From: Cellulomonas sp. ES6
GTDB taxonomy: Bacteria; Actinomycetota; Actinomycetes; Actinomycetales; Cellulomonadaceae
Direction of reading: 5' to 3'
Assembly: GCF_030053835.1 (NCBI RefSeq)
Contig: NZ_CP125655.1
Location: forward strand, 3,162,001 to 3,226,000
Length of the DNA stretch: 64,000 nucleotides
A program made the translations under genes and the position numbers. The notes beneath the pieces are model-generated. The model saw only the letters and a program-made list of their open reading frames with translations. It did not search any database and was not told the DNA's origin. Of this stretch, positions 1 through 64,000 are shown one piece after another. Numbering within the stretch: the stretch's first letter is position 1; each line of letters starts with the position of its first letter.

Positions 1-1386
1 CAGCTCGACCCGCAGTCGACGTCCTCCTACTTCGCGTTCCAGGTGCTCGAGAACGTGTTCGACACGCTCGTCGAGCCGGACGAGAACCTCGAGATGCAGC
101 CGGCGCTCGCGGAGTCCTGGGAGGTCAGCGACGACCAGCTCACCTGGACGTTCCACCTGCGCGACGGCGTGACGTTCCACGACGGCAGCGACTTCACCGC
201 CGAGGACGTCGTGTACTCCTACGACCGGATCGTCGACGAGGAGCTGTCGAACGCCTGGAAGTTCGCGGCCGTGGCCGACGTCGCGGCCGTGGACGACCTC
301 ACCGTCGACATCACGGTGTCGCAGCCGACGCCGAACCTGCTGTCCAACCTGGGCGGGTTCAAGGGCATGGCGATCGTCGAGCAGGGGAACGTCGAGTCGG
401 GCGACATCACGACGGCCCCGATCGGGACCGGGCCGTTCTCGCTCGCGTCGTACTCGCCGGGGGAGTCGATCGACCTCGTGGCGAACCCCGACTACTGGGG
501 CGGGGCGCCCGGCATCGGCGGCGTGCACTACACGTTCGTCTCCGAGGGCAGCACCGCGATCGCCGCGCTCCAGAACGGCGAGATCGACTGGACGGACTCC
601 ATCCCGGCGCAGCAGCTCGAGCAGCTCCGGGGCACCGAGGGCGTCGAGGTCGGCACGTCGCCGTCGAACGACTACTGGTACCTCGCCCTGAACGAGGCGA
701 ACGCCCCGTGGGACAGCGTCGCCGCGCGGCAGGCCGTCGCGTACGCGATCGACCGCGAGTCGATCCTCCAGGCCGTGTCCTACGGCACCGCGGAGGAGAA
801 CCAGCTCGCGATCCCCGAGGACTCGGTCTGGTACACGGAGTACGACGAGTACGACCTGGACCTCGACCGGGCGCGCGAGCTGCTCGCCGAGGCCGGCGTC
901 ACCACGCCGCTGACGCTCGACTTCCTGGCGACGTCCGACTACCCGGAGACCGTCACGGCGGCGCAGATCATCGCGAGCAACCTCGAGCCGCTCGGCATCA
1001 CGGTCGACATCCGCACGGTGGACTTCGCCACGTGGCTCGACGAGCAGAACACCGGCAGCTTCGACCTGCTGATGATGGGCTGGCTCGGCAACATCGACCC
1101 GGACGACTTCTACTACGCCCAGCACCACAGCGACGGCGGGTCCAACGCCCAGGGCTACTCCAACCCCGAGGTGGACGCGCTGCTGGACGCGGGCCGCGTC
1201 GAGACCGACGACGACGCGCGCCAGGAGCTGTACGCGCAGGCGGCGACGACCATCGCGGACGAGGCCAGCTACATCTACCTCTACAACCCGTCGGTCGTGC
1301 AGGCGTGGAGCACGGACCTGCAGGACTACACGGCGCGGTCCGACCGGGCGATCCGGTTCCGGGACGTGACCCTGGCGGGCTCGTGA
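1..1386 (+). CDS. ABC transporter substrate-binding protein, family 5 (5' end outside window)
   Basis: This is the extracytoplasmic binding protein of a peptide/nickel-type ABC importer. The frame is open from base 1, so the signal peptide and first residues lie upstream of the window. The visible part begins with a typical SBP_bac_5 opening (LDPQSTSS, then FDTLVEPDENLEMQPALAESW) and contains further family signatures such as GTGPF and the NPDYWGG segment, ending SYIYLYNPSVVQAW. About 461 residues are present. The permease and ATPase genes follow immediately in the same direction, so it is the first visible gene of a complete importer operon. The transported substrate cannot be read from the sequence; oligopeptides or dipeptides are most likely. 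Confidence 0.93.
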   Translation, partial: QLDPQSTSSYFAFQVLENVFDTLVEPDENLEMQPALAESWEVSDDQLTWTFHLRDGVTFHDGSDFTAEDVVYSYDRIVDEELSNAWKFAAVADVAAVDDLTVDITVSQPTPNLLSNLGGFKGMAIVEQGNVESGDITTAPIGTGPFSLASYSPGESIDLVANPDYWGGAPGIGGVHYTFVSEGSTAIAALQNGEIDWTDSIPAQQLEQLRGTEGVEVGTSPSNDYWYLALNEANAPWDSVAARQAVAYAIDRESILQAVSYGTAEENQLAIPEDSVWYTEYDEYDLDLDRARELLAEAGVTTPLTLDFLATSDYPETVTAAQIIASNLEPLGITVDIRTVDFATWLDEQNTGSFDLLMMGWLGNIDPDDFYYAQHHSDGGSNAQGYSNPEVDALLDAGRVETDDDARQELYAQAATTIADEASYIYLYNPSVVQAWSTDLQDYTARSDRAIRFRDVTLAGS

Positions 1387-1417
1387 CGCACCCCCCGCGG
1401 GGGACGGGGGTGCGCCC

Positions 1418-2377
1418 GTGACGGGGTCGGGCGCGCTCCGGTTCCTGGCGCGCCGGGTGCTGCACTCGGCCGTCGTGCTGCTCGGCGTGATGGTCGTGGT
1501 GTTCGCCCTGGTGCACCTGGTGCCGGGCGACCCCGTGCGCATCGCGCTCGGCACGCGCTACACCGAGGAGTCGTACCAGGCGCTGCGGGCGGCCAGCGGT
1601 CTCGACCGGCCGCTGCTCGAGCAGTTCGTCTCGTACGTCGGCCACGCGCTCACCGGCGACCTCGGCGTGAGCTTCCGGTCGGGCGAGCCCGTGACGACCA
1701 CGCTGCTGCAGCGGCTGCCCGCCACGGTGTCCCTCGCCGTCGTCGGGCTGCTCGTCGCCCTGGCGATCTCCCTGCCCGCGGGCATCTGGTCGGGGCTGCA
1801 CGAGGGGCGGCTGTCCGACGCCGTCGTGCGGGTGACCAGCCAGGCGGGCGTCTCGGTCCCGGACTTCTGGCTCGGCCAGATGCTCATCCTGGTGGTCGCG
1901 ATGACGCTCGGGCTGCTGCCGACGTCCGGGTACGTGGCGCTGTCGCAGGACCCCGCCGGGTGGGCGCGGCACGTGCTGCTGCCCGGGCTGACGGTGGGCC
2001 TGGTGGCCGCCGCCATCATGACCCGCTACATCCGCACCGCCGTGCTGGAGGTCGCGCACGCGGGCCACGTCCGCACCGCGCGGTCCAAGGGCCTGCCCCC
2101 GCGGGTCGTCACCGGCCGGCACGTCGTGCGCAACGCGATGATCCCCATCCTCACGATCACCGGCATCCAGCTCGCGACGATCCTCGGCGGCGTCATCGTC
2201 GTCGAGGTCGTGTTCGCCTGGCCCGGGCTGGGGCGCCTGGTGTTCGACGCGGTCGCCGCGCGCGACTACGCGCTGGTGCAGGGCGCGGTGCTGCTGATCG
2301 CGGTGCTGTTCCTGGTGGTGAACCTGGTGGTGGACGTCCTGTACTCCGTCGTCGACCCGAGGATCCGGCTCTCATGA
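1418..2377 (+). CDS. ABC transporter permease, DppB/OppB type
   Basis: First inner-membrane permease of the importer, 319 residues, the usual length for the DppB family. The GTG start lies 32 bases after the binding-protein stop. The N-terminus (FLARRVLHSAVVLLGVMVVV, then LVHLVPGDPVRIALG) is the classic first membrane helix plus the conserved PGDP motif of this family. The region near residues 210-230 (RTARSKGLPPRVVTGRHVVRNA) is the EAA loop that contacts the ATPase. The stop codon overlaps the next start in an ATGA arrangement, indicating translational coupling with the second permease. Confidence 0.95.
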   Translation: MTGSGALRFLARRVLHSAVVLLGVMVVVFALVHLVPGDPVRIALGTRYTEESYQALRAASGLDRPLLEQFVSYVGHALTGDLGVSFRSGEPVTTTLLQRLPATVSLAVVGLLVALAISLPAGIWSGLHEGRLSDAVVRVTSQAGVSVPDFWLGQMLILVVAMTLGLLPTSGYVALSQDPAGWARHVLLPGLTVGLVAAAIMTRYIRTAVLEVAHAGHVRTARSKGLPPRVVTGRHVVRNAMIPILTITGIQLATILGGVIVVEVVFAWPGLGRLVFDAVAARDYALVQGAVLLIAVLFLVVNLVVDVLYSVVDPRIRLS

Positions 2378-3324
2378 CGACCGACGCCCGGCAGGACCCC
2401 GTGACGCCCGGGACGCCCGGCTCCCCGCCGACGGCAGCGACCACGACCGCCGCCCCCGTGGCCCGCTGGCGGCTGCTGCTCGGGAACCCGGTCAACCTGG
2501 TCAGCGCCCTGGTGCTGCTCGTCGTGCTCGTCGTCGCGGTGCTCGGCGCGCGCCTCGCGCCGTACGGCGTCAACGCAGTCGACGTCCCCGCGGCGCTCCA
2601 GGGGCCGTCGGGGGACCACCTGTTCGGCACCGACGACCTGGGGCGCGACGTGTTCTCGCGCGTGCTGGTCGCCACGGGCGTCTCGCTGCAGGTGGCGCTC
2701 GCGGCCGTGGCGTTCGCGCTCGTCGTGGGCGTCGGCCTCGGCGTCGTGTCCGGGTACGCGGGCGGCTGGCTCGACACGGTGCTCATGCGCGTCGTCGACG
2801 TGATGTTCGCGTTCCCCGTCATGCTGCTGGCGCTCGCGATCGTGGCCGTGCTCGGCCCGGGCCTGACGACCACGCAGCTGGCCATCGGCATCGTCTACAC
2901 GCCGATCTTCGCGCGCGTCGCCCGCGCGGCCGCGCTGTCCGTGCGGGTCGAGCCGTACGTGCAGGTGTCGCGCACCATGGGCACCGGGCACGTCGAGATC
3001 CTGCGCCGGCACGTGCTGCCCGGGGTGAGCGGCCCCGTCATCGTGCAGACGTCCCTGTCGGTCGCGTTCGCGATCCTGTCGGAGGCCGCGCTGTCGTTCC
3101 TCGGGCTCGGCGTGCAGCCGCCGCAGCCGTCGTGGGGGCGGATGCTCTACGACGCCCAGGGGTTCCTGGGGTCCGCGTGGTGGATGGCGCTGTTCCCCGG
3201 CCTGGCGATCTTCGTGACCGTGCTCGCGCTCAACCTGCTCGGCGACGGGCTGCGGGACGTGCTCGACCCGCGCCAGCGCACCCTGCTGCAGACCCGACGC
3301 CTGGTCAGGAGGAGCCGCCGATGA
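2374..3324 (+). CDS. ABC transporter permease, DppC/OppC type
   Basis: Second permease of the importer, 316 residues. I use the ATG at 2374, which overlaps the previous stop by four bases (ATGA); a longer reading upstream is only arginine- and glycine-rich shadow sequence. After a proline/threonine-rich cytoplasmic tail of about 30 residues comes the first helix (LVSALVLLVVLVVAVLGARL), then the conserved HLFGTDDLGRDVFSRVL segment that marks DppC-type permeases, and the EAA loop (RTMGTGHVEILRRHVLPG). LSFLGLGVQPPQPSWGRML near the C-terminus is also diagnostic. It again overlaps the downstream ATPase gene by ATGA. Confidence 0.95.
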   Translation: MTTDARQDPVTPGTPGSPPTAATTTAAPVARWRLLLGNPVNLVSALVLLVVLVVAVLGARLAPYGVNAVDVPAALQGPSGDHLFGTDDLGRDVFSRVLVATGVSLQVALAAVAFALVVGVGLGVVSGYAGGWLDTVLMRVVDVMFAFPVMLLALAIVAVLGPGLTTTQLAIGIVYTPIFARVARAAALSVRVEPYVQVSRTMGTGHVEILRRHVLPGVSGPVIVQTSLSVAFAILSEAALSFLGLGVQPPQPSWGRMLYDAQGFLGSAWWMALFPGLAIFVTVLALNLLGDGLRDVLDPRQRTLLQTRRLVRRSRR

Positions 3325-4979
3325 ACCCCGTCCTCGAGGTGACGGACCTGCGGGTCGACATCGGCCCGACGCCGATCGTCCGCGGCGTGTCGTTCGCCGT
3401 GGAGCCCGGGCAGACCCTCGGCATCGTCGGGGAGTCCGGGTCCGGCAAGTCGATGACCGTGCTCGCGGCGACCGGGCTGCTGGACGCACCCGGCGCGCGG
3501 GTGTCGGGCAGCAGCGTGCTCGGCGCGCCGGTGGGCGGCGGGGCCGGCGGGGCCGGCGGCGCGGGCGGGACGACGCAGCTCGTCGGTGCCTCGGCCCGCA
3601 CGCTGCGGTCCGTCCACGGCGACCGCATCGGGTTCGTGTTCCAGGACCCGTCGACGTCGCTCAACCCGATCCTCACGCTCGAGCGGCAGATCACCGAGAG
3701 CCTGGAGGCGCACCGCGGCCTGACCGGGCGGGCGGCCCGCGCCCGGGCGCTGGAGCTGCTCGAGGCCGTCGGCATCCCCGACCCGGAGAGCCGGCTCGCG
3801 TCGTACCCGCACCAGCTCTCGGGCGGCCAGCGGCAGCGGGTGATGATCGCGGTCGCGCTGGCGTGCGACCCGGCGCTGCTGATCGCCGACGAGCCGACGA
3901 CCGCCCTCGACGTGACCACGCAGGCGCAGGTGGTGGACCTGGTGCGCGAGCTCCAGCACCGCTTCGGCACGGCGGTCGTGTGGATCAGCCACGACCTCGG
4001 GCTCATCGGCCAGGTCGCCGACGACGTCACCGTGCTGCGCGACGGCCTGCAGCTCGAGACGCAGCCGGTGCTCGACCTGGTGGACCGGCCGCGCGACCCG
4101 TACACCCGGGAGCTGCTCGCCGCCCGCCCGCTGCTCGGGCAGTCCCGCCCGGCGCCCGGGCCGGCGGACGTCGAGGTGCTGCTCGCCGTCGAGGGTCTCG
4201 ACGTGCGCTTCGACGTCCGCGGCCCCGCCGGGCGCACGCAGGTGCACGCGGTCGACGACGTGTCGTTCGAGGTCCGGCGCGGGCGCACGCTCGGCGTCGT
4301 CGGGGAGTCCGGGTCGGGCAAGTCGACGATCGCCGGCGTCCTCACCGGGCTCACGGTCCCGCGCGCGGGCACGGCGGAGCTGGACGGGGTCGACGTGCTG
4401 CACCAGCGGGGCGCGGCCCTCAAGGCGCTGCGCCGGCGGATCGCCATGGTGTTCCAGGACCCGTTCTCGTCGCTCAACGGCCGGTCCGCGGTCGGGACGT
4501 CGATCGCCGAGCCGCTGCGGGTGCACGGGCTGGCGCGCGGCCGGGAGGCGACGGCCCGCCGGGTGGGCGAGCTGCTGGAGCTGGTGGACCTGCCGGCGTC
4601 CTGGGCGTCCCGCTACCCGCACGAGCTGTCCGGCGGGCAGCGCCAGCGGGTGTCGATCGCGCGGGCGCTGGCGCTGGAGCCGGACCTGGTGATCCTCGAC
4701 GAGTCGACCGCGTCGCTCGACGTCTCGATCCAGGCCCGCGTGCTCGAGCTTCTCGCCCGCCTGCAGGCGGAGCTCGGGCTGACGTACCTGTTCATCGCGC
4801 ACGACCTCGCGGTGGTCGAGCGCGTCAGCCACGACGTGCTGGTGCTCAAGGAGGGGCGCACGGTGGAGCACCGCCCGGCGGCGGAGCTGTTCGCCGACCC
4901 ACGGGACGACTACACCCGCGCGCTGCTCGCGGCCGTCCCCCCGGTGCGGCCGCGGGCGGGGCGGGCCGCGGCGGGGTAG
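3321..4979 (+). CDS. Dual ATP-binding subunit of peptide ABC transporter (DppD-DppF fusion)
   Basis: A single 552-residue protein carries both ATPase domains that are separate DppD and DppF proteins in enterobacteria. Domain 1 has Walker A GESGSGKS (residues 37-44), signature LSGGQRQR (about 166-173) and Walker B ending LLIADEP. Domain 2 repeats the set: GESGSGKS (about 328-335), LSGGQRQR and LVILDES. A glycine-rich insertion sits in domain 1 between Walker A and the Q-loop. The ATG at 3321 follows AGGAGG and overlaps the preceding stop by ATGA. Fused dual-NBD proteins of this kind are common in Actinobacteria. It is the last gene of the operon; the next gene is on the other strand. Confidence 0.95.
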   Translation: MNPVLEVTDLRVDIGPTPIVRGVSFAVEPGQTLGIVGESGSGKSMTVLAATGLLDAPGARVSGSSVLGAPVGGGAGGAGGAGGTTQLVGASARTLRSVHGDRIGFVFQDPSTSLNPILTLERQITESLEAHRGLTGRAARARALELLEAVGIPDPESRLASYPHQLSGGQRQRVMIAVALACDPALLIADEPTTALDVTTQAQVVDLVRELQHRFGTAVVWISHDLGLIGQVADDVTVLRDGLQLETQPVLDLVDRPRDPYTRELLAARPLLGQSRPAPGPADVEVLLAVEGLDVRFDVRGPAGRTQVHAVDDVSFEVRRGRTLGVVGESGSGKSTIAGVLTGLTVPRAGTAELDGVDVLHQRGAALKALRRRIAMVFQDPFSSLNGRSAVGTSIAEPLRVHGLARGREATARRVGELLELVDLPASWASRYPHELSGGQRQRVSIARALALEPDLVILDESTASLDVSIQARVLELLARLQAELGLTYLFIAHDLAVVERVSHDVLVLKEGRTVEHRPAAELFADPRDDYTRALLAAVPPVRPRAGRAAAG

Positions 4980-4997
4980 TCGGGCTCGGGGCGGGGG

Positions 4998-5834
4998 TCA
5001 CACCAGCCCGAGCTCCGCGAACGCCGGCACCAGCCCCTCAGCCCCGGGCCCGGCGGCCACGTGGTCCGCCAGGGCCAGCAGGCGCGGGTCGGCGCCGGCG
5101 ATCGCGACGGACGTGCCGGCGTACTCGAGCATCTCGAGGTCGTTCGGCCCGTCGCCGAACGCGACGACGTCCTCGCGCCCGGCGCCGAGGTGGTCGAGCA
5201 CCGTCTGGATGCCGAGGGCCTTGTGGACGCCGGCGAGCTGGATCTCCCCGGCGGTGTCGCCGAGCCCGGTGATGGAGGACGGGAGCAGGTCCAGGCCGTC
5301 GCCGAGGGCGTCCGCGACGACGGGCCAGGGGGACGCCGCGCCGAAGTACGTCACCTTGGCGAACGAGCACTCCTCGAGGCGCTCCGGCACGCGCAGCGCG
5401 TCCAGCACGTCGCCCTGCCCGTCCGCCGCGGCGTCGGGGTCGCGCAGGTGGCCGCCGAGCAGCTCGCCGAGCCGCCGCCGGACGTCGGGCCGGCCGTACA
5501 GCGCCTCGGGGGCCTCCAGCAGGTAGGCGGCGTCGTGGGCGTCGAGCACGGCGATCACGCGCTCGGCGAGGTCCCGGGGGAACCGCTGGTCGCGCAGCAC
5601 GGCGCCGCCGACCTCGACGTAGCCGCCGGCGGACGCGACCATCCCGTCGAACCCCGCGGCGAGGATGTGCCGGGTCAGCATCGAGCGCGGCCGGCCGGTG
5701 CACAGCAGGACGCGGTTCCCGGCGGCCCGCGCGGCGGCGACGGCCCGGGCGTGCCCCGGCGGGACGATGCCGCGGTCGGCGTAGGTGCCGTCGATGTCGA
5801 GGAACACGATGCGGGGCCGTGCGGGGGGAGGCAT
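4998..5834 (-). CDS. HAD-superfamily (Cof-type, IIB) hydrolase
   Basis: Predicted sugar-phosphate or nucleotide phosphatase of the HAD-IIB (Cof) family, 278 residues from the ATG at 5834, which has a GGGAGG-type ribosome site just upstream. Motif I is VFLDIDGTYADRG near the N-terminus, holding the nucleophile Asp and the acid/base Asp. Motif IV is FGDGPNDLEMLEYAG near residue 230, which binds magnesium. The large cap domain between them is typical of the IIB class. The natural substrate is not evident. It faces the ABC operon, ending 18 bases from that operon's stop, so the two are convergent. Confidence 0.9.
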   Translation of the reverse strand: MPPPARPRIVFLDIDGTYADRGIVPPGHARAVAAARAAGNRVLLCTGRPRSMLTRHILAAGFDGMVASAGGYVEVGGAVLRDQRFPRDLAERVIAVLDAHDAAYLLEAPEALYGRPDVRRRLGELLGGHLRDPDAAADGQGDVLDALRVPERLEECSFAKVTYFGAASPWPVVADALGDGLDLLPSSITGLGDTAGEIQLAGVHKALGIQTVLDHLGAGREDVVAFGDGPNDLEMLEYAGTSVAIAGADPRLLALADHVAAGPGAEGLVPAFAELGLV

Positions 5835-6031
5835 GCCCCCAGCCTCCCTCACGCGGCGCTGGGCCGTCCGGGCGACCGCCGTCCGGGTGGTGCCCGCGGT
5901 GTGGGGCCGGTCGCGCGCGGTCGCGCCGCGGGTGGGCGCACAGTTCACCCACAAAGTGGATCAAAACCGTCCAAACCGGACGCTAGCGTGGAGAGCCGCG
6001 CTGCGGCCGTCGCGCGACCAGGAGGGGCACC

Positions 6032-7180
6032 GTGCACCTGAGGCTCATCCCGCTGTCCGACGTGACCCCCTCCGACGTGGAGGCCTGGCACCGCCTGGCC
6101 GACCACGCGGTGTGGCCGAACATGTACCTCGACCCGCGGTTCCTCGTGCCCGCGCGGCACCGCGGCGACGAGGCCTCCGACGTGCGCGTCGTGGTCGTCC
6201 AGGAGGGCGGGGAGTGGCTCGCCGCCCTGGCCGTCAGCACCAAGCCCGTCGCGCGGCGGGTGCCCGTGCTCGCCGCGACCACCGGCGGCGAGTTCACCAC
6301 CGTGCACTCCGACCGGCACCACCCGCTGCTGCGCCGGGGCCGGGAGGCCGAGGCGCTGGAGGCGCTGCTGCGCGGCCTGACCTCCGTCGGTCTGCCGGGC
6401 CTCGTGCAGCTCCGGCGCTTCCCCGGTGAGGGGCCGCTGGCCGACACGCTCGCCGAGGTGCTGGGTCGCACGCCGATGCGCGCGTGGGAGCGGCGGCGCG
6501 ACGCCGGCGCGTTCGCCCCGCGCGAGGCGATGACGGTCCCGGAGCTGCCGCCGCTCGTCGACGGGGTGCTGGTGGACCCGCCGCTCGCCACCGACCACAT
6601 GGCCACCGACGAGCGCCGCAACATGCGCCGCGGCGTCCGGGGCCTGGTCCGCGAGACCGGCGGGCCCCTGGAGCTGCACGACCTGTCGGCCGACCCGGGC
6701 GCGGAGGACGACTTCGTCGAGCTGCAGGCCGCCGGGTGGAAGGGCGACGTGACGCAGGGCGGCTCGGCGCTGCGGCTCGACCCGCGGGCCGAGCGGTGGT
6801 TCCGCGAGGTCGTCGGGCTGTTCCGGCGGGACGGCGACGCCACGGTGCTGCGGCTCGCCGCCGGCGGGCAGACGCTCTGGCACGGGTACGCGCTGCGGTC
6901 CGGCGGGGCGTACTTCGGGTTCCTCGACGCCTACGCCGAGCAGCACCGGCGGTACAGCCCCGGCGCGATCGGGCGGATCGCCAACCTCACGTACCTGTTC
7001 GCCACCACCGACGCGCCGTTCTTCGACCCCGGGTTCGACTCCCGCTACACGGCGGGCGCGCGGCTGTTCCCGGCGTCGCGGCCGGTGGTGGACGTGCTGG
7101 TCTCGACGCGGGGCCTCACCGCGCACGCGGTGCTGCGCGCGGCGCCGACCGCACGCCGGCTCGGGCTGCTGGCCTCCTGA
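6032..7180 (+). CDS. GNAT/FemAB-like acyltransferase (BioF2-like domain)
   Basis: A 382-residue protein resembling the BioF2-like/CelD group of GNAT-fold acyltransferases, a family often linked to cell-envelope or exopolysaccharide modification. Supporting segments are the opening SDVEAWHRLADHAVWPNMYLDPRFL, the central VELQAAGWKG and the closing LSGGAYFGFLDAYAEQHRRYSPG-like part (here RSGGAYFGFLDAYAEQ), which match the substrate-binding halves of the family. The GTG start follows AGGAGG. A -10 box TAGCGT at 5984-5989 with an AT-rich stretch just upstream (around 5950-5975) is the likely promoter. The acceptor is unknown. Confidence 0.78.
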   Translation: MHLRLIPLSDVTPSDVEAWHRLADHAVWPNMYLDPRFLVPARHRGDEASDVRVVVVQEGGEWLAALAVSTKPVARRVPVLAATTGGEFTTVHSDRHHPLLRRGREAEALEALLRGLTSVGLPGLVQLRRFPGEGPLADTLAEVLGRTPMRAWERRRDAGAFAPREAMTVPELPPLVDGVLVDPPLATDHMATDERRNMRRGVRGLVRETGGPLELHDLSADPGAEDDFVELQAAGWKGDVTQGGSALRLDPRAERWFREVVGLFRRDGDATVLRLAAGGQTLWHGYALRSGGAYFGFLDAYAEQHRRYSPGAIGRIANLTYLFATTDAPFFDPGFDSRYTAGARLFPASRPVVDVLVSTRGLTAHAVLRAAPTARRLGLLAS

Positions 7181-7221
7181 CCGGCGCGCCGCCGGGGTGT
7201 CCGGGGTGGCAGGCTGGCCCC

Positions 7222-7644
7222 GTGAGGACCCGCCACCCCAGCGTCGCCGCCGACATCGGCCCCGGCTTCCCCGTCGCCGAGGCCCGCGCGCTGCAGACCG
7301 CGCTCGAGGGCGCGCTGACCGCCGTCGAGCGGGCCGCCGGCCGGCCCGTGCCGGTCGAGCTGCGGTTCGAGCCGGGCGCGGGTCCCGGCGTCGTCGTCGT
7401 GTGCCGGAACCGGGTGGTGGGGTTCGTGCCGCCCGACCGCGCGCCAGGGCTGCGCGGCCAGCTCGCCGACGCCGGTCGCCGCGCGCACCTGGTCGCCCCC
7501 GGGGTGCTGCACCGGCAGGACGGGCTGTGGCGGGCGTGGGCCGGCGCCGAGCCCGAGGACGGCGTGCCCCCCGCCCCGGACGGCCTGGACACGATGGCCG
7601 CGCCCGACCCGGCGGTCCTGGGCATCCCGCTCCGGCGGGGCTGA
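7222..7644 (+). CDS. Small protein of unknown function
   Basis: A 140-residue protein that I do not recognise. The GTG start is preceded at six bases by CAGGCT, the pattern of a leaderless transcript in this genome. The sequence is soluble, with no signal peptide or membrane segment. It contains a beta-rich middle (PVPVELRFEPGAGPGVVVVCRNRVVGFVP) and a conserved-looking LVAPGVLHRQDGLWRAWAG segment. Codon use matches neighbouring genes and the frame is clean, so I take it as real. It lies between the acyltransferase and a LuxR regulator on the other strand. Confidence 0.65.
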   Translation: MRTRHPSVAADIGPGFPVAEARALQTALEGALTAVERAAGRPVPVELRFEPGAGPGVVVVCRNRVVGFVPPDRAPGLRGQLADAGRRAHLVAPGVLHRQDGLWRAWAGAEPEDGVPPAPDGLDTMAAPDPAVLGIPLRRG

Positions 7645-7670
7645 GCCCGTCGGCCCCAGGCGGGGCCGGG

Positions 7671-8801
7671 TCAGGCGTAGAAGCCGGACGGCGTGAGCTC
7701 GGCGGCGTACCGCGGGGCGTAGTGGTCGAAGTAGACCCGCGCGACGAGCTCCCGCCGGCTGCCGACCCCGGCCTTGTCGAACACGGCCTTGAGGTGGTCC
7801 TGCACCGTCCACGGCGACAGGTGCAGCGCCCGGCCGATCTCCTGCGTGCTGTCGCCGTGCAGCACGCCGGCGACGACGTCGCGCTCGCGGCCGGTCAGCC
7901 CGAACGCCGCGACGACCAGCGGCACGATCTCCGGCGGCCGGGCCTCCTCGAGCGTCACGACCACCTGCCGCCGCCCGCCGTCGCGCCCCGCTAGCGGCGC
8001 CGCGTGCACCACCAGCCACTGCCCGGCCGGCGTGCGGACGCGCAGCCGGGGGACGGTGGCGAGGCGGCCGTCGCCCAGGGCCCGCGCGGCGGACGTGATG
8101 GCCGCGACGGGCGTCGGGAGCGAGTCCCAGCGCGTGCCGCCGAGCTCGGCGACGCGGGCCTCCGCGGCCGGGGTCGTCTGGCAGACGGTGTTGTCCGCGT
8201 CGACCACCAGCACGGCCGGGCCGGCGACGTCGGGGGCCGCCCCGGGGACGGGCGCCTCCGCGAGCCGGGCCGCCGCCGTGACCAGGCCCGCGCGCACGCC
8301 GACCGCGAGCGTGCCGGCCACCCGCGCGAGGAAGTCGGCCTCCGCCGGGGAGAAGCCGCTCGACCCGCCGGAACGGTAGAGCGCGACGGCGGCCCACGGG
8401 GTGCCGTCCGTCCGGGCGGACGCCCGCATCTCGTGGTCGAGGGACCAGTGCGGCACGAACATCTCCCGGTGCCGGCTGCTGCTGCGCGGGTCGCCGCCGG
8501 TGTCGTCGGCGAGGATGCCCACGGGGTTCGCCTGCCGGGCGAGCGACCGGAACAGGTTCACGTGGTCGGTGACGTACTCGTGCTCGAGGAACTCCGCGTC
8601 GCGCTCGTCGCCGATGTTGCGCTTGACGGACCCGGTGAGCAGGCCGGTGTCCGGGTCGACGGGCCCGATGCACGCGGCGTCGTGGGGGATCGCCGCGTCG
8701 AGCAGGTCGATCGCGCCGCGCGCGAACGCGCGCCAGTCGAGGCCCGCGCGCGCGAGCCCGTCCAGCCCGGCCCGCACGGGCTCGGTCCGCAGAGTCGCCA
8801 T
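7671..8801 (-). CDS. LuxR-family transcriptional regulator with N-terminal GAF-like sensor region
   Basis: A 376-residue regulator. The last 65 residues are a LuxR helix-turn-helix (LTGRERDVVAGVLHGDSTQEIGRALHLSPWTVQDHLKAVF). The first 170 residues (DWRAFARGAIDLLDAAIPHDAACIG and following) look like a GAF-type ligand-sensing domain, and the middle (VLVVDADNTVCQTTPAAEA) may be PAS-like; there is no receiver domain. I chose the ATG at 8801. It diverges from an FAD-dependent oxidoreductase, and the 136-bp gap between them holds perfect palindromes, so control of that neighbour is likely. The ligand is unknown. Confidence 0.88.
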   Translation of the reverse strand: MATLRTEPVRAGLDGLARAGLDWRAFARGAIDLLDAAIPHDAACIGPVDPDTGLLTGSVKRNIGDERDAEFLEHEYVTDHVNLFRSLARQANPVGILADDTGGDPRSSSRHREMFVPHWSLDHEMRASARTDGTPWAAVALYRSGGSSGFSPAEADFLARVAGTLAVGVRAGLVTAAARLAEAPVPGAAPDVAGPAVLVVDADNTVCQTTPAAEARVAELGGTRWDSLPTPVAAITSAARALGDGRLATVPRLRVRTPAGQWLVVHAAPLAGRDGGRRQVVVTLEEARPPEIVPLVVAAFGLTGRERDVVAGVLHGDSTQEIGRALHLSPWTVQDHLKAVFDKAGVGSRRELVARVYFDHYAPRYAAELTPSGFYA

Positions 8802-8885
8802 GCTCCGATGGTCCCGCTGTCCGGTTCGTCCCGGTACCCCCATGTTTGTGGGGATCTCTGCGCACCGGGTCGCGGTCGCGCACGA

Positions 8886-8934
8886 CCCAGGTTCCTGGGA
8901 TTCCGCCCGACCGGCCCCGCCGAGCACGCTCGGC
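8886..8934. promoter_or_regulatory. Paired palindromes in the LuxR / FAD-oxidoreductase divergent promoter
   Basis: Two perfect dyads lie in the 136-bp divergent gap. CCCAGG-TT-CCTGGG occupies 8886-8899, and GCCGAGC-AC-GCTCGGC occupies 8919-8934, ending three bases before the ATG of the oxidoreductase. The second overlaps a CACGCT hexamer placed like a leaderless -10 box. They are good operator candidates for the LuxR protein; the assignment is inference from position. Confidence 0.45.
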
Positions 8935-8937
8935 GGC

Positions 8938-10332
8938 ATGACCACTGACCTGGCGGCCGGAGCGCCGCTCGACACCTCTGCCCTCGACGAGCTGCGCGCC
9001 GCGCTGACCGGCACGCTCGTCGCACCCGGCGACCCCGCGTGGGACGCCGCACGCCTGCCCTGGAACGTGCTGGTCGACCAGCGGCCGCTCGCCGTCGTCC
9101 AGGCGGCCGACGCGCACGACGTCGCCGCGACCGTCCGCTGGGCCGCCGCGCACCGCGTCCCCGTCACGGCCCAGCCCAACGGCCACGGCGCCAGCCGGTG
9201 GCTCGACGGCGCGGTCCTCGTCCGCACCACCGCGCTCGACGACATCTGGGTGGACGCCGACGCGCGCGTCGCCCGCGTCGGGGCCGGCGTGCGGTGGGGC
9301 GACCTGCAGGTCGCGCTCGACGGCACGGGCCTGACCGGGCTCGTCGGCTCAAACCCCGACGTCACGGTGGTCGGGTACTGCCTCGGCGGCGGCCTGTCCT
9401 GGTTCAGCCGCGCGCACGGCACGGGGGCCGGCTCGGTCCGCGCGGTCGAGGTGGTCGACGCCACCGGGACGCACCGCTGGGTCCGGGGCGACGACCCGGC
9501 CGACGTCGACCTGCTGTGGGCGCTGCGCGGGGGCGGCGGCGACTTCGCGCTCGTCACCGCCGTGGAGCTCGACCTCCACCCGGCGCCGCAGATCACCGGC
9601 GGCCTGCTCGCGTTCCCGGCCGAGGCGGCACCCGCGGTGCTCCGCGCGTTCCGCGAGATCACCCGGGACGCTCCCGAGGCGCTCACCACCTGGGTCGCCG
9701 TGCTGCACCTGCCCGACGCGCCCGTCGTGCCGGAGCCCATGCGCGGGCTGTCCCTCGCGCTGCTGCTCGCCACCTACCTCGGCGACCCCGCGGAGGCCGA
9801 GCGGCTGCTCGCCCCCGCGCGCGCCGCCGGCCCGGTGCTGCGGGACACGTTCCGGGTGCTCGCCCCGGGCGAGGTGGGGCTGCTCGCCGAGGAGCCCGTC
9901 GACCCGAGCCCCGCCGTGCTCGTGGGGACGCGGCTGCACGCGTTCGACGAGGCGGCCGCCGCCCGGCTGCTCGAGGTCGCCGGGGCCGGTTCCGGCACGC
10001 CGCTCATGCAGGTGCAGGTCCGGCACGTCGGCGGCGCCCTCGCGCGCGAGCGGGTGCCGTCCGCCGCCGGGACGGCCGACGAGCCGTACCTGCTGTCCGG
10101 CCTGGCCATGGTGCCGGTGCCGGAGGCGTACGCCCCGGTGGCGGGGGCGCTCGACGGGCTGTTCGCGGCGATGGCCCCGTGGAGCACCGGCACGGCGCCG
10201 CTGACCTTCCTCGACCGGGACGAGACGGTCGGACGGGCGTACCCGCCGGCGACGGTCGACCGGCTGCGCGCCATCAAGGCCGCGGTCGACCCGGCGGGCC
10301 TGTTCCGCAGCAACCGCCCGATCCACGCCTGA
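8938..10332 (+). CDS. FAD-binding oxidoreductase (VAO/BBE type)
   Basis: A 464-residue flavin-dependent oxidoreductase of the berberine-bridge-enzyme-like group. The N-terminal PCMH-type FAD domain shows AVVQAADAHDVAATVRWAA, then VTAQPNGHGASRW (the His is where many relatives link FAD covalently) and GYCLGGGLSWFSRAHG. The C-terminal end, AYPPATVDRLRAIKAAVDPAGLFRSN, is the typical BBE-domain finish. No signal peptide is present, so it acts in the cytoplasm. Substrates of such enzymes range from sugars to secondary metabolites; nothing here fixes the choice. It is divergent from the LuxR regulator, which probably controls it. Confidence 0.88.
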   Translation: MTTDLAAGAPLDTSALDELRAALTGTLVAPGDPAWDAARLPWNVLVDQRPLAVVQAADAHDVAATVRWAAAHRVPVTAQPNGHGASRWLDGAVLVRTTALDDIWVDADARVARVGAGVRWGDLQVALDGTGLTGLVGSNPDVTVVGYCLGGGLSWFSRAHGTGAGSVRAVEVVDATGTHRWVRGDDPADVDLLWALRGGGGDFALVTAVELDLHPAPQITGGLLAFPAEAAPAVLRAFREITRDAPEALTTWVAVLHLPDAPVVPEPMRGLSLALLLATYLGDPAEAERLLAPARAAGPVLRDTFRVLAPGEVGLLAEEPVDPSPAVLVGTRLHAFDEAAAARLLEVAGAGSGTPLMQVQVRHVGGALARERVPSAAGTADEPYLLSGLAMVPVPEAYAPVAGALDGLFAAMAPWSTGTAPLTFLDRDETVGRAYPPATVDRLRAIKAAVDPAGLFRSNRPIHA

Positions 10333-10427
10333 CCCCGGGGGCGGTGTGCCCGGACCCTCGCAGGGGGAGGGTCCCAACCGCCCGCTCCACCCCAGACCCA
10401 CCCCACACCACCCGTCCACACACCCGC

Positions 10428-10496
10428 CGAGTTCGGCAGTCCGGGTGCGAGTTCGGCATCTGCACCTGCCGAACTCGCCTGGGACTGCCGAACTCG
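10428..10496. repeat. Nested double inverted repeat with GAGTTCGGCA core
   Basis: Four copies of a 10-base core form two nested perfect hairpins. The outer arms are CGAGTTCGGCAGTCC (10428-10442) and its exact complement (10482-10496). The inner arms are GCGAGTTCGGCA (10447-10458) and its exact complement (10467-10478), with an 8-base loop TCTGCACC. It fills the gap between the FAD oxidoreductase and the acylphosphatase gene. There is no T-run, so it is not a textbook terminator; it looks like a REP/BIME-style interspersed palindrome. I saw no second copy in this window. Confidence 0.8.
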
Positions 10497-10567
10497 CGGG
10501 AGGCGGGCAGCCGTCGCGGGAGCGGGTCGGCCTGGCGGCAGCCCTGCCGGCCGCGCAGACTGGCCGG

Positions 10568-10837
10568 GTGATCGCCCGGACCGTCGTCGTGCACGGGGTC
10601 GTCCAGGGTGTGGGGTTCCGCGCGTCGATGGCGGCGGAGGCCCGGCGGCTGGGCGTGACCGGGCACGTCCGGAACCGGCCGGACGGCACCGTCGAGGCGC
10701 ACGTCGAGGGCCCGCAGGACGCCGTCGCGGCGCTGGTGGACTGGGCTCGCCGCGGGCCCCGGTTCTCCGAGGTGACGCACGTCGACGTGCGCGACGCCGT
10801 GCCGTCCGGGGCCGAGAGCTTCGTCGTCGAGCGCTGA
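10568..10837 (+). CDS. acyP: Acylphosphatase
   Basis: An 89-residue acylphosphatase, which hydrolyses acyl phosphates. The catalytic region VVHGVVQGVGFRASMAAEA contains the conserved phosphate-binding loop and Arg, and GHVRNRPDGTVEAHVEGP carries the catalytic Asn and the second family signature. Length is normal for the family. The GTG start lies six bases after CAGACT, consistent with leaderless transcription. It sits alone between a nested inverted repeat and an alpha/beta hydrolase gene. Confidence 0.93.
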   Translation: MIARTVVVHGVVQGVGFRASMAAEARRLGVTGHVRNRPDGTVEAHVEGPQDAVAALVDWARRGPRFSEVTHVDVRDAVPSGAESFVVER

Positions 10838-10939
10838 GACCGGGACGTCCTGCGGCCCCGGCCGGCGCCGCCCGGGACGTCCGCGCACAGCGGCCACCCG
10901 CCCGGCGCGCGTGTCGGGGGTCGCGGCTACCGTCGGTGC

Positions 10940-11674
10940 ATGGACGTCATCCTCATCCCCGGGTTCTGGCTCGACGCGTCCTCCTGGGCGCCGGTCTCCG
11001 CGGCCCTGGAGGCCGCCGGGCACACCCCGCACCCCGTCACGCCGCTCGGCGCCGGCGGTGCGGCGGACGAGGTCGCGGGCATCACGCTGGCCGACCAGGC
11101 GGCCGCGGTCGTCGAGCTGGTCGACAGCCTCAGCGGCCCCGTGGTCGTCGTCGGCCACAGCGGCGGCGGTGCGGTGGCGCACGCTGTCGCGGACGCGCGG
11201 CCGGACCGCGTCGAGCAGGTGGTCTACGTCGACAGCGGCCCGCTCGCGGACGGCGGGGTCGTCAACGACGAGCTGCCCGTGGTGGACGGCGTCGTGCCGC
11301 TGCCGGACTGGGGCGCGTTCGAGGACGAGGAGCTCGAGGAGTTGTCCGAGCAGCTCCGGGCGGACTTCCGGGCGCGCGCGCTCACCGTCCCGCCGCTGGT
11401 CGCGGCCGGCCCGCAGGTGCTGCACGACGAGCGGCGGTTCGACGTCCCGGTCACCGTCATCACCTCGACGATGCCGGAGGCCCTGCTGCGCGAGCTCATG
11501 GCGAAGGGCCACCCCTACGTGCAGGAGCTCGCCCGGGTGCGCGACGTGACGATCGTCGAGCTGCCGACCGGGCACTGGCCGCAGCTCAGCCGCCCGGACG
11601 ACCTGGCCGTCGCGGTGGTGCGCGCGGTGTCCGGCGAGGCCGACGCGGAGGAGGCCATGGCCGTCCCGACGTGA
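10940..11674 (+). CDS. Alpha/beta-fold hydrolase
   Basis: A 244-residue alpha/beta hydrolase. The opening VILIPGFWLDASSWAPV holds the oxyanion-hole region, VVVVGHSGGGAVAHAVA is the nucleophile elbow (catalytic Ser in GHSGG), and IVELPTGHWPQLSRPDDLA carries the catalytic His. An acidic lid-like insertion (WGAFEDEELEELSEQL) sits between. There is no signal peptide. The ATG is six bases after TACCGT, a leaderless arrangement. The substrate is unknown. Confidence 0.88.
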   Translation: MDVILIPGFWLDASSWAPVSAALEAAGHTPHPVTPLGAGGAADEVAGITLADQAAAVVELVDSLSGPVVVVGHSGGGAVAHAVADARPDRVEQVVYVDSGPLADGGVVNDELPVVDGVVPLPDWGAFEDEELEELSEQLRADFRARALTVPPLVAAGPQVLHDERRFDVPVTVITSTMPEALLRELMAKGHPYVQELARVRDVTIVELPTGHWPQLSRPDDLAVAVVRAVSGEADAEEAMAVPT

Positions 11675-11728
11675 GTTAACTCCACTCCACTATAGTTTAC
11701 TCGACTATAGTGAACTTCGGTGGAGTAA
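11675..11728. promoter_or_regulatory. AT-rich operator-like leader of the DUF234 ATPase gene
   Basis: A short AT-rich island in otherwise very GC-rich DNA. It holds two copies of the palindrome ACTATAGT (11689-11696 and 11704-11711, 15 bp apart) flanked by ACTCCAC (11684-11690) and its complement GTGGAGT (11720-11726). The whole forms an imperfect inverted repeat of about 50 bp immediately between the hydrolase stop and the ribosome site AAGGAGG (11727-11733). Likely promoter plus operator; the protein that binds it is unknown. Confidence 0.6.
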
Positions 11729-11744
11729 GGAGGGGTGGACCGGG

Positions 11745-13172
11745 GTGTTCGTCGGACGATCGCGCGAGCTGGCCGCCCTCGAGCGGCAGATGGACGTGGT
11801 CCGTGAGGGCCGTAGGGCCGACGCCGGAGTGGCGGTGCTGCTGCGCGGACGCAGGCGGGTCGGCAAGTCACGCCTGGTGGGCGAGCTCGTCCGACGCCTG
11901 GGCGTGCCGACGGTGACCTTCCAGGCCGCCCGAGGCGCGCCGCTCGGTCAGGAGCTGGCGCTGCTCGCCCAGGCGGTCGCCGACTCGGACCTGCCGGCCG
12001 CCGACGTGGCACGGGACTCGACCCCCTCGACGCTGACCGCCGCGCTGACGCTGCTCGCGGCCGCGCTCCCGGACGACACGCCGTCCGTCGTCGTCCTCGA
12101 CGAGGTCCCCTGGCTGCTCGAGCAGGCGCCCGGCGCGGCCGGCGAGCTCCAGCGGGTGTGGGACGCCAGGCTCTCCCGCAAGCCGGTGCTCCTGCTGCTC
12201 CTGGGGTCCGACCTCGCGACGATGGAGCGTCTCACGGGCCCGGACCAGCCGTTCCACGGGCGCGCGACCGAGATGGTCCTCGACCCGCTGTCCCCGGCGG
12301 AGGTCGGCGGCATGTGCGGGGTCGGGGCCTTCGACGCCGTGGACGCGTACCTCGTCACCGGGGGCCTGCCGCTCGTCGCCCAGGAGTGGCAGTCCGGGGC
12401 GTCGCTGGAGCAGTTCCTCGAGTCGTCGTTCGGGACCTCCACCAGCGCCCTGGTCGTGTCCGGGAGCCGGGTGCTCGACGCCGAGTTCGGCGAGGGGACC
12501 ATCGCGCGGCAGGTCCTCACCGCCATCGGAGGGCGGGGTGAGCGCACGTTCTCCGGCATCCAGGGTGCCGCGCGGGGCGAGCCGCTCAACGCGACGACGC
12601 TGACCGGCATGCTCGGCACGCTCACCCGCAAGCGTGTGGTCGCGACGGACGACCCGCTCTCGACCAGGTCGGCGCCGCGCAACCGGCGGTACCGGGTCGC
12701 CGACCCGTCGCTGCGCTTCTGGCTCGCCTTCGTCGAGCCCGCGCTCGGGGAGGTCGACCGCGGCCGACCCGATCTGGCGCTGGCGCGCGTGCAGCGGGGT
12801 TTCGCCGCCTGGCGGGGCCGCGCGGTGGAGCCCATCGTCCGGGGTGCCCTGGAGAGGCTGCTGCCCGACGAGCGGTTCCCCGAGGTGACCCGGGTCGGCG
12901 GGTGGTGGCCGCGCAGCAACCAGCCCGAGGTCGACCTCGTGGGGACGGCCGGTGCGCCGGGGCCCGTCCACCTGGTCGGCACGGTGAAGTGGCGCTCCGG
13001 GGCACGGGTGCGGGCGGACGAGGTGCAGGCGCTCGCCGATGACGCGGTCGCGGTACCCGGGGTCACCGCGGGCACCTCCCTGGTGGCGGTGTGCCCGGCC
13101 GGCGCGGAGCCCGGCCTGCCGCTCGCGGCGACGTGGGGCGCGGAGGACCTCCTCGCAGCCTGGCCGCGTTGA
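11745..13172 (+). CDS. AAA ATPase with C-terminal DUF234 (degenerate PD-(D/E)XK) domain
   Basis: A 475-residue ATPase of the archaeal/bacterial DUF234 group. Walker A is GRRRVGKS (35-42) and Walker B is VVVLDEVPWLL near residue 110. A winged-helix part follows, then the C-terminal domain, which in relatives resembles a restriction-type nuclease fold. Here the segment PEVDLVG keeps the acidic residues, but the usual acidic-x-Lys motif reads GTVKWR (412-417): Thr413 stands where an acid is expected, so the nuclease-like site is probably inactive. The GTG start follows AAGGAGG by 11 bases. Function of the family is not settled; its AT-rich leader suggests acquisition by transfer. Confidence 0.85.
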   Translation: MFVGRSRELAALERQMDVVREGRRADAGVAVLLRGRRRVGKSRLVGELVRRLGVPTVTFQAARGAPLGQELALLAQAVADSDLPAADVARDSTPSTLTAALTLLAAALPDDTPSVVVLDEVPWLLEQAPGAAGELQRVWDARLSRKPVLLLLLGSDLATMERLTGPDQPFHGRATEMVLDPLSPAEVGGMCGVGAFDAVDAYLVTGGLPLVAQEWQSGASLEQFLESSFGTSTSALVVSGSRVLDAEFGEGTIARQVLTAIGGRGERTFSGIQGAARGEPLNATTLTGMLGTLTRKRVVATDDPLSTRSAPRNRRYRVADPSLRFWLAFVEPALGEVDRGRPDLALARVQRGFAAWRGRAVEPIVRGALERLLPDERFPEVTRVGGWWPRSNQPEVDLVGTAGAPGPVHLVGTVKWRSGARVRADEVQALADDAVAVPGVTAGTSLVAVCPAGAEPGLPLAATWGAEDLLAAWPR

Positions 13173-13229
13173 CGCCGTCGTGCTGCGCGCCTCCCGCCTG
13201 CGTGGATGACATGTCAGGCGCGCCTCGCC

Positions 13230-13235
13230 TACCAT
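13230..13235 (+). promoter_or_regulatory. Candidate -10 box for the LytTR/GHKL operon
   Basis: TACCAT at 13230-13235 is the best -10 match in the 178-bp gap before the response regulator gene. A perfect palindrome TGACATGTCA (13207-13216) lies just upstream, between the expected -35 and -10, and might be an operator. This gap holds no other gene that I can support. Confidence 0.35.
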
Positions 13236-13350
13236 CGGCGCGACTCGCCGGAGCCTCCTGCGCGAGGGGGCGTCACGCAGGTTCGACCGGGCTCCGGCCG
13301 GCCGGCGTGCCCCCACCGGTGCACGCCGCAGAACCCCCGGGAACGGCACT

Positions 13351-14064
13351 GTGATCAGGATCGGCATCGTCGAGGACGACCCCGCGAGCGCGGCGCTGCT
13401 CGTCGAGCACCTGCGCCGCTACGAGCGCGAGCACGACGAGGAGTTCCGCATCTCGGCGTTCCCCGACGGCGCGGACATCGTCGCGGCGTACCGGCCGGAC
13501 TTCGACATCCTGCTACTGGACGTCGAGATGCCGCGGCTCGACGGGCTCAGCGCGGCGTCGCAGATCCGGCTCGTGGACCCGGACGTCGTCATCATCTTCA
13601 TCACCAACATGACGCAGCACGCCATCAAGGGGTACGAGGTCGACGCGCTGAGCTACGTCCTCAAGCCGGTGCCGTACTTCGCGTTCGCGCAGGAGATCAA
13701 GCGCTCCGTGGCCCGGCTGCGGCGCCGCTCCGCCGACTACCTGCTGCTGACCGTCGACGGCGGCCTGGTGCGGGTCGCGACCGACGACATCGTGTTCCTC
13801 GAGTCGGCCAAGCACCGCACGACCGTGCACACGGTCGACGGCCGGCACTCGGTGGTCGGGCCGCTCAAGGCGCTCGAGGCGCAGCTCGAGGGCAAGAGCT
13901 TCTTCCGCAGCAACAGCGGCTACGTGGTGAACCTGCGGCACGTGCTCGGCGTGCACGGCAGCAGCTGCCTCATGGTCGGGGGCCACGACCTGCTGGTGAG
14001 CCGGTCCCGCAAGAAGGCGTTCCTGGCGGCGCTCACCGACTACCTCGGGGCGCGGCACGCATGA
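13351..14064 (+). CDS. LytTR-family response regulator
   Basis: A 237-residue two-component response regulator. The receiver domain (about 1-120) has the acidic pair in GIVEDD, phospho-acceptor Asp57 in LLLDVEMPRLDG, and the conserved Lys in VLKPV. The C-terminal LytTR DNA-binding domain (about 135-235) is recognised by VFLESAKHRTTVHT and SFFRSNSGYVVNLRHVLGV. LytTR proteins bind two imperfect direct repeats about 21-22 bp apart, usually as activators. The gene overlaps the downstream sensor kinase by ATGA. I propose its targets are the three repeat pairs in front of the GH3 genes downstream. Confidence 0.95.
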   Translation: MIRIGIVEDDPASAALLVEHLRRYEREHDEEFRISAFPDGADIVAAYRPDFDILLLDVEMPRLDGLSAASQIRLVDPDVVIIFITNMTQHAIKGYEVDALSYVLKPVPYFAFAQEIKRSVARLRRRSADYLLLTVDGGLVRVATDDIVFLESAKHRTTVHTVDGRHSVVGPLKALEAQLEGKSFFRSNSGYVVNLRHVLGVHGSSCLMVGGHDLLVSRSRKKAFLAALTDYLGARHA

Positions 14065-15416
14065 TCATGGAGACCCTGCCGGACATCCCGCGGGCGCTGA
14101 CGGGCGTCGCGGAGTGGCTGGCGTGCCTGGTGTACATCCTGCTGCGCCGGCAGCGGCTGCCCCGCCTGCGGTTCGCCGCCCTGGCCGCCGTGGCGCTGGT
14201 GGTGCAGGTGGGCGTGCAGGAGCTCGCGGACCAGCTCCCGCTCCAGCTGTGGACGGTCGGCATGGCCGCCGCCGTGGCTGCGATGTACGGGTTCATCCTG
14301 GCGGCGACGCGCGTCTCCCTCCGGGACGCCGGCTACTTCGCGGCGCGCGCGCTGGTGCTGGCGGAGCTGGTCGCCGCGCTGCACTGGCAGATGCACTGCT
14401 TCTTCTTCCTGCCGGACGGCCGGCCGGGACTGGTGTGGCAGGCGGCGTTCTTCGTGCTGGTCTACGCCGTCGCGTTCGTGGGGGTCTTCGTCGTCGAGGC
14501 GCGGCACTTCCGCCCGGCGCAGGCCCTGGACGTCACGCCGGGCGAGCTGGCCTCCGCGGTCGCGATCGCGCTGGTGACGTTCTTCATGAGCAACATCAGC
14601 TTCCTCAACGCCAACACGCCGTTCAGCGGGCGCCTGGGGCTCGAGATCTTCTACATCCGGACGCTGGTGGACCTGTGCGGGTTCGTGGCGCTGTACGCGC
14701 AGCAGGGGCAGCGCCTGCAGCACCGCGCGCGGGCGGAGGTGCAGGCGATCGACGAGATGCTGCGCCGGCAGCACGAGCAGTACCTGCAGTCCAAGCGCAG
14801 CATCGAGATCGTCAACCGCAAGTACCACGACCTCAAGCACCAGATCGGCGTGATCCGCGCGGAGGGCGACCCGGGCCGCCGCGCGTCGTACCTGGACGAC
14901 CTGGAGGCGAGCGTGTCCGGCTACGCCGCCCAGGCGGACACCGGCAACGGCGTGCTGGACGTCATCCTCACCACCAAGAGCATGGAGTGCGCCGAGCGGG
15001 GCATCGACCTGACGTACGTCGTGGACGGGGCGGTGCTCGACTTCATGTCCGCGATGGACGTCGCGGCGGTGTTCGGCAACGCGCTGGACAACGCGATCGA
15101 CGGCGCGCGGGCGGTGCCGGACCCGGAGCAGCGGCTCATCAAGGTCGCCGTCTACGCCCGGGACCGGTTCGCGCTGCTGACGGTCGAGAACTGGTTCACG
15201 GGCGAGCTCCGCACCGAGGACGGCCACATCGTGACCCGGCGCGCCGACCGGACGCGGCACGGCTACGGCCTGAAGTCCATCCGCTACACCGCGGAGAAGT
15301 ACGGCGGCTCCATGACGGTGAACGTCGAGGACCAGTGGTTCGTGCTGCGGGTGCTGCTGCCGCTGCCGCAGGGCCGCCCGGCGGCGGAGGCTCCGGCGGC
15401 CGCGCCCGCCCGCTGA
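14061..15416 (+). CDS. GHKL-type (AgrC-like) sensor histidine kinase
   Basis: A 451-residue membrane histidine kinase. The first 215 residues form about six hydrophobic helices (for example LACLVYILL, FAALAAVALVVQVGV, ALVTFFMSNISFL) with little extracytoplasmic sequence, as in AgrC-type sensors. A coiled-coil leads to the phospho-acceptor region YHDLKHQIGVI (His256), then the N-box NALDNAIDGA and the G-box HGYGLKSIRYTAEKYGG of the GHKL ATPase. It is cotranscribed with the LytTR regulator (ATGA overlap), a standard pairing. No signalling-peptide gene of the AgrD type is visible nearby, so the stimulus is open. Confidence 0.94.
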   Translation: MIMETLPDIPRALTGVAEWLACLVYILLRRQRLPRLRFAALAAVALVVQVGVQELADQLPLQLWTVGMAAAVAAMYGFILAATRVSLRDAGYFAARALVLAELVAALHWQMHCFFFLPDGRPGLVWQAAFFVLVYAVAFVGVFVVEARHFRPAQALDVTPGELASAVAIALVTFFMSNISFLNANTPFSGRLGLEIFYIRTLVDLCGFVALYAQQGQRLQHRARAEVQAIDEMLRRQHEQYLQSKRSIEIVNRKYHDLKHQIGVIRAEGDPGRRASYLDDLEASVSGYAAQADTGNGVLDVILTTKSMECAERGIDLTYVVDGAVLDFMSAMDVAAVFGNALDNAIDGARAVPDPEQRLIKVAVYARDRFALLTVENWFTGELRTEDGHIVTRRADRTRHGYGLKSIRYTAEKYGGSMTVNVEDQWFVLRVLLPLPQGRPAAEAPAAAPAR

Positions 15417-15422
15417 CGTCGG

Positions 15423-16667
<1,245 letters not shown>

Positions 16668-16720
16668 TCACGACGGCCCCGGATGCCGTGACCGGGCCGT
16701 GACCTCCTCGTGATCTCGCG

Positions 16721-16790
16721 GACTGTTCGTGGACGCAAAGCGACCGTCCGTGCACCCGGGCCCCTGCGTCGGCGGGCCGGTTCCTAGCGT
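16721..16790 (+). promoter_or_regulatory. LytTR-like direct repeat pair and -10 box, GH3 gene 1
   Basis: GACTGTTCGTGGACGC (16721) and GACCGTCCGTGCACCC (16742) match at 12 of 16 positions and start exactly 21 bp apart, the geometry of LytTR-family binding sites. A TAGCGT -10 box follows at 16785-16790, 43 bp after the start of the second repeat. The same arrangement precedes the other two GH3 genes. It lies in the 368-bp gap between glf and the first GH3 gene, where I see no further gene. Binding by the local LytTR regulator is inferred. Confidence 0.65.
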
Positions 16791-16939
16791 GACGCTCGCG
16801 GCACCGAGGACCAGGACGTCCAGGGGCCGCGATCGGTTCGCTCACTGCGCTGTGTCGCGCACGTGCCGCCCGGACCGCCCCGATGACGGAGCGGCCCGGC
16901 CGGGCGCTGACAGGGCCGACAGACGACAAGGGAAGGTCG

Positions 16940-19318
16940 ATGAAGACAACGAGAACGGCATACGTCAAGGGAGCGGCGGTCGTCGCAGGGGCCGCCCTGT
17001 TCGCCCTCACGGCGTGCTCGCCCGGCTCCTCCGACGAGGACAGCTCCGCAGGCAGCTCCTTCACCACCCGCGAGGTCTCCGACGGCACGACGGACTTCGT
17101 CGTCGTCACCAACCCGGGCGACGGCCCCGTCCTGTCGTACGGCAAGGACAGCGGCATCGAGCTGCTCACCGAGGAGGTCGACGGCCAGGAGCTCGCGTTC
17201 AAGGACATGAACGGCAACGGCGAGCTCGACACGTGGGAGGACTGGCGGGAGTCCGCGCAGGACCGCGCGGCCGACCTCGCCGGGGACCTGTCGATCGAGC
17301 AGATCGCCGGCCTCATGCTGTTCAGCTCGCACGAGCGCTCGCCCGCGGACGGGATCACGGACGCGCAGAAGGAGTACATGTCGCAGTCGCGCCTGCGCAA
17401 CGTGCTCAACGCGGGCCCGAACGACGTCGAGGCGAACGTCACCTGGTCCAACCAGCTCCAGGCGTACGCCGAGGAGCTCGCGACGGAGGACGAGCCGTAC
17501 GTCCCCGTGAACTTCAGCTCCGACCCGCGCTCCACCGCCGAGAGCGGCGGCAACTACAACGCGTCCGGCGACATCTCGCGCTGGCCGTCGAACCTGGGCC
17601 TCGCGGCGACGTTCGACACCGAGACGATGACCGCGTTCGCGCAGACCGTGTCGGAGGAGTACCGCGCCCTGGGCATCGGCACCGCGCTGAGCCCGCAGAT
17701 CGACCTGGCGACCGAGCCGCGCTGGCTGCGCGTCGACGGCACGTTCGGGGAGAACGTCGAGCTCGCGAGCGAGATGGCGAAGGCCTACGTGGACGGCTTC
17801 CAGACCACGCCGGGCACCGAGGGCTGGGGCTCCGAGTCGGTCAACGCGATGATCAAGCACTGGGCCGGTGACGGTCCGGGCGAGGGCGGCCGCGAGTCGC
17901 ACACCGAGGCCGGCAAGTACGGCGTCTACCCGGGTGACAACTTCGACGCGCACGCCGAGGTGTTCCTCGGTGCGATGGACTCCGCCGCGGTCATGACGGC
18001 CTACTCCGTCGCGCTCGACGCGGACGGCCAGCCGCTCGGTGGCGGGGACCGCATGGGCAGCGCCTACGACTCGTACCGCACGGGCCTGCTGCGGGAGAAC
18101 TTCACCGGCGTGGTCGTCACCGACTGGGGCGTGACGGCGGGCGGGAACACCGACCCCGACGCGCTCATCGGCACCTCCTGGGGCGCCGACGACCTGACCG
18201 TCGAGGAGCGCCACTACGCGATCCTGAAGAACGGCGTCGACATGTTCGGCGGCAACAACGCGGTCGAGCCGGTGCTCGCGGCGTACGACATGTGGCAGGC
18301 CGACTTCGAGGCCGGCGAGAACGACGTCGACGCCGACACCCGGTTCCAGGAGTCCGGCACCCGCATCCTCACGATGCTGTTCCAGCCCGGCCTGTACGAG
18401 AACCCGTACCTCGACCTCGAGCACTCGAAGGAGGTCGTGGCCAGCCAGGACAAGCTCGACGCCGGCTACCAGGCGCAGCTCGACTCGGTGGTCATGCTGA
18501 AGAACGACGCCGACACGATCGCGGCCGCCGAGGCGGGCGACTGGTCCGACAAGACGGTCTACATCCCGCGGAACTTCGACACCGGGCAGGCCGGCCTGTT
18601 CGGCCCGGGCGAGTACAGCGAGGGTCCCGGTCTGACCGTCGAGATCGCCGAGCAGTACTTCGCGGAGGTCGTCACGGACGAGGCCGTCGAGGACGCGGAC
18701 GGCAAGGTCACGAGCTACACCGCTCCCGACCTGTCCGACGTGGACCTGGTGCTCGTCGGCATGGACAGCCCCAGCAGCGGCGCCGTGTTCGCGAACTCGG
18801 GTCACGACGAGGAGACCGGCGAGTGGTACCCGCTGTCGCTCCAGTACCGCCCCTACACGGCTGACGGCGAGAACGTCCGGAAGGTCTCGATCTCCGGCGA
18901 CATCCTCCCGGACGGCACGCAGGAGAACCGGTCGTACTTCGGCCACACGTCGCGGACCTCGAACGAGTCGGACCTCGACGCGTTCGAGCGGGCCGTGGCC
19001 GCCGTCGAGGCGTCCGGCAAGGACATCCCGGTCATCACCGTCCTGAAGGCGAAGAACCCGACCGTCCCGGCCGAGTTCGAGGCGAAGTCCGACGCGATCC
19101 TCGTGGGCTTCGGCGTCAGCGACCAGGCGCTCATCGAGACCGCGATGGGCCTCAACGAGCCGCAGGGCCGCCTGCCGATCGGCTTCCCGGCGTCCATGGA
19201 CGCGGTCGAGAAGCAGCTCGAGGACGTCCAGGAGGACACGGAGCCGTACGTCGACTCGGCGGGCAACGCCTACGAGTTCGGCTTCGGCCTGAACTACGCG
19301 GGTCCGGTCACGGACTGA
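16940..19318 (+). CDS. Secreted lipoprotein GH3 glycoside hydrolase
   Basis: A 792-residue family 3 glycosidase (beta-glucosidase-like; exact sugar unknown) predicted to be a lipoprotein: signal peptide ending in lipobox LTAC with Cys26. After a linker comes an EF-hand-like loop DMNGNGELDTWE (89-100), which some GH3 relatives share, then the (beta/alpha)8 domain with KHWAGDGPGEGGRESH and the catalytic nucleophile Asp395 in VVVTDWG. The GH3 C-terminal domain follows (SVVMLKND, LVGMDSP). The ATG at 16940 has GGGAAGG upstream. Strong hairpins follow its stop. Local repeats suggest LytTR control. Confidence 0.92.
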   Translation: MKTTRTAYVKGAAVVAGAALFALTACSPGSSDEDSSAGSSFTTREVSDGTTDFVVVTNPGDGPVLSYGKDSGIELLTEEVDGQELAFKDMNGNGELDTWEDWRESAQDRAADLAGDLSIEQIAGLMLFSSHERSPADGITDAQKEYMSQSRLRNVLNAGPNDVEANVTWSNQLQAYAEELATEDEPYVPVNFSSDPRSTAESGGNYNASGDISRWPSNLGLAATFDTETMTAFAQTVSEEYRALGIGTALSPQIDLATEPRWLRVDGTFGENVELASEMAKAYVDGFQTTPGTEGWGSESVNAMIKHWAGDGPGEGGRESHTEAGKYGVYPGDNFDAHAEVFLGAMDSAAVMTAYSVALDADGQPLGGGDRMGSAYDSYRTGLLRENFTGVVVTDWGVTAGGNTDPDALIGTSWGADDLTVEERHYAILKNGVDMFGGNNAVEPVLAAYDMWQADFEAGENDVDADTRFQESGTRILTMLFQPGLYENPYLDLEHSKEVVASQDKLDAGYQAQLDSVVMLKNDADTIAAAEAGDWSDKTVYIPRNFDTGQAGLFGPGEYSEGPGLTVEIAEQYFAEVVTDEAVEDADGKVTSYTAPDLSDVDLVLVGMDSPSSGAVFANSGHDEETGEWYPLSLQYRPYTADGENVRKVSISGDILPDGTQENRSYFGHTSRTSNESDLDAFERAVAAVEASGKDIPVITVLKAKNPTVPAEFEAKSDAILVGFGVSDQALIETAMGLNEPQGRLPIGFPASMDAVEKQLEDVQEDTEPYVDSAGNAYEFGFGLNYAGPVTD

Positions 19319-19331
19319 CCCGTCCCGCCTC

Positions 19332-19365
19332 CCCGGGGCGGTCGGCACACGCCGGCCGCCCCGGG
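19332..19365 (+). terminator. GC-rich hairpin after GH3 gene 1
   Basis: A 15-bp stem (one G-T pair) with loop ACAC begins 13 bases after the stop codon: left arm CCCGGGGCGGTCGGC at 19332-19346, right arm at 19351-19365. No T-run follows, which is common for terminators in this type of genome. Confidence 0.6.
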
Positions 19366-19372
19366 CGGGACC

Positions 19373-19395
19373 GGCCGCGGGGTGGGCCCGCGGCC
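19373..19395 (+). terminator. Second hairpin before the small lipoprotein gene
   Basis: Perfect 9-bp arms GGCCGCGGG and CCCGCGGCC around a GTGGG loop. It lies in tandem with the preceding hairpin and 24 bases before the lipoprotein start, so it could attenuate or separate transcription of that gene. Confidence 0.45.
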
Positions 19396-19419
19396 AGCAC
19401 TCACCAAGGAGCGAACGAC

Positions 19420-19839
19420 GTGAAGCGCAACAAGGCCCTGACGACCGGCCTCTCCCTCGTGGTCGCCCTCACGGGCGTCTTCGGCCTGGCCGCGTGCGGC
19501 AGCGACGACAGCGGCAGCACCGGCGGGACCTCGTCCGAGCAGCAGGCGGCGTCGGAGTCCGACATCGCGGAGGACCTGGAGAACGCCCGGAAGGCCGTCG
19601 CCGACGCCCTGGCCGAGGACGACTCCTGGGCCCAGATCATGCTGGCGAGCGACGTGCAGGCGCCGACCGTGAAGTACGGCCTGCTGGTCGTGCCCTACAC
19701 CTACTCCGACGCCGCGTCCCGCATCCAGGGGACCATCACCATCGACGGCGGGAAGTACACGATCGACGGCGACTCCGCCGCGACCGGCCAGACCTGGCAG
19801 ATCGACCAGGACGGCACCATCACCGAGGTCACCGAGTAG
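19420..19839 (+). CDS. Small lipoprotein of unknown function
   Basis: A 139-residue predicted lipoprotein, signal peptide ending LAAC with Cys26, followed by a Ser/Gly/Asp linker. The mature part has a helical segment (ESDIAEDLENARKAVADALAEDD) and a small beta-rich region (YGLLVVPYTYSDAASRIQGTITIDGGKYTIDG). I do not recognise the family. The GTG at 19420 has AAGGAG upstream. Its place between two GH3 genes, the first also a lipoprotein, suggests a role at the cell surface with them, perhaps as an accessory or glycan-binding protein; that is inference. Confidence 0.75.
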   Translation: MKRNKALTTGLSLVVALTGVFGLAACGSDDSGSTGGTSSEQQAASESDIAEDLENARKAVADALAEDDSWAQIMLASDVQAPTVKYGLLVVPYTYSDAASRIQGTITIDGGKYTIDGDSAATGQTWQIDQDGTITEVTE

Positions 19840-19855
19840 CGGACGGTACCGGCCG

Positions 19856-19910
19856 ACCGTCGCGCGCGTGCGCCCGCCCGAGGGGGCCGGCGCACGCGCA
19901 CGGCGACGGT
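19856..19910 (+). terminator. Long imperfect hairpin after the small lipoprotein gene
   Basis: The left arm (19856-19874) pairs with 19889-19899 and 19903-19910, with a three-base bulge on the right side, to give a stem of about 19 bp. It starts 17 bases after the lipoprotein stop. Its right foot overlaps the first repeat of the LytTR-like site, so termination and the next promoter abut. Confidence 0.55.
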
Positions 19911-19973
19911 CCGTGCCGCAGAAACGACCGATCGTCCGGCCCGTCCGGACGACCCGGAACCCGCACCTAACCT
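19905..19973 (+). promoter_or_regulatory. LytTR-like direct repeat pair and -10 box, GH3 gene 2
   Basis: GACGGTCCGTGCCGC (19905) and GACCGATCGTCCGGC (19926) start 21 bp apart and match the pattern seen before GH3 gene 1. TAACCT at 19968-19973 is the -10 candidate, 42 bp after the start of the second repeat. GAGGAGG at about 19991 and the GTG start at 20004 follow. Confidence 0.6.
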
Positions 19974-20003
19974 GATCGCCGGCCGCACTCGAGGAGGACT
20001 GCA

Positions 20004-23000
20004 GTGAACGCCAGGGCGAAGAACGCCGACCGCGCGAAGAAGCGGATGTCGAACAAGAAGTTCCTGGGGATCTGGGTCCCCGTGCTCGCCCTGCTCACCG
20101 TGGTGACGGTCGTGGCGAACGTGGCGCTGGTCGTCGCGGGCGGCTGGGTCGCGTCCCAGCTCGGCTCCGGGACGTACGAGTTCACCAACTCCGCCGAGTC
20201 GGCGGACTGGGACACGGAGTACTACAGCTCGGACTACGACGGCATCGACGAGGTCGACGAGGCCGCGAAGGCGCTCGTCGAGGAGATCTCCGGCGCCGGC
20301 ATCGTCCTGGCGAAGAACGAGCAGGCCGCGCTGCCGCTGGCCGCGGGCGCGAAGGTCACCATGCTGGGCCGCGCCGCCGCGGACCCGGTCTTCGGCGGTG
20401 CGGGCTCCGGCTCGGTCGACACCACGACGGCCGTCGACGCGCGCCAGGGGCTCGAGAACGCGGGCTTCGAGGTCAACGACGCCGTCTACTCGGCCATCGA
20501 GGCGTTCGCGGCGGAGAACCCGCGCGGTCACATCGAGATGGACAACCCGGCCGCGTCCTCCTACACGATCGGCGAGATGCCGGTGGACGGCTACGAGGCC
20601 CAGGCGGCCTCGTTCGCGGACTACTCCGACGCCGCCGTGGTCTACCTGGGCCGTCCGGGCGGTGAGGGCGGTGACCTGACCCGCGACATGACGGACTGGG
20701 ACGACAACGCCGAGCCGGGCCAGCACCAGCTGGAGCTGAACAAGGACGAGAAGGACCTGATCGCGCTCGCGACGTCGAGCTTCGACACGGTGGTCGTGGT
20801 CGTCAACGCGTCCACCACGATGGAGATGGGCTCGCTGCAGCAGGACGCCGGGGTCGACGCGATCCTGCTGGCCGGCTCCCCGGGCGCCACGGGCTTCAAC
20901 GCCCTGGGCGGCATCCTGTCCGGTGACGTCAACCCGTCCGGTCGGACCGCCGACGTGTGGGCGGCGGACTTCACGGCCGACCCGACGTTCCAGAACTTCG
21001 GGGGGTACCTGTACGACAACCTGTCGGTGTCGTACCCGGTGTCCTCGATCGAGACGGCGACGTCGAACGCGACGGTGACCGACGAGGCGCCGTTCGTGAA
21101 CTACGCCGAGGGCATCTACATCGGCTACCGGTACTACGAGACCGCGGCGGTCGAGGGGTTCATCGACTACGACGAGGCCGTGGTGTACCCGTTCGGGTAC
21201 GGGCTGTCCTACACGGACTTCGCGTGGGAGGTCACCGACACCCAGGCCGGGGACGTGGACGGCACGATCGCGGTCACGGTCGAGGTCACCAACACCGGTG
21301 ACGTGGCCGGGCGCGACGTCGTGGAGCTCTACTACTCGGCGCCCTACACCCCGGGCGGCATCGAGAAGCCCGAGGTCGTCCTCGGCGGGTTCGACAAGAC
21401 CGGCGTCATCGAGCCGGGCGCGAGCGAGTCCGTCACCATCGAGATCGCGGTGGAGGACATGGCGTCGTACGACTACGCCGACGCCGCCGCCTACGTGCTC
21501 GAGGCCGGCGACTACGAGCTGACCGTCCGCACCGACTCGCACACGGTCGCCGCGGGCACCGAGCCGTTCACCTACACGGTCGACTCCGACGTCGTGTACT
21601 CGGGCGAGAACCACCGCGCGAGCGACGCCGCCGAGGTCACGAACCAGTTCGACGACGTCTCGGCGCAGTTCGTGTCCGAGCCGACCGACGGCAAGATCCT
21701 GTCGATGTCCCGCGCGGACTTCGCCGGCACGTTCCCCACGGCCCCGACGGCCGACCAGCTCGTCGCGGACGACGCGGTGGCCGCCGGCTTCGCTGCCTGG
21801 GACCACGAGGCGGCCGCCGAGGCGTTCGAGGGTGAGATGCCCACGACCGGCGCGGGCACCGACCTGTCCCTGATCGACCTGCGGGGCCTGGCGTTCGACG
21901 ACCCGAAGTGGGACGAGCTGCTCGACTCGCTGACGGTCGGCGAGATGACCGACATGCAGCTCAACGGCGCCTACCAGACGCCGGCGATCGGCTCGATCGG
22001 CAAGCCGGCGACCACCGAGCTCGACGGCCCGGCCGGGTTCTCCTCGTTCATCAACGCGTCCGTCAACGGCGTGGCGTACCCGTCGGAGTTCCTCATCGCG
22101 CAGACGTGGGACGTCGACCTGGGCCACGCCATGGGCCAGATGATCGGCAACGAGGCGCTCGCGAAGAACGTCCAGGGCTGGTACGCCCCGGCGGCGAACC
22201 TGCACCGCTCGCCGTTCGCGGGCCGCAACTTCGAGTACTACTCGGAGGACCCGTACCTGTCCGGCTCGATGATGACGGCGGTCTCCAACGGCGCGGCGAC
22301 GAAGGGCGTGTACACGACGCTCAAGCACTTCGCGCTGAACGACCAGGAGACCAACCGCGTCAACAACGGCATCGCCACCTGGGCCACGGAGCAGACGATC
22401 CGCGAGCTCTACCTGAAGCCGTTCGAGATGGCCGTCAAGGGCGTCACGATGGACGTGTCGTACCTGTCCGACGACGAGGGCACGCGCTCGACCACCACGG
22501 TCGGCTCGACCGCGGTCATGAGCTCGTTCAACCGGATCGGCGCGACGTGGGCCGGCGGCTCCGAGGCGCTCATGACGAACGTGCTGCGGGGCGAGTGGGG
22601 GTTCGAGGGCTTCGCCATCACGGACTTCAACCTGTACCCGTACATGAACCCGAACCAGGCGATCAGCGCCGGCACGGACCTGACCCTGACCTTCCAGCCG
22701 TCGAAGTCCTACGCGGACACCTCGTCGGCCAAGGCGGTCACGGACATCCGGACGGCGACGCACCACATCCTGTACACGGTCGCCAACTCCAACGCGATGA
22801 ACGGGCTCGCTCCGGGGGCGACGGTGTCCTACACGCCGCCGACCTGGGTGTACATCCAGATCATCGCGACGATCGTGATGGGCCTGCTGCTGCTGGCCGG
22901 TGCGTTCCTGGTGACGCGGCGCGTGCTGCGGCACCGGGGGGCGGGCGAGCCCGCCGCCGCGGGCGAGCCGGCGGTCGCCGGTGCCGGCCGCGGGGCCGAC

Positions 23001-23009
23001 GGCCGGTAG
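20004..23009 (+). CDS. Membrane-anchored GH3 glycoside hydrolase with swapped domain order
   Basis: A 1001-residue GH3 enzyme with its domains in reverse order. Hydrophobic helix 21-47 is followed by the GH3 C-terminal domain (GAGIVLAKNEQAALPL), a fibronectin-III-like domain (VEVTNTGDVAGRDVVELYYSAP) and then the catalytic barrel (YAPAANLHRSPFAGRNFEYYSEDPYLSG, KHFALNDQE, nucleophile Asp874 in AITDFN). A second hydrophobic helix lies at 948-970, before a basic, alanine/glycine-rich tail. Both ends should be cytoplasmic and the enzyme outside. Swapped GH3 proteins are known in other bacteria. The substrate is unknown. GTG start after GAGGAGG. Confidence 0.92.
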   Translation: MNARAKNADRAKKRMSNKKFLGIWVPVLALLTVVTVVANVALVVAGGWVASQLGSGTYEFTNSAESADWDTEYYSSDYDGIDEVDEAAKALVEEISGAGIVLAKNEQAALPLAAGAKVTMLGRAAADPVFGGAGSGSVDTTTAVDARQGLENAGFEVNDAVYSAIEAFAAENPRGHIEMDNPAASSYTIGEMPVDGYEAQAASFADYSDAAVVYLGRPGGEGGDLTRDMTDWDDNAEPGQHQLELNKDEKDLIALATSSFDTVVVVVNASTTMEMGSLQQDAGVDAILLAGSPGATGFNALGGILSGDVNPSGRTADVWAADFTADPTFQNFGGYLYDNLSVSYPVSSIETATSNATVTDEAPFVNYAEGIYIGYRYYETAAVEGFIDYDEAVVYPFGYGLSYTDFAWEVTDTQAGDVDGTIAVTVEVTNTGDVAGRDVVELYYSAPYTPGGIEKPEVVLGGFDKTGVIEPGASESVTIEIAVEDMASYDYADAAAYVLEAGDYELTVRTDSHTVAAGTEPFTYTVDSDVVYSGENHRASDAAEVTNQFDDVSAQFVSEPTDGKILSMSRADFAGTFPTAPTADQLVADDAVAAGFAAWDHEAAAEAFEGEMPTTGAGTDLSLIDLRGLAFDDPKWDELLDSLTVGEMTDMQLNGAYQTPAIGSIGKPATTELDGPAGFSSFINASVNGVAYPSEFLIAQTWDVDLGHAMGQMIGNEALAKNVQGWYAPAANLHRSPFAGRNFEYYSEDPYLSGSMMTAVSNGAATKGVYTTLKHFALNDQETNRVNNGIATWATEQTIRELYLKPFEMAVKGVTMDVSYLSDDEGTRSTTTVGSTAVMSSFNRIGATWAGGSEALMTNVLRGEWGFEGFAITDFNLYPYMNPNQAISAGTDLTLTFQPSKSYADTSSAKAVTDIRTATHHILYTVANSNAMNGLAPGATVSYTPPTWVYIQIIATIVMGLLLLAGAFLVTRRVLRHRGAGEPAAAGEPAVAGAGRGADGR

Positions 23010-23026
23010 CAGGCCGACCCGGGCGG

Positions 23027-23058
23027 GTCCCGGGGTGCGCTGCCCCGCACCCCGGGAC
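23027..23058 (+). terminator. Hairpin after GH3 gene 2
   Basis: Perfect 12-bp arms GTCCCGGGGTGC and GCACCCCGGGAC around an 8-base loop, 17 bases after the GH3 stop. First of two terminator-like hairpins in this 348-bp gap. Confidence 0.65.
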
Positions 23059-23070
23059 GACCCCGACCAC

Positions 23071-23120
23071 GCTCCCCGTCAGGCCGGTGGCGCCCACCAC
23101 CGCCGGCCTGACGGGGGAGC
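23071..23120 (+). terminator. Second, longer hairpin after GH3 gene 2
   Basis: A stem of about 17 bp with a single extra G on the right arm. The left arm begins GCTCCCCGTCAGGCCGG at 23071 and the right arm ends at 23120. It backs up the preceding hairpin, insulating GH3 gene 3, which then has its own promoter. Confidence 0.65.
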
Positions 23121-23210
23121 CCCACCGCGCACGACCCCGCGGCCGTCGCGCCGCCGGGGCGGTGCGTGCTGCCCGACGCGAGCCCCGACGGGGCCGTGAC
23201 CTCGGGCGAT

Positions 23211-23280
23211 GACCATTCATGCGCGGGTGACGACGGTTCGTGCACCCGCGCCCCGCGCGGCCGCACGACGGCGGCAGCCT
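23211..23280 (+). promoter_or_regulatory. LytTR-like direct repeat pair and -10 box, GH3 gene 3
   Basis: GACCATTCATGCGCG (23211) and GACGGTTCGTGCACC (23232) again start 21 bp apart. CAGCCT at 23275-23280 lies 43 bp after the second repeat, the same place as the -10 boxes of the other two genes. The rest of the 348-bp gap before the GTG at 23358 holds two hairpins and no gene that I can support. Confidence 0.6.
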
Positions 23281-23357
23281 TCAATCGGGGGCGCTCCGTC
23301 GCACCCCGCGAGCAGTCAGGGACGACGACGTCGCCCTCCAGCAACCAAGGAGACACC

Positions 23358-25823
23358 GTGCGACTCCACGGCGAGGACGCCGCCACCACCTCCGGGGGCG
23401 GGACCCACGTGACGACCGAGAGCCTGACGCTGCTGGAGAAGGCTGCGCTGCTGACGGGCAAGACGGTCTGGGAGAGCCGGGACCTGCCGCGGCACGGGGT
23501 GCGGTCGTTGTGGTTGGCGGACGGTCCGCACGGGGTACGCAAGCAGCTGGGTGCGGCTGATCACCTCGGCATCGCGGCGTCGCAGCCGGCGACGTGCTTC
23601 CCGACGGCGGCGGCGGTGGCGAACACGTGGGACGTGGAGCTGGCCGAGCGGGTGGGTGCTGCGTTGGGTGCGGAGGCCGCGGCGCAGGGCGTGGACGTGC
23701 TGCTGGGCCCGGGCCTGAACATCAAGCGCTCGCCGTTGGGCGGGCGGAACTTCGAGTACTTCTCGGAGGACCCGCTGCTGGCCGGGCGGATGGCGGCGGG
23801 GTACGTGCGGGGTATCCAGTCCCGGGGGGTGGCGGCGTGCCCGAAGCACTACGCGGCGAACTCCCAGGAGCTGCGGCGCATGGTGTCGGACTCCGTGGTG
23901 GACGAGCGCACGCTGCGGGAGATCTACCTGTCGGCGTTCGGGATCGTGGTGACGCAGGCCCGTCCCCGGTCGGTGATGTCGTCGTACAACCTGGTCAACG
24001 GGGTGTATGCGCATGAGGACCCGTTCCTGCTGGGCACGGTCCTGCGCGAGGAGTGGGGCTTCGACGGCGCGGTGATCTCCGACTGGGGCGGCTCGAACGA
24101 CGTGGTCGCCGCGGTCGCCGCCGGGGGCACCCTGGAGATGCCCGCCGCGGGCCTGGACTCCGCGCGTCAGGTGGTCGACGCCGTGCGCACCGGCCGGATC
24201 ACGCAGGCCGACGTCGACGCCCGTGCGGCCGAGGTGCTGCGCCTGGTCGCCGACGCGCGCCGCAGCCCGGCGCCGGAGGTGGACCCGCTCGAGCAGCACG
24301 CCCTGGCCCGGGAGGTCGCCGCGCGCTCCGCGGTGCTGCTGAAGAACGACGACGCGCTGCTGCCGCTGGCGCCCGGGACCCGCGTGGCCGTGGTCGGCGA
24401 CTTCGCCCGCACGCCGCGGTACCAGGGCGCCGGGTCCTCGGCCGTCAACCCGACCCGGCTGGACTCGGTGCTCGACGTGATCGGGGACTCGGGGCTGGAG
24501 ATGACGGCGTTCGCCGCCGGGTTCCGGCGCGACGGCACCCCGGACGCCGCGCTGCGCGCCGAGGCCGTCGAGGCGGCGCGCGGCGCCGACGTGGCCCTGC
24601 TGTTCCTCGGCCTGGACGAGATCGCGGAGTCCGAGGGCCTGGACCGCTCGACCCTCGCGCTGCACGCCGCGCAGGTCGAGGTGCTGCGCGCGGTCGCCGA
24701 GGTCAACCCCCGCACGGTCGTGGTGCTGGCGGGCGGCGGCGTCGTGGAGGTGCCGTGGCTCGGGTCCGCGCAGGCCCTCGTGCACGGGTTCCTCGCCGGG
24801 CAGGCGGGCGCGGGCGGGCTGCTCGACGTCCTCACGGGCGTCGTCAACCCCTCGGGCCACCTGGCGGAGACCGTCCCCGTGGTGCTGGCCGACACCCCGA
24901 CCGCCGGGACGTTCCCCGCGCAGGGTCGGACGGCGGAGTACCGGGAGGGGCTGTACGTCGGCTACCGGTACTACGCGACGGCCGGCGTGCCGGTGGCGTT
25001 CCCGTTCGGGTTCGGCCTGTCGTACACGACGTTCGCGCACTCCGGCCTGTCGGCGACGGCGGACGCCGCGACGGTGACGGTGACCAACACCGGCCCGGTG
25101 GCGGGCGCGGACGTGGTGCAGGTGTACGTGTCCCGGGTGTCGCCCGGGGTGCACCGTCCCGCGCGGACGCTCGCGGGGTTCGCGCGCGTCGAGCTGGAGC
25201 CGGGGGAGTCCGCGACCGTGACGGTCCCGCTCGGGGAGGCGGCGTTCCGGCACTGGGACGTCGCGTCCGGGGCCTGGCAGGTGGAGTCCGGCACGTGGCG
25301 TGTCCTGGCGGGTGCGCACGTGGACGACCTGCCGCTGTCGGCCGAGATCGAGGTCGCCGGCACCGTCCCGGCGCGTTCGGAGGACCTGCCCGAGCGCTAC
25401 CGCACCGGCGACGTGCAGGACGTGCCGGACGCGGACTTCGCCGCGCTGCTGGGCCGGCCGCTGCCGTCGGCGGCGTGGTCGGGGCCGCTGACGGTGAACG
25501 ACCCGCTGTCCGCGATGGCCGGCGCCCGTTCGCCGCTCGCCCGTCTCGCGTACCGGGTGCTGGCGTGGCGGCGGGACGTCGCGGACGGCCGCGGGAAGCC
25601 CGACCTCAACATCCTGTTCCTGCTCAACATGCCGTTCCGCGCGATCGGGAAGATGACCAACGGCATGGTCGACGCCGCGACGGTGGACGGGATCGTCCGC
25701 ATCGTCAACGGCCACCTCTTCTCGGGGACGGGCGCCACGGTGCGCGCCTTCCTCCGCAACCGCCGCGCCAACCGGCGCACCGCCCGGCAGCTCGCCGGCG
25801 ACGCCCCCGGCCGCAGCGCCTGA
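23358..25823 (+). CDS. Cytoplasmic GH3 beta-glycosidase with C-terminal extension
   Basis: An 821-residue GH3 enzyme in the usual domain order: catalytic barrel with ADGPHGVRKQ, KRSPLGGRNFEYFSEDP, KHYAANSQE and nucleophile Asp242 in VISDWGG; then the C-terminal domain (YQGAGSSAVNPT), a fibronectin-III-like domain (GFGLSYTTFAHS) and an extra tail (about 710-821, NILFLLNMPFRAIGKMTNGM). There is no signal peptide. The GTG at 23358 has AAGGAGA upstream; a GTG at 23409 is a possible alternative. It heads an operon with the GtrA-like and glycosyltransferase genes (37-base gap), so its substrate may be an internal or recycled oligosaccharide. Confidence 0.92.
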   Translation: MRLHGEDAATTSGGGTHVTTESLTLLEKAALLTGKTVWESRDLPRHGVRSLWLADGPHGVRKQLGAADHLGIAASQPATCFPTAAAVANTWDVELAERVGAALGAEAAAQGVDVLLGPGLNIKRSPLGGRNFEYFSEDPLLAGRMAAGYVRGIQSRGVAACPKHYAANSQELRRMVSDSVVDERTLREIYLSAFGIVVTQARPRSVMSSYNLVNGVYAHEDPFLLGTVLREEWGFDGAVISDWGGSNDVVAAVAAGGTLEMPAAGLDSARQVVDAVRTGRITQADVDARAAEVLRLVADARRSPAPEVDPLEQHALAREVAARSAVLLKNDDALLPLAPGTRVAVVGDFARTPRYQGAGSSAVNPTRLDSVLDVIGDSGLEMTAFAAGFRRDGTPDAALRAEAVEAARGADVALLFLGLDEIAESEGLDRSTLALHAAQVEVLRAVAEVNPRTVVVLAGGGVVEVPWLGSAQALVHGFLAGQAGAGGLLDVLTGVVNPSGHLAETVPVVLADTPTAGTFPAQGRTAEYREGLYVGYRYYATAGVPVAFPFGFGLSYTTFAHSGLSATADAATVTVTNTGPVAGADVVQVYVSRVSPGVHRPARTLAGFARVELEPGESATVTVPLGEAAFRHWDVASGAWQVESGTWRVLAGAHVDDLPLSAEIEVAGTVPARSEDLPERYRTGDVQDVPDADFAALLGRPLPSAAWSGPLTVNDPLSAMAGARSPLARLAYRVLAWRRDVADGRGKPDLNILFLLNMPFRAIGKMTNGMVDAATVDGIVRIVNGHLFSGTGATVRAFLRNRRANRRTARQLAGDAPGRSA

Positions 25824-25860
25824 CCGTGCCTGCGTCCCACCCGAACGAGAGAGACCTGCG

Positions 25861-26505
25861 ATGATCACCCGCCTCCGCGACGCCTGGCGTCGGTTCGCCG
25901 AGAAGCGCCCCGGCGTCGCCCAGTTCGTCGTGTTCTTCCTGCTGAGCAACGGCATCACGGTGCTGCAGCTCGCGCTGATGCCGTTGATCAAGTGGCTGTT
26001 CGGGATGACGTCGCTGGTCGACACCGCGTTCCAGGTCTGGCCCGTCGGGTCCAACCCGGACGGCTCGCAGTACTTCGTGTTCGACTACGCCGCGGGCGCC
26101 CTGCCGGCGGGCGGCGGCGGGCTGGCATACTTCCTGGCCGTGCAGATCACCCTGCTGGTGGCGCAGGTGATCAACTTCTTCGCCCAGCGGAACATCACGT
26201 TCAAGTCGAACACCTCGGTCGGCAAGGCCGCGGCCTGGTACGCCATCGCGTACGTGGCGATCACGATCCTCGCGGCCGCGGCGCAGGGCCTGTACAAGAC
26301 GCCGATCTACGACCTGTTCATCGAGACGTGGGGTCTGGGCGGCACGGGGGAGACCCTGGCGGACTTCGTCACGATGATCATCAACGCCGCGATCTCGTTC
26401 TGGGTGTTCTTCCCGATCTTCAAGGTCATCTTCAAGCAGGTCCCGGAGGTCGCGGCGCCGGCCGCAGCAGCCGACGCCGACGCCGGGGAGGTGCGGACGT
26501 CGTGA
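25861..26505 (+). CDS. GtrA-like membrane protein
   Basis: A 214-residue integral membrane protein with about four hydrophobic helices (QFVVFFLLSNGITVLQLALM, YFLAVQITLLVAQVINFFAQ, WYAIAYVAITILAAAA, TMIINAAISFWVFFPIF). NFFAQRNITFKSN resembles the conserved NF-x-x-R-x-x-F turn of GtrA proteins, which are thought to move lipid-linked sugars across the membrane. It is longer than a typical GtrA, with an extra loop after helix 1. The last codons overlap the glycosyltransferase start (GTGA), so the pair should work together on a lipid-linked sugar. Confidence 0.75.
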   Translation: MITRLRDAWRRFAEKRPGVAQFVVFFLLSNGITVLQLALMPLIKWLFGMTSLVDTAFQVWPVGSNPDGSQYFVFDYAAGALPAGGGGLAYFLAVQITLLVAQVINFFAQRNITFKSNTSVGKAAAWYAIAYVAITILAAAAQGLYKTPIYDLFIETWGLGGTGETLADFVTMIINAAISFWVFFPIFKVIFKQVPEVAAPAAAADADAGEVRTS

Positions 26506-27524
26506 CGAGCCCGCTGCTGACCGTCGTCGTCCCGGCCTACAACGCCCAGGACTACCTCGCCCGCGCGCTGGACTCCCTGGTCGACTTCGGCCCGGACCTC
26601 GAGGTCATCGTCGTCGACGACGGCTCCAGTGACGGCACCGCGGTGCTCGCCCACGAGTACGTCGACCGGTTCCCCGGCCTGGTGCGGCTGCTGCGCAAGC
26701 CCAACGGCGGGCACGGGTCGGCGATCAACGCCGGCCTGGACCACGCCCGCGGGGACTACCTCAAGGTCGTGGACGCCGACGACTGGCTCGACCGCGACGC
26801 CCTGGCCCAGGTCCTGACGACCCTGCGCGGGTTCCGGACCGGGGGGCAGGACGTGGACCTGCTGGTGGCGAACTTCGTCTACGAGAAGGTCGGCAAGCGC
26901 ACCAAGACCGCCGTGCGCTACGCCGGGGCCCTGCCGCGCGGGCGGGTCATCGGCTGGGACGCCACCGGCCGGTTCGCCAAACGGCAGTACCTGATGATGC
27001 ACGCGCTGACCTACCGCACCGCCGTGCTGCGCCAGGTCGGGCTGCGCCTGCCCGAGCACACGTTCTACGTCGACAACCTCTACGCCCTGGTCCCCCTGCA
27101 CGCCGTGCGGACCCTGTACTACCTCGACGTCGACCTCTACCGGTACTTCATCGGCCGGCCCGACCAGTCCGTGCAGGAGACCGTCATGCTGCGCCGCCTG
27201 GACCAGCAGCTACGCGTGAACTGGCTGATGCTCGAGCACGTCTCCCGCACCCCCGTGAGCGACCGGCGCCTGCGCCGCTACCTGCTGCACTACCTCGAGA
27301 TCACCTGCGCGGTCTCCTCCATCCTGCTCATCCGCGCCGGCACCCGCGAGTCCCTCACCGAGAAGGACCGCCTCTGGGACCGCCTACGAGCCGCCGACCC
27401 CTGGCTCTACCGCCGCGTGCGCTGGTCCGCCCTCGGACAGATCTGCAACCTGCCCGGGGCGGCCGGGCGCCGGGTGTCGGTGCTGGCGTACCGCGTCGCG
27501 CAGCGCGCCATCGGGTTCAGCTAG
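26502..27524 (+). CDS. Family 2 glycosyltransferase
   Basis: A 340-residue GT-A fold glycosyltransferase. LLTVVVPAYNAQDYLARALDSL and EVIVVDDGSSDGT are the nucleotide-binding start; KVVDADDWLDRDAL contains the metal-binding DxD. The C-terminal half is basic and helical, without clear membrane segments. The GTG start overlaps the GtrA-like stop. GT2 plus GtrA pairs usually make and flip bactoprenol- or polyprenol-linked sugars for surface glycans. The 3' end overlaps a convergent phosphoribosyltransferase gene by eight bases. Confidence 0.9.
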   Translation: MTSPLLTVVVPAYNAQDYLARALDSLVDFGPDLEVIVVDDGSSDGTAVLAHEYVDRFPGLVRLLRKPNGGHGSAINAGLDHARGDYLKVVDADDWLDRDALAQVLTTLRGFRTGGQDVDLLVANFVYEKVGKRTKTAVRYAGALPRGRVIGWDATGRFAKRQYLMMHALTYRTAVLRQVGLRLPEHTFYVDNLYALVPLHAVRTLYYLDVDLYRYFIGRPDQSVQETVMLRRLDQQLRVNWLMLEHVSRTPVSDRRLRRYLLHYLEITCAVSSILLIRAGTRESLTEKDRLWDRLRAADPWLYRRVRWSALGQICNLPGAAGRRVSVLAYRVAQRAIGFS

Positions 27525-28239
27525 GCGGGCCGGACCGCTCGGCCCCGCGTACCTGGGCGGCGTCGAGCACCCGGCAGACCTCCGCATCGGGCGTCGCGGC
27601 GAAGTCGCGGTACTCCTGACCGACCGCCGCGAACACCGTCGGCTCGCGCAGGCACACCAGCCCGTCGGCCTCCGCGGCCAGCAGCCGCGCGGTGTCCGGC
27701 GGGCACACCGGCAGCGCGACGACCACCCGGGCCGCGCCCTGCCGTCGCAGCGCCGCCACCGCGGCCCGGACGCTGGCGCCCGTCGCGGCCCCGTCGTCCA
27801 CCACCAGCACCGTGCGGCCGGCGACGGCCTGCGGTGCGCGGTCCCCGCGGTAGGCCGCCTCGCGCCGGCGGAGCTCCGCCGCCTCCGCGGCCCGGACCTC
27901 GGCGAACGCGTCCGGGCTCACGCCGGCGGCGCGCAGCACGGCGTCGTTGCGGACCTCCACGACGTCCCCCGCGATCCCGGCCAGCGCCCCCATGGCGAGC
28001 TCGGGGTGCCCCGGGAGGCCCAGCTTGCGGACCACCAGGACGTCGAGCGGCGCCCCGAGCGACGCGGCGACGGGGCCGGCCACCGGTACCCCGCCGCGCG
28101 GCAGCGCGAGCACGACGGCATCCGTCAGGCGGGGGTCGCCCGCCAGCACCCGCGCGAGCGCGGCACCGGCCCGCGCGCGGTCCGCGAACGGTTCCCCGCG
28201 CCTCGTCCGCCCGCCCCGGGCGGTCCCGGCGCCCGCCAT
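27517..28239 (-). CDS. Phosphoribosyltransferase-domain protein
   Basis: A 240-residue PRTase-fold protein. VLVVDDGAATGASVRAAVAAL is the PRPP-binding loop, preceded by VVLALPRGGVPVAGPVAASLGAPLDVLVVRKLGLPGHPELAMGA, a pattern of the ComF/PRTase-like proteins often found as stand-alone or hydrolase-fused forms in Actinobacteria. The base substrate is not evident and some members are thought to be regulatory. The downstream 191 bases (28240-28430 lies upstream of its ATG) hold no feature I can name. Confidence 0.85.
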   Translation of the reverse strand: MAGAGTARGGRTRRGEPFADRARAGAALARVLAGDPRLTDAVVLALPRGGVPVAGPVAASLGAPLDVLVVRKLGLPGHPELAMGALAGIAGDVVEVRNDAVLRAAGVSPDAFAEVRAAEAAELRRREAAYRGDRAPQAVAGRTVLVVDDGAATGASVRAAVAALRRQGAARVVVALPVCPPDTARLLAAEADGLVCLREPTVFAAVGQEYRDFAATPDAEVCRVLDAAQVRGAERSGPPS

Positions 28240-28430
28240 GCCGGCGACGCTACTCCGGATGCGACGGCGCGGGACCGGCGCGACCCTGGGACGCGTCGGC
28301 CGGCTCCCGGCCGGTCGGGTCGACGCAGGGGCGCGACCCGACGGACCGGGGTCGGCCGGCGGCGTGCGGCCCCGCCCGGCATCGCGGCCGTGCGGCGACG
28401 GCGCGGAGGTGCGGCGCCCCCGGGCTCCGG

Positions 28431-28718
28431 TCAGGGCGCGGTCGTGGCCGGTCCGGAGGCCTCCGGTGCCGTCGTCGTCGGACCCGCCGTCGGGCCCGTC
28501 GTCGTCGGGCCGGGAGCCGGGTCGGTCCGCGTCACCGTGATCGAGATCGTCACGGCGTCCGCGGCGCCGAACCGGGCGGACGCGATCCCCACGGCCGGCC
28601 CCACGACGGCGACGCCGACCAGCAGCGCGGTGAGGACGGCGCGCGTGCGCCTGCCCAGCACGGGCTCGCGCGGCCCGGCGTGGCCGCGGGTGTCAGCCGA
28701 GGAGGAGCGCATCGTCAC
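28431..28718 (-). CDS. Small membrane-anchored protein of the SipW-type operon
   Basis: A 95-residue protein with one hydrophobic segment (AVLTALLVGVAVVGPAVGIASA) and a Thr/Pro/Ala-rich tail (TDPAPGPTTTGPTAGPTTTA). I do not recognise the family. The GTG at 28718 or the ATG at 28712 lies inside the end of the signal peptidase gene, so the two are translationally linked. Its hydrophobic stretch followed by SARFGA resembles the signal of a SipW-type substrate, so it may be a second minor substrate; this is inference. Confidence 0.6.
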   Translation of the reverse strand: MTMRSSSADTRGHAGPREPVLGRRTRAVLTALLVGVAVVGPAVGIASARFGAADAVTISITVTRTDPAPGPTTTGPTAGPTTTAPEASGPATTAP

Positions 28719-29427
28719 GGTGTTGCCGGGCGGCTGCCCGCCGGTCGCCCGCGGCGCGGCGGGCGCGCCGGTCGTCGAGCAGGGACAGCAGCTCCAGGGA
28801 CGCGAGCGCGGCGAGCGGCGGCACGAGCATCGCGGCCCGGCCCTGCGCCGAGCCGGCCCAGGCCAGCACCCAGCCCCAGCGGGGGTGCACGTCGAGGATG
28901 ATGCCGCGCACCTGCGACAGGGGCGTGGCGTCGGGGTCGGGCTCGGCGTTCGCGTCGCCCTTGGTGAAGATGTACGGCCGGGTCAGCGGCTCGCCCGTCA
29001 CCGGGTCGTCCTGCTGGACCATCCGGCCGGTCGCCTCGTCCTGCCGCAGCACCGGCAGGTTCCTCAGCGCGATGATCCGGTGGGTCACGAGCTGGTCCGA
29101 CCCCGCGGGCCAGAACGTGGCCACCTGCCCGATCCGGAGCTGCGACGGGTCGGTGATGCGCCGCATGACGACGGCGTCGCCGGCGTCGAACGAGCCCTGC
29201 TCGGGCCCGGACATGGAGCCGGACGTGACGATCAGCAGGCGCTGGCCGTTGGCCTGGAACCACAGGGGCACCGCCAGCGACGTGGCGTAGGCGAGGCCGC
29301 AGAGCACGATGACCGTCCACAGCCCGGCGCGCAGGGCGCGTCGTCCCGCCGGAACCGGGGTCGCGCGGCGCGGCCGGTCCGGGTGCGGTGCCCGGCGCTC
29401 GACGGCCGGGCGCGGCCTCCTGATCAT
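28693..29427 (-). CDS. SipW-type signal peptidase I (S26B, Ser-His-Asp)
   Basis: A 244-residue signal peptidase of the ER/archaeal type. The catalytic serine is in TSGSMSG (Ser71); LVTHRII supplies His116 where bacterial-type enzymes have Lys; and FTKGDAN supplies Asp158. One helix (AGLWTVIVLCGLAYATSLAV) precedes the active site and a second lies near the C-terminus. In Bacillus the related SipW processes TasA-type fibre proteins. Here the gene lies 25 bases after a TasA/CalY-like gene and overlaps a small membrane protein gene, so the operon is self-contained. Confidence 0.9.
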   Translation of the reverse strand: MIRRPRPAVERRAPHPDRPRRATPVPAGRRALRAGLWTVIVLCGLAYATSLAVPLWFQANGQRLLIVTSGSMSGPEQGSFDAGDAVVMRRITDPSQLRIGQVATFWPAGSDQLVTHRIIALRNLPVLRQDEATGRMVQQDDPVTGEPLTRPYIFTKGDANAEPDPDATPLSQVRGIILDVHPRWGWVLAWAGSAQGRAAMLVPPLAALASLELLSLLDDRRARRAAGDRRAAARQHRDDALLLG

Positions 29428-29452
29428 CGCTCCTCGGGTGGTGGGCCCGCGG

Positions 29453-30088
29453 TCACAGGTGCGGGTTCTCGGGGTCCTGCTGGGCGTCGAACGTCAGCTC
29501 GAGGTCGGTGGTCGCGTCCTGGAAGTCGTCGCCGAGCGACTCGGGCACGGTCACCTGGACGCACAGCGCCTCGGCGGAGCCCGCGATGATCCGGCGCTCC
29601 ACCGGGACGATCTGCTGCGGCGCGGTGGACAGGGCGTCGACCTGCGCGAGCACCTCACGCCCGTCCACGCCGGCGGCGGTGCACGTCGGCGCGGCGTACA
29701 GCGTGAGCCCGAGCTGCCCGGCCAGCGCCTTCCCGTCGGGGTCGGTCGCGGTGTACGTGACGCCGTAGACCAGCGCGAGGGAGCCGTCGTTCTCGACCGT
29801 GACGGCGCTGAAGATGTCGTCGCCGGGCGCCAGCAGCCCGGGGGGCAGCGTGAACGCGGCGTCCTCGCCGGCGGCGATGTCGACGGTCCCGGTGGTGATG
29901 CCGGTGCGCCCGGCGTCGTCGTTGTCGGTGAAGATCGCCGAGGTCACCAGCGACGTCATGCCCAGACCGGCCATGCCGAGGATCGCCACGGTGGTCACCA
30001 GGCGCCGGCGTCGTGCCGGGTCGCGGCGCGGCGGCGGCGGCGTGATCATCTCGCGGAGCAGCTCGTCCATCCGGGTGGTCATCCTCAC
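29453..30088 (-). CDS. SipW-dependent, TasA/CalY-like secreted protein
   Basis: A 211-residue protein with a basic N-terminal tail, then a hydrophobic signal (residues 31-50) ending TSAIFTDN, which resembles the ATxAYFTD cleavage region of SipW substrates. The mature part is beta-rich, with a DUF-like AGEDAAFTLPPGLLAPGDDIFSAVTVENDGSLALVYGV segment typical of TasA/camelysin relatives. A GTG (30088) and ATGs at 30082 and 30070 are possible starts. It is the first gene of the signal peptidase operon. Likely a surface or fibre-forming matrix protein. Confidence 0.82.
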   Translation of the reverse strand: MRMTTRMDELLREMITPPPPRRDPARRRRLVTTVAILGMAGLGMTSLVTSAIFTDNDDAGRTGITTGTVDIAAGEDAAFTLPPGLLAPGDDIFSAVTVENDGSLALVYGVTYTATDPDGKALAGQLGLTLYAAPTCTAAGVDGREVLAQVDALSTAPQQIVPVERRIIAGSAEALCVQVTVPESLGDDFQDATTDLELTFDAQQDPENPHL

Positions 30089-30117
30089 GGGTGAGTTCGA
30101 AACGGTCGTACCGGGTG

Positions 30118-30144
30118 CTATCGGTCAGATCGTCGCGCACCTTG
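30118..30144 (-). promoter_or_regulatory. Possible sigma-28-like promoter for the TasA-like operon
   Basis: Reading the minus strand, CAAG, 15 bases, then ACCGATAG matches part of the flagellar-sigma pattern TAAA-N15-GCCGATAA. It lies 30 bases before the first start codon. The -35 half is weak, so this is only a candidate. Confidence 0.3.
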
Positions 30145-30171
30145 AGCCCGGATGTCCGGTTCTCGGGTGAG

Positions 30172-32172
30172 TCATGTGACCGCGTGTCGCGGGTCCACGT
30201 CACGCGGCAGGTCCTCGGCGCGCAGCCGGTCGGGCGGCACGGCGGGGGAGTAGAGGTAGCCCTGGGCCTGGTCGACGGTCAGCCGGCGCAGCACCTCGGC
30301 GGTCCGGCCGTCCTCGACGCCCTCGGCGACGACCTGCAGGCCGAACGAGTGCGCGAGGTCGACCATGGCCTTGACGACGACCTCGGACCCCTCGCGGCCC
30401 GTCGCCGAGAGGTCCGCGACGAACAGCCGGTCGATCTTCAGCCCGTGCACGGGCAGGTCGCGGAGCTGGGAGATCGAGGTGTTGCCGATGCCGAAGTCGT
30501 CGATCGCGACCCGGACGCCCGCGTCGGCCAGGCGCTGCAGCACGGGGACGACCCGCGACGGGTCGCTGACCAGGGCCGTCTCGGTGATCTCGACCTCCAG
30601 CAGGTCCGGCGTCACGTCGTGCGTGGCCAGCAGGTGCTCGATCACCTCGGCGACGGTGGCGGACGTGACGTCGTGCGCCGAGAGGTTGACCGCGACCGGC
30701 ACGGGCTCGCCGTGCTCCCGCCACGCCGCGAGCTGCTCGACGCACGCGCGCAGGGCGTACCGCGTGAGGTCGTGGATCAGGCCCGACTGCTCGGCGAGCG
30801 GCACGAACAGGTCCGGCGGCAGCATCCCCCGGGTGGGGTGGCGCCAGCGCATGAGCGCCTCGAGGCCGACGGTCCGGCCGGTGCGCAGGTCGATCTTCGG
30901 CTGGTAGTGCAGCTCGAGCTCGTCGGCGACCCCGAGCGCGCGGTGCAGGTCCCCGAGCAGCACGAGGCGGGCCGGCGAGGAGTCGTCCTCCTCGGGCGAG
31001 TAGACGGACACGCCCAGGCGGTGCGTCTTGGCGGTGTACATCGCGACGTCCGCCATCCGCATCAGCGAGGACGCGTCCTCGGCGTGGTCCGGCAGGCACG
31101 CGACGCCGATGGAGGTGTCGACGTGCAGGGCCAGGTCCCCGAGCATGAACGGCGGCACGAACAGCTGCCGCACCCGGCGGGCCGCGGCGTCCGCGTCGGC
31201 CACGGACCGGACGTCCGGCAGCAGGATCGCGAACTCGTCGCCGCCGAGCCGGGCCACCACGTCGTCCTCGCGCAGGGCGCCCCGCAGGCGCTCGGCGACC
31301 TGCTCGAGCAGCTCGTCACCGCGGTCGTGGCCGAGCGAGTCGTTGATGTCCTTGAACCGGTCGATGTCCAGCAGCGCGAGGCCGACGGTGCCGCCGGTCG
31401 CCGAGGACTCGTCGATCGCCCGCGCGAGCCGGTCCGCGAGCATCCGCCGGTTCGGCAGCCCGGTCAGGGAGTCCAGCAGGGCGAGCCGGGCGTTCTCCAG
31501 GGCGGACGCCTGCAGCCGGCGCGAGGCGTTGCGCACGGTCCGGAACAGCAGCACCCACAGCAGGGCGAGCCCGCCGGCGACGACGAGCGTGACGGTGCGC
31601 ACGGCCGACGACACCGCGTCGGCGGTGCCCTGGTAGTCGAGCATGACCTCGGCGGCGCCGATGACGACGCGGCCCTGCTGCACCGGGACGTAGACGTCGA
31701 GCAGGGTGGTCTCGGTGCCGCCGACCTGCTCGCCGCGCACGACGGTGACGACCTGGGCGACCGGCTCCCGCTCGCGGGTCGCGGTGTCCAGCCGCTCGCC
31801 GTCCGCGAACCCGGTGGAGTCCGCGTGCGAGTCGTACAGCAGGGTGCCGTCGACCGTCCAGAGGCGCAGGCGCCGCAGCTCGCGGAAGCCGGCGACCTGC
31901 TCGGTGACCCGCTGGGCGTCGTCGGGCGCGAGCACGCCGACGGTGAACGCCTCCTCGGGGACCCCGGCGGAGGCGTAGGACTCGATGGACCGGGCGAGCG
32001 CGATGCCGTCGCGCTGGGCCTGCTTCTGCATGACGTCGCCTGTGACGAGCACGAGGGCGACGCCGAGCGCGAGCATGGCGAGGACGCTGACGACGGCGAA
32101 GTACCGGGTCAGCGGCCAGCGGCGGTGTGCGGTTGCCAGCGGACGGCCTCGGGTGCTCGCAGGGACGGCCAC
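30172..32172 (-). CDS. Membrane GGDEF-EAL protein (cyclic-di-GMP turnover)
   Basis: A 666-residue cyclic-di-GMP enzyme. A helix at about 24-44 (YFAVVSVLAMLALGVALVLV) and a second after a ~165-residue extracytoplasmic region flank an external sensor. The cyclase domain has an intact RLGGDEFAIL (GGDEF at 310-314), and the phosphodiesterase domain keeps EALMRW (438 onward), VAVNLSAHD, EITETAL, IDDFGIGNTS, KIDRLFV and VAEGVED, so both activities look possible. The GTG at 32172 is chosen because upstream codons are not start-like. It diverges from a PilZ protein gene and ends just upstream of the TasA-like operon. Confidence 0.92.
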   Translation of the reverse strand: MAVPASTRGRPLATAHRRWPLTRYFAVVSVLAMLALGVALVLVTGDVMQKQAQRDGIALARSIESYASAGVPEEAFTVGVLAPDDAQRVTEQVAGFRELRRLRLWTVDGTLLYDSHADSTGFADGERLDTATREREPVAQVVTVVRGEQVGGTETTLLDVYVPVQQGRVVIGAAEVMLDYQGTADAVSSAVRTVTLVVAGGLALLWVLLFRTVRNASRRLQASALENARLALLDSLTGLPNRRMLADRLARAIDESSATGGTVGLALLDIDRFKDINDSLGHDRGDELLEQVAERLRGALREDDVVARLGGDEFAILLPDVRSVADADAAARRVRQLFVPPFMLGDLALHVDTSIGVACLPDHAEDASSLMRMADVAMYTAKTHRLGVSVYSPEEDDSSPARLVLLGDLHRALGVADELELHYQPKIDLRTGRTVGLEALMRWRHPTRGMLPPDLFVPLAEQSGLIHDLTRYALRACVEQLAAWREHGEPVPVAVNLSAHDVTSATVAEVIEHLLATHDVTPDLLEVEITETALVSDPSRVVPVLQRLADAGVRVAIDDFGIGNTSISQLRDLPVHGLKIDRLFVADLSATGREGSEVVVKAMVDLAHSFGLQVVAEGVEDGRTAEVLRRLTVDQAQGYLYSPAVPPDRLRAEDLPRDVDPRHAVT

Positions 32173-32397
32173 GAGGGTGTGCGCGACCGGTCCCGAGACT
32201 AGGTGCGACGCGCCGGAATTGGCGAGAAGATCCGTGTTGCGGCGTTTCGCCACAATTGCCCGGTCTGCCGCCGGGCGCGCGACCCGGCGCACCCCGGTCG
32301 CGACGCCACGGCGCCGGCACCCGTTCGGGTCACGCCCGCCCGCGCGCGGGCGGGGTAAGGTCCAGCCGCCCCCCTCCTGCGGCCCCGGAGCGTCCCG

Positions 32398-33045
32398 ATG
32401 CACGAGCTCGCCCTGTGCTCCGTCGAGCACGACGGCCGCACCGTGCTGTCCGGCTACGTGCGGACCTACGACGACGGCGTCCTCTGGGCGGGCACCGAGG
32501 GCATCGTGCGCGGCGTCGCGGAGGGCGAGCACTACACCCTGCGCGTGCTCGACGAGGTGCGCGGCGAGTGCGTGTACGTCGGCGCCGTCGCCCGCATCAC
32601 CGCCGACACCGTCGCGTTCGCCGGCGTCGAGCTGCTGTCCACGCTCCAGAAGCGCGCGGTGGCCCGGGTGGCCGTCAGCGTGGAGTGCGAGGGCTTCGCG
32701 ACCCCGGCCGGCACCCCGCACGACGAGGGCGCGACACCCGCCGGGGACGGGGCGCCCGGGAGCGGGGAACGGCCCGTGCAGTTCACCGTGCTCGACGTGT
32801 CCGCGCACGGGATGCGTATGATGAGTCAGACCGAGCTGCCCCCCGGCAGCACGGTGAGGTTCGTCTTCCCCGAGCTGTCGGACGCGTTCTGGCTGCAGGC
32901 GGTCGTCGTCCGTGCCCAGCCCTCGCGCTCCGGGACGCACTACGGCTGCCGGTTCGTGGAGACCTCCCCGCGGGAGACGGACGCGCTCTTCCGCTACGTC
33001 CTGCGCACGCAGGGCGCCCAGCGCCGCCAGCAGACGCTCGCCTGA
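32398..33045 (+). CDS. PilZ-domain cyclic-di-GMP receptor
   Basis: A 215-residue protein with an N-terminal beta-rich (YcgR-N/YcgR-like) half and a PilZ domain. The ligand-binding motifs are complete: R-x-x-x-R as RAVAR (86-90) and D-x-S-x-x-G as DVSAHG (133-138). Such proteins act as flagellar brakes or matrix regulators. A 25-residue Pro/Gly/Glu-rich insertion separates the two motifs. A TAAGGT box at 32356-32361 may be its -10. It is divergent from the GGDEF-EAL gene, giving an enzyme-receptor pair. Confidence 0.9.
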   Translation: MHELALCSVEHDGRTVLSGYVRTYDDGVLWAGTEGIVRGVAEGEHYTLRVLDEVRGECVYVGAVARITADTVAFAGVELLSTLQKRAVARVAVSVECEGFATPAGTPHDEGATPAGDGAPGSGERPVQFTVLDVSAHGMRMMSQTELPPGSTVRFVFPELSDAFWLQAVVVRAQPSRSGTHYGCRFVETSPRETDALFRYVLRTQGAQRRQQTLA

Positions 33046-33121
33046 CCGAGCCGCCGGCGCCGGTCGCCGCCCCGCGCGCACGGACCTGCGGCCCGAATCC
33101 GACGCCGGAAAGACCTCACCC

Positions 33122-34783
33122 ATGCCTTCCTTCACCGATCTCGGTGTCCCGGCCGCCCTCGCGGCCTCCCTCGCCCAGCGCGGCATCACCGACCCGTTCC
33201 CGATCCAGACCGCGACGCTGCCCGACACGCTCGCCGGCCGCGACGTGCTCGGCCGCGGCCGCACCGGCTCCGGCAAGACGATCGCGTTCGCGCTGCCGGT
33301 CGTCACCCGGCTCGCCGCGTCGCGCACCCGGCGGGCCCCGGCCCGGCCGCGGGCCCTCGTGCTCGCCCCCACCCGGGAGCTCGCGACCCAGATCCACGCG
33401 ACGGTCGAACCCCTCGCCGCCGTCAGCGGCCTGACGTCCACGACCGTGTTCGGCGGTGTCGCGCAGAGCCGTCAGGTGACCGCGCTCAACGCCGGCATCG
33501 ACGTCCTCGTCGCCTGCCCCGGCCGCCTCGAGGACCTCATCCGCCAGGGGCTGTGCTCGCTCGACGCCGTCGAGGTCACCGTCCTCGACGAGGCGGACCA
33601 CATGGCCGACCTCGGGTTCCTGCCCGTGGTGAAGCGGCTGCTCGACCGCACGCCCCGCGGCGGCCAGCGCCTGCTGTTCTCGGCCACGCTGGACAACGGC
33701 GTCGACGCGCTGGTGTCGCGGTACCTGGACCGGCCGACCACGCACTCCGTGGACCCCGCGGTCGCGCCCGTGTCCACCATGACCCACCACGTGCTCTCCG
33801 TGGCGGACGCGGACGCCAAGAAGGAGGTCGTGCGCGAGCTCGCGTCCGGCACCGGGCGCCGCGTGCTGTTCACCCGCACCAAGCACCAGGCCAAGAAGCT
33901 CGCCAAGCAGCTCACCGCCGACGGGATCCCCGCGGTGGACCTGCAGGGCAACCTCGGCCAGGGCGCCCGCGAGCGGAACCTCGCGGCGTTCACGAGCGGG
34001 GAGGTGCGCGTGCTCGTCGCGACCGACATCGCGGCGCGCGGCATCCACGTCGACGACATCGAGCTGGTCGTGCACGTCGACCCGCCGGCCGAGCACAAGG
34101 CCTACCTGCACCGCTCCGGGCGCACCGCGCGGGCCGGGTCCGGCGGTGACGTCGTCACCGTGATGCTGCCCGAGCAGGCCGGTGACGTCCGGGACCTCAC
34201 CCGCAAGGCCCGCATCACGGTGACCCCGCAGCGGGTCGCCCCGGGCTCCGCCGTCGTCGCCGGCCTCGTCGGGGACGTCGCCGAGCGCGTCGCGCCCGCC
34301 GCCCCCGCCGCTCCGGCGCAGCGCGCCGCCTCCGGCACCGGTTCCCGCCGCGGGGGCCGGGGCGGTCGCGGCACCGGCCGCACGGGCCAGGGCGACGCGA
34401 CCCGCGCCGGGACCACGTCCGGCGTGGCCGCCGAGCGCGGCACGCGGGGTCGGGGCGCCGCGGGCGACCGGCCCGCCGGCCGGACGGCCTCCGACACCCG
34501 CGCCGCGTCCGGCTCGGCCGGCGCCGGTCGCGGGACCGCCGCGGGTGCCGCCGGCGCCGGGCACGGCCGGACCGCCGCGGCAGGCGGCGGGTCCGGACGG
34601 TCGCGCCGCGCGGGCCGGCCGCAGGGCGCCCCCGTCGGCGGCTCGACGGTCCGCTGGTCGTCCGGCGGCGACGCCCCGGCGGGGCAGCCCGCCGGCGGGG
34701 CCGCCCGCTCCGGCGAGGGCTCGGGCGGCGGACGGCGGCGCAGCCGCGGCGGACGCAGCCGCGGGCCCCGCGCCGGGGCGTAG
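33122..34783 (+). CDS. DEAD-box RNA helicase with RG-rich tail
   Basis: A 553-residue ATP-dependent RNA helicase. The Q motif (FTDLGVPAALAASLAQRGITDPFPIQ-type), GRTGSGKT, PTRELATQI, DEADHM, SATL, ATDIAARGIHVDDI and HRSGRTARAG are all present. About 170 C-terminal residues are low-complexity Gly/Arg/Ala-rich, with RRGGRGGRGTGR and further arginine-glycine repeats, the kind of disordered RNA-binding tail seen in cold-shock and ribosome-assembly helicases. The ATG follows 76 bases after the PilZ stop. The tail's composition, not any frameshift, explains its odd codon bias. Confidence 0.94.
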   Translation: MPSFTDLGVPAALAASLAQRGITDPFPIQTATLPDTLAGRDVLGRGRTGSGKTIAFALPVVTRLAASRTRRAPARPRALVLAPTRELATQIHATVEPLAAVSGLTSTTVFGGVAQSRQVTALNAGIDVLVACPGRLEDLIRQGLCSLDAVEVTVLDEADHMADLGFLPVVKRLLDRTPRGGQRLLFSATLDNGVDALVSRYLDRPTTHSVDPAVAPVSTMTHHVLSVADADAKKEVVRELASGTGRRVLFTRTKHQAKKLAKQLTADGIPAVDLQGNLGQGARERNLAAFTSGEVRVLVATDIAARGIHVDDIELVVHVDPPAEHKAYLHRSGRTARAGSGGDVVTVMLPEQAGDVRDLTRKARITVTPQRVAPGSAVVAGLVGDVAERVAPAAPAAPAQRAASGTGSRRGGRGGRGTGRTGQGDATRAGTTSGVAAERGTRGRGAAGDRPAGRTASDTRAASGSAGAGRGTAAGAAGAGHGRTAAAGGGSGRSRRAGRPQGAPVGGSTVRWSSGGDAPAGQPAGGAARSGEGSGGGRRRSRGGRSRGPRAGA

Positions 34784-34916
34784 CGGACCCCGGGGCCGTC
34801 CGCGCGAGCGGCGCCGCCGGGTGGTGACGCCGGCCCGTGGCGGACGGCGTCGAGGGTGGCGTCCCCGCCCGGTGGCGGCGACGCCGCGGACGCGTCAGTC
34901 TCGTGCGGAGCATCGG

Positions 34917-34942
34917 GGAACACGGCACCTCGTGGCCGTGTT
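34917..34942 (+). promoter_or_regulatory. SigR/SigH-like promoter upstream of msrB
   Basis: GGAAC (34917-34921), 18 bases, then GTT (34940-34942) matches the GGAAY-N18-GTT pattern of thiol-oxidative-stress sigma factors (SigR in Streptomyces, SigH in mycobacteria). msrB genes belong to these regulons. The same bases form a 9-bp inverted repeat, GAACACGGC at 34918-34926 with its complement at 34935-34943. Confidence 0.5.
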
Positions 34943-35005
34943 CTGCAGCCGCGGGTGCGCAGCGGCCGACCCGGCAGCGCGGCCCGCGGGCGAGAGGAGG
35001 TCCAG

Positions 35006-35422
35006 GTGACGGAGCAGAAGGCCTACGAGGTCCAGAAGGACGAGGCGCAGTGGCGCGTCGAGCTCGACCCGGCGGAGTTCCAGGTGCTGCGGCTGGCCGG
35101 CACCGAGCGGCCGTGGACGGGTGCGCTGCTCGACGAGGAGCGCCAGGGCGTCTACCGCTGTCGTGCGTGCGGCAACGAGCTGTTCCGGTCGGACACCAAG
35201 TTCGACTCGCACTGCGGGTGGCCGAGCTTCTTCTCGCCGCTCGCGGGTGACCGCGTCGAGCTGATCGAGGACCGCAGCCTCGGCATGGTGCGCACCGAGG
35301 TGCGCTGCGCCCGCTGCGGGTCGCACCTGGGGCACGTCTTCGACGACGCGCCGCAGACCCCGACCGGCGACCGCTACTGCATGAACTCGGTCAGCCTGAC
35401 GTTCGAGCCCACGGTCGGCTGA
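35006..35422 (+). CDS. msrB: Peptide-methionine (R)-S-oxide reductase
   Basis: A 138-residue MsrB, which reduces methionine-R-sulfoxide in proteins. Two zinc-binding pairs are present (CRACG and CARCG), with [29 protein letters not shown] as the family core and the catalytic Cys in [12 protein letters not shown]. The GTG at 35006 follows GAGGAGG; longer upstream readings have no start signal. A SigR-like promoter lies about 65 bases upstream. The next gene follows at once on the same strand. Confidence 0.95.
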
Positions 35423-35488
35423 CCGCCGTCCGGGGGAGTGCGTCGACCGACGCTTCAGGGCCTGCGCCCGCGTGCCGATACCGGTGAC

Positions 35489-36442
35489 GTGGAGCAGGCC
35501 CTGATCGTCCGACGGTGGCGTCGCTACGGCGCCGACCGGTTGTACGTGACGGCCGACACCGGCGCCCCCCTGGGCAGCGTCGACCTCACCACCGGGCAGG
35601 TCGAGTCCGCCCGCTCGGCCGGGTCCGCCCTCGGCGGCGCCGGCCTGGACGGCGCCGGCCTGGAGGACGTGGGGCTCGAGGACGTGGTGCGCGGGGCCGC
35701 GCAGGCGTACCTGCGTGCCGACCTGCCGGAGCTCGTGGTGCCCGCCTCCGCGGTGCTGCCGTCGCCGCCCGTGCCCCCGGTGACGCCCCGTCCCCACGGA
35801 CGTCGGGCCGCGGGTGAGCCGTCCGCCGCGGCGGGCGCGGCGTCCCGCGGGGCGTCCGCGGGCTCCGTGCCGACTGCCGCGTCCGACGCCCCGGCGGGCG
35901 GACGGCACCGCGCCGCCGACCTCGTGCGGCCGCACCCCGCCGGTGACGAGCAGACCGCCGGTGAGCCGCTCGCGGAGCGGCTGGATCGGCTCGTCCTCGC
36001 CGGGTGGCACGTGCTGCCGGCGGTCCCCGTGGGGCGCCAGGGCTCCGTGGTCCCGTACCTGCTGGTCGGGCCCGCCGGGGCGTTCGCCGTCGCGGAGCGC
36101 CCTGCCGGCGCGCCGGGGGGCGAGCAGCTCGTGCTGGACGGCCGGCACCTGTCGGCCGACGGGCACGGGGTCCCCGACCTGCGCGACATCCGCCTGACGG
36201 CGGCGCGCGCGGGCTCGCTGCTGCGCGCGGCCGTGGGGTCGCCCGTGGGCGTGCGCGGCGTGCTCGTGGTGCACGGACCGGTGACGGTGCGGAGCCCGGC
36301 GGCCGTCGACGCCCTGGTGGTCGGGCGCGACGAGGTGCCCGACGTGCTCGAGGACCTCCCGGTGCGCTGGACCCGGGGGCGCGTGGACGCGGTCGCGGCC
36401 GTCGCCCGGCGCCGCAGCACGTGGGCGCTCACCTGGGCGTGA
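35489..36442 (+). CDS. NERD-like protein of unknown function
   Basis: A 317-residue protein that I can only place loosely. The C-terminal half (GWHVLPAVPVGRQGSVVPYLLVGPAGAFAVAERP, then LRDIRLTAARAGSLLRAAVGSPVGVRGVLVVHGPVTV) has the pattern of a NERD domain, a nuclease-related fold. The N-terminal half contains an Ala/Gly-rich linker and a Pro-rich middle (SPPVPPVTPRPHG). I take the GTG at 35489; a GTG at 35438 would add 17 residues. It follows msrB by 66 bases and could share its promoter. No catalytic residues can be assigned with confidence. Confidence 0.65.
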   Translation: MEQALIVRRWRRYGADRLYVTADTGAPLGSVDLTTGQVESARSAGSALGGAGLDGAGLEDVGLEDVVRGAAQAYLRADLPELVVPASAVLPSPPVPPVTPRPHGRRAAGEPSAAAGAASRGASAGSVPTAASDAPAGGRHRAADLVRPHPAGDEQTAGEPLAERLDRLVLAGWHVLPAVPVGRQGSVVPYLLVGPAGAFAVAERPAGAPGGEQLVLDGRHLSADGHGVPDLRDIRLTAARAGSLLRAAVGSPVGVRGVLVVHGPVTVRSPAAVDALVVGRDEVPDVLEDLPVRWTRGRVDAVAAVARRRSTWALTWA

Positions 36443-36484
36443 CGCCCCGACCGGCCCGTGGCGCCGGCGCGTCGACGGCGGGCC

Positions 36485-36949
36485 TCAGGGAGCCGGCGGC
36501 GTGCGCGGGGTCGCCGAGAGGTCCTCGTTGAGCCGGTGGAGCTGGTCGGCGAGCTGCCCGCGCTCGGTGGCGGTCCAGCCGTCCAGCACCTGGCCGAGGT
36601 AGCGGCGGCGCGCGACCCGCGCCGCGTCGACCCGGCGCGCGCCCTCCGGCGTGACGCGGATCAGCTGACCACGGGAGTCCTCGGGGTCCGGCCGGCGCTC
36701 GATCAGACCGAGCTGCTCGATCCTGCCGAGCTGGCGCGACATCGTGCCGCGGCCGACGCCGATGTGCTCCGCGAGCTCGCTCGCGCGCACGTCCGGCTCC
36801 CGCTCGATGCGGGCCAGCAGCGGGTAGGCGGACGGCTCGAGGTCGGGGTGCACCTCGCGCGCCAGCCGCTCCGCGGACGCCCGCGCGCGCCGCAGCAGCA
36901 GCCCGAGCTCGGCCTCGAGGCGCACGACGGGGTCGGTCGGGGTGTCCAC
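36485..36949 (-). CDS. MarR-family transcriptional regulator
   Basis: A 154-residue winged-helix regulator. The recognition region RASELAEHIGVGRGTMSRQLGRIEQLGLIERRPDPEDSRGQLIRVTPEG is typical of MarR. A GTG start at 36949 lies six bases after CACAAT, the leaderless pattern of this genome. It ends 42 bases from the NERD-like gene (convergent). It is downstream of the MFS gene, but a strong hairpin separates them, so it probably has its own promoter. Ligand and targets are unknown. Confidence 0.9.
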   Translation of the reverse strand: MDTPTDPVVRLEAELGLLLRRARASAERLAREVHPDLEPSAYPLLARIEREPDVRASELAEHIGVGRGTMSRQLGRIEQLGLIERRPDPEDSRGQLIRVTPEGARRVDAARVARRRYLGQVLDGWTATERGQLADQLHRLNEDLSATPRTPPAP

Positions 36950-36983
36950 CCCGCCATTGTGGCGGACGGGCGGGCGGGACGAC

Positions 36984-37018
36984 GCGAGGCGCCCGGCCGG
37001 GTCGGCCGGGCGCCTCGC
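36984..37018 (-). terminator. Perfect 15-bp hairpin after the MFS gene
   Basis: Arms GCGAGGCGCCCGGCC (36984-36998) and its exact complement (37004-37018) around a 5-base loop. It ends 20 bases from the stop of the MFS gene and is the probable terminator of the marR-MFS operon. Confidence 0.75.
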
Positions 37019-37038
37019 GGTGCGGTGCGGTGCGGTGG

Positions 37039-38775
37039 TCAGGCGCGCGGGGCCGTCGCCGTCCCTGCGCCTGCCTCGACGGTGTCGCCCTGCGCGTCCT
37101 CCCGCTCGAGCTCCTGCTCGGCCTCCGCCTGGCGGCCGACGGCCTGCTGCGCGCCGGGGGTGCCCGCCTCGGCGACCGCGGCCTCACCGGTCTGGTCCTG
37201 GTCGAGCAGCTGCTCGACGCCGGAGCGGCGCCCGAGCGGCACCTCCTTGAGGAACAGCACCGCGACCAGGGCCACCAGGCCCAGCGGCGCGGCGATGAGG
37301 AACAGGTCCGCGATGCCCTCGCCGTACGCGGACTCGACGACCGTGCGGACCGGGCCGGGCAGCGTCGACACGTCCGGCACCGCGCCGGTGCCGCCGCCGA
37401 GCGCGCTCACGTCGATCCCGAGGGCCGCGAGCCCGTCGGTGATGAGCGTGACGACCCGGCTGCCGAGCACCGCGCCGAGCGCCGAGACGCCGATCGCGCC
37501 GCCCAGGCTGCGGAAGAACGCGACGGTCGCGGTGCCGGAGCCGACCTCGGACACGTCGAGCGTGTTCTGCACGGCCAGCACCAGGTTCTGCATCAGCATG
37601 CCCAGCCCCGCGCCCATGACGAACATGTACAGCCCGACCAGCACGAAGCTCGTGTCGTAGCGGATCGTGCCCATGAGGGCGAGGCCGACGGTCAGCGTGA
37701 TCGCGCCGGCGACCATGAAGCCCTTGTAGCGCCCGTACTTGGTGATGAGCCGCCCGGTGATGGTCGAGGACGTGAACAGGCCGAGGATCATCGGGACGGT
37801 GAGCAGGCCGGACTCCGTCGGCGTCTTGCCGCGCGCGACCTGCATGTACTGGCTGAGGAACACCGAGGTGCCGAACATCGCCACGCCGACCGCGACGGAC
37901 GCGATGACGGAGAGCACCAGCGTCCGGTTGCGGAACAGGTGCATCGGGATGATCGGGTCGGCGACCTTCGTCTCGACGACGCAGGCCACGGCCAGGACGG
38001 CGAGCGAGCCGAGCACCATGACGGCCGTCTGCCAGGACATCCAGTCGTAGCTGTTCCCGGCGAACGTGACCCACAGCAGCAGCGTGGCGATGCCCACGGA
38101 GATCAGCGCGGCGCCCCAGTAGTCGATGCGCACGACCTTGCGGGCGAGCTGCGGCAGGTGCAGCGTGCGCTGCAGCACGACGATCGCGGCGATCGCGAAC
38201 GGCAGGCCGACGAAGAAGTTCCAGCGCCACGAGATCGCGTCGGTGATGACGCCGCCGAGCAGCGGGCCGCCGACCATGCCGACGCCCATGATGCCGCCCA
38301 TCAGGCCCATGTAGCGGCCGCGCTCGCGGGGGCTGAGGATGTCCGCCAGCAGCACGGTGGCCAGCGCCGTGAGGCCGCCGGCGCCGATGCCCTGCAGGGC
38401 GCGCATCCCGATGAGGGTGCCGACGTTCTGGGAGAACCCGGCGGCCGCGGACGACAGCACCGAGATGGCGAGCGCGAGCTGGATCAGCAGCTTGCGGTTG
38501 ACGAGGTCGGCGAGCTTGCCCCAGATCGGCGTGGTGATCGTCGTGGTCAGCAGGGTCGCGGTGACGACCCACGTGTACGAGGACTGCGAGCCGTGCAGGC
38601 TCGTGACGATCTTCGGCAGGCTGCTCGACACGACGCTCGTGGCCAGGATGGACACGAACATGCCGAGCAGGATGCCGGAGAGCGCCTCCATGACCTGCCG
38701 GTGGTTCATCGCGGGTGCGGACCCGGCGCTGCTCACGACGGGGGTCGGGCTCTCGGCCCGGGTGGTGCTGGTCAT
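37039..38775 (-). CDS. MFS multidrug efflux transporter, DHA2 (EmrB/QacA) type
   Basis: A 578-residue drug:proton antiporter with about 14 helices. MEALSGILLGMFVSILATSVVSSSLPKIV is helix 1, followed by WVVTATLLTTTITTPIWGKLADLVNRK (motif A) and MRALQGIGAGGLTALATVLLAD; GPLLGGVI is motif C. The C-terminal tail is acidic and hydrophilic. The gene lies 122 bases downstream of a MarR gene that carries two operator-like repeats in its promoter, so efflux is probably induced when that repressor binds a drug or phenolic ligand. Confidence 0.93.
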   Translation of the reverse strand: MTSTTRAESPTPVVSSAGSAPAMNHRQVMEALSGILLGMFVSILATSVVSSSLPKIVTSLHGSQSSYTWVVTATLLTTTITTPIWGKLADLVNRKLLIQLALAISVLSSAAAGFSQNVGTLIGMRALQGIGAGGLTALATVLLADILSPRERGRYMGLMGGIMGVGMVGGPLLGGVITDAISWRWNFFVGLPFAIAAIVVLQRTLHLPQLARKVVRIDYWGAALISVGIATLLLWVTFAGNSYDWMSWQTAVMVLGSLAVLAVACVVETKVADPIIPMHLFRNRTLVLSVIASVAVGVAMFGTSVFLSQYMQVARGKTPTESGLLTVPMILGLFTSSTITGRLITKYGRYKGFMVAGAITLTVGLALMGTIRYDTSFVLVGLYMFVMGAGLGMLMQNLVLAVQNTLDVSEVGSGTATVAFFRSLGGAIGVSALGAVLGSRVVTLITDGLAALGIDVSALGGGTGAVPDVSTLPGPVRTVVESAYGEGIADLFLIAAPLGLVALVAVLFLKEVPLGRRSGVEQLLDQDQTGEAAVAEAGTPGAQQAVGRQAEAEQELEREDAQGDTVEAGAGTATAPRA

Positions 38776-38897
38776 CGGTGCCTTCGCTTTCGCCAGTGGT
38801 GCGGTGCCCGGCGTCGTCGGCGGACGGTGTGCGTGGTGGTGCGGAGCGTCCGGGGGGACGCGGGTTCGGGTGCCCGGCGCGGACGCCGGGGCCGGGA

Positions 38898-39404
38898 TCA
38901 GGTGGCCGCGGCGACCGGCTCGACCGCGGGGGCGGTGTCGCCGGTGGTCGAGGGGAGCGGGCCCAGGCCGGCGATCGTGTCCGCGACGCGCTCGATCTGC
39001 GCGGTGGCGGACAGCAGGTCGTCGAGCGCCCAGTCGCTGAACACCGCCGCGGCGCGGGCGTCGAGCTCCCGCTTGGTGCGGGCCGTGAACTCCTGTCCGA
39101 GCGCCGTGAGCCGGACGGTGCGCACCCGGCGGTCGGTGCCCGGGGTGTCGGGGGTGCTGCGCTCGGCGTAGCCCGCGTCGACGAGCGTCGTGATCTGCCG
39201 GCTCGCCACCGAGATGTCGACGTGCAGGTGCTGCGCCACGTCGCCGGTGCCCATCTCGCCGCGCTTGTCGAGCAGCCACAGCAGGCTGAGCGCCGCGCGC
39301 GGGCAGTCGAGGTCGCGCGCCAGCTCCGTCGCCGTCTCGCGCTGGACGCGCTGGAGCCGGGCGACGGCGTCGATCAGCGCGCGGTACGCGGGCGTGGCGG
39401 GCAC
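38898..39404 (-). CDS. MarR-family repressor of the MFS operon
   Basis: A 168-residue MarR protein. The DNA-binding part reads GDVAQHLHVDISVASRQITTLVDAGYAERSTPDTPGTDRRVRTVRLTALG. The GTG at 39404 has GAGGAG upstream; readings extending further are repeat-derived. First gene of the marR-MFS operon. Two GTTGC-N5-GCAAC dyads sit over its promoter, so it is almost certainly self-regulating. Confidence 0.9.
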   Translation of the reverse strand: MPATPAYRALIDAVARLQRVQRETATELARDLDCPRAALSLLWLLDKRGEMGTGDVAQHLHVDISVASRQITTLVDAGYAERSTPDTPGTDRRVRTVRLTALGQEFTARTKRELDARAAAVFSDWALDDLLSATAQIERVADTIAGLGPLPSTTGDTAPAVEPVAAAT

Positions 39405-39425
39405 GGGGGGCTCCTCAAGATCCTT

Positions 39426-39467
39426 GGTTGCAGCAGGCAACCTATCACAACGGTTGCGTCGGGCAAC
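39426..39467 (-). promoter_or_regulatory. Promoter and double operator of the marR-MFS operon
   Basis: Two dyads GTTGC-N5-GCAAC lie at 39427-39441 (extended to GGTTGC/GCAACC at 39426-39442) and 39453-39467, with centres 26 bp apart. On the minus strand they overlap TTGCCC, a 16-base spacer, and TAGGTT (a -35 and -10 pair). Occupation of either site would block transcription, as expected for MarR repression. Confidence 0.75.
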
Positions 39468-39562
39468 TTCTTCCCACCACGACGCGCCCTCACTCACCCC
39501 CGCCCCACTCGCCGCCCCGCCCCGCTCCCACTCACCCCCGCCCCCACCTCCCCCTTCCCCGT

Positions 39563-39821
39563 CGGAGGCTCCGAACGTGCTCGGAGAGGCCGGCGCGCCA
39601 TCGTGGTGGTCCGCGGGCACCTCCGATGGCGCGCGGGCACCTCCCTCGCCGTTGGGAGCCTCCGACGGCGTTCGGAGCGCGCCTCGGAGGCTCCGACGGT
39701 GCTTGGAGGGGTCCGCGTGCTGTCGTGGTGGTCCGCGGGCACCTCCGATGGCGCGCGGACACCTCCCTCGCCGTTGGGAGGCTCCGACGGCGCTCGGAGC
39801 GCGCCTCGGAGGGGCCGACGG
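39563..39821 (+). repeat. Repeat array A: two 122-bp tandem units plus a partial third
   Basis: Units begin CGGAGGCTCCGA at 39563 and 39685, with a partial third at 39807; the period is exactly 122 bp. Each unit holds short palindromes (CGGAG/CTCCG type), the core TCGTGGTGGTCC followed by CGGGCACCTCCGATGGCGCG, and CACCTCCCTCGCCGTTGGGAG. Frames reading through it give low-complexity shadow protein only. It fills most of the 469-bp gap between the marR promoter and the end of ggt; 39468-39562 is C-rich and holds no gene. Array B is the same family in inverted orientation. Confidence 0.85.
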
Positions 39822-39873
39822 GGGAGGCGGGCGTGCGGCCCGGGCGGAGGTGGAGGCGGTGGGGGCGTCGCCG

Positions 39874-41748
39874 TCAGCGGCCGGCGGCGTACCCCTGCAT
39901 CCCGCGCGGGTTCGCCGCCGCGTGCAGCAGCCCGTCCGGCCGCACGCCCGCGGCGCTGACCCGTCCCAGCGACCACGGTCCTGCGTCGTGCACGGCGTGG
40001 CCCCGGCGGGCGAGCGCCCCCAGCACGCCCGGGCCGAGCCGCGACTCCGCCTCGACCCCGCGCCGGACGCTCGTGCGGGGGTGGAACGACGAGGGCACGT
40101 GCGTGGAGTGCCACCCCGGGGCGTCGATCGCCGCCTGCAGGTCGAGCCCGCCCAGCAGGTGGTGCAGCAGGAACGGCAGCGTCCACTGGTCCTGCTGGTC
40201 GCCGCCGGGCGTCCCGAACGCGAACCCGCCGCCGTCCCGCAGCACCAGCCCGGGGCTCAGCGTCGTGCGCGGGCGGCGGCCGGGCGCGAGGGACGACGGC
40301 AGGCCCGGCTCGAGCCAGAACATCTGCGCCCGTGTCGGCAGCCCGAACCCCAGGCCCGGCACGACCGGGCTGCTCTGCAACCAGCCGCCGGACGGCGTCG
40401 CGGACACGAGGTTGCCCCAGCGGTCCACGACATCGACGTGGCACGTGTCGCCGCGCGTCACGCCCGCCGGGCTCACGTCCGGTGCGGGTCCGACGTCCAG
40501 CGCGGGGCCCACGGCAGCCCCGCCGCCCGGCCCGGGCCCGCGGGTCGGCTCCCCGGTGCCCGCCGCCGCGCCACCGGTCGCGTCCTCGTAGCGTCCCGGC
40601 CACACCCCGGCGGCGGGCGTGCCGAACACGCGGGCCAGCCGCGGTTCCCGGCCCTGCGGCGACCCCGGACGCAGGCCGTCCGCCGCGTCGGCGCCGACCA
40701 GCCGGGCACGCTCCGCCGCGTAGCGGGAGGACAGCAGCGCGTCGAGCGGCACGTCACCCTCCGCCGGATCGCCGAACCAGGCCTCCCGGTCCGCGAACGC
40801 GAGCGTCGTGACCTCCAGGGCCGTGTGCACCAGGTCGGCGGAACCGAGGTCGGCGTCCTCGACGCCGAGCGCCTCGAGCATCCGCAGCTGCTGCAGCAGC
40901 ACCGGGCCCTGGCCCCACGCGGCCGTCTTGTGCACCTCGACGCCCGCGAACGGCACGGCGACCGTCGGCTCCTCCGTGGCCCGCCAGCCCGCGAGGTCGT
41001 CAGCCGTCAGCAGCCCGGCGTGCGCCTCGCCGGACGAGTCCAGCACGGGCTCCCGCACGAACGCCGCCACCGCCTCGGCCACGAACCCCTCGTAGAACGC
41101 CCGCCGCGCCGCCTCGATCTGCGCGAGCCGGTCCGCGCCGGCGGCCTCCGCCTCCGCGAGCACCCGCGTGTACGTCGCGGCGAGGTCCGGGTTGCGGAAC
41201 CGGGCCCCCGGCTCCGGCGGGCGCCCGCCCGGCAGGTACACCGCCGCGGACGTCGGCCAGTGCTCCGCGAACAGCCGCTCCACGGTCCCGATGGTCCGGA
41301 CGGCCGCGGGCACCAGCGGGTAGCCGTCGCGGGCGTACCCGATCGCCGGGCCGAGCACGTCAGCCAGCGGCAGCGTCCCGTAGCGCGCCAGCAGGTCGAG
41401 CCACGCGCCGAACGCCCCCGGGACCACGGCGGCCAGGTGCCCCGTGCCCGGCACGACGTCGAGCCCCAGGTCCGTGTACGCCCCGGTCGTCGCGGCCGCC
41501 GGGGCCGTGCCCTGCCCGCACACCACGAACGTGTGCCCGTCCGACGCCCGGTGCCCGATGATCGGCGCGTCGCCGCCGGGGCCGTTCAGGTGCGGCTCGA
41601 CCACCTGCAGCGTGAAGCCCGCCGCCGCGGCCGCGTCGAACGCGTTGCCCCCGGCCTCCAGCACCGCCATCCCGACCGCGCTGGCCAGCCAGTGCGTCGA
41701 GGCCACCATGCCGTGCGTGCCGACGAGCTCCGGGCGGGTGGTGAACAC
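39874..41748 (-). CDS. ggt: Gamma-glutamyltransferase-family protein
   Basis: A 624-residue Ntn-hydrolase that probably cleaves or transfers gamma-glutamyl groups. The N-terminal part has GMVASTHWLASAVGMAVLEAGGNAFDAA and GPGGD, and the predicted self-cleavage and nucleophile threonine is Thr435 in RGDTCHVDVVD; the small-subunit motif FGTPGGD-like (FAFGTPGGDQQDQW) follows. A 40-residue Gly/Pro-rich insert precedes the cleavage site. Without a signal peptide it should be cytoplasmic. The GTG at 41748 has GAGGAG upstream; longer readings run into a repeat. It is flanked by inverted repeat arrays on both sides. Confidence 0.88.
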   Translation of the reverse strand: MFTTRPELVGTHGMVASTHWLASAVGMAVLEAGGNAFDAAAAAGFTLQVVEPHLNGPGGDAPIIGHRASDGHTFVVCGQGTAPAAATTGAYTDLGLDVVPGTGHLAAVVPGAFGAWLDLLARYGTLPLADVLGPAIGYARDGYPLVPAAVRTIGTVERLFAEHWPTSAAVYLPGGRPPEPGARFRNPDLAATYTRVLAEAEAAGADRLAQIEAARRAFYEGFVAEAVAAFVREPVLDSSGEAHAGLLTADDLAGWRATEEPTVAVPFAGVEVHKTAAWGQGPVLLQQLRMLEALGVEDADLGSADLVHTALEVTTLAFADREAWFGDPAEGDVPLDALLSSRYAAERARLVGADAADGLRPGSPQGREPRLARVFGTPAAGVWPGRYEDATGGAAAGTGEPTRGPGPGGGAAVGPALDVGPAPDVSPAGVTRGDTCHVDVVDRWGNLVSATPSGGWLQSSPVVPGLGFGLPTRAQMFWLEPGLPSSLAPGRRPRTTLSPGLVLRDGGGFAFGTPGGDQQDQWTLPFLLHHLLGGLDLQAAIDAPGWHSTHVPSSFHPRTSVRRGVEAESRLGPGVLGALARRGHAVHDAGPWSLGRVSAAGVRPDGLLHAAANPRGMQGYAAGR

Positions 41749-41812
41749 GGGCGGCTCCTCGGCGATCGGTCGTACGCCCCGCCACCGTACGCCGCCCGAT
41801 CCCACCTCGAGT

Positions 41813-42033
41813 CCGTCGGAGGCTCCGAACGGCGAGGGAGGTGCCCACGTGCCGTCGGAGGAGTCCGGGGACCACCACGACGGCGCGCGGACCTCTCCGT
41901 GACCCGTCGGAGCCTCCGACGGGGCACGGAGGTGCGGACGGGCATCGGAGACCTGCACGCGCCGTCGGAGGTGTCCGGGGACCACCACGACGGCGCGCGG
42001 ACCTCTCCGAGCACTGGCGGAGGCTCCGACGGG
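41813..42033 (-). repeat. Repeat array B: inverted copies of array A upstream of ggt
   Basis: Read on the minus strand, this has the same unit as array A. The core (on the plus strand CCGGGGACCACCACGACGG, starting 41865 and 41975, 110 bp apart) and the palindrome CCGTCGGAGCCTCCGACGG (41904-41922) recur, with related boundaries at 41813 and 42018. One unit is 91 bp and one about 110 bp. It occupies most of the 328-bp gap between the ggt start and the lipoprotein stop; no other gene is supported there. Confidence 0.85.
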
Positions 42034-42076
42034 AGCGTGGACGTGCGGAGCGTGGGCCCGCGGACCCGGGCGCGGG

Positions 42077-42595
42077 TCAGCCGCCGAGGACCGTGGCGGA
42101 CCAGGCGCCGGTGCGGTCCGCGACGCCCGGGGTCATCCGGACGCCGACGGCGTCGGGCACCGCCAGAGGCGCGGAGGTCTCGTCCGGGCCGCACGGGACG
42201 TCGGGGAACTCCACGCTGCGCTCCGAGCTCGCGCCGTCCTCGTCCGTCATGACGTGGACCGTGAAGTCGAGCGTGCCGTCGCCCAGGCACGCGAGGTGCA
42301 CCCGCTCGACGCGCACCGGCTGGACGAAGCTCACCGTGACGCCGGCGTCGGCCGGCTGCTCAGCCGGGTCCTGGGGGCTGATGCCGCCGGATCCCGCGCC
42401 CAGGACGGCGTCCGGGTCGACGTCGGCCGGCGGGCCGTCGTGCGACGCCAGCCACGCCGAGACCTCCTCCTGGGTCGCGCCGGGCACGGGATCGTCGGTG
42501 CACGCGGTCAGGACGAGGCAGGCAGCGGCACCGGCCACGGCTGCGCAGACCCGGATCGGGCCGGAGGTGCGGGCGGGGGCGGTGCTGAGCGGCAT
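42077..42595 (-). CDS. Lipoprotein of unknown function
   Basis: A 172-residue predicted lipoprotein. The signal peptide ends LVLTAC with Cys32. The mature protein starts with an acidic, proline-rich linker, then a beta-rich region (VTVSFVQPVRVERVHLACLGDGTLDFTVHVMTDED) with two further cysteines that could pair. I do not recognise the family. It lies between repeat array B and the amino-acid permease with no obvious operon partner. Confidence 0.72.
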   Translation of the reverse strand: MPLSTAPARTSGPIRVCAAVAGAAACLVLTACTDDPVPGATQEEVSAWLASHDGPPADVDPDAVLGAGSGGISPQDPAEQPADAGVTVSFVQPVRVERVHLACLGDGTLDFTVHVMTDEDGASSERSVEFPDVPCGPDETSAPLAVPDAVGVRMTPGVADRTGAWSATVLGG

Positions 42596-42674
42596 CCACC
42601 GACCGTAGCGGCCGGGGACCGTCCGGCGGGGCCGTTCCGGAGGTCCGGTCGACCGCCGCGGGCACCGGGCCGGG

Positions 42675-44195
42675 TCAGTGCCCTGCGGAGGGTGCCGGCA
42701 CGTCGCCGGTCTCCGGGGCCTCGCCGCGCCCGACGCGGGAGTGGCGGTACGAGTACGCCGCGTACACCACCATGCCGAGCGCCAGCCAGGCGGCGAACCG
42801 CAGCCACGTCAGCGTCGTCAGGTTCGTCATGAGCCAGAGGCACGCCACGCCGGAGACGATCGGCAGCACCGGCGACCACGGCACCCGGAACCCGCGCTGC
42901 AGGTCCGGGCGGGTGCGCCGCAGGATCGGGATGCCGAAGCTCACCAGCACGAACGCCGAGAGCGTGCCGATGTTGATCATCTCCTCCAGCAGCTCCACGC
43001 GGGACAGCCCGGCGATGGCGGCGACCACGATGCCGGTGCCGATCTGCAGCCGGACGGGCGTGCGGTAGCGGGGCGACGTCCGGGAGATGCCGCGGGGGAG
43101 CAGGCCGTCTCGGCTCATCGCGAAGACGATCCGGGTGAGGCCGAGCAGCAGCACCATGATCACCGAGGTCAGCCCGACGAGGATCCCGATGGAGATGACC
43201 TTGCCCGCCCAGTCGGCGCCGACCAGCACGAAGGCGGTCGTCAGCGAGGGGGAGTCGGAGGCGGCGAGGTCGGTGTACGGGACCATGCCGGTGACGACGA
43301 TCGTGACCAGCACGTACAGCACGGTGACGATCGCGAGGCCGCCGAGCACGCCGCGCGGGACGGCTCGCTGCGGGTTCTTCGTCTCCTCGGCGGTGGTCGC
43401 GACGACGTCGAACCCGATGAACGCGAAGAACACGAGCGCGGCACCGGACAGGATGCCGACGACGCCGTACGTCGAGGGCTCGAGGCCGGACAGGAACGCG
43501 AACAGCGACTGGTGCAGGCCGGAGCTCGACTCGGCGGGCTGCGACGGCGGCACGAACGGCGTGTAGTTGTCGGCGCGCACATAGAAGAACCCGGCGACGA
43601 TGACGAACAGCGTGATGCCGACCTTGATGATCGTGAACACGCTGTTGACCCGGGTGCTGAGCTTCGTCCCGACGGCGAGCAGCGTCGTGAACACGCCCAC
43701 CACCAGCACCGGCCCCCACTCCAGGGACACCGGCCCGAGGTGCAGCGTCGTCGGCAGGTCCACGCCGAACAGCGCGAACGCGTCCGCCAGGTACACGCCC
43801 CAGAACTTCGCGATGACGGCCGCCGCGAGCAGCATCTCGAGGATGAGGTCCCAGCCGATGATCCACGCGACCAGCTCGCCGGCCGTCGCGTAGGAGAACG
43901 TGTAGGCGGACCCGGCCACCGGCAGCGTCGAGGCGAACTCGGCGTAGCACATGATCGCCATCGCGCAGACGACGGAGGCGATGAGGAACGAGACGATGAC
44001 GCTCGGGCCGGCGTAGTTCGCGGCGGCGGTCGCGCCGACGGAGAAGATGCCCGCGCCGACGGCGACGGCCACGCCCAGGACGGCCAGGTCCCAGGCGGTG
44101 AGGTCGCGGCGGAGCGAGCGCTCCGGGTCGTCGACCCCGGCGAGCGAGTCCTCGACGGACTTGCGGCGCAGCACGCTGCGGTGGGTGGTGGACAC
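42675..44195 (-). CDS. APC-family amino acid permease
   Basis: A 506-residue amino-acid transporter with about 12-13 helices. The first helix carries the substrate-binding GAGIFSVGATAAANYAGPSV, and helix 6 the FFAFIGFDVVATTAEETKNPQRAVPRG signature of cationic/CAT-type APC carriers. The GTG at 44195 has GGGAG upstream. A short cytoplasmic tail follows the last helix. It is followed in the same direction by no close partner; the trmL gene upstream is 104 bases away. Confidence 0.92.
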   Translation of the reverse strand: MSTTHRSVLRRKSVEDSLAGVDDPERSLRRDLTAWDLAVLGVAVAVGAGIFSVGATAAANYAGPSVIVSFLIASVVCAMAIMCYAEFASTLPVAGSAYTFSYATAGELVAWIIGWDLILEMLLAAAVIAKFWGVYLADAFALFGVDLPTTLHLGPVSLEWGPVLVVGVFTTLLAVGTKLSTRVNSVFTIIKVGITLFVIVAGFFYVRADNYTPFVPPSQPAESSSGLHQSLFAFLSGLEPSTYGVVGILSGAALVFFAFIGFDVVATTAEETKNPQRAVPRGVLGGLAIVTVLYVLVTIVVTGMVPYTDLAASDSPSLTTAFVLVGADWAGKVISIGILVGLTSVIMVLLLGLTRIVFAMSRDGLLPRGISRTSPRYRTPVRLQIGTGIVVAAIAGLSRVELLEEMINIGTLSAFVLVSFGIPILRRTRPDLQRGFRVPWSPVLPIVSGVACLWLMTNLTTLTWLRFAAWLALGMVVYAAYSYRHSRVGRGEAPETGDVPAPSAGH

Positions 44196-44299
44196 CGGGG
44201 AGCTCCCTCGGTCGACGGCTCTGTGCCGCGCGAGCATGGCGGAGCCGACGCGCGGGCGCACGCGGAAGTCCGGCATGTGGGACCGGAGAGCGCGCGGTG

Positions 44300-44764
44300 T
44301 CAGAAACCGCCGGGGAACCCGAGCTGGCGCCACGCCTCGTACAGGGCGGTGGACGCCGCGTTGGTGAGGTTGAGCGAGCGGCGCCCGGGCAGCATCGGGA
44401 TCCGCAGCCGGTCGGTGACGGCCGGGTGCTCGAGGGCCTCGGGCGGCAGCCCGGTCGGCTCCGGGCCGAACAGCAGGGCGTCTCCGTCCCGGAACGCCAC
44501 GTCGGTGTACCGGGTGGTGGTGTGCGTGGTGAAGGCGAAGACGCGGCCCGGGGCGACGGCCGCCAGCGCCGCGTCGAGGTCCGGGTGCACCACCACGTGC
44601 GCGAGGTCGTGGTAGTCGAGCCCGGCCCGCTTCAGCCGCGGCTCGTCCATCACGAAGCCCAGCGGCTCCACCAGGTGGAGGGTCGCGCCCGTGGCGGCGG
44701 CGAGCCGGATGGCGTTGCCGGTGTTGCCGGGGATGCGGGGCTCGAAGAACACGACGTGCAGCAC
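44300..44764 (-). CDS. trmL: tRNA (cytidine/uridine-34-2'-O)-methyltransferase
   Basis: A 154-residue SPOUT methyltransferase that modifies the wobble base of certain tRNALeu in relatives. The SPOUT motifs PGNTGNAIRLAAATGATLHLVEPLGF, LLFGPEPTGLP and RSLNLTNAASTALYEAWRQLGFPG are complete, the last ending almost at the C-terminus as usual. GTG start at 44764. It diverges from an aldo/keto reductase gene, and a 32-bp perfect palindrome lies in the short gap between them. Confidence 0.93.
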   Translation of the reverse strand: MLHVVFFEPRIPGNTGNAIRLAAATGATLHLVEPLGFVMDEPRLKRAGLDYHDLAHVVVHPDLDAALAAVAPGRVFAFTTHTTTRYTDVAFRDGDALLFGPEPTGLPPEALEHPAVTDRLRIPMLPGRRSLNLTNAASTALYEAWRQLGFPGGF

Positions 44765-44790
44765 CGGCCGATCCTCTCACCGGCGGGCGC

Positions 44791-44826
44791 TAGCGTGGCG
44801 TGCGGGTCCGCGGACCCGCACGCCAC
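44791..44826 (+). promoter_or_regulatory. -10 box and 32-bp perfect palindrome before the aldo/keto reductase
   Basis: TAGCGT at 44791-44796 is a good -10 box. It is overlapped by a perfect 32-bp palindrome at 44795-44826 (left half GTGGCGTGCGGGTCCG). The transcription start should fall inside the palindrome, so it could be an operator or a 5' leader hairpin; the ATG follows at 44842. Confidence 0.7.
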
Positions 44827-44841
44827 CACGAGAGGACGCCG

Positions 44842-45882
44842 ATGCCCACCCTGCCGCCGTACCGTGCCGCCGACAACCGGTACGAGAGCATCCCGTACCG
44901 GCGGACCGGCCGCAGCGGGCTCGACCTGCCCGCGCTGTCCCTCGGCCTGTGGCACAACTTCGGGGACGTCAACCCGCTCGAGACGCAGCGAGCGGTGCTG
45001 CGGCGTGCGTTCGACCTCGGCATCACGCACTTCGACCTCGCGAACAACTACGGGCCGCCGTACGGCTCCGCCGAGGCCAACTTCGGCCGGCACCTCGCGC
45101 AGGACCTGCGGCCGTACCGCGACGAGCTGGTCATCTCGTCGAAGGCCGGCTACGACATGTGGCCCGGGCCGTACGGCGACGGGGGCTCGCGCAAGTACCT
45201 GCTGGCGTCGCTCGACCAGTCGCTGCAGCGCACGGGGCTGGACTACGTCGACATCTTCTACTCCCACCGCCCGGACCCGTCCGTGCCGCTGGAGGAGACG
45301 ATGGGCGCGCTGCACACCGCTGTGACCAGCGGGCGGGCGCTGTACGCCGGGATCTCCAACTACTCGCCGTCGCGCACCCGCGAGGCCGCGCGGATCCTCG
45401 CGGACCTGGGGACGCCGCTGCTCATCCACCAGCCGAGCTACTCGATGTTCAACCGGCACGTCGAGCGGGTCGCCGAGGGCGAGACCGAGACCCTGCTCGA
45501 CGTGGTCGGGGACCTCGGTGTCGGCATGATCGTGTTCTCCCCGCTGCAGCAGGGGCTGCTCACCGGCCGCTACCTGTCCGGCGAGGTGCCCGCCGGGTCA
45601 CGCGCCGCGACCAGCCGGTTCCTGTCCGCGGACTCGATCTCCGGCACCTACCTCGAGCGGGCCCGGGCGCTCGACGAGATCGCCCGCGGGCGGGGCCAGT
45701 CGCTCGCGCAGCTCGCCCTCACGTGGGTGCTGCGGGACCCGCGCGTCACGTCCGCGCTGATCGGCGCGTCCTCGGTCGCCCAGCTCGAGGACAACGTGGC
45801 CGCGCTCACCGCGCCGCCGCTCACCGACGAGGAGATCGCCGCGATCGAGCCGCACGCCGTGGACGGGACGGCTCGCCGGTGA
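44842..45882 (+). CDS. Aldo/keto reductase (YghZ/MgrA-like)
   Basis: A 346-residue NADPH-dependent aldo/keto reductase, closest in style to the L-glyceraldehyde-3-phosphate reductase group. The catalytic tetrad can be seen: Asp and Tyr in FDLANNYGPPYG, Lys in ISSKAGYDMWPGPYGDGGSRKYL, His in IFYSHRPD. The ATG has AGAGGA upstream. Its GTGA overlap with the next gene couples it to an alpha/beta hydrolase. Confidence 0.92.
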   Translation: MPTLPPYRAADNRYESIPYRRTGRSGLDLPALSLGLWHNFGDVNPLETQRAVLRRAFDLGITHFDLANNYGPPYGSAEANFGRHLAQDLRPYRDELVISSKAGYDMWPGPYGDGGSRKYLLASLDQSLQRTGLDYVDIFYSHRPDPSVPLEETMGALHTAVTSGRALYAGISNYSPSRTREAARILADLGTPLLIHQPSYSMFNRHVERVAEGETETLLDVVGDLGVGMIVFSPLQQGLLTGRYLSGEVPAGSRAATSRFLSADSISGTYLERARALDEIARGRGQSLAQLALTWVLRDPRVTSALIGASSVAQLEDNVAALTAPPLTDEEIAAIEPHAVDGTARR

Positions 45883-46775
45883 CCGCCGGTGCCGGCCGGG
45901 TGCCGGTGGTGCTGCTGCACGGGCTCACCGACTCCTCCGCCTGCTGGCCGACGGTCCGGCACCGGTACGACCGGGACGGCCGCGTGGTCGTCGCGCTGGA
46001 CGCGCGCGGGCACGGCGGCGTGCCGCTGCCCGACGAGCCGTTCACGATCGCGGCGCTCGCGCAGGACGCGGCCCGGGCGCTGCGCGCGCTCGGCACCGGC
46101 CCTGCGCTCGTCGTCGGGCACTCGATGGGCGGTGTCACCGCGGAGGAGCTCGCGCTGACCGCGCCCGAGCTCGTCGCCGCGCTCGTCCTCGAGGACCCGG
46201 CGTGGCACGACGGCTGGGTCATCGGGGCTGTCGACGACGCGGACGTGGTGGGGCTCGCCGGCGACGGCGCGGGCACGGCCGGCGCGTCGGGGGCCGCGGG
46301 CACGGCCGGCGCGCGCGGGACCGCCGCCGACGGGTCGCGCGGCAAGCCGGCGTGGCTCGGCGCGTCGATCGCGGCGCTCGCGGGCCGCACGGTGGAGCAG
46401 GTCGCCGCGCGCGGTCGGATCGAGAACCCCACGTGGTCGCCGGAGGAGGTCCGCGGCTGGGCGGAGGCCAAGACGGGCCTCGACCCCCGCCTCGCGGACG
46501 TCCCGCACGACTGGGCCGCGCGCGAGTGGGTGGAGGCGCTCGCGGATGTGCGCGTGCCGGTCACGCTGCTCACGGCGGAGCCCGGCCGGGGCGTCGTCAG
46601 CCCGCGTCAGGCGGAGCGCGCCGCCGAGCTGCTCGGACGCGCGCCCGAGGGCCTGCTCACGCACGTGCCGGTCCCCGGTGCCGGTCACAGCATCCGCCGG
46701 GAGGCCCCGGAGGCCTACCTCGCGGCGCTCGACGCCGCCGTGGCGGCGGCGGACGCCCGGGCGGCGCGGGGCTGA
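45879..46775 (+). CDS. Alpha/beta-fold hydrolase
   Basis: A 298-residue alpha/beta hydrolase. The oxyanion-hole segment VVLLHGLTDSSACW, nucleophile elbow VVGHSMGGVTAEELA and catalytic His in VPGAGHSIRREAPEAY are present. A Gly/Ala-rich insert (GAGTAGASGAAGTAGARGTA) lies in the lid region, an odd low-complexity stretch. It overlaps the aldo/keto reductase stop by GTGA, so the two are coexpressed; a shared substrate pathway is possible but unknown. Confidence 0.88.
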   Translation: MTAGAGRVPVVLLHGLTDSSACWPTVRHRYDRDGRVVVALDARGHGGVPLPDEPFTIAALAQDAARALRALGTGPALVVGHSMGGVTAEELALTAPELVAALVLEDPAWHDGWVIGAVDDADVVGLAGDGAGTAGASGAAGTAGARGTAADGSRGKPAWLGASIAALAGRTVEQVAARGRIENPTWSPEEVRGWAEAKTGLDPRLADVPHDWAAREWVEALADVRVPVTLLTAEPGRGVVSPRQAERAAELLGRAPEGLLTHVPVPGAGHSIRREAPEAYLAALDAAVAAADARAARG

Positions 46776-46833
46776 GCGCTCCCCGGCCCGGCGGCCGCGG
46801 TCGCCGGGCCGACCGCGGGGGATCATGGTGCCC

Positions 46834-47310
46834 GTGACCCCCCGCGCCGACCCGCCCGTCCCCGCCGTGACCGTCCGGCCCTCGAGCGGGGCGGCGGAGC
46901 ACCCGCAGCTCGTGGCGATCTGGCGCGCGGCGGTCGACGCGACGCACGACTTCCTGTCCGCCGCCGACCGCGACGAGATCGAGGCCGCGCTGCCGACCGC
47001 GTACCTGCCGGCCGTCGTCCTGGCGGTCGCGGAGCTCGGCGGCCGGCCCGTGGGATTCGCCGGCGTGCGCGACGGCAGGCTGGAGATGCTGTTCGTCGCT
47101 CCGGAGGCCCACGGCCTCGGGATCGGGTCGGCGCTGCTCGCCCACGCGGTCCGCGAGCACGGCGTGACCGAGGTGGACGTCAACGAGCAGAACGTCGGCG
47201 CCGCGGCCTTCTACGCCCGGCGCGGGTTCGAGGTGGTCGGCCGCAGCGCGACCGACGAGGCGGGCCGGCCCTGCCCCCTGCTGCGCCTGCGGCGACGCGG
47301 AGCCCGCTGA
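46834..47310 (+). CDS. GNAT-family N-acetyltransferase
   Basis: A 158-residue GNAT acetyltransferase. FVAPEAHGLGIGSALLAHAVREHG is the acetyl-CoA-binding motif A, and VNEQNVGAAAFYARRGFEVVGRS is motif B, so the family is clear; the substrate is not. I prefer the GTG at 46834, seven bases after GATCAT (leaderless pattern); an ATG at 46825 would add three residues. Convergent with recQ; the 110-bp gap is GC-rich with no gene. Confidence 0.88.
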   Translation: MTPRADPPVPAVTVRPSSGAAEHPQLVAIWRAAVDATHDFLSAADRDEIEAALPTAYLPAVVLAVAELGGRPVGFAGVRDGRLEMLFVAPEAHGLGIGSALLAHAVREHGVTEVDVNEQNVGAAAFYARRGFEVVGRSATDEAGRPCPLLRLRRRGAR

Positions 47311-47420
47311 CCCGCGAGGGGCTGCCCGGGTCGGGGGTGCCCCGACCGTGGCGCGGCCGCGTCCCGGGCCCCGCGGCCCGTGGTCGGCGTGCGGGACGCC
47401 CGGCCCGCCGACGCGGACGC

Positions 47421-49550
47421 CTAGTCCGCTGGGGCCGCGCCGCCCAGCGGCAGCACCTCGCCGTCGTCCGCGGGCGTCGCCTCGCCGTCCGCGGGCTCGC
47501 GGGCCGGCGCGTCCTCGCCCCGCAGCGTCGCGAGCACGCCGGGCCCGTACCGCTCGAGCTTCGCGGCCCCGACGCCCGAGATGCCGCCGAGCGCGGTGAG
47601 GTCGTCCGGCGCGACGACGGCGATCTCGCGCAGCGTCGCGTCGTGGAACACCACGTACGCGGGGACGCCCTGCTCCTTCGCGGCGGCGGCGCGCCACGCC
47701 CGGAGCCGCTCGAACACGGCGGCCGGGCCGGCGCCGAGCTCCGCCACGGGGGCGGCGGGTGCGCGACGGCTGCCGCCGGACCGTGCGGAGCGGCCGGCGG
47801 GCCGGGCGTCGTGGCGCAGGGGGACGGTGCGGTCGCCGCGCAGCACGGCGGCGCTCTCCTCCGTGAGGCGCAGGGTGCCGTACCCGTCGGCGTCCACCCC
47901 GAGCAGCCCCTGCGCGAGCAGCTGCCGCACCACGCCCCGCCACTGCGCGTCGCTCAGGTCCGTCCCGACGCCGAACGTGGACAGCGCGGTGTGCCCGAGC
48001 TGCTCGACCCGCGGCGTGCGCTTGCCGAGCAGGATGTCGACCAGGTGGCCCGCGCCGTAGTGCTGGTTGCGCTCGCGCTCCAGGCGGACGACGGTCGACA
48101 GCAGCTTCTGCGCGGGGACGGTGCCGTCCCAGGTCTGCGGCGGCGCGAGGCACGTGTCGCAGTTCCCGCACGGCTCGGTCTCCTGGCCGAAGTAGGCGAG
48201 GAGCTGCACCCGCCGGCACGTCACCGTCTCGCACAGCGCCAGCATCGCGTCGAGGTGCGCCGACAGGCGGCGCCGGTGCTGGGCGTCGCCCTCGGAGGTG
48301 TCGATCATGCGCCTCTGCTGCACGACGTCCTGCAGGCCGTACGCGAGCCACGCGGTGGACGGGAGGCCGTCGCGGCCGGCGCGGCCGGTCTCCTGGTAGT
48401 AGCCCTCGACGGACTTCGGGAGGTCCAGGTGCGCCACGAACCGCACGTCCGGCTTGTCGATGCCCATCCCGAACGCGATGGTCGCCACCATCACGAGGCC
48501 GTCCTCGCGGAGGAACCGCGCCTGGTTGCGCGCCCGGACCTGGCGGTCGAGACCCGCGTGGTACGGCAGGGCCGTGACCCCCTGGGCGCTGAGCATCTCC
48601 GCGGTCTGCTCCACGGACGACCGCGACAGGCAGTACACGATCCCGGAGTCGCCGGCGTGCTCGGCCCGGATCAGGTCGAGCAGCTGCTGGCGCGGGCTGG
48701 CCTTGGGGACGATCCGGTACTGGATGTTGGGCCGGTCGAACGACGCGACGAACTGCCGTGCGCCCGTCAGGTCGAGCCGCTCGGCGATCTCCGTCCGGGT
48801 GGCGGCCGTCGCCGTCGCGGTGAGCGCCACCCGCGGGACGGCCGGCCAGCGCTCGTGCAGCACGGACAGCCCGAGGTAGTCGGGCCGGAAGTCGTGGCCC
48901 CACTGGGACACGCAGTGCGCCTCGTCGATGGCGAAGAGGCTGATCGCGCACCGGTCCAGCAGCGCGAGCGTCTCGGGGACGCGCAGCCGCTCGGGGGCGA
49001 GGTAGAGCAGGTCGAGCTCCCCGTCGAGCATCGCCCGCTCGACCGCGCGGCGCTGCGCCGGGTCCTGCGTGGAGTTGAGGAACCCCGCGCGCACGCCGAC
49101 GGCGGACAGCGCGTCCACCTGGTCCTGCATGAGGGCGATGAGCGGGGAGACGACGACGCCCGTGCCGGACCGCACCAGCGCGGGGACCTGGTAGCACAGC
49201 GACTTGCCGCCGCCGGTGGGCATGAGCACGAGCGCGTCGCCGCCGGCCACGACCGTGTCGATGATCTCCGCCTGCTCGCCGCGGAACGCGTCGTAGCCCC
49301 AGACCTGCTGCAGCACCTCGAGGGGCGTCCGGCCGGTGGTGCTGTCGTGCGCCGGGTGCGGCACCTCGTGCGGCTCGCCGGGGACGCCGAGACGGTCCTC
49401 GGGCGCCGCGGCCCGCGCCTCCGGCCGCACGTGCTCGCCCTCCCCGGCGCGCCGGTCACGCCCGACGGGCGGCTCGTACGGAGGCTCCTCGGCCGGGTCG
49501 TGCGGCGGCTCGTCGGGGAGCGGCCACTCGTCGTCCCATGCCTGCGTCAC
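47421..49550 (-). CDS. recQ: ATP-dependent DNA helicase RecQ
   Basis: A 709-residue RecQ helicase. [17 protein letters not shown] is motif [16 protein letters not shown] is motif II with the RecQ loop, and [16 protein letters not shown] and [10 protein letters not shown] are motifs V and VI. The zinc-binding cysteines appear in [24 protein letters not shown]. An HRDC domain is near the C-terminus ([25 protein letters not shown]). About 75 extra acidic residues precede the helicase core. The GTG at 49550 lies seven bases after TAGGGT, a leaderless pattern. Confidence 0.95.
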
Positions 49551-49621
49551 GCCGTCCACCCTAGCCGCGGGCTCCGACGCGACCGGCGTCGTCCACAGGC
49601 CCGTCGCCGTAGGGTGGGCGC

Positions 49622-50407
49622 GTGCGGGAGGAGACGGCCGGCGCGGGAAGCGCGCCGCTGGAGAGCGTCGACCGGGCCCTGCGCACCCTGGACGCCGTCG
49701 CCGCCGCGGGCCCCGGGGGCTCGACCCTCGCCGACCTCTCCACGGCCCTGGGGGTGCACAAGACGACGGTGCACCGCTCGCTCGCCGCGCTCCGCCACCG
49801 GGACTACGTCGCGCAGGACCCCGCCAGCGGGCGGTACGCGCTCGGGCCGGCCGCGGTCCGGCTCGCCGACCGGTACTTCGCCGAGGACGACCTGCCCGCG
49901 CGCCTGCACGGCGCGCTGGTCGCCCTGTGCGCCGCGACCGAGGAACTCGTGCACCTGGGCGTGCTGAGCGGTGTGCAGGTGGTCTACCTCGACAAGGTCG
50001 AGCCGGAGCGCGCGGTGCGGGTGTGGTCCGCCGTCGGCCGCCGCAACTGGGCGGTCACGACGGCGCTCGGGCGGGCGATGCTCGCGTTCCGGGACACGTC
50101 GCGGGCCACGCTCGACGGCTACGTCCGGGCGGTCGAGCCCGCCGGCCGCGTGGACGTCGGCCACGTCGCGGAGGAGCTGGACCGGGCCCGGGAGCGCGGC
50201 TACGCCGTCGAGCTGCAGGAGAACGAGCCCGGCATCGCGTGCCTCGCCGTGCCGCTCCTGCGCGGGACCCGGCCGGCGGCCGCGCTCAGCATCACCGCGC
50301 CCGCCGAGCGCATGACCCCGCAGCGGATGACGGAGCTCCACGCGAGCATCCGCGAGGTCGTCCCCCCGCTGCTGCCGGCCGGCCTGGCGCTCCCCGCCCC
50401 GCACTGA
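49622..50407 (+). CDS. IclR-family transcriptional regulator (KdgR-like)
   Basis: A 261-residue IclR-type regulator. The N-terminal winged helix is [45 protein letters not shown]; the C-terminal effector domain includes [20 protein letters not shown] and [14 protein letters not shown]. The GTG lies six bases after TAGGGT. It precedes a KDPG aldolase and a KDG kinase, so it is likely their regulator, sensing a ketodeoxy-sugar. A three-copy 26-bp tandem repeat starts at its stop codon. Confidence 0.88.
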
Positions 50408-50482
50408 CCCCGCCCGGCCCGCTCGCCCCCTGACCCCGCCTGGCCCGCGCGTCCCCTGATCCCGCCCGGTCCGCGCGCTCCC
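50404..50482 (+). repeat. Three 26-bp tandem repeats starting at the iclR stop codon
   Basis: Units begin CTGACCCCGCC or CTGATCCCGCC at 50404, 50430 and 50456, with exactly 26-bp spacing and about 80 percent identity. The first unit contains the iclR stop codon. The rest of the 263-bp gap to the aldolase start is C-rich and holds the dyad at 50634 but no gene. Confidence 0.7.
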
Positions 50483-50633
50483 GGCCTCCGCGCGCCCTGC
50501 CCGCGCGCCCGTGCCCGACGAGATCGCCGCTGGCGATGCTCCGGCCCCCGCGTCGCCGCAGGCCCCCCTCGCGGCCCCCACGCACCTGGCGTTGTCCGGG
50601 CGCGCGTCACGTGGCATCCTCATGTTCCATGGA

Positions 50634-50651
50634 GCGCAACCAGCGTTGCGC
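50634..50651. promoter_or_regulatory. Dyad operator upstream of the KDPG aldolase operon
   Basis: GCGCAAC-CAGC-GTTGCGC is a perfect 7-bp inverted repeat 19 bases before the aldolase GTG. A second imperfect dyad TTCCATGGAG lies just upstream. Such sites fit IclR-family binding, so the neighbouring IclR protein is the likely binder. Confidence 0.5.
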
Positions 50652-50670
50652 ACAGCGAAACGAGGCCCGT

Positions 50671-51306
50671 GTGAACGACATCCTGTCCCAGCTCGCCGCG
50701 CACCGGATCGTGCCGGTCGTCGTGCTCGACGACGCGCGCGACGCGATCCCGCTCGCCGACGCGCTCGTCGGCGGTGGCCTGCCCGTCGCCGAGGTCACGT
50801 TCCGCACCGCCGCGGCCGCCGACGCGATCCGGGCGATGGCCGACCGGGGCGACGTGCTGGTCGGCGCGGGGACGGTCGTGACGGTGGCCCAGGTCGACCA
50901 GGCCGTCGCGGCCGGCGCGCGCTACCTCGTGTCGCCGGGGACGTCCCGGGCCGTCGTCGAGCGGGCGCAGGAGCACGGCGTCCCGGTGCTGCCGGGCGCC
51001 GTCACCGCGTCCGAGGTGCAGGCCGCGCTCGCGCTCGGGCTGGACACCGTGAAGTTCTTCCCGGCAGGGACGTCGGGGGGCAGCGCGGCGATCGCCGCCC
51101 TGGCGGCACCGTTCGGCGGCGTCCGGTTCGTGCCGACCGGCGGCGTGGGTCCCGGGAACCTGGACGAGTACCTCGCGCTGCCCTGCGTCGCGGCGGTGGG
51201 CGGCTCCTGGATGGTGCCCCGCGACCGCGTGCGGGGCGGCGACCTCGACGGCGTCCGGTCCCTCGTCGCGGACGCCGTCGCGCTCGCCACCCGGCTCCGC
51301 CCCTGA
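50671..51306 (+). CDS. eda: KDPG/KHG aldolase
   Basis: A 211-residue class I aldolase that cleaves 2-keto-3-deoxy-6-phosphogluconate to pyruvate and glyceraldehyde-3-phosphate. VVVLDDARDAIPLADALVGGGLPVAEVTFRT gives the family start with the catalytic Glu, and the Schiff-base Lys is in DTVKFFPAG; FVPTGGV is the phosphate-binding loop. The GTG at 50671 is preceded by GAGG. It is followed 99 bases later by KDG kinase, and together they complete the lower Entner-Doudoroff branch for ketodeoxygluconate. Confidence 0.94.
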   Translation: MNDILSQLAAHRIVPVVVLDDARDAIPLADALVGGGLPVAEVTFRTAAAADAIRAMADRGDVLVGAGTVVTVAQVDQAVAAGARYLVSPGTSRAVVERAQEHGVPVLPGAVTASEVQAALALGLDTVKFFPAGTSGGSAAIAALAAPFGGVRFVPTGGVGPGNLDEYLALPCVAAVGGSWMVPRDRVRGGDLDGVRSLVADAVALATRLRP

Positions 51307-51405
51307 GGCGCCGGCGGCTCGCCGCGCGGCCCGGCCGACGCCCCGGAGCCCTCGCCCCTCGTACCCCGACCCCCCGCACGCCCGTTCGCCCCGGAGGACC
51401 CGACC

Positions 51406-52506
51406 ATGACCCTGCAGATCCGCCCCGCCGCCGACGTCCGCTACGACGCCGTCTCGCTCGGCGAGGTGATGCTGCGCCTCGACCCCGGTGAGGGCCGCAT
51501 CCGCACGGCCCGGCAGTTCCGCGTGTGGGAGGGCGGCGGGGAGTACAACGTCACCCGCGGCCTGCGCCGCGCGTTCGGCCTGCGCGGCGCGGTCGTGACG
51601 GCGCTGGCCGACAACGAGGTCGGGCGCCTGGTGGAGGACTGCATCCTCCAGGGCGGTGTCGACACGTCGTTCATCCGGTGGGTGCCGTACGACGGCATCG
51701 GCCGCGACGTGCGCAACGGCCTGAACTTCACCGAGCGGGGCTTCGGCGTCCGCGGCGCGGTGGGGGTGAGCGACCGCGGCCGCACCGCCGCGAGCCTGCT
51801 CGCCCCGGGCGACGTCGACTGGGACCACCTGTTCGGCGAGCTCGGCGTCCGCTGGCTGCACACCGGCGGCATCTACGCGGCCCTGTCCGGGACCGCGGCC
51901 GAGACCGTGCTGGCGGCGGTGACGGCCGCCAAGCGGCACGGGACGGTCGTCTCGTACGACCTCAACTACCGGCCGAGCCTGTGGCGGGCGGTCGGCGGGC
52001 AGGCCCGCGCCCAGGAGGTGAACCGGGAGATCGCCCGGCACGTCGACGTGATGATCGGCAACGAGGAGGACTTCACCGCGGCGCTCGGGTTCGAGGTCGA
52101 GGGCGTCGACGAGAACATCTCCGCGATCGAGGTCGGCTCGTTCGCGGCGATGATCGAGCGGGTGGCCGCCGAGTTCGGCAACTTCCAGGTCATCGCGACC
52201 ACGCTGCGCACGGTCCGCACGGCGACGGTCAACGACTGGGGCGCGCTCGCGTGGTCGCCGGAGTCGGGCCTGGTGGAGGCCACGCACCGGCCGGGCCTGG
52301 AGATCCTCGACCGGGTGGGCGGCGGCGACTCGTTCGCGTCGGGGCTGATCTACGGCCTGCTGGCGGGCGAGTCGCTGCAGACCGCCGTCGAGTACGGCGC
52401 GGCGCACGGCGCGCTGGCCATGACGACCCCCGGCGACACGACGATGGCGTCGAAGGCGGAGGTGCTCAAGCTGGCCGCCGGCGGCGGGGCGCGCGTCGAC
52501 CGCTGA
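51406..52506 (+). CDS. kdgK: 2-Keto-3-deoxygluconate kinase (PfkB family)
   Basis: A 366-residue sugar kinase. The N-terminal SLGEVMLRLDPGEGRIRTARQFRVWEGGGEYNVTRGLRRAFG is the typical KdgK start, and the ATP/catalytic motif is ILDRVGGGDSFASGLIYG with its catalytic Asp. It phosphorylates KDG to KDPG, the substrate of the adjacent aldolase. It is somewhat longer than many bacterial KdgK proteins. The ATG has GGAGGA upstream. A strong hairpin follows the stop and is shared with the convergent glpK. Confidence 0.9.
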   Translation: MTLQIRPAADVRYDAVSLGEVMLRLDPGEGRIRTARQFRVWEGGGEYNVTRGLRRAFGLRGAVVTALADNEVGRLVEDCILQGGVDTSFIRWVPYDGIGRDVRNGLNFTERGFGVRGAVGVSDRGRTAASLLAPGDVDWDHLFGELGVRWLHTGGIYAALSGTAAETVLAAVTAAKRHGTVVSYDLNYRPSLWRAVGGQARAQEVNREIARHVDVMIGNEEDFTAALGFEVEGVDENISAIEVGSFAAMIERVAAEFGNFQVIATTLRTVRTATVNDWGALAWSPESGLVEATHRPGLEILDRVGGGDSFASGLIYGLLAGESLQTAVEYGAAHGALAMTTPGDTTMASKAEVLKLAAGGGARVDR

Positions 52507-52522
52507 CGCCGCGGCGCGCACG

Positions 52523-52564
52523 GACCGGCCCCGCCTCCCGCTCGCGCGGGGGACGGGGCCGGTC
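52523..52564. terminator. Bidirectional hairpin between kdgK and glpK
   Basis: Perfect 11-bp arms GACCGGCCCCG (52523-52533) and CGGGGCCGGTC (52554-52564), with a weaker inner stem in the loop. It lies 17 bases after the kdgK stop and 19 before the glpK stop, so it can serve both convergent transcripts. Confidence 0.7.
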
Positions 52565-52582
52565 GTGACGTGCAGGGTGGCG

Positions 52583-54103
52583 TCAGCGCACGTCGTCGTC
52601 GACCCAGTCGAGGGTCTTCGTGACGGCCTTCTTCCACAGCCGGTACTGCCGGTCGCGCTCGTCGGCCTCGAGGTTCGGGGTCCAGCGGCGGTCCTCGGCC
52701 CAGTTGTCGATGACGTCCTGCTCGCCCTCCCAGAACCCGACGGCGATGCCCGCGGCGTACGCGGCGCCGAGCGCCGTGGTCTCCGCGACCTTCGGCCGCA
52801 CGACGGGCACGTCGAGGATGTCCGCCTGGAACTGCATGAGCAGGTTGTTGGCGGTCATGCCGCCGTCCACCTTGAGCTCGGTGAGCGCGACGCCGGAGTC
52901 CGCGTTCATCGCGTCCAGCACCTCGCGGGTCTGGAACGCCGTGGCCTCGAGGGCCGCCCGCGCGATGTGGTTGCGGTTGACGTACCGCGTCAGGCCGACG
53001 AGGGCGCCGCGGGCGTCGGAGCGCCAGTACGGGGCGAACAGGCCGGAGAACGCGGGCACGAAGTACGCGCCGCCGTTGTCCTCGACCTTGCTGGCCAGGT
53101 ACTCGATGTCCGGGGCGTCGGTGAACATGCCGAGGTTGTCGCGCAGCCACTGCACGAGCGAGCCGGTCACCGCGATCGAGCCCTCGAGCGCGTAGACCTG
53201 CGGCTGGTCGCCGATCTTGTAGGCGACGGTGGTGAGCAGGCCGTTCTTGGACGGGACGGGCTCGGTGCCGGTGTTCAGCAGCATGAAGTTGCCGGTGCCG
53301 TACGTGTTCTTGGCGGTGCCGACCTCGAAGCACGCCTGGCCGAACGTCGCCGCCTGCTGGTCGCCGAGGATGCCGGCGATCGGCACGCCCGGCACGAGGC
53401 CGCCCTGGCGCCCGTGGCCGTACACCTCGGAGGAGGACCGGATCTCCGGGAGCATGGACAGCGGCACGCCCATCTCGGCCGCGATCTCCTCGTTCCAGGT
53501 GAGCGAGTCGACGTTCATGAGCATGGTGCGCGAGGCGTTGGTGACGTCGGTGACGTGGACGCCGCCGTCGACGCCGCCCGTCATGTTCCACAGCACCCAC
53601 GCGTCGGTGTTGCCGAACGCGAGCTCGCCGCGCTCCGCCTTCTCGCGCGCGCCCTCGACGTTGTCGAGGATCCAGCGGATCTTCGGGCCGGAGAAGTACG
53701 TCGCCAGCGGCAGGCCGACGCGGTCCTTGTAGCGGTCGGCGCCGCCGCCCAGGGCCGCCAGGTCGTCGCAGATCTTCTGGGTGCGGGTGTCCTGCCAGAC
53801 GATCGCGTTGTACACCGGCTGGCCGGTCGTCCGGTCCCAGACCACCGCGGTCTCGCGCTGGTTGGTGATGCCGATCGCGGCGACGTCGGAGTAGGTCTTG
53901 TTGGCCCGCGACAGCGCCAGGCCGACGACCTCACGGGTGTTGGTCCAGATCTCGTTCGGGTCGTGCTCCACCCAGCCGGCGCGCGGGAAGATCTGCTGGT
54001 GCTCGGTCTGGCCGACGGACACGATCTGCCCGCTGTGGTTGAAGAGGATCGCCCGGGTCGAGGTGGTGCCCTGGTCGATCGCCATGACGAACTGCTCGGA
54101 CAT
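52583..54103 (-). CDS. glpK: Glycerol kinase
   Basis: A 506-residue glycerol kinase (FGGY family), normal length. [24 protein letters not shown] is the start, [31 protein letters not shown] is diagnostic, and [18 protein letters not shown] is the C-terminal signature. It makes glycerol-3-phosphate for the adjacent glpD. Last gene of the operon glpD-glpF-glpK; the 182-bp gap before it carries a stable hairpin. Confidence 0.96.
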
Positions 54104-54225
54104 CTGACTTCCTTCGCGTCGAGTGAGCCCGCCCCGCGGGCGGGTGCGGCGCCGCGGGGGCGACGTCGCCGGGTTCGGGTGGTGTGGTGCGGCGGGGGCC
54201 GCAGGTGGTCAGCGGTGCGGCGGGA

Positions 54226-54266
54226 CCGGGTGCCCGCCCCGGCAGGGGCGTGGGACGGGCACCCGG
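54226..54266 (-). other. Hairpin between glpF and glpK
   Basis: Perfect 11-bp arms CCGGGTGCCCG (54226-54236) and CGGGCACCCGG (54256-54266) with an inner CCCC/GGGG stem. It starts 20 bases downstream of the glpF stop on the transcribed strand. No T-run, so it may pause, partly terminate or protect the upstream message; glpK may then depend on it. Confidence 0.5.
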
Positions 54267-54285
54267 ACCCGCGGGGTGCGGACGG

Positions 54286-55032
54286 TCAGAACACCCAGCC
54301 GACGGCCAGCGCGAGCAGACCGCCGAGGATGCCGCCGACCGCGGGGCCGAGCACCGGCACCCAGGAGTAGCCCCAGTCGGAGCTGCCCTTGCCCTTGATG
54401 GGCAGCAGCGCGTGGGCGATGCGCGGGCCGAGGTCACGTGCCGGGTTGATGGCGTACCCGGTGGGGCCACCGAGGCTGGCACCGATGGCCAGCACGACGA
54501 GGGCGACACCGAGCGGGCCGATCTGCGCGGGCGTGTTGCCGGAGATGACGACCCAGAAGACCAGCACGAACGTGCCCACGACCTCGGTGAGGAAGTTCCA
54601 GCCGTAGGAGCGCAGCTCGGGGCCGGTGGAGAACACCGCGAGCTTGATGGCCGGGTCGGCGTCCTGGTCGAAGTGCTTCTTGTAGGTCAGGTACGCCAGG
54701 GTGGAGCCGACCGCGGCTCCGGCGAACTGCGCCGCGATGTACAGGAAGCCGTTGGCGGCGTTGACGTCGATGCCCGGCGCGAACTCGTCCTTGCCCGCGG
54801 CCCAGATGCCCAGGGTCACGGCCGGGTTGAGGTGCGCGCCGGACTTGAACGCCACGTAGACCGCGGTGAAGACCGCGAGGCCCCACCCGAAGTTGATCAG
54901 CAGCCAGCCGCCGCCGTTCCCCTTCGTCTTCGGCAGGATCACGTTGGCGACCACGCCTGCACCCAGGAGGAGCAGGGTCGCGGTGCCGAGGAACTCGGAG
55001 AGGATGGCTTCTCCGATCGAGATGGACTCCAC
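54286..55032 (-). CDS. glpF: Glycerol uptake facilitator (aquaglyceroporin)
   Basis: A 248-residue six-helix MIP channel. Both NPA boxes are present: HLNPAVT (69-71) and AINPARDLGPR (196-198); the Asp directly after NPAR is the residue typical of glycerol-conducting, not water-only, channels. It lets glycerol in for GlpK. It is 100 bases after glpD in the same direction, within the glycerol operon. Confidence 0.94.
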   Translation of the reverse strand: MESISIGEAILSEFLGTATLLLLGAGVVANVILPKTKGNGGGWLLINFGWGLAVFTAVYVAFKSGAHLNPAVTLGIWAAGKDEFAPGIDVNAANGFLYIAAQFAGAAVGSTLAYLTYKKHFDQDADPAIKLAVFSTGPELRSYGWNFLTEVVGTFVLVFWVVISGNTPAQIGPLGVALVVLAIGASLGGPTGYAINPARDLGPRIAHALLPIKGKGSSDWGYSWVPVLGPAVGGILGGLLALAVGWVF

Positions 55033-55132
55033 AGTCGACCTCTTTCATTGACGGACGTCGTTGTCTCGTAGGGCTCCGGCGGACCGGAGTGCGGCCGGGG
55101 GACCGCAGGGGTGGTGCCCCCGTGCTACCCGA

Positions 55133-56950
55133 TCATGTCCCTGCCGGGGGGTTGGCGGCAGGGGTCTCGGTGGGCGAACCGGGCTTGTGACCGGCTCCGA
55201 CGGGGGCGCTGTCGAGCGGGACCAGCGGCGCGAGGTCCTCGGCGGCGTCCCGGGCAGCCTGCGCGGCGGCGTCGTCGGGCTGCTGCGCGGCGGCGTGCTC
55301 GGCCTCGGCGCGGGCGCGGTAGGCGGCGATCTCGCGCTCGCGGGTCGCGGCGTCCCAGCCCAGGCGGGGCGCGATGATGTCGGCGATCTCGTCGAGCGCG
55401 CCGACGCCCTTGTCCGCCTGCTCGTAGTTGAGCCGGGTGCGGTGCATCAGCACGTCGTCCAGGTGCAGGGCGCCCTCGTGGCTCACCGCGTACGCGACCT
55501 CCGCGCCGATGTACGCCGGGGCGTGCTCCAGCGGCCGGCCGAGGGCGGGCTCGGCGTCGACGAGCTCGAGCAGCTCCCCGAGCAGCGAGCCGTAGCGGTG
55601 CAGCAGGTGGTCCATGCGGCCGCGGTCCCAGCCGTAGCGGTTGCCGATCTCGCGCGACTGGCGCTGCAGCACCTGCAGGCCCTCGGCGCCGACCAGGGGC
55701 ACCTTGTGCGTGATCGACGGCAGCGTGGTGGCGCGGGAGCCGATCGCGAAGTCGACGGCGTCCTTCGCCATGACGCGGTAGGTGGTGAGCTTGCCGCCGG
55801 CGATCACCGTGAGGCCGGGGGTCGGCGACGCCACGGTGTGCTCGCGCGAGACCTTGGCGGACGACGTGCCCTCCTTGGTGCCCGGCTGCAGCAGCGGCCG
55901 CAGGCCCGCCCAGGTGCCGATGACGTCCTCGCGGGTGATCGGGCGCGACAGCACGGTGTTGGCGTGCTCGATCACGTAGTCGATGTCGGTGCTCGTGGCG
56001 ACGGGGTGCGTGAGCTCCTGCTCCCACGGGGTGTCGGTCGTGCCGATCACCCAGTAGCGGGACCACGGGATGATGAACAGCACCGACTTCTCGGTCTGCA
56101 GGATCAGGCCGGTGTTCCCGGCGATGCGGTCGCGGGGCACGACGATGTGGATGCCCTTGGACGCGAGCACCCGCAGGCCGCCCTCGGTGCCGGCGAGCGC
56201 CTCGGTCTGCTCGGTCCAGACGCCGGTCGCGTTGATGACGTGGCGGGCGCGGACCGTGAACGTCTGCCCCGACTCGAGGTCGACGAGCTCGGCGCCGGTG
56301 ACGGCACCGCCGGAGGTCGTGGTGAGCCCGACGACCTGGGTCCGGGACGCGGCGTGCGCGCCGTAGGACACCGCGGTGCGGATGAGGGTGGAGACGAGGC
56401 GGGCGTCGTCGACGCTCGCGTCCCAGTAGCGCACGGCGCCGATCGCGGCGTCGTGGCGCAGGTCGGGGAACAGCCGCTCCATGCCCTTGCGGGTCAGGTG
56501 CCGGTGGATCGGCATGGCGCGGTGGCGGCCGTTGACGCTGGCGAGGGTGTCGTACAGGGCGACGCCGGCCCCGACGTACGCGCGCTCCCAGACGCGGTTC
56601 TCCAGCGGGTAGAGGAAGGACACCGGCTTGACCAGGTGCGGCGCGATGTCCTGGATGAGCAGGTCGCGCTCGGTGAGCGCCTCGCGCACCAGGTGGAAGT
56701 CGAGCATCTGCAGGTAGCGCAGACCGCCGTGCACGAGCTTGCTGGACCGGCTCGACGTGCCGGACGCCCAGTCCTGCGCGTCGATGACGGCGGTCGAGAG
56801 CCCGCGGGTCACGGCGTCGAGCGCGATGCCCGCGCCGGTGACGCCGCCGCCGATGACGAGGACGTCGAGCTCGGGCCCGCCCTCGGTGGTCGCTCGCAGG
56901 GTCGCCAGCGCGTCGTCACGCAGGCGGGGGGTCAGTGCTGCGGTCCTCAT
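55133..56950 (-). CDS. glpD: Glycerol-3-phosphate dehydrogenase, FAD-dependent
   Basis: A 605-residue respiratory glycerol-3-phosphate dehydrogenase. LDVLVIGGGVTGAGIALDAVTRGLSTAVID is the FAD-binding fold, SSRSSKLVHGGLRYLQ is a family signature, and IPWSRYWVIGTTDTPW and VIAGGKLTTYRVMAKDAV follow. The last 50 residues are a disordered Ala/Glu/Pro-rich tail. The ATG at 56950 has GGAG upstream; an ATG at 56962 is possible. It is the first gene of the operon, opposite the SorC regulator. Confidence 0.95.
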   Translation of the reverse strand: MRTAALTPRLRDDALATLRATTEGGPELDVLVIGGGVTGAGIALDAVTRGLSTAVIDAQDWASGTSSRSSKLVHGGLRYLQMLDFHLVREALTERDLLIQDIAPHLVKPVSFLYPLENRVWERAYVGAGVALYDTLASVNGRHRAMPIHRHLTRKGMERLFPDLRHDAAIGAVRYWDASVDDARLVSTLIRTAVSYGAHAASRTQVVGLTTTSGGAVTGAELVDLESGQTFTVRARHVINATGVWTEQTEALAGTEGGLRVLASKGIHIVVPRDRIAGNTGLILQTEKSVLFIIPWSRYWVIGTTDTPWEQELTHPVATSTDIDYVIEHANTVLSRPITREDVIGTWAGLRPLLQPGTKEGTSSAKVSREHTVASPTPGLTVIAGGKLTTYRVMAKDAVDFAIGSRATTLPSITHKVPLVGAEGLQVLQRQSREIGNRYGWDRGRMDHLLHRYGSLLGELLELVDAEPALGRPLEHAPAYIGAEVAYAVSHEGALHLDDVLMHRTRLNYEQADKGVGALDEIADIIAPRLGWDAATREREIAAYRARAEAEHAAAQQPDDAAAQAARDAAEDLAPLVPLDSAPVGAGHKPGSPTETPAANPPAGT

Positions 56951-57076
56951 GTCCCACTCCATCGCGGTCTTGCTCCGGCCGGGCCCCGTCCCGGGGCGCG
57001 GAACGCCCCGCAGACTGGGACTTCGGTCCTGTCTGTCCGCTATCGTCACCATGACGCGAACAGACGCGCAACCGCT

Positions 57077-57092
57077 GTGCACGAACGTGCAC
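57077..57092. promoter_or_regulatory. GTGCAC-GAAC-GTGCAC dyad in the glpD / sorC divergent region
   Basis: GTGCACGAACGTGCAC is a symmetric pair of GTGCAC half-sites with a 4-base gap. It lies 28 bases before the regulator's ATG. TATCGT at 57041-57046 is a -10 candidate for the regulator. Likely operator for the SorC protein, possibly shared with the divergent glycerol operon. Confidence 0.5.
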
Positions 57093-57119
57093 GGATCACT
57101 CGGACGAGGAGGTCCGGCG

Positions 57120-58070
57120 ATGCCCGACCGGGAGCAGGACGTGCTGCGGGCGGCGTCGATGTACTACCTCCAGGACGTGAAGATGGAGGTCATCGCGCGG
57201 CACCTCGGCACCTCGCGGTCCACGGTGTCCCGGCTGCTCAAGCGTGCGCGGGAGACGGGCCTGGTGGAGATCACGCTGCGGCCCTCCAGCACGCGCGCGC
57301 CCAGCCTCGGCCGGTCGATCTCCGCCGCGTTCGGCATCGACACCTACGTCGTGCCCGTGCCGGACTCCGGCGAGCAGCTCGACACGCTCGACCAGGTGGC
57401 GCGCGCGACCGCCCGGCTGCTGGCGTCCTGGTTCGACTCCGACATGATCCTCGGTGTCGCCTGGGGCACCACGCTGGCCGCCGTCTCGCGCCGGCTCCAG
57501 CCCAAGGCGACCCACGGCAGCGTGGTCGTGCAGCTGAACGGGGCGGCGAACACCCGCACGTCGGGCATCGAGTACGCCAGCGACCTCATCGCCTCGTTCG
57601 GCACCGCGTTCGGGGCGACCGTCCACCACTTCCCGGTGCCCGCGTTCTTCGACTACCCCGAGACCAAGCAGGCGATGTGGCGCGAGCGGTCCGTGCGGCG
57701 CGTGCTGGACGAGCAGCGCCGCGCGGACATCGCGCTGTTCTCCGTCGGGTCGGTCGCCGGCTCGGTGCCCAGCCACGTGTACTCGGCCGGCTACCTCGAC
57801 GAGGACGACGTCGCGCTGCTGCACGACCAGGCCGTCGTCGGAGACGTCTGCACGGTGTTCCTGCGCGCCGACGGGTCCTGGAAGGACGTGCCGCTCAACG
57901 CCCGGGCGACCGGTCCCTCGCCCGAGCAGCTGCGCCGCATCCCGCGGCGGCTGTGCGCGGTGGCCGGCGACAACAAGGCGGTGCCGCTGCTCGCCGCGCT
58001 GCGCGCCGGCACCATGACGGACCTGGTCGTGGACGAGCGGACCGCGGCGCGCCTGCTCGCGATCGCCTGA
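57120..58070 (+). CDS. SorC/DeoR-type sugar-binding transcriptional regulator
   Basis: A 316-residue SorC-family regulator. The N-terminal HTH is EVIARHLGTSRSTVSRLLKRARETGLVEITL; the C-terminal effector domain resembles phosphosugar-binding proteins (GVAWGTTLAAVSRRL, LFSVGSVAGSVPSHVYSAGYL). Its effector is probably glycerol-3-phosphate or dihydroxyacetone-phosphate, given its position opposite the glycerol operon; that is inference. ATG at 57120 after GAGGAGG. Confidence 0.88.
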   Translation: MPDREQDVLRAASMYYLQDVKMEVIARHLGTSRSTVSRLLKRARETGLVEITLRPSSTRAPSLGRSISAAFGIDTYVVPVPDSGEQLDTLDQVARATARLLASWFDSDMILGVAWGTTLAAVSRRLQPKATHGSVVVQLNGAANTRTSGIEYASDLIASFGTAFGATVHHFPVPAFFDYPETKQAMWRERSVRRVLDEQRRADIALFSVGSVAGSVPSHVYSAGYLDEDDVALLHDQAVVGDVCTVFLRADGSWKDVPLNARATGPSPEQLRRIPRRLCAVAGDNKAVPLLAALRAGTMTDLVVDERTAARLLAIA

Positions 58071-58158
58071 CCCCGCCCGGTGGCGGGCCGGGGGTCCGGC
58101 GGCGCCCCGTCCCGGACGGCCGGGCGGCCCGTGCGGCGGGCGACGTAGGTTGGCCCCC

Positions 58159-58716
58159 GTGACCGCCGAGACGCCCGCCTTCCGGATCCGCCCCGCCCTG
58201 CCCGCCGACGTCCGCGGCATCCGCGAGCTCGTCCAGCCGTACGCCGAGGAGCGGATCCTGCTCGCGAAGGAGTGGGTCGGGTACTACGAGGCCGTGCAGG
58301 AGTTCCACGTCGCCGAGGCCCCCGACGGCACGCTCATCGGCTGCGGGGCGCTGCACGTCATGTGGCAGGACCTCGCGGAGGTCCGCACGCTCGCCGTGGC
58401 GCGGGAGTGGCGCGGCCGGGGCGTCGGGCACGCGCTGCTCGAGGCCCTCACCGAGCGGGCGCGCGACCTGGGGCTCAGCCGGCTGTTCTGCCTGACCTTC
58501 GAGGTCGGCTTCTTCGCCGCGCACGGCTGGGGCGAGGTCACCGGCCCCGCCGTGCCGCCCGAGGTGTTCGCCGAGCTGCTGCGCTCCCACGACGACGGCG
58601 TCGCCGAGTTCCTCGACCTCGCCCGGGTGAAGCCGAACACGCTCGGCAACACCCGCATGATCGTGCAGCTCGACGCACCCGGCGACGGCCCCGGGGCTCA
58701 GACCGGCAGCCGGTAG
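58159..58716 (+). CDS. GNAT N-acetyltransferase, amino-acid N-acetyltransferase-like
   Basis: A 185-residue GNAT protein. IRPALPADVRGIRELVQPYAEERILLAKEWVGYYEAVQEFHVAE, CGALHVMWQDLAEVRTLAVAREWRGRGVGHALLEAL and LTFEVGFFAAHGWGEV follow the pattern of the short ArgA-type N-acetylglutamate synthases of Actinobacteria. That role is probable but not proven by motif alone. The GTG at 58159 lies seven bases after TAGGTT (leaderless). Its 3' end overlaps mutY by 19 bases. Confidence 0.8.
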   Translation: MTAETPAFRIRPALPADVRGIRELVQPYAEERILLAKEWVGYYEAVQEFHVAEAPDGTLIGCGALHVMWQDLAEVRTLAVAREWRGRGVGHALLEALTERARDLGLSRLFCLTFEVGFFAAHGWGEVTGPAVPPEVFAELLRSHDDGVAEFLDLARVKPNTLGNTRMIVQLDAPGDGPGAQTGSR

Positions 58717-59666
58717 CGCACGGGGTCGTCCGGCCCGCCGCCCGGGACACGCTCCACCAGGCCGTCGTCCAGCAGCCCCGCCAGGCAGCGCCCGAGCTGC
58801 GCGGCGTCGGGCCACGCGGCCGTCACGGCGTGCTCGGGGACGGGCTCGAGGGCGTCGCGCAGCAGCGCCATGATCCGCCCCCGGACCTGCCGGTCGGTCC
58901 CCGCCCACGCCTGCGTCCGGCGGCGCGCGGCGTGCAGGTCCGCCGGGTAGCCCTCCGCGCGCCACGCGCAGGCGTTACGCACCGGGCAGGCGTCGCACCG
59001 CGGCGACCGGGCGGTGCACACCAGCGCGCCCAGCTCCATCGACGCCGCCGCCCAGCGGGCGGCCGCGTCGTCCCGCTCGGGCACGAACCGCTCCGCGAGC
59101 AGTCGCTCGCCGGCCGTGATCGCCGGCGCCGGCAGCGCGACGCCCTCCGCGACGCGCGCCAGCACCCGCCGCACGTTCGTGTCGAGCACCACCGACCGCA
59201 GCCCGAACGCGAACGCCCGCACCGCGGCCGCCGTGTACGCGCCGATCCCGGGCAGCGCGAGCAGCGCCGCCTCGTCGGAGGGGACCCGCCCGCCGTGCCG
59301 CTCGACCAGCGCCCGCGCGCAGTCCTGGAGCCGCAGCGCGCGCCGCGGGTAGCCCAGCCGGTCCCAGGCGCGCAGCACGTCCGCCGGGCTGGCCGCCGCC
59401 AGGTCCGCCGGCTCGGGCCACCGCGCCAGCCACGCCCGCCACGCCGGCTCCACCCGGACCACCGGCGTCTGCTGGAGCATCACCTCGCTCACCAGCACGC
59501 CCCACGGCGTGCGGTCCGGCGCGCGCCAGGGCAGGTCCCGGGCGTGGGCGTCGAACCACGCGACGACGGCGTCGCGGACGGCGCCGGCGTCGGGCGGCGC
59601 CGGGGACGGCGCGGCGGCGCCGGCGGGAGCGGCGTCCGCGGGAGCGGCGGGGGAGGGGGACGGCAC
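58698..59666 (-). CDS. mutY: A/G-specific adenine glycosylase
   Basis: A 322-residue HhH-GPD glycosylase that removes adenine paired with 8-oxoguanine. The catalytic Glu is in VSEVMLQQTPV, the hairpin-helix-hairpin is ALPGIGAYTAAAV, the catalytic Asp is in VVLDTNVRRV, and the iron-sulphur ligands read CTARSPRCDACPVRNAC. It lacks the C-terminal MutT-like domain of the E. coli enzyme, as is common in Actinobacteria. The first 25 residues are a disordered Ala/Pro tail. Confidence 0.94.
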   Translation of the reverse strand: MPSPSPAAPADAAPAGAAAPSPAPPDAGAVRDAVVAWFDAHARDLPWRAPDRTPWGVLVSEVMLQQTPVVRVEPAWRAWLARWPEPADLAAASPADVLRAWDRLGYPRRALRLQDCARALVERHGGRVPSDEAALLALPGIGAYTAAAVRAFAFGLRSVVLDTNVRRVLARVAEGVALPAPAITAGERLLAERFVPERDDAAARWAAASMELGALVCTARSPRCDACPVRNACAWRAEGYPADLHAARRRTQAWAGTDRQVRGRIMALLRDALEPVPEHAVTAAWPDAAQLGRCLAGLLDDGLVERVPGGGPDDPVRYRLPV

Positions 59667-59783
59667 GGGGACATCCTCACCCGGCGCGGGAGGTCCACGC
59701 CCCGACCCGTCGGGCGTGCCGCCCCGGTCCGCGGCGGCGCTCCGGCTACCGTGGCCTCGGCGGGGCGAGCGGGAGGAGCGGAC

Positions 59784-60380
59784 ATGGGCGTGCTGCGGCC
59801 GTCGGGCTCGCTGCCCGCGCGCGTGTACTGGACGCGCCGGCTCGTCGTGCTGCTCGCCCTGGTGGCCGTCGTCGTGCTCGTCGTGGTCGGCGTGCGGGCG
59901 CTCCTCGGCGGCGAGGACGACCCCGCGGCCGCCCCCGACCCCGGGTCCTCGACGGGGACGTCGGACGGGGGCTCGGAGCCGAGCGCCCCGGGCACGCCCG
60001 CCTGCGAGCCGGCCGACCTGGGCCTGGAGCTGGTCGCCGACGCGACGTCGTACCCCGCCGGCGCGCTGCCCACCTTCACGGTGCGGCTGGTGAACGACGG
60101 CGAGGCGGCGTGCCTCGTCGACGCGGGCGAGGCCCAGCGGCAGATCCTCATCACGTCCGGGAGCGACCGGATCTGGGCGAGCACGGACTGCGCCTCCGAC
60201 GAGGCGCTGCAGCTCCTGCTCGCGCCGGGCGAGCCCGACGAGCGGCAGGTCCAGTGGGACCGCAACCGGTCCGCCGAGGGCTGCGCGGGCGACCAGCCGG
60301 CCGCCCAGCCCGGCACCTACCAGGCCGTGCTCACGCTCGCGGGCGTCAGCACCGAGCCGGTGGTGTTCGGCCTGGAGTGA
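59784..60380 (+). CDS. Membrane-anchored protein of unknown function
   Basis: A 198-residue protein with one N-terminal hydrophobic helix (RLVVLLALVAVVVLVVVGVRALL), a Ser/Gly/Pro-rich linker and a beta-rich extracellular part (LELVADATSYPAGALPTFTVRLVNDGEAACLVDAG) with four cysteines, resembling the immunoglobulin-like regions of actinobacterial DUF4232-type proteins. I do not assign a function. ATG with GGGAGGAG upstream; TACCGT at 59747-59752 is the -10 candidate. It ends nine bases from the disA stop. Confidence 0.75.
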   Translation: MGVLRPSGSLPARVYWTRRLVVLLALVAVVVLVVVGVRALLGGEDDPAAAPDPGSSTGTSDGGSEPSAPGTPACEPADLGLELVADATSYPAGALPTFTVRLVNDGEAACLVDAGEAQRQILITSGSDRIWASTDCASDEALQLLLAPGEPDERQVQWDRNRSAEGCAGDQPAAQPGTYQAVLTLAGVSTEPVVFGLE

Positions 60381-60389
60381 GCGGCGTCG

Positions 60390-61466
60390 CTAGACGTACC
60401 GCTCGAGGATGCTCGACTCCGCGAGCCGCGACAGCCCCTCGCGCACGGCGCGCGCCCGCTGCTCGCCGACGCCGTCGACGGCCATGAGGTCGTCGATGTT
60501 CGCGGCCAGCAGCTTCTGCAGCCCGCTGAAGTGGCCCACGAGCCGGTCGACGATCGCCGCCGGGAGGCGCGGCACCTTCGACATCAGGCGGTAGCCGCGC
60601 GGACCGGTCGCCGCGTCGAGCATCTCGACGCCCGACGGCAGGCCCAGCACCCGGGCGATCAGCGCGAGGTCGAGCAGCTCGGTGGAGTCGAGGGCCGCGA
60701 GCGCCGTCTGGATGACCTCGGCGTCGCGCCGGCTGGAGTCCAGGTAGTCGCGGATCACCAGCTCGCTGTCCGAGCCGATGCCGCCGGTCAGCTCGTCGAG
60801 CTGGAGCGACAGCAGGCGCCCGTCGGTGCCGAGCTCGACCACGTAGCCGGCGATCTCCTCGGAGATCCGGCGGACCATCTCCTGGCGCTGCACGACCACG
60901 CACACGTCGCGGACGGTGACGAGGTCCTCGATCTCGAGGGCGGACAGCGTGCCGCTGACCTCGTCGAGCCGGGACTTGTACCGCTCGAGCGTGGCGAGGG
61001 CCTGGTTGGCGCGCGACAGGATCGCGTCCGCGTTCTCCAGGACGTGGCGCTGCTCGCCGACGTACAGCGCGATGATCCGCATGGACGCGGACACCGAGAT
61101 GACGGGCAGGCCCGTCTGCTTGGCGACCCGCTCGGCCGTGCGGTGGCGCGTGCCGGACTCGGAGGTCGAGATGGTCGGGTCGGGCAGCAGCTGCACGGCG
61201 GCCCGCACGATGCGCGCCGTGCCGGGGTCCATGACGATCGCGCCGTCCATCTTGGCGAGCTCGCGCAGCCGGGTGGCGGAGAACTCCACGTCGAGCTCGA
61301 ACCCGCCGGACGAGATGCTCTCGACCGTCGCGTCGCGGCCGAGCACGATGAGCGCGCCCGTACGGCCGCGCAGGATCCGCTCCAGGCCGTCGCGCAGCTC
61401 CGTGCCGGGGGCGACCGCGGCCAGCGTGTGCCGCAGGAGGTCGTCCGGCGGGGTGGTCGTGGGCAC
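60390..61466 (-). CDS. disA: DNA integrity scanning diadenylate cyclase
   Basis: A 358-residue DisA. The DAC domain has the catalytic DGA motif (74-76, KMDGAIVMD) and RHR motif (107-109, [10 protein letters not shown]), so it should make cyclic di-AMP. The C-terminal part ends with a RuvA-like HhH domain ([26 protein letters not shown]) for DNA structure recognition. The GTG at 61466 faces radA, the genetic neighbour of disA in many bacteria; the two are divergent here. Confidence 0.96.
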
Positions 61467-61581
61467 GGCGCGATCCTACGGGGAGGGTGGCCGGTGCGCG
61501 GGGACCCGCCCGGCCCGCGGACGTTGCGATGAGGTCACGGCCGGGGCGGGCGTGTCGGTGGCGGCGGCTAGCGTGGCGCGC

Positions 61582-63024
61582 GTGACCACCACCACCTCCG
61601 CCCGGGCCGCGCGCCCCGCGTTCCGCTGCGCGGAGTGCGGCTGGACCACCTCCAAGTGGGTCGGGCGGTGCGGGGAGTGCCAGACGTGGGGCTCGGTCTC
61701 CGAGGACACCGGGCCCGGCGGCGCGGCGCCGAGGACGGCGGTGCAGGTGCCGGTGCGCGGCGCGGCGCGGCCCATCGCGGAGATCGACGTCGAGGCGAGC
61801 CGGTCGCGGCCGACCGGGGTGGGGGAGCTGGACCGCGTGCTGGGCGGGGGTCTCGTCCCGGGCGCGGTGGTGCTGCTCGCGGGCGAGCCGGGCGTCGGCA
61901 AGTCGACGCTGCTGCTCGACGTCGCGAGCCGGGTGGCGACCGGCGGCCGGACCGTGCTCTACGTGACGGGGGAGGAGTCGGCCGGCCAGGTGCGGCTGCG
62001 CGCGGAGCGGATCGGCGCGCTGGCGAGCACCCTGCTGCTCACGTCCGAGACCGACCTCGGGACGATCCTGGGCCACCTCGCGCAGACCGAGCCGGACCTG
62101 CTGGTGCTCGACTCCGTGCAGACGGTCGCGTCGGCCGCCGTGGAGGGCTCGCCCGGCGGGGTGGCGCAGGTGCGGGAGGTGGCCGCCTCGCTCATCGCCG
62201 CCGCCAAGGAGCGCGCCCTGCCGGTGGTGCTCGTGGGGCACGTGACGAAGGACGGCGCGGTGGCCGGCCCGCGCACGCTCGAGCACCTCGTCGACGTCGT
62301 GTGCCAGTTCGAGGGCGACCGGCACTCCCGCCTGCGGCTGCTGCGCGCCACCAAGAACCGGTTCGGCCCCACGGACGAGGTCGGGTGCTTCGACCTCACC
62401 GAGACGGGCATCGTCGGGCTCGCGGACCCGTCGGGGCTGTTCGTCTCCCACGAGCGGCACCACGTCCCGGGCACGTGCGTCACCGTGACCCTGGAGGGGC
62501 GGCGCCCGCTCGCCACGGAGGTGCAGGCGCTCGTCGCGCCGAGCATGCTCGCGAACCCCCGCCGCACGACCAGCGGGGTCGACGGCTCGCGGCTCGCGAT
62601 GGTGCTGGCGGTGCTCCAGCGCCGGGCGGGCCTGCGCGTCGCCGACCAGGACGTGTACGTGTCGACCGTGGGAGGGGCGCGCGTCGTCGAGCCGTCGGCC
62701 GACCTGGCGCTCGCGCTCGCGACCGTCAGCAGCCGGGAGAACGTGGCGCTGCCGCCGCGGTTCGTCGCGATCGGCGAGGTCGGCCTGGCGGGGGAGATCC
62801 GCGCGGTGACCGGCACGGCCCGCCGGCTGGCCGAGGCCGCCCGTCTGGGGTTCACGCACGCGGTGGTGCCCGCCGGGTCGGTGGAGCCCGCGCAGGTGCC
62901 CGACGGCATGCGCGTCGCGCAGGCGGCCGACCTGGCGGAGGCGGTGCGGCTCACGCGACCGGACGCCGTGCGGGGACGCGGGAGCCGGACGGACGCGGGT
63001 GCCGCCCCGGACGGGGAGGGCTGA
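61582..63024 (+). CDS. radA: DNA repair protein RadA
   Basis: A 480-residue RecA-like recombination helicase. The zinc ribbon cysteines are Cys16, Cys19, Cys30 and Cys33 (CAECG, CGEC), Walker A is GEPGVGKST, the RadA signature is KNRFGPTDEVG, and the C-terminal Lon-protease-like domain follows (NVALPPRFVAIGEVGLAGEIRAV). The GTG at 61582 is seven bases after TAGCGT (leaderless). Divergent from disA with a 115-bp gap. Confidence 0.95.
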   Translation: MTTTTSARAARPAFRCAECGWTTSKWVGRCGECQTWGSVSEDTGPGGAAPRTAVQVPVRGAARPIAEIDVEASRSRPTGVGELDRVLGGGLVPGAVVLLAGEPGVGKSTLLLDVASRVATGGRTVLYVTGEESAGQVRLRAERIGALASTLLLTSETDLGTILGHLAQTEPDLLVLDSVQTVASAAVEGSPGGVAQVREVAASLIAAAKERALPVVLVGHVTKDGAVAGPRTLEHLVDVVCQFEGDRHSRLRLLRATKNRFGPTDEVGCFDLTETGIVGLADPSGLFVSHERHHVPGTCVTVTLEGRRPLATEVQALVAPSMLANPRRTTSGVDGSRLAMVLAVLQRRAGLRVADQDVYVSTVGGARVVEPSADLALALATVSSRENVALPPRFVAIGEVGLAGEIRAVTGTARRLAEAARLGFTHAVVPAGSVEPAQVPDGMRVAQAADLAEAVRLTRPDAVRGRGSRTDAGAAPDGEG

Positions 63025-63148
63025 CCGCCCGGTGACGCACGGACGAGGGGTCCGACACCGTCGCCTCGCCGGACAGTAGGCTGCCGCGGAACCTCCGGAC
63101 GGCCGCCGCGGCGGCGTCCGGGACGAGCGGAGCGGCAGGAGCACGGGC

Positions 63149-64000
63149 ATGAGCGACACCGACGGCCGGGAGCCGCACGCGGGCGACGCGTCGCGGGCGG
63201 GCGACGGCGGGGTCCGGTGGCCCTCCCTGTCGGGCGGCGGTTCCGCGCAGGAGGGTGGCTCCCCGACGGCGCGGCGCTCCCGCAGGGCGGCGCACGCCGG
63301 CGACGGCGACCCCGCCCCGACCCCGGCGGCCCCGGCGGGCGCCGACCCGCGTCCGGCCAGCGGCGCGCGCCGCGGTGCCGGCCGCGACGCCCCCGGCGTC
63401 CGGGACCGGACCCGCGTCCCCGGCCGGCGCGGGCCGGCCGTCCGGCACCCCGGAGGCCCCCGCAGGCGACGGGGCGGACGACGCCCCGGCCCGGTCCGGG
63501 CGACGTCGGGCCCTGGTGATCGGCGCCGTCGTCGCGGGCGTCGTGCTCGTCGGCGGCGGGATCGCCGCGGCCCTGCTGCTGGGCGGCGGCGACGACGAGC
63601 CCGCGGCCGGACCCGCGCCCGTCGTCACGCTGCCGTCGCCGACCACCACGCAGACGCCGGTCGCCCGCGAGGCCGACACCCCGTTCGCCGCCGCGCTGCC
63701 CACCACGCTGCTGCAGTACGCGCTCACGGAGTCCGCCCCGGACGACGAGTGGCTCGGTGCCGACGCCCTCGAGGCGTGGTCGGAGACGTACTCCGACGGC
63801 GGGTCCGGGACGGTCACCGTGCGGGCGGGCCAGTGGGAGACGGCCGAGGAGGCCGCCGCCGTGCTGGCCGGCCTCCGGGACGCCCTCCCGGCCGGCGCCG
63901 ACGACGCGTCCGGCGACGACGCGACGGCGACGGACGCCCCGTCGGCCGGTGCGACCGGCGGCGGTCCCGCCGTGCTCCTGACGGACGACGTCGTCGTCGA
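63149..64000 (+). pseudogene. Membrane protein with apparent frameshift (3' end outside window)
   Basis: An ATG at 63149 opens a Gly/Asp/Pro-rich frame (MSDTDGREPHAGDASRAGD) that makes sense to about 63365. Real coding then continues in the +1 frame, in which ATPPASGTGPASPAGAG leads to a hydrophobic helix (ALVIGAVVAGVVLVGGGIAAALLLGG) and an extracellular part (READTPFAAALPTTLLQYAL) running off the window. The original frame becomes arginine-rich. An extra base in the GC-repeat at about 63360-63380, a GTG start near 63375, or an assembly error could explain it. Function unknown; the 125-bp gap after radA holds no gene. Confidence 0.55.

Follow-up and report, generated by a model that had tools for sequence, protein, structure and literature searches.

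LytTR domains bind a consensus sequence that was reportedly set out by Nikolskaya and Galperin in 2002. Among the closest described systems are LytTR regulatory systems (LRS), in which, according to part of one published account, the LytTR regulator is partnered by an inhibitor protein in the membrane; they are autoregulated and distinct from two-component systems. In Streptococcus mutans and others, they act at paired 9-bp repeats whose separation is mostly 12 bp, with a strong bias to a position 10 bp before the −35 (PMC6193735). For Butyrivibrio proteoclasticus, a section of a 2010 paper places three LytTR response regulators each near a secreted glycoside hydrolase family 3 (GH3) protein with a C-terminal membrane helix, and assigns the genes to polysaccharide utilisation loci (PMC2914790). 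This closeness of LytTR and GH3 genes means that an earlier note on the DNA analysed here, which knew of no described system with its layout, put the case too strongly. We found no description of the operator or regulon reported below in the open-access literature searched.

A LytTR two-component system beside three GH3 genes

The window (the whole stretch of DNA analysed, 64,000 nucleotides from Cellulomonas sp. ES6) contains a cluster of nine genes:

13351..14064, + strand, LytTR response regulator (PF00072, receiver, 5–108; PF04397, LytTR domain, 139–228)
14061..15416, + strand, GHKL sensor kinase (PF14501) with a hydrophobic N-terminal half; its start overlaps the regulator gene
15423..16571, − strand, UDP-galactopyranose mutase (UGM; TIGR00031 above cut-off in NCBIfam, PF03275 in Pfam)
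16940..19318, + strand, GH3a, exported lipoprotein-type GH3 (PF00933, PF01915)
19420..19839, + strand, SLP, small lipoprotein (Cys26 invariant in 20 aligned orthologues)
20004..23009, + strand, GH3b, domain-swapped GH3 (Pfam order PF01915–PF14310–PF00933)
23358..25823, + strand, GH3c (PF00933, PF01915, PF14310)
25861..26505, + strand, GtrA-type membrane protein (PF04138, barely above cut-off)
26496..27524, + strand, family 2 glycosyltransferase (GT2; PF00535), overlapping gtrA

A LytTR regulator with its GHKL kinase had been read just upstream of the GH3 genes, and the Pfam domains of both proteins bear this out: the regulator matched PF00072 (58.8 bits) and PF04397 (58.4 bits), both above cut-off, and the kinase matched PF14501 (88.7 bits), its four hydrophobic segments all lying within residues 38–176. 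The regulator is the sole LytTR match in the whole genome. SLP matched no Pfam family in the search of the nine cluster proteins, and none of these nine matched a sugar-transporter family in Pfam, a component expected of a Gram-positive polysaccharide utilisation locus.

The three GH3 proteins (adopted starts ATG 16940, a conserved start, for GH3a, GTG 20004 for GH3b and GTG 23358 for GH3c) each have N and C domains above the Pfam cut-off and a presumed catalytic Asp, as expected of family 3 members. From the catalytic motif, we take the nucleophiles to be Asp395 in GH3a, Asp874 in GH3b and Asp242 in GH3c, which are conserved in all 45, 60 and 61 aligned sequences, respectively. GH3a has a hydrophobic N-terminal segment with a lipobox-like cysteine at its end (read by eye); GH3b has its C-domain first and hydrophobic segments at 18–51 and 945–975, plus a third at 252–270; and neither a signal peptide nor a hydrophobic segment was found in GH3c. 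Pfam order and hydrophobic segments together thus uphold three structurally distinct forms: a lipoprotein, a double-anchored swapped form and a cytoplasmic enzyme.

Paired direct repeats precede the GH3 genes

Six half-sites in three pairs, 21 bp apart from start to start, had been proposed upstream of the GH3 genes, and all were located as described, together with two −10 elements and a possible leader hairpin:

16721..16753, + strand, putative operator pair 1 (half-sites 16721 and 16742), before GH3a
16785..16790, + strand, −10 element TAGCGT, 43 bp past the start of the second repeat of pair 1
16792..16840, + strand, possible GH3a leader hairpin with a GGAC...GTCC core, conserved sequence
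19905..19937, + strand, putative operator pair 2 (half-sites 19905 and 19926), before GH3b
19968..19973, + strand, −10 element TAACCT, 42 bp past the start of the second repeat of pair 2
23211..23243, + strand, putative operator pair 3 (half-sites 23211 and 23232), before GH3c, the weakest of the three

The claimed agreement between half-sites also holds, with 10 of 12 positions identical in at least five of the six copies compared. Single half-sites were unremarkable (91 window matches with up to two mismatches versus 118 expected). A 21-bp pair pattern, derived from the three window sites themselves, matched six places genome-wide with up to three mismatches: the window sites with 0, 0 and 2, and three others with 3. 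The window pairs were therefore the only genome matches with two mismatches or fewer, and the pattern read backwards gave one match at up to three. The three-pair arrangement is far above chance. A −10 box had been placed 42–43 bp after each second repeat; this stands at 16785 and 19968 but not before GH3c, where the hexamer at 23275 (CAGCCT) is a poor −10.

The sequence of the GH3a leader is conserved among relatives, with a mean folding z of −1.12 over 17 sequences. Base-pair counts were not above those of shuffles, a comparison of little weight because the proposed structure was poorly placed on the sequence alignment; RNAalifold returned almost no consensus fold, and no known RNA family reached its gathering score in window positions 10000–30000.

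The pairs are conserved at orthologous loci

Genes for the regulator, kinase, GH3a, SLP, GH3b, GH3c, GtrA and GT2 co-occur in the family and in other families of the order. The kinase orthologue adjoins the regulator in most loci compared, UGM lies near the cluster in 40 fetched loci, and GH3b is present in 19/19 regulator-bearing congeners; such presence counts may be low because the larger protein searches scored only a subset of the initial candidates.

A broader matrix was scored over 84 loci (leaving out L089, a duplicate place, and L155, with no cluster gene). It contains half-sites first seen in some of these loci, and close relatives are among the rows. Pairs at spacing 21 were found before GH3a in 45/48 upstream regions, GH3b in 32/67, GH3c in 15/63 and GtrA in 5/68, versus 0 to 4 pairs at each of 19 other spacings; about half of the GH3b and three quarters of the GH3c regions had none. 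GH3a pairs were frequent both within the family (31/34) and outside it (14/14), GH3b pairs were found in 30/50 and 2/17 regions, respectively, and GH3c pairs in 5/44 family regions (the window's own locus L153, L066, L067, L075 and, more weakly, L152), with L245 as an additional unlinked locus, and in 10/19 regions outside. No pair preceded UGM (0/39 upstream regions) or any kinase, SLP or GT2 gene in the 84 loci. Autoregulation was not seen: pairs preceded 2/78 regulator genes, and both of these (in L082 and L083) are additional copies of the regulator. At a loose threshold over whole loci, 69 pairs had spacing 21 versus 6 to 31 at other spacings.

Because the broader matrix includes half-sites from scored loci, scans with a window-only matrix and outside the family are the cleaner tests. 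With the window-only matrix, applied to loci other than the window's own and its nearest (L066, L067 and L153), spacing 21 was the best of 20 in 30/45 GH3a upstream regions on the forward strand versus 3/45 on the other strand; the GH3b regions gave 32/65 and 11/65, respectively. For GH3c, spacing 21 was found in 9/61 but spacing 18 in 13/61, and GtrA gave 6/64 forward versus 7/64 on the other strand; the GH3c and GtrA cases therefore rest on the broader matrix and on the strict pattern described below. Spacing-21 pairs on the other strand in 15/36 UGM and 13/75 regulator upstream regions likely come from divergent GH3 sites. In twenty loci outside the family, a matrix built from family sites found 27 pairs at spacing 21 (versus 0 to 5 at other spacings), 23 of them before GH3 genes and four preceding no cluster gene; two of the twenty (L179 and L194) had no pair with the broader matrix. 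Conservation at orthologous loci, which the earlier note had set as a test, was thus seen both within and outside the family.

At distant loci of the phylum, seven of eight GH3 upstream regions had no convincing pair, and the eighth (L197) had a perfect 12-base repeat of different sequence, 21 bp apart. In the stretch covered, the LytTR–kinase loci L173 (Lachnospiraceae) and L174 (Clostridium) had no GH3 match. Co-drift of LytTR residues with half-site letters was a trend only, no column rising above the threshold for separating two site classes.

A putative wider operator is largely confined to regulator-bearing genomes

The wider operator consensus is GACAGNTYGTGC, two 12-bp direct repeats 21 bp apart. 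Across 75 non-redundant sites, conservation was centred on the two repeats, a spacer AA and the −10 and was almost flat to either side; T occurred in 73% at +64 and in 82% at +69 (a T....T −10, which had played no part in finding these sites), and no conserved −35 was present among them. Published LytTR promoters, as described in part of one study, would have their −10 where it was found here, at a fixed distance from the repeats (PMC6193735).

A strict pattern was scanned in 79 of 83 listed regulator-bearing genomes (leaving out G001, G140, G171 and G862); the list did not extend to four genomes of the phylum from beyond the order. It gave 75 matches, 67 of which precede GH3 or GtrA genes. 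The remaining eight comprise one before an ABC exporter, two without an assigned gene and five outside the context reading, one of which (in G098) is identical in its letters to the GH3a site of G078. Some matches lie about 2 Mb from the regulator, and unlinked GH3/GtrA loci with matches include those in G128 and G157. Allowing one mismatch, 30/79 genomes had no match, including that of the window, whose own sites deviate from the wider consensus and are all missed by the strict pattern. Forty regulator-less congeners gave three strict matches in all; the scan of related genomes that the earlier note had suggested thus finds that the pairs nearly disappear without the regulator.

The genome-wide count and the contexts of the strict matches rule out random placement, which would have counted against the proposal, and the pattern count, spacing controls and regulator-less congeners exclude a chance origin of the pairs. 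GtrA genes in other genomes bear their own site, in some of them without any GH3 match in the fetched stretch, so the regulon is not restricted to GH3 genes. The proposal that one sensor pair drives three GH3 genes is partly supported: glycan-assembly genes join the predicted regulon, and the third site is weak and retained by few relatives.

Proposed mechanism and role

We consider it probable (roughly 85%), on the sequence comparisons above, that this LytTR/GHKL system is a dedicated activator of a GH3/glycan regulon, an estimate for the regulatory part only. The membrane kinase would receive a signal and, as in its family, phosphorylate the regulator, a dimer of which would bind the two 12-bp direct repeats, placed 21 bp, or two helical turns, apart at a site defined by conservation. 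The second repeat would end about 10 bp before the expected −35 position. As the promoters have a T....T −10 and no conserved −35, the bound regulator should bring RNA polymerase to a promoter with little strength of its own. Its predicted targets are GH3a–SLP and GH3b and, in this species, probably GH3c–gtrA–GT2.

What the regulon is for is a more tentative matter. On gene content alone, we lean, at somewhat less than even odds, towards remodelling of surface glycan over feeding on outside glycan, because GtrA and GT2 (often beside UGM) accompany glycosidases in three compartments, without a transporter in the cluster. One LytTR system might then control both the builders of a lipid-linked sugar (GtrA and GT2; UGM lies close by) and the GH3 enzymes that trim it in three compartments, with the operator holding the regulon together once its genes are dispersed along the chromosome; we put this forward as a possibility rather than an expectation. 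If true, the cell would determine how its surface glycan is decorated through a dedicated envelope-glycan editing switch.

A nutrient-utilisation switch is a credible competitor, albeit one we hold to be doubtful: the kinase would sense a plant or fungal oligosaccharide, which the GH3 enzymes would degrade outside the cell, at its membrane and within the cytoplasm. The loci come mostly from Cellulomonas and relatives, which are plant-polymer degraders, and the GH3 proteins of the cluster match beta-glucosidase-type structures. The Butyrivibrio authors, in the section on their regulators, suggested sensing of carbohydrate linkages (PMC2914790). Set against this are the missing transporter among the nine proteins of 13351–27524 and the same operator before GtrA genes, which are biosynthetic by family. 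In AgrC/AgrA, a GHKL kinase with several membrane segments is paired with a LytTR regulator, and the domain layout here is the same; that the system answers a peptide pheromone, with the glycan genes as incidental output, is nevertheless improbable in our judgement. Shared ancestry or duplicated promoter DNA of no regulatory meaning is very improbable. In its favour, most sites do lie in a cluster that is itself conserved, and close relatives are among the rows. Against it, conservation falls mainly on the repeats, spacer AA and −10 and is almost flat around them, unlinked GH3 and GtrA loci also have matches, and these are nearly lost together with the regulator.

A dedicated activator of GH3 and glycan genes would bring three separate observations (LytTR repeats, LytTR–GH3 neighbours and GtrA–GT2 glycan genes) together as one regulon. 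It would also give an exact operator and a target list to an uncharacterised two-component system kept in several actinomycete families, with a motif usable for seeking regulon members in related genomes.

Comparison with known systems

As far as the LRS account goes, two 9-bp repeats 12 bp apart are common to LRS and the window's system, which differs in having a receiver domain and a kinase and in showing no autoregulatory site (a pair before the regulator gene in only 2/78); we do not count it as an LRS. Butyrivibrio proteoclasticus likewise has LytTR response regulators near GH3 genes, there encoding secreted enzymes that carry a membrane helix at the C-terminus, whereas the section on these regulators describes neither an operator nor GtrA/GT2 (PMC2914790). 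With its receiver and LytTR domains, adjacent GHKL kinase and repeats about 21 bp apart, the window's system is of the LytTR two-component type, and it resembles the AgrA, VirR and BtsR kind in its receiver plus LytTR domain, its GHKL partner and its 9-bp cores 12 bp apart. Its core, ACAGNTYGT, is close to the LytTR consensus, with the −10 at the expected place. Unlike that kind, it shows no site before the regulator's own gene, and its targets are GH3 and glycan-assembly genes.

Gene cluster and its spread in relatives

The cluster lies in the window as follows.

Genes of the cluster (position, strand, product, source of assignment)
13351-14064, +, LytTR response regulator (Pfam)
14061-15416, +, GHKL kinase, overlapping the regulator gene (Pfam)
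15423-16571, opposite strand (-), UDP-galactopyranose mutase, UGM (Pfam, NCBIfam)
16940-19318, +, GH3a, lipoprotein-type (Pfam)
19420-19839, +, SLP, small lipoprotein (without Pfam family)
20004-23009, +, GH3b, domain-swapped, with a hydrophobic segment at each end (Pfam)
23358-25823, +, GH3c, without signal peptide (Pfam)
25861-26505, +, GtrA (Pfam)
26496-27524, +, GT2, family 2 glycosyltransferase (Pfam)

The 4.12 Mb genome contains a single LytTR match. The presumed catalytic Asp is kept in all aligned GH3 sequences (45 GH3a, 60 GH3b and 61 GH3c), and the three types are predicted to be a lipoprotein, membrane-anchored and cytoplasmic, respectively. SLP has 20 invariant columns across 20 aligned orthologues, including PT.KY and DQDG; of its 51 occurrences in the fetched loci, 44 are between GH3a and GH3b. 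Downstream of the cluster, a protein encoded at 29453-30088 on the other strand weakly matches Peptidase_M73 (camelysin, PF12389).

With the window's own genome counted in each tally, the regulator was found in 19/60 congeners (E up to 1e-20) and, at E up to 1e-25, in 52/200 family, 36/297 order and 6/396 phylum members. GH3b occurs in 20/60 congeners: all 19 regulator carriers and G046, an 81% complete genome that carries the cluster and has the end of the kinase gene at the edge of a contig. Near full-length GH3b (at least 57% identity) is present in 24 order members, 23 of them with the regulator; the one without a match, G809, is 73% complete. Cluster genes recur, often in the same arrangement, within the family and in further families of its order, mostly (by named records) in Cellulomonas and Cellulosimicrobium; variants have the GH3 block inverted or moved, or lack UGM, SLP or single GH3 genes. 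Two genomes (loci L082 and L083, around 7404) have a second LytTR regulator within the cluster; it is preceded by an operator-like pair of its own, which may point to a regulatory cascade.

Operator conservation

An earlier note had proposed a LytTR/GHKL system with one promoter site before each GH3 gene. Three half-site pairs are indeed present, at 16721/16742 (GH3a), 19905/19926 (GH3b) and 23211/23232 (GH3c), each with 21-bp spacing. Single half-sites are not enriched in the window (91 found versus 118 expected by chance). A 21-bp pair pattern, derived from the three sites themselves, matched only these three in the whole genome with up to two mismatches; allowing three brought the total to 6 matches, against 1 in a backward-read control.

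Using a matrix from the six window half-sites, with L066, L067 and the window's own locus (L153) left out and 20 spacings compared, we found 21 to be the best spacing upstream of GH3a in 30/45 cases on the coding strand versus 3/45 on the other, and of GH3b in 32/65 versus 11/65. For GH3c (9/61 at spacing 21, 13/61 at 18) and GtrA (6/64, versus 7/64 on the other strand) this matrix did not establish an operator. Outside the family, 20 loci were scanned with a matrix to which family sites had been added: spacing 21 gave 27 pairs, 23 of them upstream of GH3 genes, whereas the remaining spacings between 14 and 39 gave 0 to 5 apiece. Half-sites in more diverged loci drift to GACAGGTTGTGC.

Over 84 loci, a pair lay upstream of GH3a in 45/48 cases, GH3b in 32/67, GH3c in 15/63, GtrA in 5/68 and the regulator in 2/78, but of none of UGM (0/39), kinase (0/68), SLP (0/48) or GT2 (0/67); every other spacing gave 0 to 4. 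Split by kinship, the counts within and outside the family were 31/34 and 14/14 for GH3a, 30/50 and 2/17 for GH3b, and 5/44 and 10/19 for GH3c, which identifies GH3a as the constant target, with additional pair-bearing genes varying by lineage.

The regulon in trans

In 79 genomes with the regulator, a search for the strict pattern ACMGNTYGTGC-N10-ACMGNTYGTGC (up to 1 mismatch) gave 75 matches, spread over 49 of the genomes (backward-read control, 21). The window's genome, whose sites are more degenerate, has none. Sixty-seven matches lay within 450 bp upstream of GH3a (30), GH3b (16), GH3c (7) or GtrA (14) genes; three had no assigned gene and five fell outside the context check. The 41 congeners lacking a regulator match yielded 4 strict matches (control, 14), the sole perfect one in the cluster-bearing G046. 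One genus keeps the site before GH3 genes although the regulator is distant: regulator and GH3 cluster lie at 2.44 and 0.44 Mb on one contig in G128, and at 0.25 and 2.20 Mb in G157. In G078, G098 and G015 the pair stands before a GtrA gene, and the 20-kb stretch retrieved around it contains no GH3 match. Together, these results identify a conserved operator of LytTR geometry, linked to regulator presence and to GH3 and GtrA genes. The regulon is real and conserved and the earlier prediction a good one, with its target set extended from GH3 to GtrA/GT2 genes.

G794 has a local regulon expansion, four consecutive GH3a-type genes (L248, 10712-18994), each preceded by an operator-like pair (up to 2 mismatches). 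In G125 a perfect strict match (L091, 10001) is flanked on one side by a second, diverged LytTR regulator and on the other by a gene for an ABC exporter rather than a GH3 enzyme.

Promoter architecture

When 75 non-redundant sites were aligned on the first repeat, information lay mainly in both repeats and in AA at +17/+18; T at +64 (73%) and +69 (82%) marked a -10-like hexamer, which had no role in site selection. The -35 position was nearly flat. If the second-repeat 9-bp core is taken as +22 to +30, the -35 would fall at +41 after a 10-bp gap, and the -10 at +64 beyond a 17-bp spacer. According to PMC6193735, LytTR repeats are as a rule separated by 12 bp and strongly favour a distance of 10 bp to the -35; the tables consulted there give 13 to 17 bp between -35 and -10. 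Window sites 1 and 2 fit this pattern; the third of the proposed sites is weak, with CAGCCT as its -10 hexamer. The kinase would phosphorylate the regulator, a dimer of which would bind the repeats and activate promoters that lack a -35.

The GH3a leader, from -10 to start codon, is long, with a conserved GGAC-loop-GTCC element (window 16792-16840 and orthologues) and, farther along in several relatives, GTGCGC...GCGCAC. It may be a structured RNA, with modest folding support; Rfam gave no matching family (window 10000-30000).

Role and relation to known systems

The function of the regulon is less certain than its operator. No transporter lies within the cluster, the operator is common to GtrA genes, and GH3c, gtrA and GT2 are closely packed. 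These features favour editing of a surface glycan, in some form, over control of nutrient feeding; the former is a tentative reading that we put at roughly 40%, and the latter is only slightly less likely.

Outside the class, some LytTR-kinase pairs adjoin GH3 genes, and one of eight regions (L197) has a perfect repeat of different sequence, its copies spaced 21 bp apart; the association may therefore predate the present motif. Two or three LytTR-kinase pairs interleaved with GH3a-type genes in two genomes outside the class (loci L196 and L199) suggest repeated regulator-GH3 modules.

Our searches of the open-access literature brought up no account of either the operator or the regulon. The geometry of LytTR repeats was already established (PMC6193735). 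The claim that the layout lacked precedent goes too far, as a 2010 report on Butyrivibrio proteoclasticus (PMC2914790) places LytTR regulators near membrane-anchored GH3 enzymes and proposes a role for these regulators in detecting carbohydrate linkages. In the available sections of a Roseburia/Eubacterium survey (PMC5320581), a LytTR regulator is listed for an arabinoxylan locus that has no GH3.
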